From Petasospora fabianii (lineage: Eukaryota > Ascomycota > Saccharomycetes > Phaffomycetales > Wickerhamomycetaceae), in NCBI GenBank assembly GCA_022641835.1, contig CP048715.1, positions 1,178,001 through 1,242,000 of the forward strand: a stretch of DNA of 64,000 bases, in the 5' to 3' direction. This document shows positions 1 through 64,000 of this stretch, in pieces; position 1 is the first letter of the stretch; each line of letters begins with the position of its first letter. The translations under genes and the position numbers were made by a program. Under the pieces are notes generated by a model that saw only the letters and a program-made list of their open reading frames with translations, did no database searches and was not told the origin of the DNA.

Positions 1-2494
1 TGAACTCCACAACGGAATTAGCAACAACGGCCTTCGTCTCTTTATGACTTGGAGGTGGAATCTCTCCTGTCAACAGATATGTACTCATTTCTTTATCCTT
101 AGTCATTGGGAACAACACCTCAACGTATAAGGCGGGAGTCTTATCCAGGGCCTTTTTGAACTTTCTCATGAAGTGGTTCAAGAAACTTTCAACGTGCTTT
201 CTGTTGTTGGAAGTCTTTGGAAGACCTTCATCAGCCAACATCGAATGAAGTGTAATCATAAAGTCAATACGATAAAGCAATGGTTCTCTTTTCAACTCGA
301 AAAAGACCTTGTGCAAAAACTTGATGGCCTTCTTCAATGATTTATCTGAGATATCATTGAATCTCTTAATGTGTGCAACATAGGCATTGATAACTTCTGG
401 ATTAGCAAGACGATAGACGAACTTATCTCTGACACTCTTTCGACCATTAGCGAGATTCTCAGCACCCTTAGCAACTCCCTTAGTATTGGTCTCGTCAATC
501 TCTGCAATGACCACTTGCTCTTCGTCAACAATCTTTGGTCCTACTCTAGACTTGGATTTTTCATTCATGATGAATGCAGTCATATCTGCCCTGTGGTATG
601 CCTCTAGCTCCCTGATTGTTACGTCAAGTGTATCAACCAATGTAGTGATGAACTCTGGAGATCTCTTGTGAGCAAACTTGGAAATATCACCCAGGGCATC
701 CAGGTAGAACTTTGAAGTGGAGAAAAGTTGCTTTTGGAGTGATACAGACAAGTCTCTGTTGTCTGCCATTGATGAGACACCCATGGTGTTAGCAACGAGA
801 ATGACCTCTTTGAACAGAATCAATGTAGAGTGAGCAAGACCATATCTGGAGGCCGGTTGATCTTCGCCCTTACCCACACGTCTTGAAGTCGGATTAGACC
901 CAGTCTCAGTCATGGCCTTGTGAAGAAGAATAAAGACTTCCGGTGTGAATGCATTACCAACAAGTGTGTAATCAACTTCGCTGATGTTTGAACCGTATCT
1001 TTCTCTCTGTGCTTCAAGGAACCAGGCAATAAGAAGGAAGAAATGGTTTCTCTCGACGTCTGTCAGTTTACCACTTTCGTCATGGTGAGTTTGAACTTTT
1101 GTACAGGCTTTGATGAATGGGTTGAATGCACCATCGAGGAAATCACAAACAAATGAATAAAAGGATTTTCTGTTGGTTGATCCAATGGCAATCTCCGGGA
1201 AGACGATCTCTTCATCTGGTTCATACAAAAACTTTCGTGTCTTGTTCCATTTCTTATGTGCATCGAATGATGTGATAACATTATTAGCACCGAGGACGTT
1301 ACCCGTATTGGACATTGTGAGACGACCCATGTCTGGTGTCTGTAGAGAAAGGAGGGTACCGAATCTTCCATGTCGACTTGAACTGTTCTTTTTGAATTTG
1401 TTCACCATAGCCTTCTCCTCGGCTAGTAGGGCTGAGAGGCCAGTAGATGACTTTACTGACGAGTTGGGGCTCTTATCACTCTGCATGATGTATGATGGTC
1501 TAAGGGTCTTGAGCATCAAGTAGATGATATCCATAAAGACTAAAGCCAAGATCTCTGGATCAAAGTCTCGATCGTTACCGATCGATGAGCACATTGTGAG
1601 GAAAAATGTGAAAACCAAGTTATCATTGAAGGCACCGATGCACGCACCGATGTTAACATCGTCTGGAGAGATACCTCGTGGGAGATCTTCAGTTAATGAA
1701 GATTGCTTATTGGACTTCAGTTTGAGTTTGCTGATACCTGGTGGTTCGATTTGGAGAAGGTTTCTGAAGAAGGCGACACATTGTTTGATGATGTTGTAGT
1801 CACCGGCTTCTCTGTCCTTTTTGTCCTTGGTAATGATTGGGATTGAGAGCTTTATGATGGCTTGCAGAACAGCACCACTTCTGTAAGTTAAGATGAAGTG
1901 TTTGTACACAAGTTGATGTTTCTTAACAGATTGATAGTTCTCAAGCTGGTTTTGGTGCATACCACTTTTCAATTCAACTGGCCATGTCAGCATGACGAGA
2001 AGTTTCATACACATTCTGGCAATCTTCTCATCGTGTCTCTTAGAGAACCCTGAGATTGTTGTATTTGGGTCATCAAGTCCATCGTTCCACATGCACATGA
2101 TTGTTACGAGATCCTGCACAATACCTGACTCTGCACATGCAATGGCAACTTCTGAAGAGTTGGATCTCATATCATGAGATCTGAACCACTTGTCGATATC
2201 CTGAAGACATAGGAACGCCTCTTCACCAAGTTTGTAAGGCGCTGGTTCGACATCAGCAGAGTAATCGTAACCACCGAGTGCAGAAGTGAGGATCGTGATG
2301 TATGACTTGATGTGTGATTGAGCCGGTAACTTTCTCCGACTATGCTTATCCTTCGCTTCTTGAGCGAGTCTCTCTAGCTCTTCTTCCTCATCTAAAGACT
2401 CTCCGTCAATTGGCTCTCCATCAATGTAATCGCCAGCACCAAGTTCCTCATGTGAGCCTTCGGGATCCTCAGACACCTCTCTTCGCTTGGCCAT
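1..2494 (-). CDS. TOF1: Tof1/Timeless, replication fork protection protein (C-terminus outside window)
   Basis: The frame is open from an ATG at 2494 through the left edge, giving about 831 N-terminal codons of a protein that is about 1,240 residues in S. cerevisiae. After an acidic leader (DYIDGEPIDGE) it reads into the Timeless domain, with matches I recognise to Tof1 such as EPAPYKLGEE followed by a KWFR block, LLVMLTWPVEL, KKHQLVYKH, RHGRFGTLLSLQTPD and FFLLIAWFLEAQRERY. Tof1 with Csm3 and Mrc1 forms the fork-protection complex that travels with the replisome, enforces pausing and relays the S-phase checkpoint in the nucleus. It is divergent from PMT2 with 301 bp between the starts. Two MluI-box (ACGCGT) sequences in that gap suit an S-phase gene. 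No break is seen in the visible part. Confidence 0.94.
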   Translation of the reverse strand, partial: MAKRREVSEDPEGSHEELGAGDYIDGEPIDGESLDEEEELERLAQEAKDKHSRRKLPAQSHIKSYITILTSALGGYDYSADVEPAPYKLGEEAFLCLQDIDKWFRSHDMRSNSSEVAIACAESGIVQDLVTIMCMWNDGLDDPNTTISGFSKRHDEKIARMCMKLLVMLTWPVELKSGMHQNQLENYQSVKKHQLVYKHFILTYRSGAVLQAIIKLSIPIITKDKKDREAGDYNIIKQCVAFFRNLLQIEPPGISKLKLKSNKQSSLTEDLPRGISPDDVNIGACIGAFNDNLVFTFFLTMCSSIGNDRDFDPEILALVFMDIIYLMLKTLRPSYIMQSDKSPNSSVKSSTGLSALLAEEKAMVNKFKKNSSSRHGRFGTLLSLQTPDMGRLTMSNTGNVLGANNVITSFDAHKKWNKTRKFLYEPDEEIVFPEIAIGSTNRKSFYSFVCDFLDGAFNPFIKACTKVQTHHDESGKLTDVERNHFFLLIAWFLEAQRERYGSNISEVDYTLVGNAFTPEVFILLHKAMTETGSNPTSRRVGKGEDQPASRYGLAHSTLILFKEVILVANTMGVSSMADNRDLSVSLQKQLFSTSKFYLDALGDISKFAHKRSPEFITTLVDTLDVTIRELEAYHRADMTAFIMNEKSKSRVGPKIVDEEQVVIAEIDETNTKGVAKGAENLANGRKSVRDKFVYRLANPEVINAYVAHIKRFNDISDKSLKKAIKFLHKVFFELKREPLLYRIDFMITLHSMLADEGLPKTSNNRKHVESFLNHFMRKFKKALDKTPALYVEVLFPMTKDKEMSTYLLTGEIPPPSHKETKAVVANSVVEF

Positions 2495-2795
2495 CGTTAT
2501 TAGACCTGTAACAGAGAGATAGACTCAATCAATCTCTATACTAAGAAAGAGACTCTCCAAACGCGTCTTCATGTTATTTCGTGTTTTTTCGTGTTACGCG
2601 TCGCTTATCTAAGGATTTTTATTTAACCGGGATCAACCACCCGGACATCTCACCAGGTTTATATTTAACCGAAACTGACGCGAAAAACCGAACAAACAAC
2701 GACGTGTCACCTTTTTAAAACAACCTCCTCTCTCTCTTTGTTGATCCTCTCTCTCTGCTACCTTAGCAATTGTTTCAAGGGTTCCAGGAAGAACA
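2495..2795. other. Divergent promoter region TOF1/PMT2
   Basis: This 301-bp gap holds the start-proximal sequences of both genes. It contains two ACGCGT hexamers 35 bp apart and pyrimidine-rich tracts (CTCTCTCTCT) just before PMT2. No RNA gene or additional coding frame is supported. Confidence 0.7.
2561..2601. promoter_or_regulatory. Pair of MCB (ACGCGT) elements upstream of TOF1
   Basis: ACGCGT occurs at 2561-2566 and 2596-2601, 67 and 102 bp upstream of the TOF1 ATG. In budding yeasts this hexamer is the Mbp1/MBF binding core of genes induced at G1/S. Assigning it to TOF1 rather than PMT2 is inference from function. Confidence 0.55.
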
Positions 2796-5060
2796 ATGTC
2801 TAGCACCGGTGTCGACGACAGCGCAGGTATTGCCTCGCGTCTGCGCAATAGAACACCTGCCAAAGACGAGGTCCTCACTTCGCCAGAGCCAGAACCAGAG
2901 CAGGACATCATTGATCCAAAGAAGGAGTATGCTAAGCAGGTCGATGAGCTCCATTCGTCGCTTGCTTCTGCCGAAGCCATTGTTATGCCAATCCTCTTCA
3001 CACTTATCGGTTTCGTCGTTCGTTGCTACAAGATTGGTGCCAATCACAACGTTGTTTGGGATGAGGCCCATTTTGGTAAGTTTGGTTCTTACTACCTTCG
3101 TCATGAATTTTATCATGATGTGCACCCACCTCTCGGTAAGATGCTTGTTGGTTTCTCGGGATACTTGGCAGGTTACAACGGTTCCTGGGATTTCCCATCT
3201 GGTCAAGAATACCCAGAGTTTATTGATTTTGTCAAGATGAGATTGTTCAACGCCATGTTCTCTGTTCTCTGTGTTCCATTGGCTTATTACACCGCTAGAG
3301 GTATTGGTTTCAAGACACCAGCTGTTTGGCTTTTCACTCTTATGGTTATCTTTGAGAACTCGTACGCAACATTGGGTAGATTCATTCTATTGGATTCGAT
3401 GCTTTTATTCTTCACTGTCTCCACTGTCTTTTGTCTTGTCAGATTCCATAACGAGAGAAAGAAACCTTTTGGACGCAAATGGTGGAAATGGTTACTCCTT
3501 TTGGGTATCTCAATCGGTTGTGTCTGCTCAGTGAAGATGGTTGGTCTTTTCGTCACTTCACTTGTTGGTATTTACACCGTTGTTGACTTGTGGACCATGA
3601 TGAGAGATGATGCCGTTCCATTCAACAAATACATTGGTCATTGGGCTGCTAGAATCTTGGCCTTGATTGTCATCCCATTCTCTGTCTTCCTCCTCTCTTT
3701 TAAAGTTCACTTTGAGCTCCTTTCAGGTTCCGGGCCAGGTGATGCCAACATGTCATCTCTTTTCCAAGCAAACTTGAGAGGTTCCTCCGTTGGTGGTGGT
3801 CCAAGAGACGTTGCCATTGCCGGTTCCGTTGTCACTATAAAGAACCAAGGTCTTGGTGGCGGCTTACTTCATTCCCATGTTCAGACTTATCCAGAGGGTT
3901 CCAACCAACAACAGGTTACCACCTATTCTCACAAGGATGCCAACAACGAATGGTTCTTCCAAAGAGAGAGATCTAGAACTCCATTCAATGAGACTCGTGA
4001 CTTACTCGAGTACGTCATTGATGGTATGCCAATCCGTTTAATGCATCGTATGACTGGCCGTAATTTGCATTCCCATGCCGTTGGTGCTCCAGTTTCTAGA
4101 TCTGAAAACGAGGTTTCCTGTTATGGTGATTTGGAACGTGGTGATCCAAAGGATGACTGGATCATCGAGGTTGTTCATCAATATGGTAACGAAGATAGTC
4201 TCAGAATCCATCCATTGACCACTTCATTCAGACTCAGACATAAGGAGGCTGGTTGTTACTTGATGCAATCTGGTAACTCGTTGCCACAATGGGGTTTCCG
4301 TCAAGGTGAAGTTATCTGTGCCAAGAACCCATTCACTCGTGATAAGCGTACTTGGTGGAACATTGAGCATCATGCCAACAGTGGCTTGCCAGACCCGGAG
4401 CCAGACTTCAAGTTGCCAAAGACCAACTTCTTTAAGGATTTCATCCAACTTAATTTGGCTATGATGGCTACTAATAATGCCTTGGTTCCAGACCCAGATA
4501 AGAAGGATGATTTGGCTTCTAGAGCTTGGCAATGGCCAACTTTGAACGTTGGTATCAGATTGTGTGGATGGAATGATGACGTTCCAAAGTATTTCTTGAT
4601 TGGTTCTCCAGCCACCACGTGGACCTCTTCTGTTGGTGTTATTGTGTTTGCCCTCTTGGTGCTTTATTACTTGATCAGATGGCAAAGACAGTTCAAGGAC
4701 TTTGTTGGTGATGAGGAAAAACTCAATACTTTCCTGATGGGTGGTATTTATCCAATGTTTGGTTGGGGTCTTCACTTCTGTCCATTTATTGTCATGGGTA
4801 GAGTCACATACGTTCATCACTATTTGCCAGCTCTTTACTTTGCCATGCTTGTTACTGTCTTCTTATTCGAACACTTCACCAGACCACTAAGATCTGTCAA
4901 ATCAACCAAGAACACCATTATCTATTGGGGTTTCTACTTCATTTGGTATGTGATTGTCATTAGTGTATTCTGGTACTTTAAGGATATCTCTTTTGGTTTG
5001 GAGGGTCCTTCTAGTCAGTATGAAAGCATGAACTGGCTCCCAGGCTGGAGAATTGCATGA
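2796..5060 (+). CDS. PMT2: Protein O-mannosyltransferase, Pmt2 type
   Basis: The 754-residue product matches Pmt2 along its whole length (S. cerevisiae Pmt2 is 759). Such enzymes move mannose from dolichyl-phosphate mannose to Ser/Thr of proteins entering the ER, and Pmt2 works as a heterodimer with Pmt1. The catalytic acidic pair is in [13 protein letters not shown] (D89-E90), followed by [11 protein letters not shown]. Hydrophobic segments begin at about residue 62 and continue to about 300. A lumenal MIR domain (about 325-510, including [19 protein letters not shown] and WWNIEHH) follows, then a C-terminal membrane bundle (about 605-740). The ATG at 2796 is the first Met and gives the usual short charged N-terminus. 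In S. cerevisiae PMT2 (YAL023C) lies close to CCR4, PRP45 and POP5, which are also in this window. Confidence 0.96.
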
Positions 5061-5289
5061 TCATTCAATCTGATCAATATATATATGTACATTAACTCAT
5101 ACCCATGAAAAAAAATAAAAACGATCGATAATTAATGGTTTCATAAAAGCTACGGTTTACTACATGTAGTTCAAAATCTTGTTTCATGACTCATGAACGT
5201 TGCATTTCATTTCAAATGAAAACTTATTAAAAAGCAAAGATAGTAGTTATAAAAGCTTATAAAAGCCAAATTTTGATGGTGAGATGACA

Positions 5290-6306
5290 TTATGTAGCAT
5301 AACCAAGTTTCTTCTTCTCACCTCTCACCATGTCAAACCATTTGTGTTGTAGTGCCTCCTTAGCTGTCAATCTTTCCTGATGATCATATTTCAACAACTT
5401 GTTAATGAAATCGACAAAGTCATCATTAACCAAGTGTTTATTTGAATCGTTAGTGAATCTGAACCAAGGCCTACGGGTATAATGACCCAAATCTTCATAC
5501 TCTGGACCAAGTTGAATCTTATACTTGTCAAGATAGGCATGAAGTTCATCTGTACCAAGCACACGAACGATTTGAACAAGTTGATCTGTGTTTGACTTCC
5601 CGTGGAAGAATGGTTCTCTTTTGAAGATGATACTAGCAAGCATAGCACCGAATGACCAAAGGTCCAGAGAGTAATCGTAATAACGGAAGTCAACTAAAAG
5701 TTCTGGTCCTTTGAAATAACGTGAAGCAACACGAACATTATACTCTGTTCCTGGATGATAAAACTCTGCTAACCCCCAATCAATGAGTCTCAGTTGGCGT
5801 TGAGAATGATCAATCATAACATTGTGGGGTTTGACATCTCTATGCATGATACCTTGTGAGTGGCAATAGTCAAGTGCTGTTAGGAGATCCCACATGTAAA
5901 ATCTGATGTCGTAGTCTGTGAGTGTTGGGTATAGCGTTCTGAAGTCAATGTTATTGACATATTCCGAGATGAGTGCAGGTGTCTTACTCATTGGGTCTCT
6001 AACAACTGCGATGAGTTTAATGATGTGTGGACCTTCAACAAGGTTCTGAAGAATCTTAATCTCTCTCTTGATCTTCTTACGTTTCACCGGCTTGAGCACT
6101 TTGATGACAATCTGGGACTTTGATGAGAGACTAACTCCTTCAAACACTTCACTGTATTTACCCCGTCCTAGCTTCTTAACAATCTCATAATCTTGCTGTG
6201 TTTGCCAAAGGATCGAGACAGACTCGTAGTCCCACCATGACTGTGGCTTTTGTAGGTTGGCATCGGCATAGACACGCGACACGGACTTGGAGGCACTCAT
6301 TACCAT
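5290..6306 (-). CDS. CKA2: Casein kinase 2 catalytic (alpha) subunit
   Basis: A 338-residue kinase, close to S. cerevisiae Cka2 (339) and without the insertion that lengthens Cka1. All CK2-alpha marks are visible: the basic start ([20 protein letters not shown]), glycine loop [11 protein letters not shown] (about 47-57), ATP-anchoring Lys69 in IVIKVLK, catalytic HRDVKPHN (155-162) and DWGLAEFY (176-183), where CK2 has DWG instead of DFG, and a basic patch [13 protein letters not shown]. It phosphorylates acidic Ser/Thr sites in nucleus and cytosol as a tetramer with Ckb subunits. I chose the ATG at 6306 (a second ATG follows at 6300) because conservation begins there. The frame stays open for 99 more codons upstream, with ATGs at 6549 and 6480, reaching into the divergent MRE11 gene. 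Whether it is orthologous to CKA1, CKA2 or both is not decidable here. Confidence 0.93.
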
Positions 6307-6587
6307 AGAATGTAAAAGTACTTGATTGGGATAATTGATAGCGTCTAGTGTCGTAGACAATGGGCGTGAAGGATCAGTGTCGATGTGCAAATGCTTAAAA
6401 CTTCTGACGTGGACGACTTGAACTCTCAAGAGACGCTTTGTATGATAGGTGATGTCCGGGTGTTTTTTTTGTCTCCGCATCGCGAACTCGTTTGATGTCC
6501 GATCTCTGACTTTACTCTCTTCTTCTGTTCTCCATGGGATCAAGTTCATATCTTTATCTAATAATCTATAGTGGCTAACACTAAGAG

Positions 6588-8717
6588 ATGCCTCAATTGC
6601 CACATGTTGAACGTGGACCTAATACACTCCGGATACTGGTCACTACGGATAACCATGTTGGTTACAATGAGAGTGATCCTGTGCGTGGCGACGACTCATG
6701 GCGTACATTTGAAGAGATTATGAACGTGGCTAAGGAGCAAGACGTGGATATGGTGCTACAATCTGGTGATCTTTTCCATATAAACAAGCCGACAAAGAAG
6801 TCGATGTATCATGTGATGCGAACACTCAGGCGAACTTGTTTTGGTGATAAGCCATGCGAACTCGAGATGCTTAGTGATCCTTCCCAAGTCTTTGATGATG
6901 GAATCAATAGTGTCAATTATGAAGATCCAAATTTGAACATTTCAATCCCGGTGTTTGCCATCTCTGGGAATCACGATGATGCCTCTGGAAGTGGATTGTT
7001 ATCGCCATTAGATATACTTAACGTATCTGGAATGGTGAATCATTTTGGACGAGTCATCCAGACAGATCAAATTGACATCACACCAATCCTACTTCAAAAG
7101 GGAACTACAAAATTAGCTCTCTATGGAATGGCATCAGTTAGAGATGAAAGACTCTTCAAGAGTTTCCAGGACAAGAGGGTCAAATTTCAAAGACCAAATG
7201 TTCTTCAAGATGAATGGTTTAACCTTATGGCTGTACATCAAAATCATGTAAGAAGACCAAACACTGCATACCTCCCAGAACATTTCCTACCATCATTTCT
7301 AGATCTTGTCATTTGGGGACATGAACATGAATGTATCCCTCATACAGTTTACAATGCAAATGCCCAATTCGAAACCCTTCAACCAGGTTCCTCAGTTGCA
7401 ACCTCACTATCGGATGGTGAGGCAATTGAAAAAAGGGTCTTTGTTATCAATATCAATAATCGTGATTATTCCCTAGAATCATTTAAGTTGAAAACTGTTA
7501 GACCTTTCCAAATGCTTGAACTTTCGCTCCCAACTATCCGTGAGTTAAGACCAGGTCTAGCATACAAGACAGAAGTAATACAGTACTTAATCTCTAAAGT
7601 TGAAGATCTCATTGAAAAGAGTAAAGAGGATTGGGAAGCTGAAAATCCAGATATGGAACCCGATCAAATGCCATTGCCATTGATCAGACTCAGAGTTGAT
7701 TATTCTGGTGGATATGAAGTAGAAAACCCAAGAAGGTTCTCTAATAGATTTGTCGGTCGTGTCGCTAATGCCAATACAATTGTACAATTCCACAAGAAGA
7801 ATGATAATATCGCATCAATGGCTAAAAGGAAGAACAAGTATGTTCCAGCTATTGGAGAAGATATGGCTGAAAATGCCAACATTGAAACATTCATCTCTGA
7901 TTACTTGAAAGAGATGGAATTGTCCCTATTGCCAGAGAAAGGTATGAACGATGCTATCAAAAAATTTGTTGAGAAGGAAGACAAATTTGCATTAAAGGAA
8001 TATGTCGACTTGGAACTTGAGTACGAAGAGAAGGGGTTTTTGGAGAATGAGAATATTGACCTCGAGGACAACTTTAAGAATATCATGAAGAAGATCAAAC
8101 AAGAGAGGGAATCAACACCACTCGAAGACAGAGTTCCTCGGTCAAAGACATCAACAGCTAAGACGGAGAAGGCATCAACAAAGAATAACACATCATCACG
8201 CTCCACAAAGTCTACCAAGTCAACAACAACCCGCAATAAGAAGAAGAAGTCTGACGACTTCGTAGTCAACTCTGATGAGGAAGAGGCTGTCTATTCAGAA
8301 CCAGAAGTTGTTGCCCCAAGATCAACACGCAAGACCAATGCCACTTCATCACGCAGGTCCACAAAGAAGGTTTCAAAACAGGATATTGTAATATCAGACT
8401 CCGATGCAGAGATGGTTGACGATGGTGATGACGATAACGATGATGACGGTGATTACATACAACCAACAAGTCGTCACCAAGAAAGTATTGTGATTCCATC
8501 AGATGAAGATGAAGATGATGATCTTGAGGAAGTCATCGAAAGAACACCATCTCCACCAAGACCAACCCGGGGGAAAGTATCAAGAGGCGGTAGAGGAGCT
8601 AAAGCTACAACTTCAAGAACATCAGGTGCGAAGAAGAAGAAAGAACCAACAAAGAAGGCACCAGAATTGACCGCAAGGGATGCTATTGCAGACTTATTGG
8701 CACGTAAAAGGAAATAG
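6588..8717 (+). CDS. MRE11: Mre11 double-strand-break repair nuclease
   Basis: A 709-residue protein (S. cerevisiae Mre11 is 692). The calcineurin-like phosphoesterase motifs appear in order: TDNHVGY (D21, H23), GDLFH (D61), GNHDDAS (N128, H129), AVHQNH and WGHEHE. These bind the two Mn ions used for endo- and 3'-exonuclease cleavage. A capping domain follows to about residue 430. The C-terminal 200 residues are low-complexity, with Ser/Thr/Lys-rich and Asp-rich blocks, and carry an RGGRG patch. Mre11 acts with Rad50 and Xrs2/Nbs1 in break resection, telomere upkeep, meiosis and ATM/Tel1 activation. The ATG at 6588 gives 14 residues before the first phosphoesterase strand, as in homologues. 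It is divergent from CKA2. Confidence 0.96.
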
Positions 8718-8925
8718 TTATCTATAAAATCATGAATGCATTACTCTTTATCGTTTCGTAGTGGAATAAAACTAATCTATATTGATGTCTATAGTCCCAA
8801 CGAACCCTTTGGTTCGCGCCGCACCACTCGATCGAGAATCAAGAGCCGAAGGGGACATTATCAATATCTGGAGTTGCACTTCAACTCACACGACTCTACA
8901 GGTTTCCTCCCCCAGGGTATAGATT

Positions 8926-10500
8926 ATGCAACGTGTACTCACTCGCTGCTCAAGTCGTTGCTTGTTGCAGCAACAGCAGCAACAGAGACTTCAAGTATGC
9001 TCACAAAGTCGCCGCCTTGCATCATCATCCTCCTCCTCCTCCACAGAAAAGAGTACATCTTCCTCTACAGTTCCGCCACCTAGGGCACCGTCATCCTCCC
9101 AGATCAATACCGTGCGTCTCATCAATGATATCAAGAAGTCAATAGTGAAGATTCCATCACCTCGCAAGCTCAAAAATTATCTTGATAACTACATTGTGGG
9201 TCAAGAGACTGGTAAAAGGGTTATGTCCGTTGCGGTTTTCAATCATTATCTAAGGATCAACGATAAGGCCAGGAAATTGGCCAAGAAGATACAGGAGAGA
9301 CAGCAGAAAGAGGATGATGAGATGTATACGCTACGTGACTCTGTCAAGCCACACAATCGATCAACACCGGAGGAGATTGCTTTCCGTCTCGATGATGAAG
9401 ACAATGATCTAGAGCTTAGTAAGTCAAATATCTTGGTTCTTGGGCCTTCAGGTTCAGGTAAGACGTTAATTGCAAAGACATTGGCAAGGGTCTTGAATGT
9501 CCCATTTTCAATAACGGATTGTACACAGTTAACACAAGCGGGATACATTGGAGAAGACGTGGAGCTTTGTATTGAAAGACTTCTCGTTAATTCGGAATAT
9601 GACGTTGAAAGAGCAGAAAAGGGTATTGTTGTCTTGGATGAAATTGATAAGCTTTCCAAACCACTCATGGGCAATGGTGTTAAGGATGTCTCTGGTGAAG
9701 GTGTTCAACAGGCGTTGTTGAAACTGATTGAAGGTACCACTGTTCAGGTTCAAGTTAAGAAGCCAGTTAATAAGGATAAGGATGCACAAAACAACAACAC
9801 AACATCTAAGAAGAACGAGATGTATCATATCGATACGAGTAACATCCTTTTTGTGTTGATGGGAGCCTTTGTCGGTTTGGATGAGCACGTTGTCAAGAGA
9901 GTCACGTCGAACGAATTGGGGAAATTGGTTGAAGGTGACTACACAAGGCACTCTATTCGTAAGATTGAAGTTGAAGATGGGAGACAGTTGAACTCTCTGG
10001 AACTTGTCACTCCTCAAGATCTTACTTCATATGGTATGATTCCAGAATTGGTTGGTCGTGTTCCAGTTGTCACGAGTTTGGACCCTCTAAATGAAGTTGA
10101 CTTGCTTTCCATTCTCACTGAACCGAAAAATGCCATATTGGCTCAATATCAGTATATCTTTGAACAGTTTGGTGTCAAGCTTGTCGTGACAAAAGATGCT
10201 TTATCGATGATTTCGGGTCTCGCTTTGAAAGAGGGCACTGGTGCCAGAGGCTTAAGAGGTATCATGGAGAGACTTTTGCTTGATATCAACTACGAATGTC
10301 CCGATTCTGGCATTCAGTTTGTTCTTGTCGATTCTGTCACTGTGGAGTCTTCAAAGACCGGTAAGGCAGTGGCGAGATACTACGCCAGAGGTGACTTGTT
10401 CAAGTTTGTTGACGATGTAACGGCAGAAGATGCTGAACTTGGAAAGCAGCTTAAAGAAGAGCTCCTCATCAACACCGAGCAGCATTCAATGGACAAATGA
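8926..10500 (+). CDS. MCX1: Mitochondrial ClpX-type AAA+ unfoldase Mcx1
   Basis: A 524-residue ClpX homologue. The first 50 residues are rich in Arg, Ser and Gln with no acidic residue until about position 41, as expected of a mitochondrial presequence. The AAA+ domain has the ClpX-specific LDNYIVGQETGKRVMSVAVFNHY (about 86-108), Walker A GPSGSGKT (173-180), GYIGEDVE and Walker B IVVLDEIDK, then LLKLIEGT, the second-region VKRVTSNELG and sensor-2 GTGARGLRGIMERLLLD. The bacterial N-terminal zinc domain is absent, as in other yeast Mcx1 proteins, and yeasts usually lack ClpP. Mcx1 activates ALA synthase (Hem1) in the matrix in S. cerevisiae; the same role here is inference. Poly-Gln and poly-Ser runs in the presequence are variable by nature. 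Confidence 0.94.
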   Translation: MQRVLTRCSSRCLLQQQQQQRLQVCSQSRRLASSSSSSSTEKSTSSSTVPPPRAPSSSQINTVRLINDIKKSIVKIPSPRKLKNYLDNYIVGQETGKRVMSVAVFNHYLRINDKARKLAKKIQERQQKEDDEMYTLRDSVKPHNRSTPEEIAFRLDDEDNDLELSKSNILVLGPSGSGKTLIAKTLARVLNVPFSITDCTQLTQAGYIGEDVELCIERLLVNSEYDVERAEKGIVVLDEIDKLSKPLMGNGVKDVSGEGVQQALLKLIEGTTVQVQVKKPVNKDKDAQNNNTTSKKNEMYHIDTSNILFVLMGAFVGLDEHVVKRVTSNELGKLVEGDYTRHSIRKIEVEDGRQLNSLELVTPQDLTSYGMIPELVGRVPVVTSLDPLNEVDLLSILTEPKNAILAQYQYIFEQFGVKLVVTKDALSMISGLALKEGTGARGLRGIMERLLLDINYECPDSGIQFVLVDSVTVESSKTGKAVARYYARGDLFKFVDDVTAEDAELGKQLKEELLINTEQHSMDK

Positions 10501-10944
10501 TGATGGCCAATGCTCCTGTCTAATAATGCGATGCTCTCTTAGAGAAATCTACCAAAAAACACTCTGTACATATCAAGATTTATGACGTAGAACTGGGTTC
10601 TTAACGAGGCGGGCGCACAAATCCGATAGTATAACGCACGCGTCGGTGCAAGGGGAACCACCAAAGTCACTAGAAAACCCATTAAAGGTTGAATAAGTTG
10701 CAAATTATGAAACATTCCCTCTCTACCCATTGTAATCCGGGGCAATGACGATCTGCGCGTGCTTTGTTTTGCGATGAGGGAGTTGACCCGAATGGGCCGT
10801 TAAGGGGGGGCAACGCGGATACTTCCGTCTGCAAGAGTACATTGTTCTTCATTTCATGATAATCTGTTTCAGGAGAAACGCCAATTTGGGGAACAAACAA
10901 CCCAAACAGCCCACGCAATTGACAAAGCCACACAGACCCATACA
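10501..10944. other. Intergenic region upstream of the methyltransferase-like gene
   Basis: No conserved coding frame or RNA gene was found in these 444 bp. The small frames in it have no family resemblance. A G7 run lies near 10804. Confidence 0.6.
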
Positions 10945-12204
10945 ATGGACAATCCTTTGGCGAACAGCTCGACTCTCTCGTTGTTGGGTAAGAGTAAGTT
11001 CACAGGCTCCTCGGCAGACTTATCAACGCAGCCATCACAAACCGACGATGTGGACCGGGGTAGCATCAGTTCCATTAAGAAGCATAAGCACAGGGATGCA
11101 GCTAGGGGATATTTCTCCCGACATATGAAGATGACCTCATTGGAGAAGACGAAGCAGCAAAGGCATCCTTCAAATCCACGACACGCGGATGCTGTCAAGG
11201 AGAGCTATATCAGGGAGTGTGAGCGTTGGTACACAACCAGTAAACTTGACAAGCACGAGAAGGTCACTGACCCCTTTACGTTTGCCACGACGAGGCTCGA
11301 TGCCTTTCTAATGTTCTATGATTCTCTACTCCAAGGTGTTCCTCTCAATACGCCGTCCATGGAGGAGAAGCAGGACAGAATTGGGTTCTGGGCCTGTAAG
11401 GCTCTTTTGTTCCTGACTGGTTTACGAGAAGTTATATCGATCCAAGTGCTTGCAGACTTCTCCAATAACCAGCTGAAGAAGAAAGAACGTCTTAAAGTGC
11501 TATATCTAATGAGTGACTACTATGCAACACAATGGTCATGGCAATTGGCTATTGACAACCCAAATACCGATGTCTATTGCTACACATTGGGTGCAATACA
11601 CTACACGGGGATATCTGAGCACCGATCCAAGATTGGTCCACCAAACTACCACATATTACATGGAGACACCATGGACAATATTCCATTTTCAAAGGAGTCT
11701 TTCTCAAGTTGTGTCAGTTTTGATCTTTGGCTAAATTTGAAAGAGGACGAATGGGTGACTGTTCTCAAGGAGATTAATAGAACGCTAGCACCTCAAGCTG
11801 AACTTTGTTTGTTCGTTATGGACATTTCAACAATAAATTGTACCAATCCGGTATATAATGAATTTTTTACAAAGTTACAAGAGGCTCTTGTTCGTGAGGG
11901 GATTGATCCATTCCCCTGTCGCAAAATCAGAGGTCGTCTCTCACAGGCTGGATTCCAGAGAACGAAACACGCATTTATTTCACTTAAAAAGGGTGTTGCA
12001 GGAAATCTCGGTGCCATGATGGAACTGATACAGAGCTTCTTTGAATATGTCATCTTTACAAAAGTTGCAGAGCAACTTCTCGGTGAAGATGAGTTGGAAC
12101 TTTTCAGAGAATTGAGAGTCCAATACAACAGAGACCTTCGTAACGGTGAGATTTTGGACCAGTTTGGAGACACCTACCTCATGTTTACCTTGAGTAAGAA
12201 ATAA
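10945..12204 (+). CDS. Putative class I SAM-dependent methyltransferase-like protein, function unknown
   Basis: A complete 419-residue frame from ATG 10945. About 95 polar, charged N-terminal residues (KKHKHRDAARGYFSRH) precede a fold that looks like a fungal class I methyltransferase. The strand-turn-strand pattern LKVLYLMSDYYATQWSW stands where motif I (VLDIGCGTGxW) would be, FHILHGDTMDNIPFSKESFSSCVSFDLWLN-like sequence stands for motifs II-III with an acidic loop, and TVLKEINRTLAPQAELCLFVMDIS resembles the usual RVLKPGGxLxxxD region. The glycine-rich SAM loop is not conserved, so SAM binding is uncertain. No membrane segment is evident. I do not recognise an S. cerevisiae counterpart. It lies in the same direction between MCX1 and ALA1 with ordinary codon use. 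Confidence 0.6.
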   Translation: MDNPLANSSTLSLLGKSKFTGSSADLSTQPSQTDDVDRGSISSIKKHKHRDAARGYFSRHMKMTSLEKTKQQRHPSNPRHADAVKESYIRECERWYTTSKLDKHEKVTDPFTFATTRLDAFLMFYDSLLQGVPLNTPSMEEKQDRIGFWACKALLFLTGLREVISIQVLADFSNNQLKKKERLKVLYLMSDYYATQWSWQLAIDNPNTDVYCYTLGAIHYTGISEHRSKIGPPNYHILHGDTMDNIPFSKESFSSCVSFDLWLNLKEDEWVTVLKEINRTLAPQAELCLFVMDISTINCTNPVYNEFFTKLQEALVREGIDPFPCRKIRGRLSQAGFQRTKHAFISLKKGVAGNLGAMMELIQSFFEYVIFTKVAEQLLGEDELELFRELRVQYNRDLRNGEILDQFGDTYLMFTLSKK

Positions 12205-12468
12205 TCGCCTTGACTAATTGTGTGTCTATCTTTTGCAACTACCTAATGAATAATGAACGATATCAAATAACCAAGTGAACCCTTGAACCCGTGCTGAGTC
12301 TTACGCTAACTATACTAATTAAAACCTCCTTCTCGCAGTAAATCTTATCCCGGAATCTCACTCTGCCATCTCTAAGCGTGTCAATAAGGGACCCAGCTCA
12401 GAAAAAAGCAGCGCGCGCGCCATCGCCAAAAGTTGACGAGACGAAAGCTTTAGAGGAGTCACCGCTGT

Positions 12469-15400
12469 ATGCTTTTGGCCCCGCTAAGACGTCTTTTGCT
12501 GTCAAACGCCTCAGTAAAGAACTACAGCACGATGTCCACCCCAACCGCCGAGTGGACCGCCAAGAAGGTACGTCTATTCGCAGCTTCCGCCGCGCTACGC
12601 TCGCTGCCGCTGAGATCGAACAATGCTGCCGCCACTTGTGACAATGCCTCAACTGACCAGCTCTTGTGATCTCTTTGCTTTTCAATCAGTAAATTGTACC
12701 ATACTAGAAACACATTACTAACACTTTTCTTTTACCCAGGTCCGTCAGACTTTTTTTGATTACTTCCAGGAACGTGGTCATACTTTTGTTCCATCATCCT
12801 CCGTCATTCCATACGATGACCCAACATTGTTGTTCGCCAACGCTGGTATGAACCAGTATAAGCCAATCTTTCTGGGTACCGTGGACCCATCTTCTGATTT
12901 TTACAACTTGAAGAGAGCCGTTAACTCTCAGAAGTGTATCAGAGCTGGTGGTAAACACAATGACTTGGAAGATGTTGGTAGAGATTCTTACCATCACACT
13001 TTCTTTGAAATGTTGGGTAACTGGTCCTTTGGTGATTATTTCAAGAAGGAGGCCATTGAATACTCTTGGGAATTGTTGACCAAGGTCTATGGCTTGGATC
13101 CAGACAGACTCTACGTCACCTACTTTGGTGGTGATGAAGCTGCCGGTTTAGAGCCAGATCTCGAGGCTAAGGAGCTTTGGAAGTCCGTTGGTGTTGATCC
13201 ATCACACATCTTGCCAGGTTCCGTTAAGGACAACTTCTGGGAGATGGGTGACCAAGGTCCATGTGGTCCATGCTCTGAAGTGCACTACGATAGAATCGGT
13301 GGTAGAAATGCTGCTCATCTCGTCAATGAGGATGATCCAAACGTTCTTGAGATTTGGAACAATGTGTTTATGCAGTACAACAGAGAGTCTGATCGCTCTT
13401 TGAAGCCATTGCCAGCTAAGCACATTGATACCGGTTTGGGTTTCGAGAGATTGGTGTCCATTTTGCAGCAAGTTTACTCCAATTATGACACTGATGTCTT
13501 CCAGCCATTGTTCAAGATAATTCAAGAAATCACTGGTGCTCGTGAATACACTGGTAAGTTTGGTGCTGAGGATGTTGACGGTATCGACACCGCTTATAGA
13601 GTCTTGGCCGATCACGTTCGTACATTGACATTTGCCTTGGCCGATGGTGGTGTTCCAAATAACGATGGTAGAGGTTACGTTTTGAGACGTATCTTGAGAA
13701 GAGGTGCTCGTTACGCTCGTAAGTACTTCAACTACCCAATTGGTGACTTCTTCTCCAAGTTGGCCCCAACTCTGATTGAACAGGTTAAGGATGTTTTCCC
13801 AGAGCTTGAGAAGAACACCGATTCCACATTTGAGATCTTGAACGAGGAGGAAATCTCATTCTCTAGAACTTTAGATCGTGGTGAGAAGTTGTTCCAGCAA
13901 TACGCTGAGGCTGCTAAGAAGTCTTCCAACGAAGTTTTGAACGGTAAGGATGTCTGGAGATTGTACGACACTTACGGTTTCCCAGTTGATTTGACTCAGT
14001 TGATGGCTGAGGAGGCTGGCTTGAAGATTGATGAGGAGGGCTTTGAGAAAGCCAGAGTTGAGTCCTACGAGGCTTCCAAGGCTGGTGGTAAGTCTAAGGG
14101 TGCCTCTATCATCAAGTTGGATGTCCACTCTTTGGGTAAGTTGAGTGAAGACGGTGTTCCAAAGACTGATGATCAGTTCAAGTACGCCACTGAGAACATC
14201 GAGGCCAAGATCTTGGTCATTCACGACGGTGAAAACTTTGTTGATGAGATCACCGATATCACCAAGGAGTACGGTATCATCTTGGACAAGACACCATTCT
14301 ACGCTGAGCAAGGTGGTCAGGAGTACGACACTGGTAAGATTGTCATTGACGGTGAGTCCGAGTTCAACGTTGAGAACACTCAGCTGTACGCCGGTTACGT
14401 TTTCCACACTGGTAGATTGGCCGAAGGTAAGCTGAAGGTTGGTGATAAGGTGATTGCTGGCTTTGACGAGTTGCGTCGTTGGCCGATTAGAAACAACCAC
14501 ACCGGTACACATATTCTCAACTTGGCCTTGAGAAATGTTCTTGGTGATGATATCAACCAGAGAGGTTCTCTTGTTGCCCCAGAGAAGTTGAGATTTGATT
14601 TCTCTCACAAGCAAGGTTTGACATTGGATGAGGTTGCCAAGGTTGAAAAGATCTGTAACGATCAGATCAAGAAGTCTCAGACTGTGTACGCTAAGGAGGT
14701 TGCCTTGGACACTGCTAAGTCCATCTATTCTGTCAGAGCCGTCTTTGGTGAGACATACCCAGACCCAGTCAGAGTCGTCTCCATTGGTGTTCCAGTTGAG
14801 GAGCTTCTCAAGGCCCCAGACAACAAGGAATGGCACAACATCTCTATTGAGTTCTGTGGTGGTACCCACGTTGCTAAGACCAGTGACATCAAGGACTTTG
14901 TCATCACTGAGGAGTCAGGTATCGCTAAGGGTATCAGACGTGTTGTTGCCGTCACTGGTAGTGAGGCTCACGAAGTGCAGAGAATTGCTAGCGAGTTTGA
15001 GCATGAACTCTTGAATGCTGGTAAGCTGGAATTCTCTCCATTGAAGGAGAAGAAGCTGAAAGAATTGGGTGTTAGACTCGGTCAGTTGAACATTTCTATC
15101 TTGACCAAGAACAGCTTGAAGGAGACTTTCAACAAGTTTGACAAATCTGTCAAGGATGAGCTGAAGGCTCGTCAGAAGGCTGAGAGCAAGAAGACTCTGG
15201 ACACTGTCAAGGAGCACTTTGAGGCCAACGCTGACTCTGAGTTCTTGGTTGCCCACATTGATATCAGTGCTAATGCTAAGTCTATCACTGAGGCTATCAA
15301 CTACCTTAAGAAGGAGAAGCCACAGAAATCCATTTACCTCTTTACAGGTAACGCTGATAAAGTTGCCCATGGTTGTTACATCTCTAACGAGGCCATTGGT

Positions 15401-15565
15401 AAGGGTGTTGACGCTTCCGAATTGGCCAAGAACGCTTCCACACATATCGGTGGTAAAGCTGGTGGTAAGGGTAATGTTGTTCAAGGTATGGGTGACAAGC
15501 TTGCTGGTATTGATGAGGCATTGAAGGAGCTTGAGACTCAATTGAAGGAAAAGCTTACCATCTGA
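12469..15565 (+). CDS. ALA1: Alanyl-tRNA synthetase (cytosolic and mitochondrial forms), two exons
   Basis: Exons are 12469-12567 and 12740-15565. The spliced frame runs ...[20 protein letters not shown], matching other Ala1 proteins across the junction. The enzyme charges tRNA-Ala. The class II core is clear ([60 protein letters not shown]), as are the editing-domain zinc motifs HTGTHIL and FCGGTH and the C-Ala domain ending in [17 protein letters not shown]. Two in-frame ATGs occur in exon 1. The ATG at 12469 adds 21 residues ([20 protein letters not shown] then T), basic and without acidic residues, a good mitochondrial presequence; total 974 residues. The ATG at 12532 gives a 953-residue cytosolic form (S. 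cerevisiae Ala1 is 958). One gene serving both compartments is known for yeast ALA1. CTG encodes the invariant Leu of KPIFLG. Confidence 0.96.
12568..12739 (+). other. ALA1 intron
   Basis: A 172-nt spliceosomal intron in phase 0. The donor is GTACGT at 12568, the branch site TACTAAC at 12716-12722 and the acceptor CCCAG ending at 12739. Removing it joins WTAKK to VRQTFFDYF, which aligns with homologues; reading through meets stops. Confidence 0.93.
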
Positions 15566-16020
15566 TTTTGGCATTACTCTTTGCTTGCATTATTAATTAA
15601 TATCTTTTTTCTTTTGTGTTTTGCTACGATACATGATGATCCCATATGAACTTTGGTTGTTTGATTAACATCCCCTCATTCTTTTTTTCTTTAATTGTAA
15701 ATAGTAAAATAAACAACAAAGCCGAGGCCCCCCGTTTCACCGCCGCTCCGCAGGTCCGCTCCCAGTCGCCCCGGCGGTCCGCATGCAACCGCAGCACCGT
15801 CTCCAGAATGTGTCAAACAACCAGCAAATCCTCCGTTAGCCAGTGAAGTCCAGTGTGGTCCAGTGGTCCAGTGTCTGGGGAAACGGCAGTTGGTGGGTCT
15901 ACGGAGTTTGACACTCGTCTGGAGCACAGGAGATGACACATCGCAGAGTTGGTATAAGAAGACACTGTGCTCTGCGTTGCTGGGACTAAACATGGCCCAC
16001 TAACTCTTTAAGACACAGCA
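15566..16020. other. Intergenic region ALA1/F-box gene
   Basis: A 455-bp gap. It includes a GC-rich patch (about 15722-15800) and a short direct repeat of GTCCAGTG-type units (about 15848-15876). No coding frame or RNA gene is supported. Confidence 0.55.
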
Positions 16021-16923
16021 ATGACAGAACTCCGCAAATTATCCCTAACTGACTTACCAACAGAACTTCTATTGCATGTTTCTGGCTTTTTAGGTGATGA
16101 TCCTTGTACGATCGTACCTCTACTAAGCGTGTGCAAAGAGTTCTACTTGACTTTCCGTCAAGGTTTATACGCTAACATATTTGCCCTTGTTTCTTCAGAT
16201 GACTATTTCGATGACAAGATTACATATGAAGCATGGGAAAATGGGCTTCATAACAGAACTCTTATCACTAGTTGTTACTCATTGAACAAGCTGACTTCCC
16301 TCTTATTATCTAGGCCAGATCTCTTATCCCTTGTCAAGACATTTAACATCAATGCGCTCAACTTTGATGCCACAGAGAGAAGAGTTTCCGATGCTGTTAT
16401 GCGTTACATGAGACATACTGAGGAAGATTGTGATACAGATGGAGCTTCATTTGAAAAGACACCTCATAATTTCTTCCTTCGTCGCTCATCTATTCATGAA
16501 CTACGAGATGCCATCTTTGACTCCTGTCTAAGAGATTTTTACAAGAGTCAAGATGCTTCTATCAACATCCACAAGTATACAGAAAAGAGAAGAACAATTG
16601 CATCTGCCAACGAGTTACTTTCCTGTGGTGGGGGAAACAAGAAGGAGAAGGAACCCATGCTTATGAACATTCAACCTGGTGTTGTTAACATGATGCTATT
16701 TTGTCCGCATGGGCTTGATGGGTTCAAAGGTGATATTGGATTTGTAGAGTGTATTGACAAATCTAAGAAACTGATTGAGCAAACAGGTGTTGGATCAATG
16801 GGTATAATGAATTTCCAAAACATGTTGAGTCAAAGCTCATATAATAGAGCAGGTGGAGATGAAGAAGATCTCGTGTACACGACATTTATGTTCTACTGTT
16901 TAAGGGGCAGACTGTCAAGGTGA
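16021..16923 (+). CDS. F-box-like protein of unknown function
   Basis: A complete 300-residue frame. The N-terminus (LSLTDLPTELLLHVSGFL...VPLLSVCKEFY, residues 7-42) has the pattern of an F-box: LP-E-LL-hydrophobic turns, then a VC/K helix. Such domains bind Skp1 and bring substrates to an SCF ubiquitin ligase. The rest (about 45-300) is mixed alpha helix without leucine-rich repeats, WD repeats or any other domain I recognise. A Lys-rich stretch sits near residue 213 and there are no membrane segments. It ends at TGA 16921-16923. Substrate and pathway are unknown. It may be a fast-evolving lineage-specific F-box protein. Confidence 0.6.
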   Translation: MTELRKLSLTDLPTELLLHVSGFLGDDPCTIVPLLSVCKEFYLTFRQGLYANIFALVSSDDYFDDKITYEAWENGLHNRTLITSCYSLNKLTSLLLSRPDLLSLVKTFNINALNFDATERRVSDAVMRYMRHTEEDCDTDGASFEKTPHNFFLRRSSIHELRDAIFDSCLRDFYKSQDASINIHKYTEKRRTIASANELLSCGGGNKKEKEPMLMNIQPGVVNMMLFCPHGLDGFKGDIGFVECIDKSKKLIEQTGVGSMGIMNFQNMLSQSSYNRAGGDEEDLVYTTFMFYCLRGRLSR

Positions 16924-17331
16924 TATTGGTTAGGCTTTCCTTTCTCCTTAAGACTGCTTACTGAGTATACTCTTAGAGTTAAATGAATATTTAAAAGTAA
17001 TTTTTCAGTTGAAGTTGAAGTATAACTTGATATATTTAGTGGTAGAATGAAAAATTATCATAAAATATCTCTAAAAAGGTTTTAAAATAGCTTTTTTATG
17101 TCATATCACTTCAACACCTTAACTATAGAAAACACAAGTATTTCTCAATGTATCAAGACAAAATTTCACCAGTTAAATACCAGATATTGCAATTAATCAA
17201 ACTATTAAAACTACTAAAAACCTTAACATCTCTCCGCTGCATCGCGAGATCAAAATCTAAAAAAAAAAAAATTGGATATGTCAATAGACATAACTTCAAC
17301 AAAACCTGTATAATAGTACCAACAAACCAAC
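16924..17331. other. AT-rich intergenic region upstream of POP5
   Basis: A 408-bp AT-rich spacer with an A12 run near 17260. A 72-codon frame across it (17148-17366) is low-complexity Lys/Leu/Ile and overlaps POP5, so I do not call it. No RNA gene is seen. Confidence 0.55.
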
Positions 17332-17820
17332 ATGGTAAGACTCAAAGCCCGTTACATTCTATTTGATATCCTATATCCACCAACTACAAAGCCGCTCGAA
17401 CGTTATTCGGAACGAGATACACTTCTTGCCCTTCACAGTACATCACCAGGACTATCATCACGAACCATTGCAGACATTGTTCGTAAGCAAATACAAATTT
17501 ATTTCGGAGATCATGGAGCTGGTGTTGTTGGATTATCACTCATGGTGAAGTATTTCTCACCCAAGACTTCCACTGGGATTATAAGGTGTTCTCGAGATCA
17601 TTACCAACTGGTATGTGCTGCATTGACGATGATAAACAGTATTGGATCAAAGGATGTTATTGTGAGAGTTGTTAGGGTAAGTGGAACTATTAAGAAGTGT
17701 GAACAAGCTGCAGTTGAAAGAAATAGGGACCTGATGAGACTTATGGAGAAACAGTACGATGACGAAGAGGAGAAAGAGATTATGAACATTGAAGAGGATG
17801 AGGAAGACCGTGATGATTAA
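17332..17820 (+). CDS. POP5: Pop5, shared protein subunit of RNase P and RNase MRP
   Basis: A 162-residue protein (S. cerevisiae Pop5 is 173). It begins MVRLKARYILFDILYPP, almost the same as Pop5, and has LMVKYFSPKTSTGIIRCSRDHY and VVRVSGTIKKCEQAA, the core of the archaeal/eukaryotic Rpp14-Pop5 fold. The C-terminus is acidic (DDEEEKEIMNIEEDEEDRDD), as in other yeasts. Pop5 pairs with Rpp1 and helps fold the catalytic RNA for 5' maturation of tRNAs and cleavage of pre-rRNA in the nucleolus. It is convergent with PRP45, the same adjacency and orientation as YAL033W/YAL032C in S. cerevisiae. Confidence 0.95.
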   Translation: MVRLKARYILFDILYPPTTKPLERYSERDTLLALHSTSPGLSSRTIADIVRKQIQIYFGDHGAGVVGLSLMVKYFSPKTSTGIIRCSRDHYQLVCAALTMINSIGSKDVIVRVVRVSGTIKKCEQAAVERNRDLMRLMEKQYDDEEEKEIMNIEEDEEDRDD

Positions 17821-17866
17821 TGACCTAATACATAAAACTTTTCATAATAGATGTGCTTCATTAATT

Positions 17867-17923
17867 ACTTATAGATCGTCATAATACTTATAGATCATCA
17901 TAATACTTATAGATCATACTATT
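17867..17923. repeat. Three 19-bp tandem repeats in the POP5/PRP45 3' gap
   Basis: The unit ATAATACTTATAGATCATC is present about three times with few changes, ending inside the last codons of PRP45. It lies between two convergent genes, so a role in 3' end formation is possible but unproven. Confidence 0.75.
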
Positions 17924-19265
17924 CAGTTCTTTGTCTTTTCACTTGAAGACCATACTCCGAGTCATCAACGGGTTTAGAATTGCTAGAACCTTCACCAGAT
18001 TTTTCAAATTGAACTGGACCTAATGACTCAAATCTCTTTTCTGAAGTAAGATCATGTAGAGCTTCATCTGGATCCTGGTCTCTGCTTGAATTGGAAACTT
18101 TGTAAATGTTACTAATAGCTTGTTGAACAAAGAGTTCACTGTCATAGACTTGATCTTCACTGTTTGTAATTTGTGTTGATTTGGTGAAAAGTCTTGAATC
18201 AAATTGTGTTTCAATAGATTTTGTAGCTTTAGAAACACCTAATTGTGCCCTTTCAGAGATATCACGATCTCCTAATGTCTCAGCCATAGATCTAATTTTT
18301 TGCTCCTTACCCATCTTGGACATCTTCAATTCCCTTTCAGCCTTACGTCTTCTTTCTTCTCTATCCAATGTTCTTCTGCGTTCATCTTCGTTCTCAAATC
18401 TTTCCTGTTGACGACTCTGGATTCTTGCTCTATCTTCACGAGTCTTTTGTGCCAATTGTCTCAATCTCTCTTCTTTCTCTCTAGTCAACTTCTCAGCTTC
18501 CATCTTCTTCAAAGCATGACGAATCTTAATCTCATTTCTAACATCTTGATCAGCTTTATCCAAAGAATCTGCAAGATTAACAAACTTTTCATTGATCTCA
18601 ACCGATGCATTAGCCGATGGATCACGACCATCAACTGCAAGTCTCTTGTCTAGGGCAATGGTGAACCCATTCGGGTTTTTCCAATTGGAAATGGCAGGTG
18701 GTATATACCATTGTTTTTGTTCCTCTGCAGTGACTTTCTTGGTAGGAGCATGAAGTATTGGTGCAGGTGGTGATGGAGGTCTTTCAAATTGTTTCTTCTG
18801 TTTGAATTTAGGTGGTGCCATAGGGTCTTGTTGCTTATCGATGATCTTGATGATTCTGGAACTTGTTGGTGCATCATTAAGGATATTTGAAGATGTGTAT
18901 CTAACATAATCTGGCTTACTTTTATCCTTCTTAAGAGTTCCAAGTTTGGTTTGCAAAACATTATCAAGAGCCTTCCTCGTTCTCTCTGTGCATTCTAAAA
19001 TCTGCTCTTCAGAAGGTTTCTGAAGTGAGATGTTCCGTTGACGCTGCCTTAGAGGCTTAACATCATCAATAGAGGACTGTATCACACGATCTCTGTTCTC
19101 ACCTGTGCGTATTAACTGTGTATAGTCTCTTGAAGGGGCCCTCTTTGGTTCTGGTGCAAGAACAACTTGGTTGTTGGTGTTGGTTGTTGCTGTGCTTGTT
19201 CCACTAGCTGTCGACCCAGCTGAATCACCTCGTACTTGGGAAAGATACTGTCCAATAGAGAACAT
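17919..19265 (-). CDS. PRP45: Prp45, SNW/SKIP-domain splicing factor
   Basis: From the ATG at 19265 the product is 448 residues (S. cerevisiae Prp45 is 379). It starts MFSIGQYLSQVRG and carries the SNW signature PPAISNWKNPNGFTIALDKRLAVDGR (about 190-215). A charged helical Arg/Glu-rich region (RKMEAEKLTREKEERLRQ type, about 250-330) follows. Prp45/SKIP is a scaffold of the NineTeen-related part of the spliceosome, threading between U2/U6 and Prp8, and needed for the second step. The open frame extends further upstream only through a non-ATG codon and an ATATG microsatellite, so the first ATG is chosen. It is convergent with POP5. Confidence 0.93.
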   Translation of the reverse strand: MFSIGQYLSQVRGDSAGSTASGTSTATTNTNNQVVLAPEPKRAPSRDYTQLIRTGENRDRVIQSSIDDVKPLRQRQRNISLQKPSEEQILECTERTRKALDNVLQTKLGTLKKDKSKPDYVRYTSSNILNDAPTSSRIIKIIDKQQDPMAPPKFKQKKQFERPPSPPAPILHAPTKKVTAEEQKQWYIPPAISNWKNPNGFTIALDKRLAVDGRDPSANASVEINEKFVNLADSLDKADQDVRNEIKIRHALKKMEAEKLTREKEERLRQLAQKTREDRARIQSRQQERFENEDERRRTLDREERRRKAERELKMSKMGKEQKIRSMAETLGDRDISERAQLGVSKATKSIETQFDSRLFTKSTQITNSEDQVYDSELFVQQAISNIYKVSNSSRDQDPDEALHDLTSEKRFESLGPVQFEKSGEGSSNSKPVDDSEYGLQVKRQRTE

Positions 19266-19937
19266 CTTGTTATATGATATGATATGATATGATGTGATGA
19301 AATAATGTGATAACACAGTTGATGAGCTCTTGATGAGCTGAAAGAGAACAAAAGAGCTCTTAGAGTGAGTTTCGCGAATAGTTCATGTTCGCGAAGAAGA
19401 CCAGGGGCTACACAACCATGAGATTATTTCCCGATTGGGATGCGCCGAGCCTGGGCTTGGCTCTTGGTCCCTGCGTTAACGATAGATGAGTAGAATATAA
19501 CAAAGTAGAATAGTTGTATAATGGAGAAGTGTAATATAGAATCACTATGTTTCGAATAACTGCGCTACCAAGAAAGCACATGCGCACAGCCCGTCATCGA
19601 CTGGCTGGGGCTGATTAGTGGCGATGATGGTCAGGGTCTCGTGACTGGAGTAGAGCTGCGCCCGTTATTGCTTGAAGATTAGATGAGCATCGGGCAGATG
19701 CATATATAAAGGTCTGACTTGATTATGTTATTACTGATTTATACAAATGCTCATAATAGTCTTAAGAACATTAGAGCCACTCGGGGCCATTTGCTTTGCT
19801 CCCTCATCTAAAGCCGTTTCAGGATACAACAGGGTCCGACGCACGTGAAAAAAAAAGTATAAACAAGAGCAAATAACCCATTGCCCGACATATTTGAACA
19901 CCTTTGTAACCTTCCACAAACCTATTCACCTACTACA
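19266..19937. other. Divergent promoter region PRP45/cation exchanger
   Basis: A 672-bp region. It holds a GATAT microsatellite just upstream of PRP45 (about 19272-19291), two TTCGCGAA palindromes and a CACGTG box near 19842. No RNA gene is supported. Confidence 0.6.
19371..19395. promoter_or_regulatory. Two TTCGCGAA palindromes
   Basis: Perfect 8-bp palindromes at 19371-19378 and 19388-19395, 106-130 bp upstream of the PRP45 ATG. The same octamer recurs in three other intergenic regions of the window. It contains the CGCGAA core related to Swi4/Mbp1 sites, but the binding factor is unknown. Confidence 0.5.
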
Positions 19938-21560
19938 ATGCCAGATTCCCTCACGGATTCTGCCATTAGCGACAATGTCAAGCGATCAAATACCGAACCA
20001 GAACCACACACTCTTAACAGAGCCGTTAGCGTTGCTAGTGCTGCTACTGAACCCAACATGACCCAGATTGATCACGAACCTATTAGACGTCGTGTGACTT
20101 ATCATCGTGCTAAGACGCTTCCAACTCTTAGTAGGACCAAAAGGGAGTACAAGATCCCAGATGCTGTGCTTCAAAAGAAACCAACTCTTAAGCAAGAGGC
20201 ATCTGTTTTCTACTCAATGATCCATTATATCGATGAGCTTAAGGATCAACTCGTTGATAAGTCAATGGAGCGTGCCGATAAGTTCTATGCATGGTTCTTC
20301 TCTCTCAGTTTGGTCAAGGCATTCACTGAAAAGTATCACAAATGGGAAAAGATCTTTATCATTGGTGAAATTCTTCAAATCATTCGTCTTTTCCTAAACA
20401 CAAGATCTGTCGTTTTCTTACCATTTTTCCCAGCTGGTATTGTTTGTTACAAAAGAGGTATGGACTATGAAGCTGTAGTTTTCCTTTTCTTGGCCCTTAT
20501 GTACTTTGCCAAGGTTCTCAGTAATTGTACAGAGATTGCTGCCGAACATTACGGCCCTGTTATTGGTGCATTGCTTAACGCTACTTTTGGTAACTTAGTT
20601 GAGCTTATTATCTCTGGTACTACTGTCTCTAAAGATGATGCTACACTGACAATTACAAACTTGATTGGTTCTGTCGTTTCAAATAACTTGTTTGTCTGTG
20701 GTAGTTGTTATTTCTTTGGTGGTCTCGAAGGTATTCAAGTGCACCAAAAGAAACCACTTGTATCTCATTTGGTATTTTTCCTCTCAATTACATTATTATT
20801 GGCCCTTATGTCTGTTATGCATGACATTGACTCTGCAAAGATGACTGATAAGTTCAAGATGGATACCTCTCAGGCTGGTGCTTCTTTGATCTTCCTCAAC
20901 TATTTGGTTTACCTTGTTATGAACACCAATGAAGAATTTAAGGCACTTAGAGTTAAGAAGGCTAAAGCTCAGGCAGATTTGGAAAATAACATGAATATCT
21001 CTGATTCTGATTCTGACTCTGATGACTCTGATGAAGAAGAAAACACCGAGAAGAGTTCCTCTGTTGATAATGAAGAGGAACTACCATCTAAGGCTGTTTG
21101 CTTTGGTGCTCTTGGTCTCTCCATTGCAGGTCTTGGTCCTTGTGCCAACTTCTTTGTGGAGTCTTTGAAAGAGTTGACCGATGATGCTGACATCTCTAAG
21201 GTGTTTATTGGTCTTATTATTCTGCCTCTTGCCGGTTCTTTGCCCGAGCACATGTCCTCCATTATTAGTGCCAAGAAGGGTAACATGGATCTCGCCCTTA
21301 ACCTCGCTATTGGTTCCTCTAACCAGGTTCTCGGTTTCGTTCTCCCAATCATTCAGTTCATCAGTTCAATGTACCCATCGACAAGATTCTCCCTTTATAT
21401 CGTTGATGAGATTGCATCATATCTCTACGTGACGGGCTTTATAACAGTTTTGATCCTCGCTAATGGTGCACTCTACGGTGTTAACGTCTACCACGGTGTC
21501 TTATCATTGTCGACTTTTGCCATCATCATCTACTTAACGTTCGCCAATGACTCTGTCTAA
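19938..21560 (+). CDS. Vcx1-like CaCA-family cation/H+ exchanger with atypical signature motifs
   Basis: From ATG 19938 the product is 540 residues; the upstream open codons start at TTG and are not used. About 130 hydrophilic residues precede ten or so membrane segments. Resemblance to the CAX branch (Vcx1) is clear in IGALLNATFGNLVELIIS and in GNMDLALNLAIGSSNQV. Between the two halves is an acidic loop (SDSDSDSDDSDEEE), as is usual in CAX proteins. The two alpha repeats are changed: GNAVEL of Vcx1 reads GNLVEL, and GNAAEH reads GSLPEH; the acidic residues and the His that carry the cation are kept. Vcx1 is a vacuolar Ca2+/H+ antiporter; localisation and substrate of this variant are inference. 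It may be a paralogue rather than the VCX1 orthologue. Confidence 0.8.
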   Translation: MPDSLTDSAISDNVKRSNTEPEPHTLNRAVSVASAATEPNMTQIDHEPIRRRVTYHRAKTLPTLSRTKREYKIPDAVLQKKPTLKQEASVFYSMIHYIDELKDQLVDKSMERADKFYAWFFSLSLVKAFTEKYHKWEKIFIIGEILQIIRLFLNTRSVVFLPFFPAGIVCYKRGMDYEAVVFLFLALMYFAKVLSNCTEIAAEHYGPVIGALLNATFGNLVELIISGTTVSKDDATLTITNLIGSVVSNNLFVCGSCYFFGGLEGIQVHQKKPLVSHLVFFLSITLLLALMSVMHDIDSAKMTDKFKMDTSQAGASLIFLNYLVYLVMNTNEEFKALRVKKAKAQADLENNMNISDSDSDSDDSDEEENTEKSSSVDNEEELPSKAVCFGALGLSIAGLGPCANFFVESLKELTDDADISKVFIGLIILPLAGSLPEHMSSIISAKKGNMDLALNLAIGSSNQVLGFVLPIIQFISSMYPSTRFSLYIVDEIASYLYVTGFITVLILANGALYGVNVYHGVLSLSTFAIIIYLTFANDSV

Positions 21561-21822
21561 TGTAAAATACCACTGATTCATCATTTCATTCTTTTATAAA
21601 CTTTTATAAACAAGTAGACCCAATAGAGAACTCCGAACCGCACGGCGATACGGTCTCCGCCCGGCGCGCGCCTAATTCAGCCGTTCGCTGTTACGAACAC
21701 ACCATAACAAAATATATTAAGTATATACTCCCCCACTCCTTTTAGTGCAAGGACTTTAAAGGCAATAGCTCGATTAGTCACAACAACAACGGGCCAAGGG
21801 CGTCTTAGCCATTGTAAGAACG

Positions 21823-22911
21823 ATGTGTCGGGCCCCAAAAGTTTCACATCTCCCACCAGACTTCTCTGTGTTAAGACATAGACACTGGGTATCACTGGCT
21901 CCTCATCGTCACGTTCCAAGCTCCCATCGTCTTCGAGTACTCACGTTTAACATGCTTAATCAGTCATACATGTGGCCTCAGGTCTATGATTCGTATGTGC
22001 TACCGAAGTATAGGTCTTGGGAATACCGGCTACCACTCTTAGCTCAGACAATCAAAGATGATAACGTTGTTAGTGATATCATGTGTTTCCAAGAGATGGA
22101 AGGTGCTTCCTATACTTCGGTTTGGAAGCCAATGATGGCACAGATGGGGTATGACGGTGCCTTTATCCAGAAAGGAATACCTGGTTATTGGAAGGAAGAA
22201 CAAGATACGAATCTTATCGATGGAGTATCAATCTTCTTTGACACAAACAAGTTTGAATTATTAGATACTAAGAAAGTTGTGATATCCAAATACTTCCAAA
22301 ACGAGTTCAAAAACTGGTATGGTATAAAGCTTAACTCGAACCAGATTGACAGTATACTTTCAGCACGCAATCAAGTTGGCCTCATATTGACACTAAGGCA
22401 TAAGAGCACAGGTGAATCTTTTATCGTATCCAACACACACCTCTATTGGAAAAACAGCGAGATAAAGCTTATACAAGCTATGGTACTACTCGAGGCAATT
22501 GCCATGGTGAAAGAGAAATATCCAACTGCAAGGGTATTATTCGCTGGTGATTTCAACTCGGAACCAACATCCCCAGTATACCGATTCTTAAAGGAAGATC
22601 GTATAGAAGCATCTGACCCTGCTTTAGCACCATTTATCATTGAAGAAGATTGCAAATACGTTATCAATCCAGTTGGACTGCCGAGAAATGTATTTGATAC
22701 AATTATCGAACAAGACGAGCTCTTTACATGCTATACACAGCATTTGTTTGGTATCTTTGACTACATCTGGTATAACCCACAGCATCTAAATCTTCTAGGT
22801 TTCCTTTCAGGTGTTGACAGTGACTATACCAATGCCATTGAAGGGTTACCAAATGAGTTCTTCCCAAGTGATCATATTCCATTGGTTGCTGAGTTTGAAA
22901 TAAAGCCGTGA
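21823..22911 (+). CDS. NGL1: Ngl1, CCR4-type EEP nuclease
   Basis: A 362-residue protein (S. cerevisiae Ngl1 is 363) with the endonuclease/exonuclease/phosphatase fold. Active-site motifs in order: LTFNMLNQSYMWPQVY (N), CFQEMEG (catalytic Glu), NTHLYWK, GDFNSEPTS (D and N), FDYIWY and PSDHIPL (catalytic His). The Arg/His-rich first 35 residues without a clear fold fit the mitochondrial localisation reported for Ngl1. The substrate is unsettled; the family removes poly(A) or processes rRNA. It is convergent with the NTG glycosylase gene, 98 bp apart. In S. cerevisiae NGL1 (YOL042W) neighbours NTG2 (YOL043C). Confidence 0.9.
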   Translation: MCRAPKVSHLPPDFSVLRHRHWVSLAPHRHVPSSHRLRVLTFNMLNQSYMWPQVYDSYVLPKYRSWEYRLPLLAQTIKDDNVVSDIMCFQEMEGASYTSVWKPMMAQMGYDGAFIQKGIPGYWKEEQDTNLIDGVSIFFDTNKFELLDTKKVVISKYFQNEFKNWYGIKLNSNQIDSILSARNQVGLILTLRHKSTGESFIVSNTHLYWKNSEIKLIQAMVLLEAIAMVKEKYPTARVLFAGDFNSEPTSPVYRFLKEDRIEASDPALAPFIIEEDCKYVINPVGLPRNVFDTIIEQDELFTCYTQHLFGIFDYIWYNPQHLNLLGFLSGVDSDYTNAIEGLPNEFFPSDHIPLVAEFEIKP

Positions 22912-23009
22912 TCTACAAACCTATATCATTGTCATGATCCCAATTATTTATTTACGAGACCCACGAAATTATCATTAAATTATATGCATTGTACCTACTC
23001 TAATAAATA

Positions 23010-24224
23010 TTAAGCTAGATCCTCCATGTCTTTGATTAAAGGCTCGGGATCAAAACGGAGAGTCCTGTTCATGTGCTTCCGTTCTTCAGGAGTCATTACC
23101 GCAACTTTCTTTAACAAGGCTCTATCCACGTTTGGACAAAGTTTGGTCTTGCTTAAAGTGCATAAATCACATCTTCTTCCCCTCGGTAGGCAGATGGATT
23201 GCCCAAATCCAACGAGTTCTGGGTTAATTTCATTCCACAGGCTCTTTGGTAGCCAACTCTCAAGTTCCGCTCTAGTCTGTTCAGGACCCTTCTTATTCTT
23301 TACCCATCTCCACATCTTCGACAAACGGTCAACATGTGTATCGACACCAATACCCAACGTCAAATTCCAAGCCTTTTGTAACGTTAGGAAGGCCATCTTT
23401 GGTCCGACACCAGGTAAAGCCACAAGCCCTTCAACTGTGTTCGGAACATCACCATCCCATTCACTAGCCAAAATCTCTGCGGCTTTCTTAATGAATGATG
23501 CCTTTCTGGTATGGAACCCAACACTGTAAATCAGCTGATCAAGTTTCTTTTCATCAACCCACCTGATTGCATCGATTGTGATCCCTTGTTCGTACCCTTG
23601 CTCGGTAAAGTAAGTCTTCATGTTGGACATGGCTATGTAGTTGATCTCGTCTTTGGTTTGAGAAGAAAGCATTAGTGACACTAGTAGCTGAAATCTGTAG
23701 TTACGTGGAGTGAGTTCAATGTCAGTGTTCAAAGTCAGTGGGATCTCAGCACACCCCATAGTGTCAACGGGGGCAATCACTTTTGTACGCATCTGCTTGA
23801 CGTGTTCGTAGATCTCAAAAAAGTTCTTTGGAACAGGGATATATTTGGGCTCTTCGCCAGCCTGTGGAATTTCTTCATCTTTAGTCTCATCCTTGGTTCC
23901 AATTTCAGCTTCTTGTTTGATTTCGATTTTGATCTTCGGCGTATTGATTCGTCTCTTCTTGGGAGATGGTGGGATGGCGACTTCATTTTCTTCTTTAATC
24001 TCAGGTTTAACTCGGACAGGCGAGATCTTAGTAGATGGTATTGAAGAGTGTGAAGTAGTGTCTGTTAAAGACTCCTCTGTGAGCTTCACTTCAGCAAGTA
24101 TCTCCGAGTCAGGAGCTTTCTTCTCAGCCTTGACTTTGTTCATAAAGAACCGGCTTGTCACTCCATCTGACTTCGCCATGCTTCTCGTTGATCTCCTCAG
24201 CACGGCTCCCGTTTCCATTATCAT
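23010..24224 (-). CDS. NTG1: Endonuclease III-type DNA glycosylase/AP lyase (Ntg1/Ntg2)
   Basis: A 404-residue protein. About 130 N-terminal residues are charged and disordered, with nuclear-type KKRR. The Nth core follows: LVSLMLSSQTKD, helix-hairpin-helix LPGVGPKMAFLTL with the Schiff-base Lys, and GVDTHVDRL with the catalytic Asp. A C-terminal iron-sulphur loop has four Cys (CLPRGRRCDLC...LCP) spaced 6-2-7. S. cerevisiae Ntg2 has the cluster while Ntg1 lacks it, so by this criterion the gene is nearer NTG2; the species shows one copy here and the symbol is only a family label. It excises oxidised pyrimidines and nicks AP sites in nuclear and mitochondrial DNA. Starts at ATG 24224 or 24218 are equally possible. 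Confidence 0.92.
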   Translation of the reverse strand: MIMETGAVLRRSTRSMAKSDGVTSRFFMNKVKAEKKAPDSEILAEVKLTEESLTDTTSHSSIPSTKISPVRVKPEIKEENEVAIPPSPKKRRINTPKIKIEIKQEAEIGTKDETKDEEIPQAGEEPKYIPVPKNFFEIYEHVKQMRTKVIAPVDTMGCAEIPLTLNTDIELTPRNYRFQLLVSLMLSSQTKDEINYIAMSNMKTYFTEQGYEQGITIDAIRWVDEKKLDQLIYSVGFHTRKASFIKKAAEILASEWDGDVPNTVEGLVALPGVGPKMAFLTLQKAWNLTLGIGVDTHVDRLSKMWRWVKNKKGPEQTRAELESWLPKSLWNEINPELVGFGQSICLPRGRRCDLCTLSKTKLCPNVDRALLKKVAVMTPEERKHMNRTLRFDPEPLIKDMEDLA

Positions 24225-24798
24225 TTCAGGTTTTGGATTAATCAGCGGATCTCTTTGATACTAAAGTGCCTTAATGTGTTAAGTTGTTTGATCAAATTGT
24301 GGAGAATGACACAAGAAAGTGATTTAGACATAGATCTGCTTATGAACGGGTTCGCGATGATTGGTGGCTCTAGACGCCACCATCATGGCGTCTTTGTCTT
24401 AACATGGTTAGGGGTCCGCAACGGACAAAGTTTTACAGATATCCACTACCTGTTGAATCAGTGGTCTCGAAGAATAAAATTGACTATTTTGATTTGGAAA
24501 TTTAGGTAGACACAACCAAGAGATCTTCACTCTTATGACTAGTCCCCCCCGCCCCCCCCCGAAAGTCACGTGAGTTATTTCCGTACTTTTGGATCAGACG
24601 CGTCACATTGTTACACTATTCTTTCATTCAAGTGAGAGCCGCTACAGAAGCATGTGCAGTTTCTTAATAGTTACAGGTGTAGTATACAATGCAGGTGACT
24701 GGAGGAAGAACAGCAGATCTAAAGTCCTGACTTCTGCATATGGGGGTGATGGGCAGGAAGGAGCGTGTATAGGTGTAGATAGTGCCAAGCCAGATCCT
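24225..24798. other. Intergenic region upstream of the NTG gene, downstream of CCR4
   Basis: A 574-bp gap. It has a broken run of 16 cytosines (24544-24560), a CACGTG box at 24567-24572 and no supported coding frame. The frame at 24255-24509 has no family resemblance. Confidence 0.55.
24544..24560. repeat. C7-G-C9 homopolymer tract with adjacent CACGTG
   Basis: A near-uninterrupted poly-C run (poly-G on the minus strand), immediately followed by GAAAGTCACGTGAG. TCACGTGA is the core bound by Cbf1-type bHLH factors. Confidence 0.6.
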
Positions 24799-27126
24799 TC
24801 AAGTCTTTCTTGAAGGTCTATAATCTGGTCTGACTTCTCGTCTAGCAGCCTCTTTCTTTTGTTTTAAGTGGAACTTTGTCAAAAGTGGAACGTGATCGGA
24901 TGGGAAATGGGCATTTGGTAGACCAACGTAATGGCTCAAATACCCTGGATCAATTTGACCAAGCAACCCACGGACGGACAAGTTGTATGGTGTGTACCAG
25001 ATATAATCCAACACATCTGTGAATGATGGCGTGAAATTTGTGAAAGGCAACTCTCCAATGTTATCATATGCTGATCTCAAGTTCAACTTATGACTGAAAC
25101 CTTCAGAAGTGAACTTACCATAGTCTCTGCCCCTGATATCCTCGTGGTCCTTACAGAAACCGTTTGCCAAGAGTCTGTAGACGGCAGAGTGCAATTGCGA
25201 GTTGAAATCACCACAGATCACCACTGGTAAGTTCTTCATGAACGAATCGTCGGTAGTCTTCAACAATTTCTTCACCAAGGCTTCAATCTCCTCGAGCAAA
25301 ACACCAACCTGAACGGTCTTGACATCGTTCAAAGCTGGATCCCAGTGCAAATGAGTGTTGGCAACAAGAACCTGTTGACCGGTCTCAAGGTGCTGGAATA
25401 CAGTCACCAAACCAATGTTGTCACGACTTTGCAATCTGTTAAAGACATCGTCCGACTTCTTGTACTTCTGAGAGTTCAACACAATTTGGGTATACTCCAA
25501 TGACTTCTTTTCAGCTAGTGAGAACTTGGAGTACTTGTAGAAAGTGGCACAACCGTCAACCTTCTTAGCATCCTTTTCATTCATTCTTCTTGCCCTGTAC
25601 TTGGCATGGAACATACCTCTGTAACCAGCATCAGCCATCACTTTCAACCAATATTCCTCAAATGACTGAGTCTCCACCTCCTGCAAACAGATGATATCGG
25701 CATTTGTGTCAATAATCTGTTGTTTCAAAGATTCTCTTCTGAACTCCCAGTTCAAGGCCCAAGATGGTGTATAGCTGTACATCTTTGCGGTAGCGTAGTG
25801 TTGACACAAGATATTGTAACTCAGCACTGTGAAGCTTTCCTTCTCCTCTTGTTCTTTTTCAGCCTGAGTTTGCTCATCATCATCGTCAGCATCAGCGACT
25901 AGTTCACCGTCATCCTTCAATTCAATCCATTGTCTCTTTGGCGGAGGTGATCCCTTTGGAACATTGTCTCTGAGATGCATGATCAGGGCCTTAGTTCCCT
26001 TCTGGGCAATTAGCTTTGCAAATTCCAGATTGAAGTTTGGGTTTCCCTCAATACCTAAGAAGTGCAACTCGAACAAATTACCAAACTCGTATGGCAAAGT
26101 CGTCAAGTGATTATCAAAGAGATACAAGTATCTCAAGTTGAACAAGAGACCCAATTCTGGGGGAACAGAGGTCAATGCGTTGTTTGAGAGATCCAAGACT
26201 CTCAAATACTTCAAATTCTTGATCGCTGGTGGAATTTGACTCAACTTATTTCCATTAAGATACAACTTTGTCAAGAATTCATACTTGAACAAGTTTGGTG
26301 ACAAGTTAGGAATGCTCTGTCCACTTAGATCCAAACCCCCCCACAATTGATCAGGAAATGCCTTAGACGTGATTCTTGGAACTGTGTAGTCATCAATGTC
26401 ATCATCATTTTCGTTGGTATCATGAGAGGTTTTCTTATTATGTAGGAGCGCTGGATTAGTGTTAGATTGAGAGACCTCAAGAGACTGTTGGTTATGATCA
26501 GCATCTAATAGTTGTTTGGTGACTTCCACCAAGGACATCTCGACATATTGTGACTGTTGTTGTTGACCTTGTTTGGCTCTTCTTGATGCTATAGCAGCGT
26601 GTCTAGCGTAGAAATGAGTCATCTTGCTAGACTTTCTAGTCAATTCAATCAATTGCAACTGATCTTGCCAATGCGCAAGCATTGTGAGAGATGGGTCAAG
26701 TGGAATAGACTGATTTGATAGTGGCTGCTGTTGTGGCTGCTGCTGTTGTTGCTGTTGCTGTTGCTGCTGCTGTCCGAGATGTGGTTGAATAGACCTTTGT
26801 TGAGGAGTCTGGGATCTGAATTGTCCTTGGTACAATGTCTGGGCCAGAAGCTGTGTAGAGCTTATCGAAGCATCATTGATTGGCTGCTGCTGCTGCTGCT
26901 GTTGTTGCTGTTGTTGCTGCTGCTGCTGTCCTATGGTGTTATTAAGAGACTGGAAAAGATCGTTAAACTGGATCTGTGTACCCCCAGGGTTTGACTTAGG
27001 AGTCTGCTGTTGTTGTTGCTGCTGCTGTTGCTGCTGTTGCTGTTGTTGTTGCTGCTGTTGCTGCTGCTGCTGCTGTTGTAACAGGTGCTGGGCAGGACTG
27101 ATGCCCTGATAGCCCTGTATGTTCAT
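24799..27126 (-). CDS. CCR4: Ccr4, catalytic deadenylase of the Ccr4-Not complex
   Basis: From ATG 27126 the product is 775 residues (S. cerevisiae Ccr4 is 837). Three glutamine-rich tracts fill much of the first 150 residues. A leucine-rich-repeat domain (about 265-390; LDLSNNALTSVPPELG, LYLFDNHLTTLPYEFG) binds Caf1/Pop2. The EEP nuclease domain follows (about 435-765) with SYNILCQHYAT, CLQEVE, NTHLHWDP, GDFNSQ, LDYIWYTP and SDHVPLL. It shortens mRNA poly(A) tails in the cytoplasm. The open frame extends three codons upstream only to a GTG, so the ATG is used. The LRR insertion separates it firmly from Ngl-type relatives such as NGL1 2 kb away. Confidence 0.96.
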   Translation of the reverse strand: MNIQGYQGISPAQHLLQQQQQQQQQQQQQQQQQQQQQQQQQTPKSNPGGTQIQFNDLFQSLNNTIGQQQQQQQQQQQQQQQPINDASISSTQLLAQTLYQGQFRSQTPQQRSIQPHLGQQQQQQQQQQQQPQQQPLSNQSIPLDPSLTMLAHWQDQLQLIELTRKSSKMTHFYARHAAIASRRAKQGQQQQSQYVEMSLVEVTKQLLDADHNQQSLEVSQSNTNPALLHNKKTSHDTNENDDDIDDYTVPRITSKAFPDQLWGGLDLSGQSIPNLSPNLFKYEFLTKLYLNGNKLSQIPPAIKNLKYLRVLDLSNNALTSVPPELGLLFNLRYLYLFDNHLTTLPYEFGNLFELHFLGIEGNPNFNLEFAKLIAQKGTKALIMHLRDNVPKGSPPPKRQWIELKDDGELVADADDDDEQTQAEKEQEEKESFTVLSYNILCQHYATAKMYSYTPSWALNWEFRRESLKQQIIDTNADIICLQEVETQSFEEYWLKVMADAGYRGMFHAKYRARRMNEKDAKKVDGCATFYKYSKFSLAEKKSLEYTQIVLNSQKYKKSDDVFNRLQSRDNIGLVTVFQHLETGQQVLVANTHLHWDPALNDVKTVQVGVLLEEIEALVKKLLKTTDDSFMKNLPVVICGDFNSQLHSAVYRLLANGFCKDHEDIRGRDYGKFTSEGFSHKLNLRSAYDNIGELPFTNFTPSFTDVLDYIWYTPYNLSVRGLLGQIDPGYLSHYVGLPNAHFPSDHVPLLTKFHLKQKKEAARREVRPDYRPSRKT
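26727..27079 (-). repeat. CAG/CAA trinucleotide tracts encoding Ccr4 polyglutamine
   Basis: Three stretches of mixed CAG and CAA codons (about 26727-26771, 26883-26928 and 27003-27079), the longest encoding over 20 glutamines. Interruption by CAA slows slippage, but length variation between strains is expected. Confidence 0.9.
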
Positions 27127-27367
27127 GATGCTCACGACGGTATGGTGATTGTCTTAGTGGCTGTGATTCGTATATAGGCTGTTGCCAGCAGCGGTTAAGT
27201 GTGTGTCTTTGCGAGTGGATGGGCGTGAAATTTCTATATGCGAAGGAGATAATGAACCGACGAATCGTGGGGTAAGCTATGGTGGTGTGTAGCGCTTGTC
27301 TGTGATGCTGGCCACCTCCTGTTTTCCTCTTGTTACCGCCGTCCAAAACCTTCGTCCATACACGAGA

Positions 27368-27385
27368 TTCGCGAATCTTCGCGAA
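27368..27385. promoter_or_regulatory. Two TTCGCGAA palindromes upstream of CCR4
   Basis: Perfect octamers at 27368-27375 and 27378-27385, exactly 10 bp apart (one helical turn), about 245 bp upstream of the CCR4 ATG. This matches the paired arrangement upstream of PRP45. Confidence 0.5.
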
Positions 27386-28000
27386 CTTGGTGGGGAGAAC
27401 CGAGGGCGGCAGATGACAGAGAACCGGGGGAGGGGTGTCCAGATGTATCACCAATTTTCCTTATCGGCCTTGCAAACACTACGTCTCTTGGCAGACATTG
27501 AGTATGTGATGTCTGCGAATCATCAAAGATCCCCTCACTATATAGAATCTCTGACCATTGTGTACTTGCCAAGCACTACAAATCTGTGGACTGGGGTTTC
27601 CAGCGCTATAGATCTCATTCAAGGATCCAGCTGGCTCAGCGCGTCATGTGTGGAGGGCCAGATCAGGGCCCTCCATTTGACAAAGGCAAGCAACTACCAA
27701 CGCATCCACTGTAGTGACTGAATTTTACGGTTGACATATCCTTCGGAAATACCTTTGATGTGTGTGTGAGTTGGGTTAGTCATAAATGTGGCATTGTAGA
27801 TCAAAAGTTTGAGAACTCTGAAAGAGAAATGCTGATAGAGAGCTACCAAGTGTTGGTGACCGTAACGGGAAGAAGAGCAGGAAAAGTCGTTTGAAGACAT
27901 GTAAATCGTGGTTCTGCTCCTGAAAGTCTTCACAGGCTGTTTGGTAGATAAGTGAATTCACCTCCCAGCTGACGATGTCTCACACGATTTCTGGAACTGA

Positions 28001-28020
28001 TCATTATCTATAGATAATGA
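28001..28020. promoter_or_regulatory. 20-bp palindrome containing inverted GATAA sites
   Basis: TCATTATCTA is followed directly by its reverse complement, giving two GATAA cores facing each other. GATA factors (Gln3, Gat1, Dal80 in S. cerevisiae) bind such pairs under nitrogen control. It lies about 660 bp upstream of LDB19; use as a control site is inference. Confidence 0.45.
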
Positions 28021-28677
28021 AAAAGTTTGACAGGTCGAGTAAGGCCGGCCCTAATCCCTTAAATACTCAGCGCACTGACCTCAATCTGCGGTCAGAGGTA
28101 CCACGACACATCGTAGCACCACTAAGCACAATACCGAGCTGCTTTCTGACCTTCACAGACCAATCACTTTCGTCTCTAACCGCCCGCAGGGTCTAGATAA
28201 AACGCCACGCCACACGCGCAAATACGGCCACTTGTGCGTGGCCCTACCATTCCAAGGAGGTGGGGGAGAGAGCCAGCCAAGTTCGTGCCCATAGAAAAAA
28301 TTCTGCCGCTGAGGGAAAGTAACTTTTACCTCTGGCGCTTAAGAAGAGCGGTTAACACCACGAGAACACTGCCATAAGACTCTGTTTACGCGCAACAGAG
28401 ATTGATTCGTAACCTGTTGTTCACAGAGAGACAACTACAGCCCGCAACCGCCCACTAGTTCGAGCCCCTCGCCTGCTCTTATCCCTTTGACACGACAAGC
28501 CGCCGTACGCGCGCCGTAACGTTTTGCATCTGCCATCGTTCGAATACACCGCTTTTGAGCACAGATTGACATCGGACCCCTCCATATTCCATTGACCAGA
28601 ATCACACTTTCAGTGTCAACAGCAGAAATCAGTACTTCTCTTTGCCCCTCTAAGCACTGAAAACTATTCATTGCGCG

Positions 28678-30855
28678 ATGGCCATCTTCCCCAAGCTCAC
28701 TTCGACCCTATCCAATGGGGCGTTGGCACCTCACTCGTCCCATTCCCAAACGCATAACCATTCGCCTGGCTCATCATCTCCTGCTATCACAACCAATAAC
28801 CTCGCACACACTAGTTCTCACCCATTCGAGCTTTCGATAGATCTCGAGAGTCCTCCGATCATCATGTATGGTTTGCCAAATGAGTCCACAGGCTCTCTCT
28901 TATCTGGTCAGCTCGTCGTGGACATTCCAAAAGAGGCATTTCAAAGCCAGAGACCATCTAACAAGAGAACACTCTCATCTGGCGGAGCATTGAACCAGTT
29001 GCAATCCACACTTTCGAATTTGAACATTACACCATCCCAATCACACTCAGCTTCCCCATTGACATCGGCCAACAACTCGTCCACTAATCTCGTAAGTCTT
29101 TTGAACATGAAAGACCACATCCTCATGAACTCCATCCAGTTGATACTTGTCCAGAAGGTTCATTATGCCAAACCTTTCCTTCCACCGTCAAACACACTTG
29201 CTACTTGTAACAGTTGTAAGAAGAAGTCTACCGAGCTAGCCAGATGGGACATCATGTCACAGGCTCACAATCTCCCAGTGGGAAAGCACTCCTATCCATT
29301 CTCCCATTTGCTTCCTGGTGCACTTCCTGCAACAACATGTTTGGGCTCCAGTGGAATTACATCTATCAAGTACGAGTTAGTTGCCATTGCCTCTTATAAT
29401 AACCACAGTAACCACCAATCTATGTGCAAGGTTGTATTGCCCATCAACATCTCCAGATCTATCTTGAGAGGTCCAGACAGAAATTCCCTAAGGGTCTTCC
29501 CACCAACAGATGTGACCGCGACTGCTGTTCTCCCCAACGTGATTTACCCAAGATCTTCATTTGCTCTCGAATTGAAACTTGATGGTGTTTCCAGTGCAGA
29601 GAGAAGATGGAGAATGAGAAGGGTAGCGTGGAGAATTGAGGAGACAGTGAAAGTGAAGGGCAACGCTTGTATAAACCACAAGTCGAAGCTGCGAGTGGTT
29701 GAAGAACATGTGAGGAAGAATCAGCATTTGACCAAAACCAACGTTAAGAGAAACCAGCAGTCGGGACCAACGACACAAGTTGTTGTATCCAATACAGCTC
29801 AAAACGATCTGACACCCTCTGCATCCAATGCTGCCTTACAGCCACAACAGTCAAATGCAGATGGTATCGCACCGCATCCAGCTGACAATGACGATGACAT
29901 CTCCTCCACCGCAGATAATACCCTTCATCCTAGCGATCATGCCAATGAGGAACTTCGACAGCAGCAACAGCAACAACTTCAGCAGCAGGATGAACAAAAG
30001 AAGGAAGCCGAGTATGCATTGTACTGTGAGGAGACACGCACCGTTGCTTCTGGAGACTTGAGAAATGGCTGGAAATCTGACTTCTCCGATAAGGGTAAGA
30101 TTGAGTTAGTGGCTCACATCAATTGTTTCAACTTGTCAAGTGCTGCTGGGCAACACCACTCACATTCCTCATCCAAGCATCCGGTTGAACAACCAATGAT
30201 CCATCCAACTGTCAGTTGCGATATTGATGATCCAGTCTTAGGAATCACTGCTTCTCATGTGCTCATTGTTGAGGTTGTTATTGCTGAGGAAATCCCGCAG
30301 AACGCATCCACATCCTCTCTGACACCTTCGTCATCACACACTGACAAGAAGGAACAAGGAAGTGACCAGAGACTTGCAGAACTTTCTCCGGTCTTTGCCA
30401 ACCACATCAAACCATCGCAGTCTGCCAAGTCTGACACAGCATCCAGGAAGTCTGACGATGCCACTACTGGTCCACAGAATGTGGTGGGTGTTCCTACTGG
30501 TTCTGCTCGTGTTTTGCGTATGCAGTTCAAGCTCAATATCACTGAGAGATCTGGTCTTGGTATTGCCTGGGATGATGAAGTACCACCAATGTATGGAGAC
30601 GTGTCTGCTCTCTCACCTCCAACATACGAGACGGCGATGTCTCCAGAATTTTCTCCAAACGTGGACGTTTCTAATCCTCCTCTTTATCCATTGAACCCTG
30701 CCCATACGCATACACATCTCAATGGTACACCAGGGACATCTACACCAGGTGTTATCTATGGAATCGGCAACACACCAGGTATCACGCCAAGACAGTCGAG
30801 TCAGTTCCAGAGCTTGAATGGTGCCCTTGAGCATGACGATTTTACTTTAAACTAA
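28678..30855 (+). CDS. LDB19: Arrestin-related trafficking adaptor Art1/Ldb19
   Basis: A 725-residue protein (S. cerevisiae Ldb19 is 818). The arrestin-like sheet parts match closely: LSIDLESPPIIMYG, LILVQKVHYAKPF, TCNSCKKKSTELARWDI, LPVGKHSYPFSHLLPG and GPDRNSLRVFPPTDVTATAVLPN, LDGVSSAERRWRMRR. Variable Ser/Gln/His-rich loops separate them. Two PY-type motifs near the C-terminus (PPMYGDV, SPPTYET) recruit the Rsp5 ubiquitin ligase. Art1 directs amino-acid permeases such as Can1 and Mup1 to endocytosis when nutrients change, acting at the plasma membrane and Golgi. ATG 28678 is the first Met after a long leader. In S. cerevisiae LDB19 (YOR322C) is on the same arm as ALA1 and KRE5. Confidence 0.94.
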   Translation: MAIFPKLTSTLSNGALAPHSSHSQTHNHSPGSSSPAITTNNLAHTSSHPFELSIDLESPPIIMYGLPNESTGSLLSGQLVVDIPKEAFQSQRPSNKRTLSSGGALNQLQSTLSNLNITPSQSHSASPLTSANNSSTNLVSLLNMKDHILMNSIQLILVQKVHYAKPFLPPSNTLATCNSCKKKSTELARWDIMSQAHNLPVGKHSYPFSHLLPGALPATTCLGSSGITSIKYELVAIASYNNHSNHQSMCKVVLPINISRSILRGPDRNSLRVFPPTDVTATAVLPNVIYPRSSFALELKLDGVSSAERRWRMRRVAWRIEETVKVKGNACINHKSKLRVVEEHVRKNQHLTKTNVKRNQQSGPTTQVVVSNTAQNDLTPSASNAALQPQQSNADGIAPHPADNDDDISSTADNTLHPSDHANEELRQQQQQQLQQQDEQKKEAEYALYCEETRTVASGDLRNGWKSDFSDKGKIELVAHINCFNLSSAAGQHHSHSSSKHPVEQPMIHPTVSCDIDDPVLGITASHVLIVEVVIAEEIPQNASTSSLTPSSSHTDKKEQGSDQRLAELSPVFANHIKPSQSAKSDTASRKSDDATTGPQNVVGVPTGSARVLRMQFKLNITERSGLGIAWDDEVPPMYGDVSALSPPTYETAMSPEFSPNVDVSNPPLYPLNPAHTHTHLNGTPGTSTPGVIYGIGNTPGITPRQSSQFQSLNGALEHDDFTLN

Positions 30856-31067
30856 GAGTTTGTACTCTATTTCCCTCTTTCTCTACTTCCGCCCCAATTC
30901 TACTGAATTATTTTACTTTCATTATTTTTAGGCCAGATAGAGTAAATAATTTGATGATGATTGACGTGTAGGTAATGCGGTGATGAAAGTAGTCATCAGC
31001 TACCCTATCTTCTTGAAAAAAGAGGAAATCAGGGAGCTGTAGTCTATACTACCTTCCACGTGTACTC

Positions 31068-34000
31068 TCACAACTCATCGTGCTCCAAGTCAGGCTCATC
31101 CTTCAGATAGTCGTTGAGTTTAACCTCAGATCGAACCACTTCCTCCTCAGCTTTAGACTCTTTCTCATTGTCTCCGATCCCTTGTCCCAAATAAACAGTC
31201 TCCTTCATCAGAGCAGAAATCTCATCATCATATACTGTCCATTCTGGGATCTGGCGACGTGCCCTATCAAGTTTAGGCTCCTTGGTGAGCGGATTATTGC
31301 AAAGGTCGATAGTCTTAGCAGTCTTCAAGCTCTCATCATCGCACCAGGTCTCACACCAGAGCCAATCTTGTGGAAGAGAGAATATCTTGAGTTGTTGTTG
31401 GAGATTGTTTGGAAGATCTTGGTCAAGATTGGACAAAGATTCTGGATCTCTCGAGAGAGCTTGGTAGTGCTGTCTCAACAAGTCACCAGCGGCAATACTT
31501 CTGAACTTCTTCAAGTCAATAACATAAAGTGCGCTTATGTGGTACTTCAAGTTGTCACCCAAAAACTTTTTCCAGTACCCCTGCTTCCAAAATCTGAATC
31601 CTTCCATTTCCTTTCTGGAGTCTCCCATTGGAGTGTATCCATATGGAGCACCTTCGAGATCCATTTCAACAAGTTCAATCATGTCAGTACGGACAATCTG
31701 GTCTGCGTCAACAAAAATCACCTTCTCAAGATCTTGAGGGAACAGAACATCTAAGAAAAGGATCTTGTAGCCCCAAATTGTTCTTTGCTTCTCTCTCTGA
31801 CTTCTCAGCCATGACGGCCACTTATAAGTAATCAACTCGTACTCGAAGCCATACTTTTCGGCTAAATATGGAAGGAACTCTCTAAAGCTTGGAGACATGT
31901 AGTTGTCAATTAGCCAAAACTTGACAGTATGGCTCGTATGACGCATAACAGAGACCGTCATTATACTCAAAAGTCTCTCATAAAGATGTCCAGAGGCGAC
32001 AGAAAAGATATTGATGTCTGCTTGCTTCTTCTTCTTCTGGTCCCTACTAAACCAAGAAGTGAGCTTACTTCCACGATCCTTTGCGATAACTGCATCTTCG
32101 TCAGCAGAGAGCAGAGATTCACCCTCTCTTCCACTCTTCTTCTTCATAGATGACCTGATATGCAGACCTTTAAGAGTAAACAGTGAAAGTTCTGACTCTG
32201 ACACAAGATCGTAAAGGTCAGAAGATCTTCCTTCTTTGATCGACAGGTTCCAAATACCTGGATTGGCCTTCAACTGGAAATATCCAAGATTGGTCATCAC
32301 AGAAGTGTCAGAGCCATCAATCTGAAGGGCCAAGCCGGTCGGAGGGTCGTTAGTGACAGCATCAAAGGCATTTCCTTCAATCGTAATACTTTCAAGCTCG
32401 TATACACCAGTTACAGGGCCAGATTGGGACAGAAGAACATTGTCCAGGTCAGAACGACTCTTTTTGGGGATAACAATCCAAGAAGCAGGTACATCCATAT
32501 CAAGCGTGAATAACGTCTTTGATGGAACATTTTCAAAAGTGACAAATGGCTCTTCCCACAAGGAACCGTCTTTGAACTCAACACGTCCCTTCACGTTACC
32601 CTTGTAAAATCTTTTCACTGGCAAGGCATCCATGTCTTGTTGTGGTGTCAGGACAATATCGACAGAAATCATTTCGAGTCCCTTGATCGCCTTAATCAAC
32701 GAGATTAGTCTTTGAGAGAGTTCTTGAGCCGGATCAATAACGGCCAATATATGAAGAAGACTTTGGGAGCGCTCACCAAATGAAATGGAGTGCTCAGTCC
32801 TAACTCTCGATAGATCAAACCTTGGTATGGAGCCTGCACCAAACTGAGACTCACCGTAGTAGCTCAATGTGACCAAAGATGAAACATTCTCGAACCAGTC
32901 GTGGATATTGTCAGAAGCTGGAAGATCCGTCCTCAGTAAATCTTGAATGACGGAGAGCCTTTGGTCGATCTCAGTTTGGACAAAGGACTTCAAGTATATG
33001 GCCTTGATAAGCCTGTCCTTCAACTCAACATAGCGGCCGTTCAAAAGCAAGAACGACGAGGATTCCACACCCATGGATGAAAGAGCCTGCAATACAAGTG
33101 GCGATGGAGGCGCGTCCGAGAATTGCTTTTCATGAAGAATCTCATCCAAAACAGCAAGCCCATGGTCGACAGACTTGTTGAGTGCCTGATGAAGCCTTCC
33201 CAAGAAAGAGACTCCGTCAGATGTATGGATCATTCTCACCTTCAGGTCCCAATTGGAATCAAGTGCCAGAGTCAAAATCTCTCTGAGCTGTGTCAAAGTG
33301 AACTCGGAGCCGTAATCACCAGCAAGAGTTAGTGTTGCAAGATGATTCCCCTTGGAACCAGCTGTAAATTCAAATACGTTACCCAGTTTCTTTGTCGTGT
33401 CATACAGCCTGTACTTGATCTCGGATTTGTCATTCGGGAACAAAATAGTGTTGCGGAAGTCCAAAGCATCTTCGTAGAACATCTCACTGACTTCCTCAAA
33501 CGTATCAGCAGCTTTCTGATATGCCATTCCGAAGACGAAATTGACATCCTCTCCAACCTGTCTGGTCATAGAATAAACCCAATTATTGTCAAAGTCATGG
33601 AAAGCCCCGTTGACGCACAAAACAGGACCATTAACATCAAACCTCTCCATAAACGGTCTTACATGAGAAGAGACATAGTCCATGTCAGTAACCTCTTCAG
33701 GCACAGCACCTGACCTTTGAAGACTCTTGATGAACTTTCTAGAGCTTGCCATACCCCCTGTTTTAGATATGTGTATCAGGTTGTTGGCGAGAGTAGTTCC
33801 ATGTTCTGTCAAAGGAAGAGGGATCACACCGACCCTCTGAGCAATTCCATTGGATCTCACTGCTTGCACAACAGAGTTCAGGATGCTCAAGTGATCAGAG
33901 TCTGAAAGGTCAAACATGAAAATCAACGTTTGTAGGTTGGTACGAGCTTCAGGGATTTGACCCATCTGGAATCTGCCGATGTAACTTGCCACATCTGTGG

Positions 34001-35356
34001 AATAGGACGAGTAGAGCTGCTCGTTTTCAATATCGTTAAAGAACACAATTGGGCTGGAATCATTTGCTGGGAGCTTGTATCTTGTGCTAGGACGAGATCT
34101 GGACTTGTAAAGAGACAAAAGAGCAAACTTTTCAATTACTTGGCGAGATCGAGTAGAGTTGAGGCCATTTTCTCCGAGAGATTGCACTGTCTGAAGTTCA
34201 TCCTTAATCACATCATACAACCCAAAAACAGTCTGCTCATCCTCATCAAGCAGCCTGCCGTTGATAAAGATACCAGTACCAGTAGATGAAATTCCCAGCT
34301 TTTGGTTGTAGTTGACCTGGTCCAAGAAGCTCTGAGTGATCTCTTTCTTGACAAGATGGGATGTGTACTTCGGAAGCTCTTCCATGATGGAGACGAGAGT
34401 ATTTAGTTTGGTTTCATCATCTTCAAGATCCATAACATAGCTTGAGAGTTGGAGGCCGAGGTTCTTTATATCTTCTTTGCCCACGGCCTTGATATCTTCG
34501 TCGTGAACGTTCAATAAAGCACCGTTGGACTTTGCTCCTTGTCCAAGAGGTTCTTGGGCTTCCCTCAATATGTCTCTATCATCGATAACAATGTAGTCAG
34601 TACGTTTGAGCGTCAGGTCAATTCCATATCCGGAGAGCACCTCCTTTTCGTCAAGACCCTGGGGAATATAGCGTACCACAAAGCGGAGCTTTCCCGCTTG
34701 GGCTGCTTCATAAAGATTGCGGACAAACGGCCTGAAATTGACATCTTCGACGTTAGAGTACAAAACGAGAATTGGTCCCGAGCTACCAATAAGTCTGTCA
34801 AACGATACTAGCTCCTCAGTGGAGGAAGAGTCTGTCATCAAAGCGTATACATCATCAGGGTTGCAGTAGACCACGTCATTGAACTTGAGCCATGTGTTGG
34901 AGTGATTGCCACACTTACTTGTAACCTTTTTCTCAAATACTGGAACAACAGAATCTGTGTAGTGTTTGTAGTGAGAAATGATTCTCGGACTGTGGTACTT
35001 GTTGGCCAATGGGATATCAAAAAGAGCCCTTTCAGCCGGGGTTAACAGGTCGAACACCGCGTGATAGAGCGATTCGTCGGTAGTGAGCTCTTGAATGCCT
35101 TCAGCATCGTCATCATCGTCAATGTAGACAGAGAATCCCGCAATCTTCGAAAGAGCAGGCAGGTAGTACGACTCATTTTCGGAGGAGACGGTCTCGCTGG
35201 TGAATCGTCAGTAACGAGTTATCACGACACCCAATTGTCAGAGATGGCCACTTACAGCAAGCGAAGAGAGAACGGGGGATTCTCCCACTGAGCCTGTAGC
35301 TGGATATTGATCTGGCATGCTACCAAAGTCCAGAACAGTGGTAGAAGAGGCAGCAT
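31068..35356 (-). CDS. KRE5: UDP-glucose:glycoprotein glucosyltransferase (Kre5/Gpt1 family), two exons
   Basis: Exons are 35256-35356 and 31068-35196; the 1,409-residue product is assembled across a 59-nt intron. Exon 1 encodes a signal peptide (MLPLLPLFWTLVACQ) and the junction reads FSLRLLETVSSENESYYLPALSKIAG in frame, as at the start of other UGGTs. Long thioredoxin-like and beta-sandwich modules follow. The GT24 catalytic domain (about residues 1110-1380) has SIMTVSVMRHT, VKFWLIDNYMSP, the metal-binding DADQIVRTD and DLPNNLQ. The C-terminus is HDEL, for ER retention. UGGT reglucosylates misfolded N-glycoproteins; Kre5 of S. cerevisiae has lost that activity and is needed for beta-1,6-glucan. 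The intact DxD block here suggests an active enzyme. ALA1 and KRE5 are neighbours in S. cerevisiae. Confidence 0.92.
35197..35255 (-). other. KRE5/UGGT intron (59 nt)
   Basis: The donor GTAAGT begins at 35255, a TACTGAC branch site lies about 18 nt before the acceptor, and CCAG ends at 35197. It interrupts a codon after its second base. Without splicing the frame meets a stop and loses the signal peptide. Confidence 0.88.
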
Positions 35357-35549
35357 TGCGTGACCGTGTAGTGTGCTAGCTCAACGTCAACATCGCAAAA
35401 GGCAAGGCCACGCACGCGCTTTCAGATCATTTAGCCTCAATCTAGCATTTGGCGCGAAGACTGTACTACACCATTCCTGATGTCAATAGGACAGGTTGCA
35501 TATTCAGCATTTTAAAATATAATCAAACTGATGGCACTATTCAATGATG

Positions 35550-37040
35550 TCAGGGGAGGGCAATGTTGGACGCAGGTGAATAGAAGTGGCTCCAGGGGTT
35601 CATCACTGCGAATTCGTAGGCAGTCAACAGTATCATGAACAGAGCATCCAACCACATGATCTTCACAATTGTCAATGACTTATAGGCCCAAGAGATTCCA
35701 AGGATTAAGCACCCAACAGGTACCCTGAAACCCACACGTGCCCACTTTGGAACTGGATGGATACCAACCGGGGTCTCGTCCCTGTCTGCATATGAAAGCG
35801 CTGTCAGAGCGCCCAGAGCAATAAGAATACCACCGTGGAAGAACATAAGGACACCAAAGTCTTCTTCTTCAAGATACTTCTCTTCGTACTCACTCAAATG
35901 TGCACCAGCATCTCCTACAATTAACAAGGAGGCTATAGCAACAAAATGGGCATAAATAAACACCATTGCTGTTGTCGCAGACCTTCTCAATGCATGTGTT
36001 GCCTTGAACGAACCATCTTTGGATGCATAAATGCCCATAAACATGAATGCAGTTACCAGAACAGAGATGCCTTTGGCAAGATTGGTATTCCAACCAGATC
36101 TTAATGGCGATCCCGCCACAATCGAATAGAGAAATTCACCCAATGCAATAATATAGAATGCATGGAATCTCTCCTCTTCGTGCTCAATGTTGAGAGCCGT
36201 GGAATGAGTCAGCTTCATGACGTTCTTCTTCACCCATGGATGGACATTGCAGCAGAAGTGAACCTGCTCAATAAATAGAAGCAGTGACGCAAACACAACC
36301 ATACCCCAGATGCTGTGAATGAGTAGAATGAAAAACCAACATGCACCGAAGATGATCGCACCCAACCCGAACACTCTCATTTGAAGGCGGTGTTCGGGAA
36401 TGAAGAACGAGTATACAACGATGATAATACCAGTAGACGCACGAGCCAAAAAGTAAGCAACAATCGAAGTCAGCAATGGAGTCCTGTTCTCCAGATCATC
36501 AACAAAGAGACAGTTGTTGTCGTAGACAACCAGCAGCATCAAAATCCAAAGTACAAAGACTCTCTGGATTATGTCATCGTTGAAGTAATAGTTCATGAAG
36601 TCCTTAAGGTCTGCCCAAATTGTCCAAGCTGGAATAAACACCAGAACGTATTTACCCAAACTGGCCCCCGTATGCTCCTCGATCGCTGCACTGGCCAAGT
36701 TTGCTGCAATTCCAACGTAGACCAAATCTAAGAACAACTCGAGTCTTCCTGATGTTCTCTCGTGCCTGGTGCGGAACAGCTTACCATTGTGAAAGTAGTT
36801 CAGAGCATATGGCCTGGTGAACCATGGATTCTGCGGTGGCGCATCGATGAATTCAAATTGGATGTCACCGTACTTGTTGACAAACTCTTGCATCTCAGGG
36901 TCTGCTGTCTGACCCAATGTCTCCGCAACTCCCGGCATCGTGCTGGAGTCTTCTGTATCATGGTGGTCACCACTCACACCTGGCGATATGGAATTCTGAA
37001 CCTCACCAGCTTGATCATTCTGCTGTCTTTTGAGTAACAT
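35550..37040 (-). CDS. LtrA (low temperature requirement A) family membrane protein
   Basis: A 496-residue protein. About 95 polar N-terminal residues precede the family hallmark RHERTSGRLELFLDLVYVGIAANLA, and about nine hydrophobic segments follow to residue 485. LtrA proteins occur in bacteria and many fungi; the name comes from a Listeria mutant and no biochemical activity is settled. S. cerevisiae has no obvious counterpart. Start ATG 37040 is the first in frame. Its gene lies in the same direction as KRE5, about 190 bp downstream end to start, and its 5' end borders the 9.3-kb gene desert, so it would be the pericentromeric gene on this side if that desert is a centromere. Codon use looks like its neighbours. 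Confidence 0.82.
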   Translation of the reverse strand: MLLKRQQNDQAGEVQNSISPGVSGDHHDTEDSSTMPGVAETLGQTADPEMQEFVNKYGDIQFEFIDAPPQNPWFTRPYALNYFHNGKLFRTRHERTSGRLELFLDLVYVGIAANLASAAIEEHTGASLGKYVLVFIPAWTIWADLKDFMNYYFNDDIIQRVFVLWILMLLVVYDNNCLFVDDLENRTPLLTSIVAYFLARASTGIIIVVYSFFIPEHRLQMRVFGLGAIIFGACWFFILLIHSIWGMVVFASLLLFIEQVHFCCNVHPWVKKNVMKLTHSTALNIEHEEERFHAFYIIALGEFLYSIVAGSPLRSGWNTNLAKGISVLVTAFMFMGIYASKDGSFKATHALRRSATTAMVFIYAHFVAIASLLIVGDAGAHLSEYEEKYLEEEDFGVLMFFHGGILIALGALTALSYADRDETPVGIHPVPKWARVGFRVPVGCLILGISWAYKSLTIVKIMWLDALFMILLTAYEFAVMNPWSHFYSPASNIALP

Positions 37041-37339
37041 GTCAGTGAATCTCTCGCTTCTTTGACGAGCCCGTGTACCTGCAGGGATGTTTCTCTTGGT
37101 ATTTGTTTTTTAAGAAAAGTCGGCGATAGCGCGGAGCACGCCCGGCATTACCGGCGCGATGCCAATGGACATTGCTCCCTTCATTAGGGCCCACAACCAG
37201 TGACGCAAGATAAAGTGAAAGCCACAGTTACATCCATGACGTACTATGAGAGGCATAATGTCATAACTCTGCCTCGTATATCCCTTTGACGCACTGATAG
37301 TTTTATTTATCGCCGTTATCCTCATATTAGACGGGCTCA

Positions 37340-38300
37340 CCCGTTGAGTTAGGAAAGTGATTTGTAAAAATACATCTAGATTCCATGATCAAAGCGGCAC
37401 GAAGGGCTTCTATATTCCATAAACATCATACACTACGGAGAAGGGGCATATATGGCTACAGCAGAGTGCTAAACAAGAGAGGAGAGGTAACAAGTTGGGC
37501 AACAATATGGCAACAGGAAAACGGCACGGCAACCAACACACTGATATTTGGAAGTTATCCAAATTCAAACACCTGCGTACCATAGCGACGAGACAGAATC
37601 GAGACAGAGCTTGGTCTTAGAAGTCGCTGGGTGAGATCATCAGCAATCTGTTCAGCACTTAAGCTTCAGAGATGTACTGCTCATTGAAAAAAAAAAAAAA
37701 AACGCGCAGAATACAGGATGACTGATGAGGTTATCACTAAGCACACAGCTGATGAGCAGGAGGCCCTCAACGTTTCCAGAACAAGGCGAAGCCGATGTAC
37801 TTCCTTGTTTCTACCACCGATGGCCATGGCTTCGACTTCTAACACAGAGAAGCTAGGATTTCCAGTCTAAAAGCAGATGTACCAGTCAATATCACATATT
37901 CCGCACTGGAGAGACCGAGTATCGGTTCCCATAGTCAGAGTCTGTGTAGTCGGTCAAAGCAGAGTTGCAGCAACAGAAGCAGGGTACTCAAAAAGATATC
38001 AAAGTGAAGCAGCAAGAAAATTACAAACACGGATAGCCTAATGCTCCATGGTGGGCTTCTGTAAGGTATATATGAGTAAAACTAACGTGTTGCTTGCGTA
38101 CAAAAAGTTCGCATTCAATCACCGACGAACAAGAGCGACTATCAACGAGCCATCAAGTTAAGGATTCTCAAGCAGAAGGCAGTATTATCATGAGCACGCA
38201 CGATAATGCATAATGCAGTAGGCTTAGAGACACCCTATGTGAATTTGGAGAACAAGGACGGTGCCCATTTTCAGAAAACTACCCGTTACTTCCAAGAAGA
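37340..38300 (+). repeat. Left arm of the large inverted repeat
   Basis: Matches the reverse complement of about 44095-45150 in many blocks. Examples: 37376-37399 with 45097-45120, 37515-37526 with 44901-44912, 37786-37807 with 44563-44584 (22 of 22 identical) and 38262-38273 with 44122-44133. Between blocks the arms differ by substitutions and small indels, so the duplication is not recent. Confidence 0.85.
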
Positions 38301-38345
38301 CATCGTAAATTGAGCCACGCACACAACTACTCAGCCAGAAGTAAG

Positions 38346-38860
38346 TGTTGCACCTGCAAGATATAATGCTTGGGTTTGGGTGCACCCATGATTACAATGG
38401 AAGCAGGCAAAGCAGTACATTCGGGTAAAGAGTATATACGATATAAAAAGACCAAGTTATGTGGGAATGTTGAATATTGGTTGTTAAGCACTATCACTAT
38501 TGCCTATTACCATTGTCTATCACTATTGCTTATCACGATTTACATATTGGTTGCCAAACGCTAACTTATTTCTGTCTTGAAGTGATACTGGTTCTTACCA
38601 TGTTCTATCTGTTGAAACTATAAGTAGACCAAGGTTCTGCCCGCATAACTTGGTCTTTCTCTGCTTTATATACTCTTTGCCCTGAATGATTCAACACAGA
38701 ACTTAGCCCATTTATATTTTTCAGCAAGTAGGACGTGGGGAGTAGCAGCTTAACCCCCATGACAACATAGTAGACAGTAGCAGGTTAGAGTAACAGGTCA
38801 CAACCATTACCGAACAGAGGGACCTTCAAAATCAAAAACATTCTTCCGGGCGCTACAATT
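38346..38860 (+). mobile_element. LTR fossil, forward, split by a later reverse LTR
   Basis: A forward-orientation LTR relic whose left part is 38346-38467 and whose right part resumes at about 38697. Sequence either side of the inserted copy joins up when compared with the whole LTR at 40519-40848 (AAGTTATGTGGG ... CAGAACTT). Old and incomplete; no coding part. Confidence 0.7.
38468..38696 (-). mobile_element. Solo LTR fossil nested in another LTR, reverse
   Basis: Begins TGTTGAATATTGG and ends ATTCAACA, the terminal pair of this family, and is about 229 bp. It contains the family's GAAACTATAAGTAGACC and TTTATATACTC blocks. It lies inside an older forward LTR. Short relative to the 330-bp copy, so incomplete. 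Confidence 0.75.
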
Positions 38861-38910
38861 CTCCAGGCGTCGGCGATTATTCCTTCTGCTGTTTGTCATA
38901 TGTCTCTCAC

Positions 38911-39060
38911 TGTTAGATATTGGTTGTCAAGCACTAAGTTATTTCTGTTTTGAGGTCATGCACCTACTCCCTACGTCCTGCTTGTTGAAACAATAAATAA
39001 ACTCTTCACCTGAAAAATACTGCCTTGCCTGCCACACTGTAGTCATGAGTATATCTGAGA
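38911..39060 (-). mobile_element. Partial LTR fossil, reverse
   Basis: Starts TGTTAGATATTGGTTGTCAA and shares TTATTTCTGT and CTTGTTGAAAC blocks with the other copies; its far end ends in a TAGTCATGAGTAT block. Diverged and incomplete. Confidence 0.6.
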
Positions 39061-40127
39061 AGCTGTAGTTAGATCGTAATGGTTCAATAGACTGTTCGTC
39101 AAGCACGGGTCACATGAGCTGGGCTAGATACGTCATGAGACAGTATGATTTCATAACATAAAAGTAAATCCGAAGGAGAAAGCCTCTGTTAGATAGATGT
39201 GCGACGTCATTCTACTACATAAAGCTACATCAATTCATGCATTCCCTGATGCTATTACTGTCAACCCTCCTAAGGTGAGTAAAAATAAGAACTTCGGGTC
39301 CCAATCGCCCCAAAAAGACAGATGTCGATGGTATGTGCACTGCTGTCTTACAGCGGCTGAATGGATGGATTCTTGACTTGATCGAGGTGCTGGTTCTTGT
39401 CGAGCCAAGGAGGTCTGGTTGGCATAATCAGATGATTCCATCCTTATGCAAGACACAGGCAGAGGAATGTGTCCAAGGGTAACGCTTACTACAGCAAAGA
39501 AAGGACTTGGAAGCTTTATAGTTTAGCGAGTGGGGCGAAGTAGCACGGCCAACCAAGCGAGTATCGTCATAGTAGTCTCGTGACACTTGAGCCAACAGAG
39601 AGATGACAGATAATCTAATAGGCTCGCAATAGAACGGCAGCTCCGAGCAGCATGGAGAGAGACACACTGCACTAAGCAGCGCGTGGATAGTTACAGGCTA
39701 GAACTTAAACCAGTTTGTTTCATCTTCTACAGTGATCTTAATAGTTGTTTCTCTTGGGGATCGATTAGGAGATCATATATCAGAACTAGAAAACGGTCTG
39801 AATTGTTGTTGAATATATGGCCAGAACAACCAAAGGCAGTGTAGCGAACATTTGACACGAGAGGAATTAATGTTTGTGTCGCACAATCCAACCGAACGAG
39901 TGATAATCATGTTATCCTCCCTACGTTTTCTTTTTGAGGTACACACTGGTCTTGGGGATGAACAAATAGGTGAGACGCTTGTTGTGGTGGCCTACATACT
40001 GCCCCTGTCTGTTTGGTGTACGCAATTTTACTACGAGGCCAGTGCCATTTGTGTGCTTCAACTTTTTTTCACTATTGGTCGCCCCTATCTTGAATACTAG
40101 TTGTCAAGCACTTACTTTTATTTGTCG

Positions 40128-40417
40128 TGTTGGACCAGATGAATCTGGCAGATTAGACCCACGGCAGACATACTTACAGACGGAAATGTTCAGGGGAAAC
40201 AATCAAGGTGGGTATTCGGTAAAGAGTATAAAAGACAAAGCTATGTGGGCAGAACTTGGCCTACTTATAGTTTCAGCAAATCGAAAGTGAGAAGTAGTAT
40301 CACCTCATAGTTTTACCTGAAGACAGAAATAAGCTAGTTATCCTTGAAAACCAAACTGTAACAGTGATCAGCAATAGTGATAGGCAATGGTTAATAGGCG
40401 ACAACCAATATCCAACA
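40128..40417 (+). mobile_element. Solo LTR fossil, forward, subfamily 2
   Basis: About 290 bp, from TGTTGGACCAGATG to AATATCCAACA. Its first 80 bp match the terminal part of the reverse copy at 42738-43019 very closely, which defines a second subfamily. It lies against a short piece of an older reverse LTR (about 40091-40127). Looks whole as an LTR; no internal region. Confidence 0.78.
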
Positions 40418-40518
40418 TTATCGACCTTCTATGTGTTGGTCGGCTATCCACAGAAACAAATGACAGCCATCTAATCATACCACGATGATTGAAGTTGCCT
40501 ACTTACTTACCGTCGGTT

Positions 40519-40848
40519 GTTGGATCATGAGTATCTGGGTTTTGACGTCAGAACTCATGATTACAGTAGTAGACAGATCAGAGTAGTTTATTCAGGGTGA
40601 AGAGTATATAAAGCAGAGAAAGACCAAGTTATGTGGGCAGAACTTGGTCTACTTATAGTTTCAACAAATAGAACATGGTGAGAACTAGTATCACCTCAGG
40701 ACAGAAATAGTGAAGTATCACCTCAAGACAGAAATAAGTTAGCGTTTGACAACCAATATGTAAATTGTGATAAGCAATAGTGATGAGCAATAGTGATAGG
40801 CAATAGTGATAGGCAATAGTGATAGTACTTGACATTCAATATTCAACA
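40519..40848 (+). mobile_element. Complete solo LTR with target-site duplication, subfamily 1
   Basis: A 330-bp LTR from TGTTGGATCATGAG to AATATTCAACA, flanked by the 5-bp direct repeat TCGGT at 40514-40518 and 40849-40853. It includes a TATA-like GAGTATATAAAGC, then GTAGACC-type blocks and tandem CAATAGTGATAGG units near the end. TG...CA ends and a 5-bp duplication fit an LTR retrotransposon, probably of the Ty1/copia class; the duplicated target makes it the best-preserved copy here. Confidence 0.88.
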
Positions 40849-41654
40849 TCGGTACAGTGTCCACTGTGACCTGCATTCACCCTACTTTGTCTTGTCTTGG
40901 AGCTATGCTGCTTCGCCCCATTTGGTATGTATAAGTAAGCCAACTTCGACCCACATAATTCGTATATGTCTGTCGTGCATTTTCGTTATCGAGTAACCAC
41001 ACCTTTGCTGCCACTTCTAATCATAAAATCTATTTAGTTAGAAAAGAACCTATATTAGACGTACCTACGCGGCCTGACACTTTGTAATCATGGCGTTCAA
41101 AGCCTCGTTCAAGAGTGAGCTTTTGCAGGTTCATCAGAGAAAGTAACACCAATTTTTGTTGCAGGAGTACCGTAACCGATCTAGTGCTAAAATCGACTGG
41201 TATCAGAGAGGTCAACAACTGGTGCAGCATTCAGATTCTAGCCTCGTGCTTCTCAAAGTGTTTTCCTGGTCTGAGTGGCAGCAAGGTGCAATGAATCAGG
41301 GTCATAGCGATCAGTGTCATCAGATAACACGGAAAGAGCCTGTGTTGAACTAAGAGGGCCCGGTTAGCATAGCCAGCAGATAGGGCAAGGCATGGGCCCA
41401 AGACAAGACAAGCAGGCAATTGTTCTCAGTGACCCGATGGTGTGACCGAAAGTTGCATTACCAGGCAAATCAGCAGTTCCGTAAAGAGTCCATAACAGCA
41501 CAGCAGCAGATGAACGCATGATAACAGACAAAAGGCACTAACAGTGCCGAAATGATAGGTTACAGCTCTAACAAGCATATACAGCAAGGCGTGGAGTTGG
41601 CGAGATGTAGCTTGCGTGGATACATAAACCTGTAGACCAGCAGCAGGTAGGTGA

Positions 41655-41950
41655 TGTTGAGTATTGGTTGTCAAGCACTATCACTACTGCCTATCACTAT
41701 TGCCTATCACTATTGATTATCACGATTTACATATTGGTTGTCAAATGCTAACTTATTTCTGTCTTGAGGTGATATTAGGTCTCAATATTTTTGACTTGAG
41801 GTGATACTAGTTCTCACCACGTCCTATTTCTTGAAACTATAAGTAGACCAAGTTCTTCCCACATAACTTGGTCTTTCTCTGCTTTATATACTCCTTACCC
41901 TTAATGCACTACTCTGTCTGCCTGCCACTACTGTAATTGTGTCTCCAGCG
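41655..41950 (-). mobile_element. Partial LTR fossil, reverse, subfamily 1
   Basis: Begins TGTTGAGTATTGGTTGTC, carries the CTATCACTATTGC tandem units, TTGAAACTATAAGTAGACC and CTTTATATACTCC, then fades after CTACTGTAATTGTG. Incomplete; no coding part. Confidence 0.75.
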
Positions 41951-42584
41951 GATCTTTGAAGACCCATTGGGACTCAACAGGTGAGGAAGGCTTTAAAAGT
42001 TGGTTTATATAGACTAAAGGGTTTCAGAAGCTGAAGCAGGTTCAGCAAGTTCAGACGCCAAAGTGTAACAGAGACAAAGGAAAACGATCAAGAGGAAAGA
42101 TATAACTCAGAGAGGGCTCACGGGAAGTTCAAGTAGGTTCAGCACAACATTGAGATGGAGAACACGAAACTAGCACAAGCAGCTATCCGTGCGGAAACAA
42201 AGAAGAGCTGAAAAGTTACAAACAGCACTAACCACGTCGATAGTAGTAGTCTGTTGGGGTTGACTACCATTATCAAACAGCTCCGTGGCTAGACCTCAGT
42301 TGAGCTGAAGAAGCAGAGCAGCGTGGCAGATGAGTAGACCCGATAGATGGTGGCATCAAAGGCAAGAAAAAATTTGGCCACTGTAGTTGCTCCACCTTAA
42401 GAGCATGCACTAAGATATCTGCGGAGACAGGAGACAGATGGCGAGCTTGATGAAATCCAAGGCTGTTGAAACTCGAACAGTACTGACCACAATTCAACAC
42501 TGATTTCCAAAATCATCTCTTGCTGCTTCTCGTGCCATGTGTGGATGATGAGGATCTGGCTACCAAAGTCTGATGCACTCATGA

Positions 42585-43150
42585 TTTCTAAGGGGCAGGC
42601 AAAGCAGTGTATTGGGGATAAAGTATTGAGCAGCTAATTGCAGTAGTGGCAGACAGAGCTGTATATTAAGGTAAAGAGTACATAAGACAAAGAAAGACCA
42701 AGTTATAAGGGCGTGGTGAATATTGGTTGCCCTGATCTGCTGGATATCGGTTGTCAGGCCCTAATCTTTTACATGTGATTAGTGCCGTCTGTTGTTAATT
42801 GCCTTTTCTACCCATTCTGACTGTCATGGGATCATGCTGCTCCACCCCATGTTCTATTTGTTGAAACTATAAGTAGACCAAGTTCTGCCCACATAGCTTT
42901 GTCTTTCTCTGTCTTTTATACTCTTTACCCAATACACGCCTTGATTGTTTCCCCTGAACATTTCCGTCTGTAAGTATGTCTGCCGTGGGTCTAATCTCCC
43001 AGATTCATCTGGTTCAACAGGCAGAGGCTGGTCTACTTCAGCTTCAGCAATTAGAACGTGGGGCGAAACAAAATGATCCCCAATGACAAGACAGGATAGC
43101 AGACAGTTGACAGGCTGACATTAATAGGTCACAGTAACAGATGACAATCA
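42585..43150 (+). mobile_element. LTR fossil, forward, split by reverse LTR material
   Basis: Left part about 42585-42712 (GGCAGGCAAAGCAGTG to AAGACCAAGTTATAAGGG) and right part about 43020-43150 (CTGGTCTACTTCAGC to ATGACAATCAATATCC). It resembles the split copy at 38346-38860 both in sequence and in the site at which it was interrupted. Confidence 0.65.
42738..43019 (-). mobile_element. Solo LTR fossil nested in another LTR, reverse, subfamily 2
   Basis: About 282 bp, from TGCTGGATATCGG to TGGTTCAACA, the reverse-oriented relative of 40128-40417. A further short reverse LTR end (TGGTGAATATTGGTTG, about 42712-42737) abuts it. Looks nearly whole as an LTR. Confidence 0.72.
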
Positions 43151-43341
43151 ATATCCAGTAATTTCTCCCCTAAAGCGCCTTGTTCTTTGCCATAAACACG
43201 GGTGATGTGCCAGTGCTCCTCAATTGAACTCTTCACTGGCGCCGGTCTGCAACTGTTGCTGCCCATATGCGGTCTTTGTCAGCTTCCTCCGCATTCGCTG
43301 TGACTCGAGCAAATGATGTGTCCTTTAAGTCGTCTCTCTCC

Positions 43342-43691
43342 TATTGGATCATGAGTTCTGGCGTCAAAAGTATCTGGGTTTTGACGTTAGAAGTCATGAT
43401 TACAATGGTAGACAGGTCTTAGTCAGGGAAAAGAGTATAAACAACATAGAAAGACCAAGTTATGTGGGCAGGACTTGGTCTACTTATAGTCTGAGAAGAC
43501 AGATAAGAATTTTTCATGATATGTGTAAGTCTGACACATATCGTGAAACATTTACACATATCATAAAACAACAGATCATGAAACAAATCATGCAGGCTCT
43601 TAGTGATAGCTGATAAATAGCATGATAACAGGCAGACAGTACTAAGCATGTAGGCAATAATACTTTTGTGCTTGACAACCAATATTCAACA
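43342..43691 (+). mobile_element. Solo LTR fossil, forward, subfamily 1
   Basis: About 350 bp, from TATTGGATCATGAG to AATATTCAACA, with GAGTATAAAC, AAGACCAAGTTATGTGGGC and ACTTGGTCTACTTATAG blocks shared with 40519-40848. Ends slightly eroded; no internal region. Confidence 0.78.
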
Positions 43692-43904
43692 TATCTTTGC
43701 GTCCGGACCAGATAATCATGCCATAGACAAGGTGTTTAAACTGTAAAAAAACGTTAACCGTCTAGAGCAATCATCGCAGCTCATCACGAAGAGGAAGAGG
43801 TGTTGAGTTTAACACAATGCTGCACTGAGTCTGGATTCCACAGGTATCTTTGTGATGCTGAAGAGGCAGCATTGTTTCCGTAACTTGGTGTCAGGCTCAT
43901 AACC

Positions 43905-44038
43905 TGTTGGATCATGAGTATCTGGGTTTTGACGTCAGAACTCATGATTACAATAGTAGACAAATAACATGATGACAAACAAGTGGCACTAACCATGTAG
44001 ATAGTAATAGATTAGTGCCTGACAACCAATATCCAACA
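43905..44038 (+). mobile_element. Short solo LTR fossil, forward, subfamily 1
   Basis: Both ends are present (TGTTGGATCATGAG and AATATCCAACA) but it is only 134 bp, so much of the middle is missing. It borders the inner edge of the right inverted-repeat arm. Confidence 0.78.
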
Positions 44039-44094
44039 GGACTTACATCTGAGCTGAGAATTCATTTTGAGCACTATGTGCGAGGTTGACGGCT

Positions 44095-45150
44095 GTCATT
44101 TTTGTCTTCAGTGGGTTCAGTTCTGAAAATGGCATCCTCGGGCTCTTGTTGTCCTCCTATCTCAGCTGAGCGCTTGCCGTGTTTGACGTTTTAGGTCCTA
44201 CAGCATTATTATTCCGGTATTGCCTTCCTCAGTAAGTTCTGATCACGAAGGTGTGCCTTGCTTGACTGGAAAGTGTACGTAAACACCACCGTCAGTTCCA
44301 ATCTTACCCTACCACTAGCAGGGGCCCAGGGGCCCACCATTGAACGTTGGTCTTAAGGTATGCATGCTGCTTTCTTGCTGTTTTTTTTTTAGCTACAGTG
44401 TTCTGCTGCTGTTGTTGCTGACTATATTTGACCGACTACAAGACTCGGACTCCCTGTTAGGTATGTAATATTGACTTGTTCATCTGTGCTTAGTTGGAAA
44501 ACGTCACTTCAGCCCTTAGTTTTTACCTATAGGGCTGGAATCATGGCCATCAGCGGCAGAGCCAAGGAAGTACATCGGCTTCGCTTGGTTCTGCCTGGTT
44601 CTGAGAGTTTTGAAGGCCCCTTACTCGTCATTTGCTGCCTCCAGTGTTAACCTTGTCAGTCATACTGTTTTTCTATACCAGAGCCTATCCAATACATTAC
44701 TGGAGGGACCCTGACTCTGAGGCTCAAGTATGTGTCTACAGATTAACAGATTGCCGATGCTCTCACCCAGATCTGCTTGGTCTGTCTTGACTTTCTCTTG
44801 TCGCTAGGGTAGGGAGCTTGTTTCGACTTGGATTGACCTCCAAATATTCCTAGCTTACTGATGACTATGTCCATTGGTTACTGCACTTTGTTCGTTGCCT
44901 TGCCGTTTTCCTGGTGCGATATCATTTTGCCCTTGGTCACAGGGGTGCCCCCTGCTTATACTGTACAGTTACGTTGTATCTCCTGTCTTGTTTAAAGGTC
45001 TGCTGTTTGATCCCGTTTGTTCAGCTATAAAAAGAGCCCAAACTCGCTGCTTTTTCTCCGTGTTGTGTGTTCTTTATCGAGTGCAAATGCACCGCATGCC
45101 GCTGTGATCATGGAGTCTAGTTATTCTTTCAGAAAATTTCTAACTCGACA
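44095..45150 (-). repeat. Right arm of the large inverted repeat
   Basis: Reverse-complement partner of 37340-38300; see that entry for matching blocks. A poly-T run here (44381-44390) and a poly-A run in the other arm (37687-37702) are not in exactly paired positions, showing independent change in the arms. Confidence 0.85.
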
Positions 45151-46328
45151 TGCTCAGGTTCGTCTTTACCGCGGTTCCTCTTTGTGTAGCGCGATCTGCC
45201 CTTCTTTATTGTTTCCTTCTTCTTTGTGTCGCTTCTTCTTTGCGTCATACCATATTTGTGTCACTGGCCTAATGTATTCTTCTGCTGAAATTACGAGATC
45301 ATGCTTTCAAAGTCATGTTTTCAAGTTGCGTGGGACATCTATGGAGCATTTACGTTTCTTGATTACTGATGGTGATGTCGCTCTGGTAAGTGTGTCTTTG
45401 GAGTGGTGGGAATTCTTCCTCCTTTCAAGTGTAAGTGTAGCTGTTGCATCTTCTTTCAGGCTCGAACGTTTAACCTTTACTCAACCATAACTTATTTCTA
45501 TCATATGAGAGTTCTTTACTTCTTGTTTCATTCATTAAAGGCTGATTTCAATAATAGTGAGTGATCTAGCATAAAACAAAACAAGAAACGTTGTAGAATT
45601 GGCACTCACAAAATAAGCCGGATTTATTGTACGAGTGATATCCCCAGCACATAAAAGTAGATATTATCGGGGGAGCTGGTTAACAACAGCTGCAAACAAA
45701 GCCAAAAGTGACTTCACAAAAAAGGCTTTTCGATGATCATGAAGAAAATTACCTCTGGCATCTCCTTGCCGAGAACATGATGATAAATTATAGATTAACA
45801 AGGAAAATATTTCCAATTCAAACGTTAATTGGAGAGACGAAATACATGTTTAAAATAAATTCTTAGCCAGCATTGATTTTGGAAAATTACCTCCAAACAG
45901 CAAGAAATGATTCATCTCTAGTGTTATCTTAAAGTTAAAGCTAATCTCAATGGTAAAGTGGCTTCGATGGGGTGTCACCTTCAATCGCCTTGTTCACCGG
46001 AGTCTACCGATTTGAAGATCAAACATTTGAGTTGCTCTGCTTGACGGTGACTCACACTAGTTGACTGAAGATTAAAATCATTATATTGACAATGCGACAC
46101 ATCTGCTGTTGGCATAGAGGGAAGAATTATGCCAACTGAGAGCTTCATGTAAGGGCTGTTCTTAGCCGAAGAGGTTTATCGGCTCTACTTCCCAAAGCGG
46201 TTGCATCTGATCACGATAAGTGTTCCGCCATTTGGCGCGGAGCGCCACACTTTTGGCGCGCAGTGACTCGAAGCATGTAAAAAAAGGCGATTTCAACGAA
46301 TATCTCTATCCTTTGCCTCCCAGAAGGC
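45151..46328. other. Outer part of the desert upstream of BNA3
   Basis: No coding frame, LTR or RNA gene is supported. The last 130 bp before BNA3 contain TTTGGCGCG at 46231-46239 and 46252-46260. Confidence 0.55.
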
Positions 46329-47651
46329 ATGTTTTGGAGGTCATCTGCCCCTAAGCGATTAGTTCACAAGATGGCAAGCAAGCTCCCTTCACACAATCCC
46401 TACTTCAATGCCTCTGGGAAGGACATCTGGTCCCTTATCAACGAGTCGGCGGCAACAGCAGCCACGAAGAGCGATAGGGAGATTATTAATCTTGGGCAGG
46501 GTTTCTTCTCTTATTCTCCTCCCAAATTTGTCATTGAGGCCGCTAAGACTGCTCTTGACACACCTATGAACAATCAATATGCTCATACCAGAGGTAAGCC
46601 AACTCTTCTCAATGCCCTTGCCAAGACTTACACCAAGCGCTACGGTAGAGAGGTTAAAACTGATGAGATTTTGGTCACAACCGGTGCCAATGAGGCTCTG
46701 CTCACAATTTTGACCGGTTTCCTCCAAAAGGAAGATGAAGTGATTGTATTCGAGCCATTTTTCGATCAGTACATCTCCAACATTGAAATTCCTGGTGGAA
46801 AAGTCGTCTATGTTCCGCTCCACCCACCGGCTGATATGTCCAAGCGTAACGTCAAAGGTGAGGAGTGGGCCATTGACTTTGATGAACTTGAAGCTGCCAT
46901 CACTGAGAAGACCAAATTCATTCTTATCAACACCCCACATAACCCAATCGGAAAGGTCTTTAGCAGAGACGAGCTCACAAAAATTGGTGCATTGGCTGTG
47001 AAGCATAACATTCTTATCATCTCTGATGAAGTGTACGAAAATCTTTACTACGGAGATGAATTCCCAAGAATTGCCACACTTTCCCCAGAAATCAATGACA
47101 GAACTCTTTCCATCTTCTCTGCTGGCAAATCTTTTGCTGCCACTGGTTGGAGAATTGGTTGGATTATCGGTAACCCAGAGCTCGTCAAATATGCTTCTTT
47201 AGCTCACACCAGAATCTGTTTCTCCACACCGGCACCATTGCAAGAGGCCTGTGCTACTGCATTGTTGGAAGCTGGAACCAATGGGTACTTCGAGAAAACT
47301 CGTGAAGAATACCGTCACAAGTATGAGATTCTTACAAAGGTTTTCACGGAGCTTGGTTTGCCTTACACCATAGCCGATGGTGCGTACTACCTTCTCGTTG
47401 ACTTCTCGAAAGTGAAGATTCCCGAAGACTACCCTTATAATGACGACTTCAAGGACCGTGCCAAGGACTTCAAGACCGCCTATTGGCTCATCAACGAGTT
47501 GGGTGTCGTCACCATTCCACCTACAGAGTTTTACATCAAGGAGCACGAGCATCTTGCTGAGAACCTTCTTCGTTTCGCTCTTTGCAAGGATGATGAGGTT
47601 TTGGAGAAGGCCGTCGTCAGACTTAGAGAACTCAAGAAGTTCATTGTCTGA
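46329..47651 (+). CDS. BNA3: Kynurenine aminotransferase Bna3 (PLP-dependent, class I/II)
   Basis: A 440-residue protein (S. cerevisiae Bna3 is 444). It matches in INLGQGFFSYSPP, TTGANEALL, VFEPFFDQYI, INTPHNPIGKVF, IISDEVYENLYY and the PLP-lysine motif SAGKSFAATGWRIGW, then WLINELGVVTIPPTEFY. It transaminates kynurenine to kynurenic acid, draining the kynurenine pathway of NAD synthesis. The first 14 residues (MFWRSSAPKRLVHK) are basic without acids and precede a second in-frame ATG at 46371, so a mitochondrial and a cytosolic form are possible. It is the first gene right of the desert and convergent with RRP6. Confidence 0.95.
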   Translation: MFWRSSAPKRLVHKMASKLPSHNPYFNASGKDIWSLINESAATAATKSDREIINLGQGFFSYSPPKFVIEAAKTALDTPMNNQYAHTRGKPTLLNALAKTYTKRYGREVKTDEILVTTGANEALLTILTGFLQKEDEVIVFEPFFDQYISNIEIPGGKVVYVPLHPPADMSKRNVKGEEWAIDFDELEAAITEKTKFILINTPHNPIGKVFSRDELTKIGALAVKHNILIISDEVYENLYYGDEFPRIATLSPEINDRTLSIFSAGKSFAATGWRIGWIIGNPELVKYASLAHTRICFSTPAPLQEACATALLEAGTNGYFEKTREEYRHKYEILTKVFTELGLPYTIADGAYYLLVDFSKVKIPEDYPYNDDFKDRAKDFKTAYWLINELGVVTIPPTEFYIKEHEHLAENLLRFALCKDDEVLEKAVVRLRELKKFIV

Positions 47652-47815
47652 TATATGAGCCCTATTAGAACCTCATCATGGACACATCAAAGCTGGCTTC
47701 CTTGGGGTCTTTAGACATTATATACACAGTAGATTAACACGCACGGTCTACACTTTAAACTTTAAAATTCGAGTAAACCTATCATTTCTCTGGCTAGGCA
47801 ATGTGAAGATTGGAC

Positions 47816-50008
47816 TCACTTTTTCTTTTTGTTGGCAAAAGAAGAAGTCTTACCTTGATGCATCCTGCTCTGTTTCTTTGCAGGTCTTGGTCCTTCCGAC
47901 TCTTTGGAATATGGATCGAAATGGTCAGACTTCCTCTTTTTATCATCTTTCTTATATGTCGGCTTGGCCATCACATTCGGAGCTGCCTTGTAGTCAAATG
48001 CTGCGCCGGTCTGTTTGATTCTTTTCTTATCGGCAAGGTTACCTGTTTGGTTATTCTGCTTCTTCTTCAAGACCACAATATCCTCAGTATCTTCAAACAT
48101 TCCCGCATTCGCATTGATAGTGTTCTCCACGTTTGAAACATTGGCAGCCATCTCATCATTAGGCTCATCCACTTTTTCATCTGACGCATCGATCTTCAAC
48201 AAGACGTTGACATTAGCCAACTTTTCATTTATCAGGTTCTTGCGCTCATGCAACTGGTTCGTGTTTTCAGAACTATTAGACTTAAGCATTGGTCCATCAA
48301 GAAGGCGAGATGATGAGGAGAACAGCTGCGAATGAGAAACTGTTGTGTCCATCTCATCAAAAATGGCCTCGATCTTTTCGACATCACCGTGGGACAAGTC
48401 CTCCCCTGTCGGCTTCAAGTCAGCAGTCACGTCGTTGTATAACTCAAAGTCTTCACGTTCGGCATCCTTCAAGCATTTGCTGATAATCTCTGCAATGACT
48501 TTGCAGTTCTTGCGAACATGCTCCGTTAGAGCATTTCCTGAAGCCAACACGGATGCAGGATCAGTTGGTGAAAGCTGTGCTAAGGATACCAGGAGCTGGT
48601 TAGGCATGATATATCTCGGTGACTCATCTTCCTGACGTGCAATCTGGTCCCTCCAATTGTATAACTGCTCAACAATCTTCGACCTTGACATCGGTAAGTT
48701 GTACTGATAGACAAGACGTTTCCATGGCTCATCTCTCTCACCAGGGGAGTATGTGTTGGGCTGATTAATGAGAGGTTTGAATTTTGTGTACTCAAATCTT
48801 CTGACAGCAACGTTTCTCGATTCAAAAAGGACCTTATCCAGCTTCTGGGATTCAATCAGAGTGTTCTTAAGCTCATCAAAGATGTAAAGCAGGAAGTGTG
48901 TGTCCGATCTTGCATATTCCCTCATTGGTTTGGTCAGTGGACGTATTCTCCAATCTGCAAGCTGATATTTCTTAGACGTCTTGAAATGGGCAAATCTCTC
49001 AAGCAAATATGCCAAACTGTGCTTCGGGAAACCAAGCTGCTTGGAAGCGTGATAGGTGTCAAACAGACTGACAACGTACAGGCCAAGGTCCCTCTGCAGC
49101 CAGATGATATCCATGAATGCACCATGGAAGACTTTTGTGATGAGAGGATCAGTAAAGACAACATTAAGCGTGTGGAGTTCGTGACGAAGAGCAAGAGTGT
49201 CGATGAGCCAGTCTTGATCCCTGGTGCTGATCTGCACCAAACAGACGATACCGTAGTAAGTTCTGTAGTCGTGGTGTTCAAGATCAACTGCAATCTCTGT
49301 TGCCTCTTTCAACGACTCTAACATGTTGTTCAGAACCTCCACTGTATCTACCCAGATGGCCTCTGTAGAGTCCCAGTCTCTAAACTTGATTGGTTCTGAC
49401 GGCGAGAGGATGGCTTCGTTGTAGTCCTGTTGCATGATTTCCTTTTCGTAAGGTTGTGGATAGTGTGAAGGGTCCTGTTCGGTGCCCTCTGTCAGTTGAA
49501 GAACCTCCTTTAGCGGGGCCAACGCATGCGGCTTGGACTTCAGCAAGGGCTGGAATGGATGTGACTCCGAGTTATCAATGGGGATGGTAAACTTGGATTG
49601 GGGCTTCTCCATTCTTCGTGGCGCTCTCTCTGATGTGCTGAGTGAGTTCGAGTCATCAAGGTAGGTCATCGAATTCTGGGTAGATTCCTTCTTTGTGCCC
49701 TTTTTGATCTCATCGAAGGCAAGGTCTGATTTCTCGAGGAATGTGTCTAGAAAGTTTCCGAGTGCACTCCAAGATTCCTTGATGGACTTATCGTCAACTT
49801 CATTGATCTCTGACGACTCAACAGAGGAGACAAGTGAGTTTATCATGCCAAGTATCTTCGTTGATGAGTCTGATACCGAGTCTGCGATGTTGTGGTCCAG
49901 ACTGCGGTAGAAGTTGATGTCATTGGAGGCAAGCCCCGAGGCAGCACGGATGACTGGGGCGAGCTTAGGGAGCACGTTCTTCACCACAGATGAGGGCGAG
50001 TCAGACAT
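47816..50008 (-). CDS. RRP6: Rrp6, nuclear exosome 3'-5' exonuclease
   Basis: A 730-residue protein (S. cerevisiae Rrp6 is 733). The N-terminal PMC2NT region (about 10-110) binds Rrp47. The DEDD-Y exonuclease (about 215-390) has AVDLEHHDYRTYYG (D-E), VFHGAFMDIIWLQRDLG and YARSDTHFLLYIFDEL (Y and D). The HRDC domain (about 440-520; LYNWRDQIARQED) and a Lys-rich, exosome-binding tail ending in FANKKKK follow. It trims snoRNA, 5.8S and aberrant transcripts in the nucleus. In S. cerevisiae RRP6 is YOR001W, adjacent to CEN15. Confidence 0.96.
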   Translation of the reverse strand: MSDSPSSVVKNVLPKLAPVIRAASGLASNDINFYRSLDHNIADSVSDSSTKILGMINSLVSSVESSEINEVDDKSIKESWSALGNFLDTFLEKSDLAFDEIKKGTKKESTQNSMTYLDDSNSLSTSERAPRRMEKPQSKFTIPIDNSESHPFQPLLKSKPHALAPLKEVLQLTEGTEQDPSHYPQPYEKEIMQQDYNEAILSPSEPIKFRDWDSTEAIWVDTVEVLNNMLESLKEATEIAVDLEHHDYRTYYGIVCLVQISTRDQDWLIDTLALRHELHTLNVVFTDPLITKVFHGAFMDIIWLQRDLGLYVVSLFDTYHASKQLGFPKHSLAYLLERFAHFKTSKKYQLADWRIRPLTKPMREYARSDTHFLLYIFDELKNTLIESQKLDKVLFESRNVAVRRFEYTKFKPLINQPNTYSPGERDEPWKRLVYQYNLPMSRSKIVEQLYNWRDQIARQEDESPRYIMPNQLLVSLAQLSPTDPASVLASGNALTEHVRKNCKVIAEIISKCLKDAEREDFELYNDVTADLKPTGEDLSHGDVEKIEAIFDEMDTTVSHSQLFSSSSRLLDGPMLKSNSSENTNQLHERKNLINEKLANVNVLLKIDASDEKVDEPNDEMAANVSNVENTINANAGMFEDTEDIVVLKKKQNNQTGNLADKKRIKQTGAAFDYKAAPNVMAKPTYKKDDKKRKSDHFDPYSKESEGPRPAKKQSRMHQGKTSSFANKKKK

Positions 50009-50239
50009 CTTGACGATATGTGACCTGGCGTGGTAATTACCCGTTTTCTTGGAGGCGAGACCGTGAAGAGGACCTCACCTCTGCTCTGCTCAATTTTTTT
50101 TTTTTTTTCTTTTTTTGTCTAGGGCCCATCCGCGAACATTTGAAGCCTGTCAAGTTCTGGAAGTGGCACCCTTAAATCATCAAAGCACCTTTTTGCCACC
50201 TTTTTGCGCTTTGAATTCATAAACAAAAGTACAGAAACC

Positions 50240-50674
50240 ATGCTCACCGTTCTAAGAGCCGCCAAAAAGAGCTATGCTATAGCTTTTCAGCCCGTGTCGC
50301 AGCTGAGGGCGTCTGCCTTTGCCACTTCTGTACGCTTTTACTCTTTCAAAAAGGATGATTTTGCCTTCACCCCAGGCCCACCAAAGTTGCCAAAGGAGGA
50401 TCAGGAGGAGTTTGAGGCTCTCCAGAAGATGGCCAACTCCCAGGCTGCTATAGACGAGTACAATGCATCGCTGACTGACGAAGTTGATCCAGCAGCTGCC
50501 CCGTATTTGGGCAAGGCTGGTATTGATATCGGTTCTTTTTCTCCAGAGTTCTTCAAGACCATTCCAGAGTTTGAAGGTGATGTTAATCCTAAAACAGGTG
50601 AAATTGGAGGCCCTAAGCAGGACCCACTCAGACATGGTGACTATTCGTTCAACGGCCGTGTCACAGATTTTTAG
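50240..50674 (+). CDS. SDH8: Succinate dehydrogenase assembly factor Sdh8 (SDHAF4)
   Basis: From ATG 50240 the product is 144 residues (S. cerevisiae Sdh8 is 138); upstream in-frame codons start at TTG and are ignored. The N-terminus (MLTVLRAAKKSYAIAF...) is a mitochondrial presequence. The conserved SDHAF4 C-terminus is clear: NPKTGEIGGPKQDPLRHGDY then a short FNGRVTDF end. It binds the flavinylated Sdh1 subunit in the matrix and guards it until complex II is assembled. It is divergent from RRP6; SDH8 (YBR269C), MRPL37 and REI1 are neighbours in S. cerevisiae. Confidence 0.93.
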   Translation: MLTVLRAAKKSYAIAFQPVSQLRASAFATSVRFYSFKKDDFAFTPGPPKLPKEDQEEFEALQKMANSQAAIDEYNASLTDEVDPAAAPYLGKAGIDIGSFSPEFFKTIPEFEGDVNPKTGEIGGPKQDPLRHGDYSFNGRVTDF

Positions 50675-50760
50675 CTTTACGATGTACTACGCGATATGAT
50701 GCTTTAATATGACGCCTTTAATATGACTTTCGCAAGATATCATAAAAACATGTATACTTC

Positions 50761-52944
50761 TCAGATCTTACTCTCCTGCAAACGCGTGCCGAGTTCACTG
50801 AGACTGTCATCTAAACCTTGTGATGTTTTCATGAGGATCTCACGACCTTCACTCATTATTTTGTTGATGGCATCCCACTCCTCGAGGCCCTCAACAGAGT
50901 TTGATGTAGACGAGCTCTTTGTATCTAACTCAGATTTGATGAAGCGCAATTGTTCTCTCAAGGTATAATTCTGCTTTGCGAACTTGTTGAAGTTGACTGA
51001 AAGTTTCCCGATCTCCTTGAACCAAGACTTCTCAGCAGTGCTTAATGGGACAGCAGAGACTGTCTGAAGGTTTTCTGCAAGCTTTTGGAATCTTTTGGTG
51101 ATGGCCTCCTGTCTGCTCATAGCAGTCTTAATCTTAGATGAATCATCGATGAATTTGGAGTTTACATTGTCCTGTCTTTGCATGAGAGATAAAGACGTGT
51201 CGACTTGTCTTTCAAGTTCGGCCTTCTGATTCACAAGGCGATAGTTCAATGCAAGTCCAAGTCTGTGAAATGATATTAAATGCTTCAAGACTTGAGAAGA
51301 CACATCATTCAAGCCACGTAAGGTTGTCTCATCATTGGAAAGTTTTGAAGCTGCCTTTGGTGGCGCTGAGATCTTTGGCGCTTTAACACCATCGACAAGC
51401 TTTTCAATTTCAAAGAATGGAGCCGCAAGCTTTGAAGGAGCTGGTGTCTCCAAACGCTCACTAGATGCTGAATCCACATCTGACTGTTCACGAACAGTTT
51501 CCTCAAAGACATCATATGACTGATCCGTCACAAGGCATCTAAACCGTTCACCGAACTCATTAGTCAAACGAACAACACCCACAAAGTGTTCAGTTGTGGA
51601 CAAACTTTTCAATTGACGAACCACTGTCGAGGCAGGATAAGAAGCCAGAGACAAGGAAGCATCGCGAGTAATATAAACATCATTGAAGAGGGCACTCCAC
51701 TTCGAAAGATCAATCTCAAATATTTCGTTGGACCTCTGAAGGATCAGATCAACACCTTCCACCACAGTGAACGATCCTGATGCTTTCTTCGATGACGATT
51801 TGAAATCAAGAAGTGTGAGGACGAGTCTATCGTCAACCTCATCAGTGTTTGCTCCGTATGGGTCATCAAATGCTGTGTCTCGGAAGCTCATTATGTTTTG
51901 AGGGTCAGGAAGCAGGATGGCAAACCCATCTCGTGAGTAAGAGACAGCAAGGACACTTACGGGCCCTGTTTTCACACTCACGATATTTACCGCAGTGTTG
52001 TCGTAAAGTGGTTCAGGGAATGGTTGAATGGCAAATGGTCCCTGAATGGTGTAATCATAAGACTGTGGTGTCAAGACACATAGTTCTGTGGTACCTCTCA
52101 GTTCCTTCTGTGATGTTGGGGTCTGTCTCCAGATATAATTAACAAACTTTAACTGCTCGATGACTTGTCTTTTGCGGATCAGATCGGATCCGTCAACAGC
52201 GGAGTTTGTGAGAAGGACAGTCTCGTTCAGCAAGTCCTCCACTTGGTCCTTACTTGCAACAATAACGTTTGGGATGAAAGGGTAGATCGAGAACACATCA
52301 CCATTGTCGTTCAATATGTAAAGCGTGAGAGCACCGGACAAGGATTCTGATGAGCCGAAAGTCATCGACACTGGGTCACTGATGGAGTTCTGGACAAGAC
52401 CCACGCGGTTATGAGAGGGAGATTTGAGATCATATTCGGCATCGGGAACGGTCATCGATGTGCTGAGATCAAAGGAACGGATGAAACCGTCAGAGGAGAG
52501 CACCACAAGCCCTGAGTCGAAGCGAGCGCATGGATTCCAGGTGATCTCAACAATTTTAGATACCTTGAACGAGCTGACACCAACTCTGAAGGACTTGACC
52601 TTGATGAGGGACTCCTCCGTAGACATGAATGTAGAAGACGGCAGCGAGACGACAACGATATGCGACTCGTTGTACACGGCGAGAAGAGTCCCCGAGCTGT
52701 TGATGAGGACCCCACTGACATCAAAATCAATTTCAGGAGTATCCAACAACTTGTAAGATTCAGACTGTGAGACCTTTGTGCATCTAATGGAGGAGCGGTG
52801 TGCAAAGAACAGCTCGTCCGTGCCCCTGACTGCGATCTTGGAGCGGCGAACGTTCGCCACTGATTGTCCCAAGGCGGGCGTCTCAGAGGACTCCTGGAGC
52901 CTCTGGAAGATCTGCTGGCGCCTAATGGTGTTTAGAAAACCCAT
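50761..52944 (-). CDS. NUP82: Nucleoporin Nup82
   Basis: From ATG 52944 the product is 727 residues (S. cerevisiae Nup82 is 713). The first 450 residues alternate short strands like a seven-bladed beta propeller (LLAVYNESHIVVVSLPSS, VVLSSDGFIRSFDLS, LTLYILNDNGDVFSIYPFIPN). The last 200 are coiled coil (LNYRLVNQKAELERQVDTSL, FIKSELDTKSSS). Nup82 with Nup159 and Nsp1 forms the cytoplasmic mRNA export platform of the nuclear pore. Sequence conservation is moderate, so the call leans on architecture, the propeller motifs and its place beside LAS21 and BNA3, which flank NUP82 in S. cerevisiae (YJL060W-061W-062W). Confidence 0.85.
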   Translation of the reverse strand: MGFLNTIRRQQIFQRLQESSETPALGQSVANVRRSKIAVRGTDELFFAHRSSIRCTKVSQSESYKLLDTPEIDFDVSGVLINSSGTLLAVYNESHIVVVSLPSSTFMSTEESLIKVKSFRVGVSSFKVSKIVEITWNPCARFDSGLVVLSSDGFIRSFDLSTSMTVPDAEYDLKSPSHNRVGLVQNSISDPVSMTFGSSESLSGALTLYILNDNGDVFSIYPFIPNVIVASKDQVEDLLNETVLLTNSAVDGSDLIRKRQVIEQLKFVNYIWRQTPTSQKELRGTTELCVLTPQSYDYTIQGPFAIQPFPEPLYDNTAVNIVSVKTGPVSVLAVSYSRDGFAILLPDPQNIMSFRDTAFDDPYGANTDEVDDRLVLTLLDFKSSSKKASGSFTVVEGVDLILQRSNEIFEIDLSKWSALFNDVYITRDASLSLASYPASTVVRQLKSLSTTEHFVGVVRLTNEFGERFRCLVTDQSYDVFEETVREQSDVDSASSERLETPAPSKLAAPFFEIEKLVDGVKAPKISAPPKAASKLSNDETTLRGLNDVSSQVLKHLISFHRLGLALNYRLVNQKAELERQVDTSLSLMQRQDNVNSKFIDDSSKIKTAMSRQEAITKRFQKLAENLQTVSAVPLSTAEKSWFKEIGKLSVNFNKFAKQNYTLREQLRFIKSELDTKSSSTSNSVEGLEEWDAINKIMSEGREILMKTSQGLDDSLSELGTRLQESKI

Positions 52945-53203
52945 TGAAGACGGCAAACACACTATGTCTGCTCAGTTGGAGCTTTATGTTGTTTGTTTAC
53001 GTTTTTCCTCGAGTCCCTAAGACACTTTTTTCATGAGCCGAGCGCAGAGCTGAGGCGCGAAGACGATGTGGTAGAGCAGGAAGACGGGGTGAACGCTTGT
53101 GGGGATTTTGATGGATCTAGCGCTGTGTCTACGTAATTAAGAAATCATTAGCAAAAACTGTAGTCATAAAGTTATATACAAGTCCACCTGGTCTTCGGCA
53201 AGA

Positions 53204-53554
53204 TCACTTCATCTGGCTCATGAAGTTGTTCATCTTGATTTGCTTCTTGTTTCTCGCTCTCATCTCCTTCTTCGCCTTCTTGGCCGGCTCAGCGTCAAGC
53301 TTAGCCTGCTGTGCCTTGGAATCTAACACCGTCCAGAGCCATTCTGGATACTCAGAGTCCTCGAGAGCAACAGGCTCGGCGCCGGACTTCTTGATCTTGA
53401 GGTTTAACACGGTTCCTGCCGGGCATGATGACTTGATGGCAGGCGTAGATGCCTCAACCTCGGCAGCCTTGGCGGCGGTTCGTAGCACCGAAGAGGTGGC
53501 AAAGGCTCTTCTGGAGAATGTGAAAGCTATGCTGCGTCTTGTGAGGGCAAACAT
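53204..53554 (-). CDS. MRPL37: Mitochondrial large-subunit ribosomal protein mL54 (Mrpl37)
   Basis: A 116-residue protein (S. cerevisiae Mrpl37 is 105). An Arg/Ser/Ala-rich presequence (MFALTRRSIAFTFSRRAFAT) precedes the family core SSCPAGTVLNLKIKKSG then DPVALEDSEYPEWLW-type sequence (here EPVALEDSEYPEWLW) and a basic helix. mL54 is a mitochondria-specific protein of the 54S subunit. The gene stands between NUP82 and LAS21. Confidence 0.93.
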   Translation of the reverse strand: MFALTRRSIAFTFSRRAFATSSVLRTAAKAAEVEASTPAIKSSCPAGTVLNLKIKKSGAEPVALEDSEYPEWLWTVLDSKAQQAKLDAEPAKKAKKEMRARNKKQIKMNNFMSQMK

Positions 53555-53735
53555 CGATGTGAAAAGGAGGTGGTGCTGCTGTTGCTCAAATCACTGTCTC
53601 TTGGAGGTTAGTCCTCGCGTCCAATATTTAACAAATTTATCCCAAGGTGATTACGTAAACATCCCAACACCACTTTTCTTTTATATACTAATCATTATTG
53701 ATCCATTTATACTCTAAACTAACAAAGCATGCAAT

Positions 53736-56135
53736 CTAGTAAAAGTATACAATCACCACAATCACCAATTCAACCAAGAGGTTCATGAAAAAGTTCCAAA
53801 CAAGTGTGTAAAGGATCTTAGGACTGAAAACTGTCCAAATGAAGAGATGGTATCTCTGAGCATAACAGCTTCCAAAGATCAACAAAGTGGTCATAGTGTA
53901 GAACACAGAGTTTACAATCCATCTAGCTCTCAATGCCCCCCATTTGTTATCCTTTGAAGAGCCCAAACACTCAAACATAATTGGCAAGGCAGCGCAGGCC
54001 CAGTAAATTGGACCTGCAAAATTGCTCAAGAAGGTCAAAACCCCAACAGCAACGAGATCATAACTCTTGACACCATTGTATGCATTGGAAAGGTCAACAG
54101 TATTCAATGAGTTCGTTTGTCCCATGCTGAAAAATGTTAGATTCTGAAGGACGAGGAGAACAATGGTCAAATAAGCAGTTCTGGTCTTGGAATCAACAGA
54201 TCCAAATGACTCAAACACGTCTCCGATCTGGGCCTTGAGACCAAGCAGGACCAAAAAGATGCCAATATTGGACGAGGAAGTCTGCATTATTAGAGTGAAT
54301 GTGATAATGTTATGGATGTCAGTCATGAACCAGTATGATTCGCCCTTGAATAGGCGAAGCGCAACTCTCAGCACAAGAGTACCACCAATTATCGAGAAGA
54401 TCATTCTTGCAACGTCAACGAGACAGTCTTGTGCATTGGAGGCCTGAAGCATAGAAATTGTCCAAGCGACAAAACTGATGAGAGCATGTGGAATGGCTTC
54501 ACCGTTGGAAATGGCAAACAAAAGCTTATATGCAAACAAGGATACTGAGAGAGTGAAGGTAATGACAAAGGATATCATTGGGCTAATACGAGAGAATCCA
54601 CCGTTAGTCAAACTGAAACCAACTGATGAGATCGTCAAGAACACGATGAGCCATTTCAAAAACGTGAAGGAGTCAAGAGTTTCGAAAACGGTATCGCCCA
54701 CAAACTTCTGGCCACTGTTGTTCCAGCCACGGAGAACTCGAATCAAGATGAGGATAGCAGCAAAGTTGAGTGGCTTCTTGTGAACAAATACCACAGCTGC
54801 GAGTGTGGCAATCCACCACCAAATCTGATGTTCCTCCTCGATGAGACTGCTTCCGAAGACCGTGAGACCGTAGATTAAGGTGAAACCGAGGATCGCAATG
54901 GAGTGGATACCGAAATTGCTTTTCAAGATGACGATGTTGATGAATGCAATAAGGGTCATAATTGAAAGTGCTATTTGGATAGGAACATCGTCGTAGTTGG
55001 TAGCAGATCTCGTAAGCGATGATTGTGTTTCAGTCAAGTATTGGTAAATAACGTCTTCGCTATCGGTGTGCATGACCTCTGAGTCCTCAAACTTCTTGTA
55101 GTGGACAAGGTTTTCTCTCAGCACACTTGATTTCTCATTCTGTGGCCACAGCTGAAGGAACTCTTTGATGAAAACACCCAAACTGTTTTGTGGGGTTGGG
55201 ATGTGGATCAAAGAGCACAAAGTTGGTACAAGATCGATTTGTTGGATCTTTTGATAGTACTTGTACTCGTTGTTATAAGGAAGTGGTGACTGATTCTGTA
55301 GTCCAAGCGACTCAAACTTCTTCGAGGCGAACAACAAAGCAGCAGACGTTTCACCTGCAGATGAACCACCATGATTACCAAGCTCATTCATACCGTGGTC
55401 ACCCAAGACAACCAGCAGTGTATCACTCTGGAGCGATTGGTATATTCTCTCCACAATTGCATCCATTTCCTTCTGCTTCACTGGCATAAACGGTGATTCA
55501 GGTCCACCTTTATGGCCGATGTGATCAAGACCCAAGTAATGAAGTATCAAACAGTCCCAATTCTGTTCGGACAGCTCTTGGTCCAGATGACGAGTGACAT
55601 TGTTGTCAACCTCAGTAAAATCAGAGACGAAGAAACTGTTTGTACCATCGCTGATATCGAAGACTCCCGGAAAGAGTTTGATCCATGTGTCGTCTCCGAA
55701 CATGTGAATGCGCTTCCCCGCCATCTTTAGTTGCTTGATCCAACTATCCTGGTTTGCAAGTGTAGATGAGGTATCCTCTTCAACAACATTGAGCACAGCG
55801 TCCAAGAAATTGGGCGTGGAGCCGGTTGTGATGCCCTTGAGACGAGGGAGAGTGACAGTTGGTGGGTTGGAGAATGCAGTGTATCCTATTGCCGAACCAT
55901 TTCGTAGCAGACTTTGAGTAAACAGCATCGATGACTTATCCGAGAAGACAAAGTCACTTCTCAGAGCATCCACAACCATAACGACCACCTTGTTGAATTG
56001 CGGCTTGAACGATGAAGGGTCATCAAACTCGCCATATCCGTCCAAGACAACTTTGGAGGGGAAGAAACCCTTGCAAAAGAGCAGGATGGATGCGAGGTGC
56101 ACCAACAGAAGGAAAAGGGAACGCACAGTCCACAT
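53736..56135 (-). CDS. LAS21: GPI ethanolamine phosphate transferase 2 (Las21/Gpi7)
   Basis: A 799-residue protein (S. cerevisiae Las21 is 830). A signal-anchor helix (residues 5-24) is followed by a lumenal alkaline-phosphatase-like domain with VVMVVDALRSDFVF (metal Asp), PPTVTLPRLKGITTGSTPNF (catalytic Thr), HYLGLDHIGHKGGPES and LGDHGMNELGNHGGSS. About ten membrane segments fill residues 375-799. It adds ethanolamine phosphate to the second mannose of GPI anchors in the ER, with Gpi11/Gpi13-type partners, and affects anchor remodelling and wall protein attachment. Start ATG 56135 is the only sensible one. Confidence 0.95.
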   Translation of the reverse strand: MWTVRSLFLLLVHLASILLFCKGFFPSKVVLDGYGEFDDPSSFKPQFNKVVVMVVDALRSDFVFSDKSSMLFTQSLLRNGSAIGYTAFSNPPTVTLPRLKGITTGSTPNFLDAVLNVVEEDTSSTLANQDSWIKQLKMAGKRIHMFGDDTWIKLFPGVFDISDGTNSFFVSDFTEVDNNVTRHLDQELSEQNWDCLILHYLGLDHIGHKGGPESPFMPVKQKEMDAIVERIYQSLQSDTLLVVLGDHGMNELGNHGGSSAGETSAALLFASKKFESLGLQNQSPLPYNNEYKYYQKIQQIDLVPTLCSLIHIPTPQNSLGVFIKEFLQLWPQNEKSSVLRENLVHYKKFEDSEVMHTDSEDVIYQYLTETQSSLTRSATNYDDVPIQIALSIMTLIAFINIVILKSNFGIHSIAILGFTLIYGLTVFGSSLIEEEHQIWWWIATLAAVVFVHKKPLNFAAILILIRVLRGWNNSGQKFVGDTVFETLDSFTFLKWLIVFLTISSVGFSLTNGGFSRISPMISFVITFTLSVSLFAYKLLFAISNGEAIPHALISFVAWTISMLQASNAQDCLVDVARMIFSIIGGTLVLRVALRLFKGESYWFMTDIHNIITFTLIMQTSSSNIGIFLVLLGLKAQIGDVFESFGSVDSKTRTAYLTIVLLVLQNLTFFSMGQTNSLNTVDLSNAYNGVKSYDLVAVGVLTFLSNFAGPIYWACAALPIMFECLGSSKDNKWGALRARWIVNSVFYTMTTLLIFGSCYAQRYHLFIWTVFSPKILYTLVWNFFMNLLVELVIVVIVYFY

Positions 56136-56507
56136 TCCTCAACGATTGATGATTCAGTAAAGATTGTCTGAGGCCGGATCTTAGAGATAGAGGCAAATCT
56201 AGTTCAAGAGTAAGACACGCGTCTCCGAGTTTGTTGACACGTTCGAGCTGTCGGTGGGTCTCGAGATTCGCGATGGGTTGTTCCTCTCCAATGGTATGAA
56301 GCAGATGAGAAGGAGAAAAGGTTTCCCCATAAGGCTCTAGCTCTAGTTTATACGTGTGTTTACTACAGTATTACCATTCATGAGTTAATCCATGCAAATA
56401 TCATTAAAACAGGTGCGACAGGGATGCCCTGATCAAGCACAAAACCGAACACCGACCCAGAAGAAACAAACAAATGAATGAACAACGATGCAAAAAGCTC
56501 CCAAAAC
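56136..56507. other. Intergenic region LAS21/REI1
   Basis: A 372-bp spacer between two minus-strand genes; nothing specific seen apart from ATTCGCGAT near 56264, one base off the TTCGCGAA octamer. Confidence 0.5.
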
Positions 56508-57749
56508 TTACTGTAAGAGCTGATCTCTGTAGTGAGGCTGATTGTTAACAAATTTAGCAGCTCTTCTATCGTCTCTGTCCTGGTGGTGCTTCTCATTCTT
56601 CCAGACTCTCTTCTTCTCCATGAGTTCCTTTCTGTCGTAAACTGTAGCCAGGTGTCTAGATTCAGCAGCAATGATAGTACCTTGACCTTCAGTGAGAACA
56701 GTCTCTGGTTTGAGGTTCTGACGGTAGTATCTAGCAAGTGCACGGTGACCCACTTTAATACCTGTTGGGAGATGCAACTCAACACCATCGGTGTAAGACA
56801 CCTGCTGTGGCAAGACCTCATCCTCCTCTTCCTCATCTGATCCCACAATAGATCCTTCATCTTCCCAATCCTCCTCATTCTCTTCGCCATCCAAATCGGC
56901 ATACGTCGATGTAAAATCATAGAATTCTGAAATCTCCAACTTCTCGTTCTCACTCTCATATGGGATTCTGGAATGCTTCTTCGAAAGCATGTGTGCTCTG
57001 ACGGCTTCTAGGGATCTGAACTCGTAGTTGCAGACGATACAGACATTACCAACACCAATTTTCTCAGCCATGTACTTGACCAAGCCTTCTTTGTCTGTAA
57101 GATACTTTGGTTCTGGAATGTAGAATCCGTGATTTTTCAGCATGTGTGTGCAACAGGCATCGAAGTATGGGAACTTCTTGTTACAGAAGAGGCATACCTC
57201 CGGTGGAATCACAACTTGGTTTTTGAGTTTCTCTTGGACCAGTTTCTCAATCTCCTCCTCTTCTGTTAGCTCCTTCGACTGTTCTGTCGTCTCCTCAGTT
57301 GTCTGTTGCTCTGTACTTGTTTCATTCTCATTTCTCTCTTGCGCCTCTTCTGTGCCGACCTTCTCGTCTTCCACCTTCAAATTTTGAACACCTTCAGCGA
57401 TTTCAGTTGTATCCTTGTCCGATGTGAGTTCTCCATTTTGCATAGAGGTCATCATTTTCTGCTTAGCAATCTCCAAGATTTGTTTCTTCTTCTCCAACAG
57501 AGCTTCCTTCTCTTTTCTTCTCTGCTCTTTCTTTGTGAGCTGCTTCTGCTTAGAAGGAGCCTCTTCGGCCTCCTCCTCATCAACGTTGGACATCTTCTGA
57601 ACCTTCTCATTGAAAAGTGTCTCTTCAATAGCTGGAAGGCCTGCGACTCTTCTCTTGAGGTTGTATCTGTGCCATTCTGACTTCATGTGAGTTCTCTGAT
57701 CCTCAGGCAGAGGAAACTGCAAAGAACAAGTATTGCAAGTGTATAGCAT
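56508..57749 (-). CDS. REI1: Rei1-type cytoplasmic pre-60S maturation factor
   Basis: A 413-residue protein (S. cerevisiae Rei1 is 393). Zinc fingers are visible at YTCNTCSLQF...HMKSEWHRYNLKRRVAGLP (3-38), CLFCNKKFPYFDACCTHMLKNHG and CIVCNYEFRSLEAVRAHMLSKKH. Acidic, low-complexity linkers lie between. The C-terminal LPTGIKVGHRALARYYRQNL is the segment that enters the peptide exit tunnel. Rei1 works with Jjj1 to release Arx1/Alb1 from new 60S subunits in the cytoplasm. S. cerevisiae has a paralogue, Reh1; one gene here would be pro-orthologous to both. Confidence 0.93.
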   Translation of the reverse strand: MLYTCNTCSLQFPLPEDQRTHMKSEWHRYNLKRRVAGLPAIEETLFNEKVQKMSNVDEEEAEEAPSKQKQLTKKEQRRKEKEALLEKKKQILEIAKQKMMTSMQNGELTSDKDTTEIAEGVQNLKVEDEKVGTEEAQERNENETSTEQQTTEETTEQSKELTEEEEIEKLVQEKLKNQVVIPPEVCLFCNKKFPYFDACCTHMLKNHGFYIPEPKYLTDKEGLVKYMAEKIGVGNVCIVCNYEFRSLEAVRAHMLSKKHSRIPYESENEKLEISEFYDFTSTYADLDGEENEEDWEDEGSIVGSDEEEEDEVLPQQVSYTDGVELHLPTGIKVGHRALARYYRQNLKPETVLTEGQGTIIAAESRHLATVYDRKELMEKKRVWKNEKHHQDRDDRRAAKFVNNQPHYRDQLLQ

Positions 57750-58038
57750 ATCGGTAATCTTGGGAATACGTGTAAAGCTGTAACAAGAGTTTAACCCCCA
57801 GTACGATAATGTTAAAGATAGTACTTACAACTTTGAAATTTTTTTTAGGAAGGCATCGCGCCAGGGCATGCAACCCCAATGTTAGGGGCACTTCGGGTAC
57901 CAGCTTTATATAGGCTAAGTTGTATGGTACTTTATTATGCCGCACATTGGCTACAGTGGTTCCCCTTACATGAGTATCCTCTATTTTGACATTATTGTAC
58001 AGTTTTTTTTTTTTTTGAAATGGCTTCATTCGATAGGA

Positions 58039-59208
58039 TTATGAGTCGGATTTTGGTCTCAACTCTTCAAGGTCGTCCAGTTCCTCTGGCTCCTGCGACT
58101 CATCTCTTGTCTCGATAGCCTCGTATGTGACAGAGTCATGGAGATGTCTCAATGTATTTCTCTTGTTGAGTTCTGCTACTGTTGGCTCTCTGATACGGAT
58201 ATCAATCTCATCCAAATCAGTCTGTTCGAGAAGTTCTCTGTGTGATTCCTGAATCTTACGTCTCTTGAGATCCATTCTCTCACTGATTGGGTTATAGTAT
58301 GCAATACCATCTTGCTGATCAAATCTGAGGGCGAATTCCTGGATTTCACCTGGAGTGCGAGTAAACTTCAAATCGAAATCGCCCCTCTTGGTGTATCTGA
58401 ACTTTTCATCATCATCGTTATCATCATCACCAACCTCTTTTGGAATGTTTTCGTTCAAGTCATCGAGTGTTCTCTTCACCTTGATCGAGGACTCAGAATC
58501 TGTTGTGTAGAAGGAAACCCAGTCGATGTCTTGTAATCTCATCTTTCTATAGAGAGCAGTTCTAAATTCTGGATCCACGACACCGCTCAGACTGCTTGAT
58601 GCGAATTTGACAGTAGCAAACTTCTGGTCCATTCTAGAAATGTCTGGAAGAAGTGACCAAACTCTCTTGGCTTTAAGTTGTTTCTTGAGAGGATGTTTGA
58701 GTGTGGATGGGTCCTTGATTGTTTTCGTTGAGTTATCGAATGTCTTCTCGATGGAACGAAGTTGCGAAGCTGGACTGTTGTCCTCGAGTGCTGCTGATGG
58801 TGTAGCAGATCTGGATGCCGGTAATGAGGATGTAGCAGCCTTGCTTGACCCAAGGTATTCTGTTCTTCTCAAAAAGGCCACTGCTGGTTGATTCTTAACG
58901 ATTCTTTCCACTTGTGGGTCTCTCAAGAGGACACGGTCCTCTGGATGAAGTTTATGGTTGACCTGAGCCTTGGCACCCAAGTCGAAAAGGGATGGGTTTG
59001 TGACGACATCGATAGGCATACCGAGATCATTATCGAGTGAGATGATGTTGTTCACGTTCTCCTTACGGAAAAGCGAAGATAGCACGCTGGATGAACGTAC
59101 ATCTTCCTCTGGCTTACCGTCGTATTTGAGCAGTTTTGGTGGGAGAAGAGGCGGTGGCAGGTCATTCTGATACCTGACACGTGCAATATAATCCTGATTC
59201 TTCGACAT
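58039..59208 (-). CDS. PAF1: Paf1, RNA polymerase II elongation complex subunit
   Basis: From ATG 59208 the product is 389 residues (S. cerevisiae Paf1 is 445). It begins MSKNQDYIARVRYQNDLPPP followed by LLPPKLLKY, the conserved Leo1/Ctr9-facing N-terminus, and continues with RDPQVERIVKNQPAVAFLRRTEYLG and a C-terminal RRKIQESHR. The tail is acidic. The Paf1 complex travels with Pol II and supports H2B ubiquitylation and H3K4/K79 methylation, and 3' end formation. Upstream in-frame codons begin at TTG and are excluded. It runs in the same direction as REI1 and DPB11. Confidence 0.94.
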   Translation of the reverse strand: MSKNQDYIARVRYQNDLPPPLLPPKLLKYDGKPEEDVRSSSVLSSLFRKENVNNIISLDNDLGMPIDVVTNPSLFDLGAKAQVNHKLHPEDRVLLRDPQVERIVKNQPAVAFLRRTEYLGSSKAATSSLPASRSATPSAALEDNSPASQLRSIEKTFDNSTKTIKDPSTLKHPLKKQLKAKRVWSLLPDISRMDQKFATVKFASSSLSGVVDPEFRTALYRKMRLQDIDWVSFYTTDSESSIKVKRTLDDLNENIPKEVGDDDNDDDEKFRYTKRGDFDLKFTRTPGEIQEFALRFDQQDGIAYYNPISERMDLKRRKIQESHRELLEQTDLDEIDIRIREPTVAELNKRNTLRHLHDSVTYEAIETRDESQEPEELDDLEELRPKSDS

Positions 59209-59319
59209 ACTGCGGTTCAACGGCACGTCCTTGAAATATATGGTCTTTTCTATGGTTGTTCGTTGTTTGTTGTATTACTTCACTTACGGTTCAACGGTTG
59301 ATCGTCCACTATTAGCGCG

Positions 59320-59327
59320 TTCGCGAA
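59320..59327. promoter_or_regulatory. TTCGCGAA palindrome upstream of PAF1
   Basis: A perfect octamer about 112 bp upstream of the PAF1 ATG; one of six in this window, all in intergenic DNA. Confidence 0.45.
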
Positions 59328-59441
59328 ATATCCTATTTAGGAAATATTCCTCTTTGGGAAGGTAATGATATCGTCACTCAATACTACTCTACAAGATAGC
59401 CATTAGATGATGACATTCACTAATAGTGGAAGGCATCTATT

Positions 59442-61490
59442 TCATTCGTTATCCAGGATGTTCATCATCTCCTTGTATCCCTGTCTTGTGGACCTTTTTC
59501 TCTTTTCACTAGTAACACCTTTATCTTGAATAGATTCATCTCTACCACTAAGTAAACTCTTCAACTTATCACCTAAATTTTCACCATAACCGATTTGTGT
59601 TGATTGGAAACTTTCATCCTCCACATCTGGTGACTTATCCAAAGAAGGACCAAGCTCAATTTTACCCAATTGTGATACCGGTGCCCTTCCAACAAGTCTC
59701 CCCCACTTGTCGTTTCTCTTGTTTCTAACAGGTGATGGCAGCTTAGGCAATGATGATGAGGAAGAAGAAGAATTAGGAGAAGAATGAGGAAATGAGGAAG
59801 GAGAGTTTTTATCCTGAATCGATGTTTGTCTCTCTGAGTCGCTTAATGTGAGCTCTTTTAAGCGAGGTTTGAGATCTGCCAGTTTGGGACAATGGATACA
59901 ACAATCACGACCATTGATGTTGAAGACGAATCCATTATAGAATGAATCAAAGAGGAAAACGATAGTTAGGATAGGTATGTGGTTTTTACGTGAAAAATCG
60001 AGTTTCCTTTTCGTAGAGACTTTACTTGCCTGTGATACTGTCTTCTTGAAACTTTCATCAAACAATGATGGATACTTTTTGGTAAGATGTTCACCAGTTT
60101 TCGATCTTAGAATGTCATAATTGATAATGAGTAAGTCTCTTTCATCTGTGAGGTAATCATGAAGTTTGAAAGGCGTTAATTGGAGCATCTTTGTGATATG
60201 AAGTAATTCGATACCTTGAAATCCCGTTATACAAACATCGAGATTTGGGGCATTAATAAGTGGTTGATAGAATGGTTTCCCCCATGTATCAAGTCTTATT
60301 TGACGATAATGAAGACATCTCTCTATAAAGAATTCTGTAAGGACTTCAGTAGTTGCAAGTTCAAAAAAGAATGATGGAAGGTCTGTAGTGGGGAAATCTG
60401 AAGGGACAATGATATATGATGGTGGATCCAATAAAAGATCAGTGTCATTTGCAATGATGATTCCACTATGTGATTTGATAGTCTTGATTAGAGTATTAGT
60501 CTTTGTTTGGTTGAAAAACTCAATCTTAAAAGTCTTCCCTGCAAAGAGCTTTGAATCGATATTTGTTTCCATGAATGTCATATTGTGTCTTTTGTTGGTT
60601 TGCTTGACTTCATCAACGTTAATGTTTTCCTTCTCTATATCGTTAGGGATGGTAGGTTCATCCCATGCATCATCATGTTTCTTGGGTAAAGAAGCCTGCT
60701 TCTTTGCCTCATCCATGATTGATTTCCAAATTTCTGGTTTCTTCTTTATTTGTTCTTCTTCTTCAGTTATGATTCTTTTCCTTTTCCTCTTTCTAAGATC
60801 ATCCCATACAAGACATGATGATTCACCAATCTTTGACTGGTCTTCAACTTTATCAATGTTGTAGTAGTTTGGTTCTAATGCAGCTTTCCTCTTTACCGAA
60901 TGTATAACCCATAATGGATGAATACTTGGAATCCCCCATTTCTTAGCTGATATGTATCTTTTACCAGATTTTTCATTAGTTATCACTAATGTACTTGATT
61001 GTGTTAATGAATCAGATACTTCACCACCATTTTCTTGTATAAACTTAACGAGTTCAAACTTATCAGCAGCATCAAATTGATCATCTGTATTGATTCTTGA
61101 AAGACAAATTTTGAAACCATCAAATGTTGGCATGATATAATTATCGATATTTAGGGCATTTGGATCCCTTTTATCTTCATTCTTAATCCATTTTGAATGA
61201 ATAGTTGATATAACTTCTGGTCGAACAAATTTAACATCTGATCGACTTCTAACAGAGAATCTATATTTCTCAGTGTTTCTATCACCAACAATAAGAACTG
61301 TGACATCCGACATCAGATTACTTGAGTGTACACCTCCCATAGTTTTAATCTTTGCAGCTATATCGGACTAGGTTTATGTTAGTATAGGTTCTATGTGAGA
61401 GAGAGAAAGAGGACAAGAGATGGGACTTACTCGCATCTCACTGGAGATGGATGTGGAACAGAACTTGATGTCTGCAAATGGACGTGACAT
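59442..61490 (-). CDS. DPB11: Dpb11/Rad4/TopBP1, BRCT-repeat replication initiator, two exons
   Basis: Exons are 61431-61490 and 59442-61367. The junction reads FCSTSISSEMR|SDIAAKIKTMGG, restoring the first BRCT domain, so the protein is 661 residues (S. cerevisiae Dpb11 is 764; fission yeast Rad4 is 648). Four BRCT repeats can be placed: about 5-90, 95-190 (SSTLVITNEKSGKRYISAKKWGIPSIHPLWVIHS), 290-375 and 385-490. The tail is Ser-rich and basic. Dpb11 bridges CDK-phosphorylated Sld2 and Sld3 to load Pol epsilon and GINS at origins, and activates Mec1. An ACGCGT box 117 bp upstream suits G1/S expression. It is divergent from the zinc-cluster gene across 1.4 kb. Confidence 0.92.
61368..61430 (-). 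other. DPB11 intron (63 nt)
   Basis: Donor GTAAGT starts at 61430, branch site TACTAAC and acceptor CCTAG ends at 61368; phase 0. A second AG downstream (TATAG) would break the frame, so the CCTAG site is preferred. Confidence 0.88.
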
Positions 61491-61606
61491 GATGAGTAAG
61501 GTGAAATCACCTGTGAGGGCGCTAGTATCTATTAGATTTCAAGATAGACATTAGTTAAACATAGGGTCGCAGTACATAAGCTCAAAACACGTCTAGCGCG
61601 AAGGAA

Positions 61607-61612
61607 ACGCGT
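61607..61612. promoter_or_regulatory. MCB (ACGCGT) upstream of DPB11
   Basis: ACGCGT 117 bp upstream of the DPB11 ATG; consistent with MBF control of a replication gene. Confidence 0.5.
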
Positions 61613-61617
61613 TGTTG

Positions 61618-61690
61618 ATCACGTGATTACATAAAGTCATGTGACAAGTCACATGACTTGTTCCAACTGATCACATGACTTATCATGTGA
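61618..61690. promoter_or_regulatory. Cluster of five E-box-like sites, including a 26-bp palindrome
   Basis: CACGTG at 61620 and CATGTG/CACATG at 61638, 61650, 61672 and 61684. The sequence 61634-61645 is the exact reverse complement of 61648-61659 with 2 bp between. bHLH factors such as Cbf1, Tye7, Rtg3 or Ino2/4 bind this core; which one is unknown. Confidence 0.5.
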
Positions 61691-61910
61691 CTAAGTGACG
61701 TAATATTATTGTGTTTCATCTTTTTCTAGAGTAAAGTCTTGTGCAATAGTAAATGAGATGTCTATAACGCATACGTTTATAGCGCATATAATAGCTCCTG
61801 CATGGTCTTCTCCCCGTGTTTCCGGTAGAGTATAGTCTTATAGCGCCTATGCTTTAAAGTTTTGCGGGATTACAGGATGTGGGAAGGGCTGGTTTCACAT
61901 TCTTATTATA

Positions 61911-61966
61911 AGTTGACAAGTTGACAAGTTGACAAGTTGACAAGTTGACAAGTTGATCAGTTGACA
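61911..61966. repeat. 8-bp tandem repeat AGTTGACA, about seven copies
   Basis: Five exact units, one changed and one more exact, followed by related ATGACAC units. It lies mid-way in the divergent region. Confidence 0.85.
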
Positions 61967-62241
61967 TATGACACATGACACATGGGAATAAGCAAGATGA
62001 CTTGTTTCTGTAGAATAATGTCCGAGGTTTTTGTTGTATAAATTCTTGCTGTCGATCATTAAAAGAATGAAATGGTCACAGGTATATTTCTACTTAAGTG
62101 AATCAAAAGGAGGAAGCGCGTGCGCGATCGCGCATGTACCGGCCAGTCGGAGCAACGGAATAGAAGATTAGCCAAGGCCCCACAGCCTCAAGGGCCAATA
62201 AGGTGGACATATTAAACAAGTCTATGTTATTTAGAAGACCA

Positions 62242-62249
62242 TTCGCGAA
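62242..62249. promoter_or_regulatory. TTCGCGAA palindrome
   Basis: A perfect octamer about 650 bp upstream of the zinc-cluster gene. Confidence 0.4.
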
Positions 62250-62354
62250 AAAAAAATAAACTGCATGTTAAAATTGCATAATGACGCATATCGACCAATC
62301 AGCGAAAGAAGCTGGGGAGCTGGGGACCTAAACAGTCTGAAGGGTCATTTTTCA

Positions 62355-62365
62355 AAATTCTGGGG
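62355..62365 (+). promoter_or_regulatory. Mig1-type glucose-repression site
   Basis: AAATTCTGGGG fits the Mig1 consensus of five A/T, then C/G, C/T and GGGG. In S. cerevisiae Mig1 represses CAT8, and the gene downstream is of that family. Confidence 0.5.
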
Positions 62366-62781
62366 TGCAGCCGCGGCTATCGAAAAAAGTCTTAAGATGA
62401 CTCTGTGGGGTGAACATGGGTATAGACATATACCTATACAGTAGATGATCTCGTTGTAGTACATAGACACAGAGGAGTACACGAGATTAATCTAGAGTAA
62501 CGCTCACTCTCCGAGTTCGCACTTACGAACAAGCCAATCAGCGCATGCGTACAACCTTTGAAAGCGCATGCTTGACATCACAGGTGTGGGTCTACCGATT
62601 TGCGGGGGCAGCTTGAGTTGTCTCTGTAACAATCTTTCGGCCGCCCCCGGGATTACACACACATACACATAAATACATAGAGAGACTCTGGCGGCTACTA
62701 CATAAGACATTGCTGTATATAAATATAAACAGTGAATTTCCGCCCTGAACAGCCTTTGGCTGAATATTTGAAGAAAGAAAC

Positions 62782-62837
62782 TAACCGCCCACTACATCTT
62801 GCTTACCGCCCACTTACCGTCCACTTACCGCCCACTT
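62782..62837 (+). repeat. Short direct repeats ACCGCCCACTT upstream of the zinc-cluster gene
   Basis: Four copies of ACCGCCCAC-type units, one with a single change, in the probable leader or core promoter 63-118 bp before the ATG. Function unknown. Confidence 0.7.
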
Positions 62838-62899
62838 GAAGTATACACACCCAACTACACATACAAAGCCACAGCCTCCCCATTAGCCGCTGAGTTTAG

Positions 62900-64000
62900 A
62901 TGCCCACAAAAGAGGAGCAGCTCGATGAGCAAACCAAGCTCATTAGAGCAGCTGGAAACGCTGGTTTAACAAGAACTTCACAAGCATGTGATCGTTGTCG
63001 TATCAAGAAGATTAAATGTGATGGTAAGATTCCAAGTTGTACAAATTGTCTCAATATTGGTTATAATTGTCAAACAAGTGATAAACTCACTAGAAGAGCC
63101 TTCCCAAGAGGTTATACAGAGAATCTTGAGAAGAACCTCATCAACCTTCAGAATGAAAATGCCAAACTCATCACAGAAATGGAACTTCTTAAGAAGGAAC
63201 TTCATCATGTCTCTTCCTCTGCTAAACCATTCGCCCTAGGGTCTGAACATTCTCAAAGTCTTAGTCCAGAACTTTCAACACCTTCTTTGATCATTCCAGC
63301 TAATAGTTCCCTTGATGTTGATGTCTTCCAACCAAACGTTAAGAGGGAATCTGTTGTCTCAATCCCACCAGAGAGAAGTGACTCAGAATTGGGTTTGGTA
63401 ACAACATCACAACAAGGATTTGAGACAATGTCGGAAAATTTCTTCCGTTATACAAATTATATTGATAAGGAAAACTATGTTGGTCTCAATTGTTTAAATG
63501 TCTTGTTTGATAAGGCGGTTTCCAGTATGAACCTTTCACCTGTTGAAGAACTTTACTATCCACCAATAGAATCTTCAAGTCTTTATGATTTCCTTGCAAC
63601 GAAATTCCTTTCAAAATTCCCATCAAAGACAAATTTGGATCTTCTCATTTCGAACCATTTTGAACATCTCAATTTGATTCCAATCTTGGATGAAAGTGCC
63701 TTTTTCAAGTTTTACAAAGAGATCTTCAACTCTATCGATAATAAGACTGAGAATTTGAGTCAATTATTAACTCAATTGGAACCAACAAATGTCACTAGTG
63801 AAGATCGTCTCGTTTTCATTGCTACACTTGTGCTTATCATTCAACTCAATTGCTCCATCTTTAGCATCCATGAAATTCACAAATTGGTCACTTCATTAAA
63901 CCTATCTGTCAATATCACAATCCCAAAGTTTCAGGCATTGTTGCTTTCACTCTATTTGTTCCACAATAAGAATTGTTACAAGAACACAGTCATTAACTTG
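62900..64000 (+). CDS. Zn2Cys6 transcription activator of the Cat8/Sip4 type (C-terminus outside window)
   Basis: Open from ATG 62900 to the right edge (367 codons seen). The zinc cluster [13 protein letters not shown]...[11 protein letters not shown] (residues 34-61; spacing 2-6-6-2-6) is followed by the linker [19 protein letters not shown] and a coiled-coil dimerisation segment. Cat8 and Sip4 share this SDKLxRxxxPxGYTExLE linker almost exactly, so I place it there. Such factors switch on gluconeogenic and glyoxylate genes through carbon-source elements when Snf1 is active. The remainder shows Ser/Pro-rich stretches and the start of the fungal-specific regulatory region. CAT8 and SIP4 orthology cannot be separated from this part. 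A Mig1-type site lies upstream. Confidence 0.85.

Follow-up and report, generated by a model that had tools for sequence, protein, structure and literature searches.

Ty5-like LTR clusters at yeast centromeres

Clusters of Ty5-like LTRs lying in a large intergenic gap mark the mapped centromeres of several yeasts (PMC12711049). Ty5-like or LTR clusters have been described at each Hi-C peak region of C. sargentensis, with copies often more than 90% alike between chromosomes, and LTR sequence has been described at six of the seven Hi-C-mapped centromere regions of W. canadensis, in gaps of 2.2-9.3 kb (PMC12711049). The same source treats a primer-binding site matching the initiator tRNA as diagnostic of the Ty5 family. 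Whether Ty5-like LTRs give rise to centromeres or are simply inserted into them is debated there; the elements can accompany centromeres without creating them, and they are missing from one W. anomalus isolate. Additionally, yeast centromeres are described as changing structure quickly while keeping their place, and the direction of transition between centromere types is called hard to deduce (PMC12711049).

Here, we analyzed a 64-kb stretch of DNA (the window) from a budding yeast that uses the standard code. Judging from its layout, the interval 37041-46328 is likely to be a regional centromere of the type marked by Ty5-like LTR clusters. The sequence-only reading had called the interval a probable centromere, and we also rate this as likely, on the basis of a Ty5-type primer site together with the published Ty5-like LTR clusters at mapped centromeres.

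Gene-free interval and flanking genes

The interval and its neighbours are as follows.

37041..46328, no strand: gene-free interval, candidate centromere region (bounded by flanking ORFs; Pfam negative for 41 of 41 open pieces; six times the next gap)
35550..37040, minus strand: left flanking gene, LtrA-like membrane protein (PF06772, E=6e-32)
46329..47651, plus strand: right flanking gene, BNA3-like aminotransferase (E=5e-184)
47816..50008, minus strand: RRP6 (match to S. cerevisiae RRP6, E=9e-195)

No gene was found in these 9,288 bp with the ORF list and Pfam, in agreement with the earlier claim of 9.3 kb with no conserved gene. Twenty-five of the 52 listed ORFs were taken as genes, and the remaining 27 mostly overlap them; the ORFs at 1063, 1185, 15691, 27305, and 45110 lie outside this overlap and were also left uncounted as genes (of these, 27305 and 45110 were scanned and had no Pfam match). 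Among the 24 gaps between the 25 genes, the next-largest measures 1,551 bp, the interval being about six times larger. Its sole ORF of at least 100 aa (45110-45490) had no Pfam match, and none of the 41 six-frame stop-to-stop pieces of at least 60 aa reached the Pfam curated cut-off (best E 0.045; 40 pieces scanned at E up to 1 and one at E up to 0.001). The interval is not AT-rich, and CpG and RIP-type indices did not set it clearly apart from its flanks.

Housekeeping-type genes flank the interval on both sides; therefore, it does not look subtelomeric. The sequence-only reading had also taken RRP6, two genes away, as a sign of centromeric gene order. The gene was confirmed as the second to the right, after the BNA3-like gene, and it is presumably the gene right of CEN15 in S. 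cerevisiae. It is, however, the only neighbour in the window that fits a CEN15-type neighbourhood; BNA3, NUP82, LAS21, MRPL37, REI1, and SDH8 belong to YJL060-062 and YBR267-269 in S. cerevisiae, which do not lie near CEN10 or CEN2. The nameable genes of the 64-kb window include none of those that the main text of PMC12711049 names as flanking centromeres. With at most one centromere-linked neighbour, conserved gene order is a weak clue to a centromere.

LTR relics of the core

Searched against the 64 kb, a profile built from seven LTR copies gave 14 nhmmer matches at E<1e-6, every one of them lying within 38351-44038; the 54.7 kb outside the interval had none, even at E up to 1. Joining matches across nested insertions and deletions resulted in 11 LTR relics, listed below.

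38346..38780, minus strand: LTR relic G, split by F (nhmmer 38374-38467, E=2e-13, and 38697-38767, E=3e-7; start set by eye from the sequence, end from a second profile search)
38468..38696, plus strand: LTR relic F, nested in G (nhmmer E=1e-61; junctions)
38900..39050, plus strand: degenerate LTR relic I (nhmmer 38901-39017, E=9e-12; 38900-39050 by a second model)
40128..40417, minus strand: LTR relic A (nhmmer E=3e-62)
40518..40848, minus strand: solo LTR B (profile match; perfect 5-bp duplication at 40513-40517 and 40849-40853)
40888..41031, plus strand: degenerate LTR relic K (nhmmer E=3e-7; arm profile E=1.6e-4)
41655..41979, plus strand: solo LTR E (profile match; perfect 5-bp duplication at 41650-41654 and 41980-41984)
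42635..43158, minus strand: LTR relic J, split by H (nhmmer 42637-42712, E=2e-9, and 43020-43157, E=1e-6; junctions; both ends from a second profile search)
42738..43019, plus strand: LTR relic H, nested in J (nhmmer E=3.5e-61)
43342..43691, minus strand: LTR relic D (nhmmer 43361-43691, E=1e-63; envelope from 43342)
43905..44038, minus strand: LTR relic C, internally deleted, abutting the right arm (nhmmer, two pieces, E=8e-12 and 5e-11)

Between the arms, 2,634 of 5,694 bp are relic sequence. Six relics face one way and five the opposite way, which bears out the earlier description of a core of LTR relics in both orientations. TG...CA ends together with a 5-bp target duplication identify them as LTR retroelement sequence, the duplication being perfect in two of the seven copies examined (B and E). 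Two relics are nested in others (F in G, H in J). The interval thus combines a large gene-free intergenic region with a cluster of one LTR family that is absent from the neighbouring DNA, as in Ty5-like LTR-cluster centromeres. Copies are 73-93% identical, 97% being reached over 61 columns only, and no full-length pair is near-identical. The copies thus show no sign of recent activity, and a centromere no longer in use could present the same picture. Exact LTR-core stretches had no match in viral and prokaryote contigs, as expected for a yeast.

Searches for tRNA and other RNA families found none in 36800-46600 at E 0.1 and none window-wide at the gathering score, and ARAGORN with bacterial settings found no tRNA gene in the whole window. 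These results suggest that the LTR nest is not a landing zone at Pol III genes.

Putative Ty5-type primer site

One LTR is directly followed by a candidate primer site.

43894..43904, minus strand: putative Ty5-type primer-binding site directly after LTR C (exact 11-mer)

The site matches 11 nt of what is presumably the complement of the initiator tRNA-Met anticodon arm, and it is the single match in the 64 kb at up to one mismatch. It adjoins one of the seven LTR ends whose flanks were printed, that of LTR C, which by its primer site would be a 5' LTR. A match at up to one mismatch occurred anywhere in the window in 56 of 100 shuffles, and the weight of the site therefore lies in its exact match and its direct contact with the LTR end. 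No gag or pol relic was found at the Pfam curated cut-off in any of the 41 open pieces of the interval. The relics thus retain no coding sequence by which a copia-type gag-pol could be recognized, as would be the case if they were solo LTRs or non-autonomous elements.

Facing arms

The LTR core is bordered by two arms.

37343..38346, plus strand: left facing arm, non-coding (inverted match to the right arm, score 351 against a shuffle maximum of 54)
44041..45149, minus strand: right facing arm, non-coding, its outer end (45023-45118) weakly LTR-like (inverted match; LTR profile 8.3 bits)

The two facing repeat arms of about 1 kb that had been noted earlier are real (1.0-1.1 kb) and diverged. 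Aligned in inverted orientation, they agree in 675 of 902 columns (74.8%), with 59 gaps. The local score is 351; the highest score was 54 among 300 dinucleotide shuffles and 42 among 59 control windows, and the direct orientation reached 27. Inverted-repeat centromeres have near-identical facing arms; at this identity and with so many indels, these arms are not maintained as an inverted repeat. We also considered the arms as paralogous genes and rejected this reading because mismatches were spread over the three phases (83/77/67) and only 14 of 59 gaps were multiples of three.

The evidence on the origin of the arms points in two directions. Probes for LTR termini were not significant on the arms (141, 307, 293, and 421 of 500 shuffles scored equally high), which argues against a simple LTR origin, and an LTR-profile search of the left arm by itself found nothing at E up to 10. 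None of 4000 shuffled arms, however, reached the 8.3 bits of the right arm's outer end; this is suggestive of an old LTR, and so the arms may be retroelement debris. When inverted similarity was compared among LTR-free core pieces (12 pieces, 130 comparisons), the arm pair came out on top (z 65), and the only other pair to stand out joined the right arm with the stretch that contains relic K (z 6; next, z 3.0). Relic K also matches the arm profile, which ties arm to LTR. Of the 21 LTR copy pairs, 19 exceed the arm identity in the printed values (two of them with a value of 0.75), a difference that hints at age and gives no date. The arms are probably the oldest layer of the locus, either older related retroelement relics or an old inverted duplication.

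Centromere reading and alternatives

In the proposed mechanism, a Ty5-like integrase aimed at centromeric (Cse4) chromatin would have kept elements landing in the interval, LTR-LTR recombination would have excised the coding parts, leaving solo LTRs behind, and genes would have been unable to persist there. Cse4 might be positioned by the LTR sequence itself, by the arms and inverted LTR pairs, or by epigenetic means alone. Alternatively, the arms of an inverted-repeat centromere of the Komagataella/Barnettozyma/Candida type could have decayed and its middle been filled later by Ty5-like LTRs, a change of type in place. We regard this history as unlikely, and its probability is counted inside that of the centromere reading, of which it is a sub-case. 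It draws on the collinearity of the non-coding arms over 1 kb on either side of the LTR core, their low identity relative to the LTR copies, the negative terminus probes, the mixed structures described in Barnettozyma (PMC12711049), and a study that counts pairs above 75% identity as inverted repeats (PMC7263194). Against it stand the divergence and indels of the arms, the LTR-like right end, and the link through relic K, and centromeric inverted repeats in Cyberlindnera are described as formed only by retrotransposon parts (PMC12711049). If true, an in-place change would give a direction, with the inverted repeat first and the LTR cluster later.

A transposon graveyard of the ordinary sort, situated in a permissive intergenic region and playing no part in centromere function, appears rather improbable. 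Solo LTRs accumulate in yeast genomes, and the arms could be old element pieces; yet 11 relics share one gap with none in the other 54.7 kb, no tRNA genes were found in the window to attract Ty1/Ty3-type elements, and nested landings occur together with a Ty5-type primer site. A former or pericentromeric site, from which the active centromere moved away, is a little harder still to credit: the lack of near-identical full-length LTR copies would fit, and centromeres have moved by about 60 kb (CEN3 of C. sargentensis) and 250 kb (B. californica), but long moves are rare (one of 49 mapped Phaffomycetales centromeres; PMC12711049), and no second large gap was found from 2796 to 61340, with both window edges unbounded.

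A Saccharomyces-type point centromere within the interval is poorly supported and very improbable. Two CDEI-like 8-mers and one near-CDEIII site (one mismatch, at 42501) occur there, but the exact TTCCGAA core is absent from the interval. The near-CDEIII lies 271 bp from one CDEI-like site, on the opposite strand to it, and 3.4 kb from the second. Of all 100-bp stretches in the interval, the most AT-rich reaches only 75%, and it lies outside the arms and core. A full S. cerevisiae-type set (CDEI, AT-rich CDEII, and CDEIII in order and spacing) was not found in the interval, and searches for the W. anomalus 21-bp motif (up to four substitutions) and the doubled B. discipulorum octamer (up to two) gave no match.

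Comparison with known centromeres

Taken together, the locus is probably a centromere of an already known type, its function being read from sequence features. It resembles a layer cake, with a decayed LTR nest without coding remains and diverged arms. The layer common to the other centromeres of the same genome may be the one carrying function, and a comparison would show it.

Two facing arms around a middle region recall Barnettozyma and Komagataella. In Barnettozyma, however, the arms are 99-100% identical with no link to Ty5-like LTRs seen in the description (PMC12711049), in contrast to 74.8% here. The mixed architecture proposed by the sequence-only reading is not well supported, given this difference in identity and the LTR-like end of the right arm. 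Inverted repeats and retroelement pseudogenes in one centromere are, moreover, already published for Pichia kudriavzevii (PMC6053246). That system is similar in combining the two within one gene desert, and differs in its size (about 35 kb), arms of 7.9-14.5 kb at 99% identity, Ty3-type elements, and tRNA genes (PMC6053246). By layout, the locus is like Ogataea polymorpha, with Ty5-like elements and LTRs and no maintained inverted repeat (PMC12711049, PMC6053246, PMC8496258); the yeast analyzed here might not be a near relative of the methylotrophs. As in W. canadensis, LTR sequence lies in a kb-scale gap with no complete element (PMC12711049), although a 200-bp LTR-derived piece is described there, whereas here a nest of LTRs of up to about 350 bp each is accompanied by arms. 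Compared with C. sargentensis, where Ty5-like pseudogenes are annotated (PMC12711049), no coding relic was found here. The two are alike in that LTRs are clustered in one large intergenic region, together with non-functional Ty5-like elements in C. sargentensis (PMC12711049), where inverted repeats are made by retroelement parts (Hession et al. 2025, PMC12711049).

Gene content of the window

The window is budding-yeast DNA, densely packed with genes. CTG appears to be read as leucine in this genome, and CTG codons 304, 310, 315, and 358 of the RRP6 ORF, the four residues compared in an alignment made by eye, correspond to leucines in S. cerevisiae RRP6. Among the 24 intervals between the 25 ORFs taken as genes, one extended over 9,288 bp, from the end of the LtrA-like gene ORF at 37040 to the start of a BNA3-like gene at 46329, compared with 1,551 bp for the second largest. 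No genes were found in this gap, which contains 41 open pieces of 60 aa or longer, and none of these matched Pfam at the curated cut-off. RNA families were absent from 36800-46600 at E 0.1, and across the whole 64 kb no Rfam family reached its gathering score and ARAGORN identified no tRNA genes. These results support the earlier description of a gene-free stretch of 9.3 kb, which is not AT-rich.

37041-46328, gene-free gap
37343-38346, plus strand, left repeat arm
38346-38780, minus strand, LTR relic G, with relic F (plus strand) inserted at 38467-38468
42635-43158, minus strand, LTR relic J, with relic H (plus strand) inserted at 42712-42714
43904-43894, minus strand, exact 11-mer abutting the end of LTR C
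44041-45149, minus strand, right repeat arm

The LtrA-like yeast gene (35550-37040) belongs to PF06772, a family named for bacterial low temperature requirement A, and its product had no solved-structure relative at E up to 0.001. The window's second-largest gap contains an ORF of 138 aa (27305-27721) without a Pfam family. Additionally, a CCR4-like protein (24799-27126) combines leucine-rich repeats and an exo/endonuclease domain with long polyglutamine runs. The alanyl-tRNA synthetase ORF (12848-15565) begins at position 38 of the Pfam domain profile, and therefore an upstream start codon or first exon is probable.

LTR relics

When run against the 64 kb, a first LTR profile, built from seven copies, yielded 14 matches at E<1e-6, which all fell within 38351-44038. 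Since G and J are each interrupted by one nested LTR and C is matched twice, either side of a deletion, these represent 11 relics (A-K). A second profile, trained on the 14 matches, recovered the same set, with E-values for these members inflated by construction. The arms enclose 5,694 bp, and LTR sequence accounts for 2,634 bp of this interval. Sense strands, fixed by the primer-binding 11-mer at the end of LTR C, were minus for A, B, C, D, G, and J and plus for E, F, H, I, and K, in agreement with the proposed LTR-filled core in both orientations. Pairwise identity among the seven larger copies was 73%-93%, with one pair at 97% over only 61 columns, a comparison among copies that gives no insertion dates. 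Perfect 5-bp target duplications were identified for copies B and E; in the remaining five of seven they were imperfect (1 to 3 of 5 positions matching). Relics F and H entered their hosts at nearly the same point of the host LTR, to within about 2 positions, inside a conserved palindrome overlapping the LTR's most conserved 30-nt stretch (0.98 vs a median of 0.82), which suggests a preferred landing site.

The 11-mer, the complement of the yeast initiator tRNA-Met anticodon arm, occurred once in the 64-kb window at up to one mismatch. A match anywhere at this tolerance arose in 56 of 100 shuffles, and the weight of the evidence is in the exactness of the 11-mer and its position at the LTR end. 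It was absent beside the other six of the seven copies whose flanks were inspected. A primer-binding site of this kind is described as diagnostic of the Ty5 family in section 13 of Hession et al. 2025 (PMC12711049).

Facing repeat arms

The two arms are inverted to each other, with 675 of 902 alignment columns identical and 59 gaps. Their alignment score of 351 exceeded anything seen among 300 shuffles (maximum 54) or 59 control windows (maximum 42) and confirmed the facing arms of about 1 kb noted previously; in direct orientation the score was 27. The similarity is non-coding, since mismatches by phase were 83/77/67 and only 14 of the 59 gaps were divisible by three. It ends at an LTR start on both sides (G at 38346, by eye, and C at 44038). 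In both arms the similarity is lost at the same homologous point (38346; 44038-44041), and the adjoining LTRs are opposite in orientation relative to the arm.

The best match of the second LTR profile outside the core was in the right arm (45118-45023), where it scored 8.3 bits (window-wide E=0.03), starting at profile position 33 and 32-33 nt from the outer arm end. Across 4,000 shuffled arms the score never exceeded 5.3, and the highest value among 46 real flanking stretches was 3.7 bits. An arm profile in turn matched LTR relic K (E=1.6e-4), and the K-containing stretch scored 57 against the right arm, as high as none of 1,000 shuffles, this pair being chosen out of 130 comparisons. Because the left arm alone had no match to the LTR profile at E up to 10 and LTR-terminus probes performed no better than chance on the arms, a retroelement origin is only suggested, at least for the outer end of the right arm.

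Putative centromere

The gap probably represents a regional centromere of the Ty5-like LTR-cluster kind, given its anatomy, which is that of LTR-cluster centromeres, its housekeeping-type neighbours, and the lack of a nearby tRNA gene explaining the LTRs. On established knowledge, Cse4 chromatin would target element integration, and subsequent LTR-LTR recombination would leave solo LTRs. A decayed inverted-repeat centromere would be a sub-case of this reading. Less probably, the gap is a former centromere or a plain transposon graveyard.

Gene order had also been offered as a clue. RRP6 does lie near the gap and adjoins CEN15 in S. cerevisiae, but the other named neighbours correspond to YJL060-062 and YBR267-269, none of them known to lie beside a centromere. 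The gene order resembles that of the pre-duplication ancestor. For the PAF1 encoded in the window, the best PDB match was a full-length Komagataella entry, but over the first 100 residues, compared by eye, two short Saccharomycetales entries agreed better; together with the gene order, this very tentatively hints at an outgroup of Saccharomycetales such as Phaffomycetales. In the library searched, no paper was found that linked RRP6 or BNA3 to yeast centromere synteny. The centromere-flanking genes named in the text of PMC12711049 (sections 2-15, with further names in its figures) include none of the nameable window genes, and no mention of RRP6, BNA3, NUP82, LAS21, or REI1 was found in that text. 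The argument is of little worth either way.

Comparison with known centromeres

The sequence-only reading of a probable centromere is retained, with preference for the LTR-cluster type, but its mixed inverted-repeat and LTR architecture is weakened because the arms have diverged and may be linked to a retroelement. Inverted repeats with Ty3 pseudogenes were already described at P. kudriavzevii centromeres (PMC6053246). According to the text of PMC12711049, every C. sargentensis centromere region mapped by Hi-C carries Ty5-like elements and LTRs, and 6 of 7 W. canadensis centromere regions, located in gaps that span 2.2-9.3 kb, carry LTR sequence; the paper cites Scheffersomyces stipitis as a similar LTR/Ty-like case. 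O. polymorpha centromeres are likewise described as occupied by LTR and Ty-like elements (PMC6053246, PMC8496258). The gap shares the anatomy of the C. sargentensis, W. canadensis, and O. polymorpha regions and would be a locus of an already known kind.
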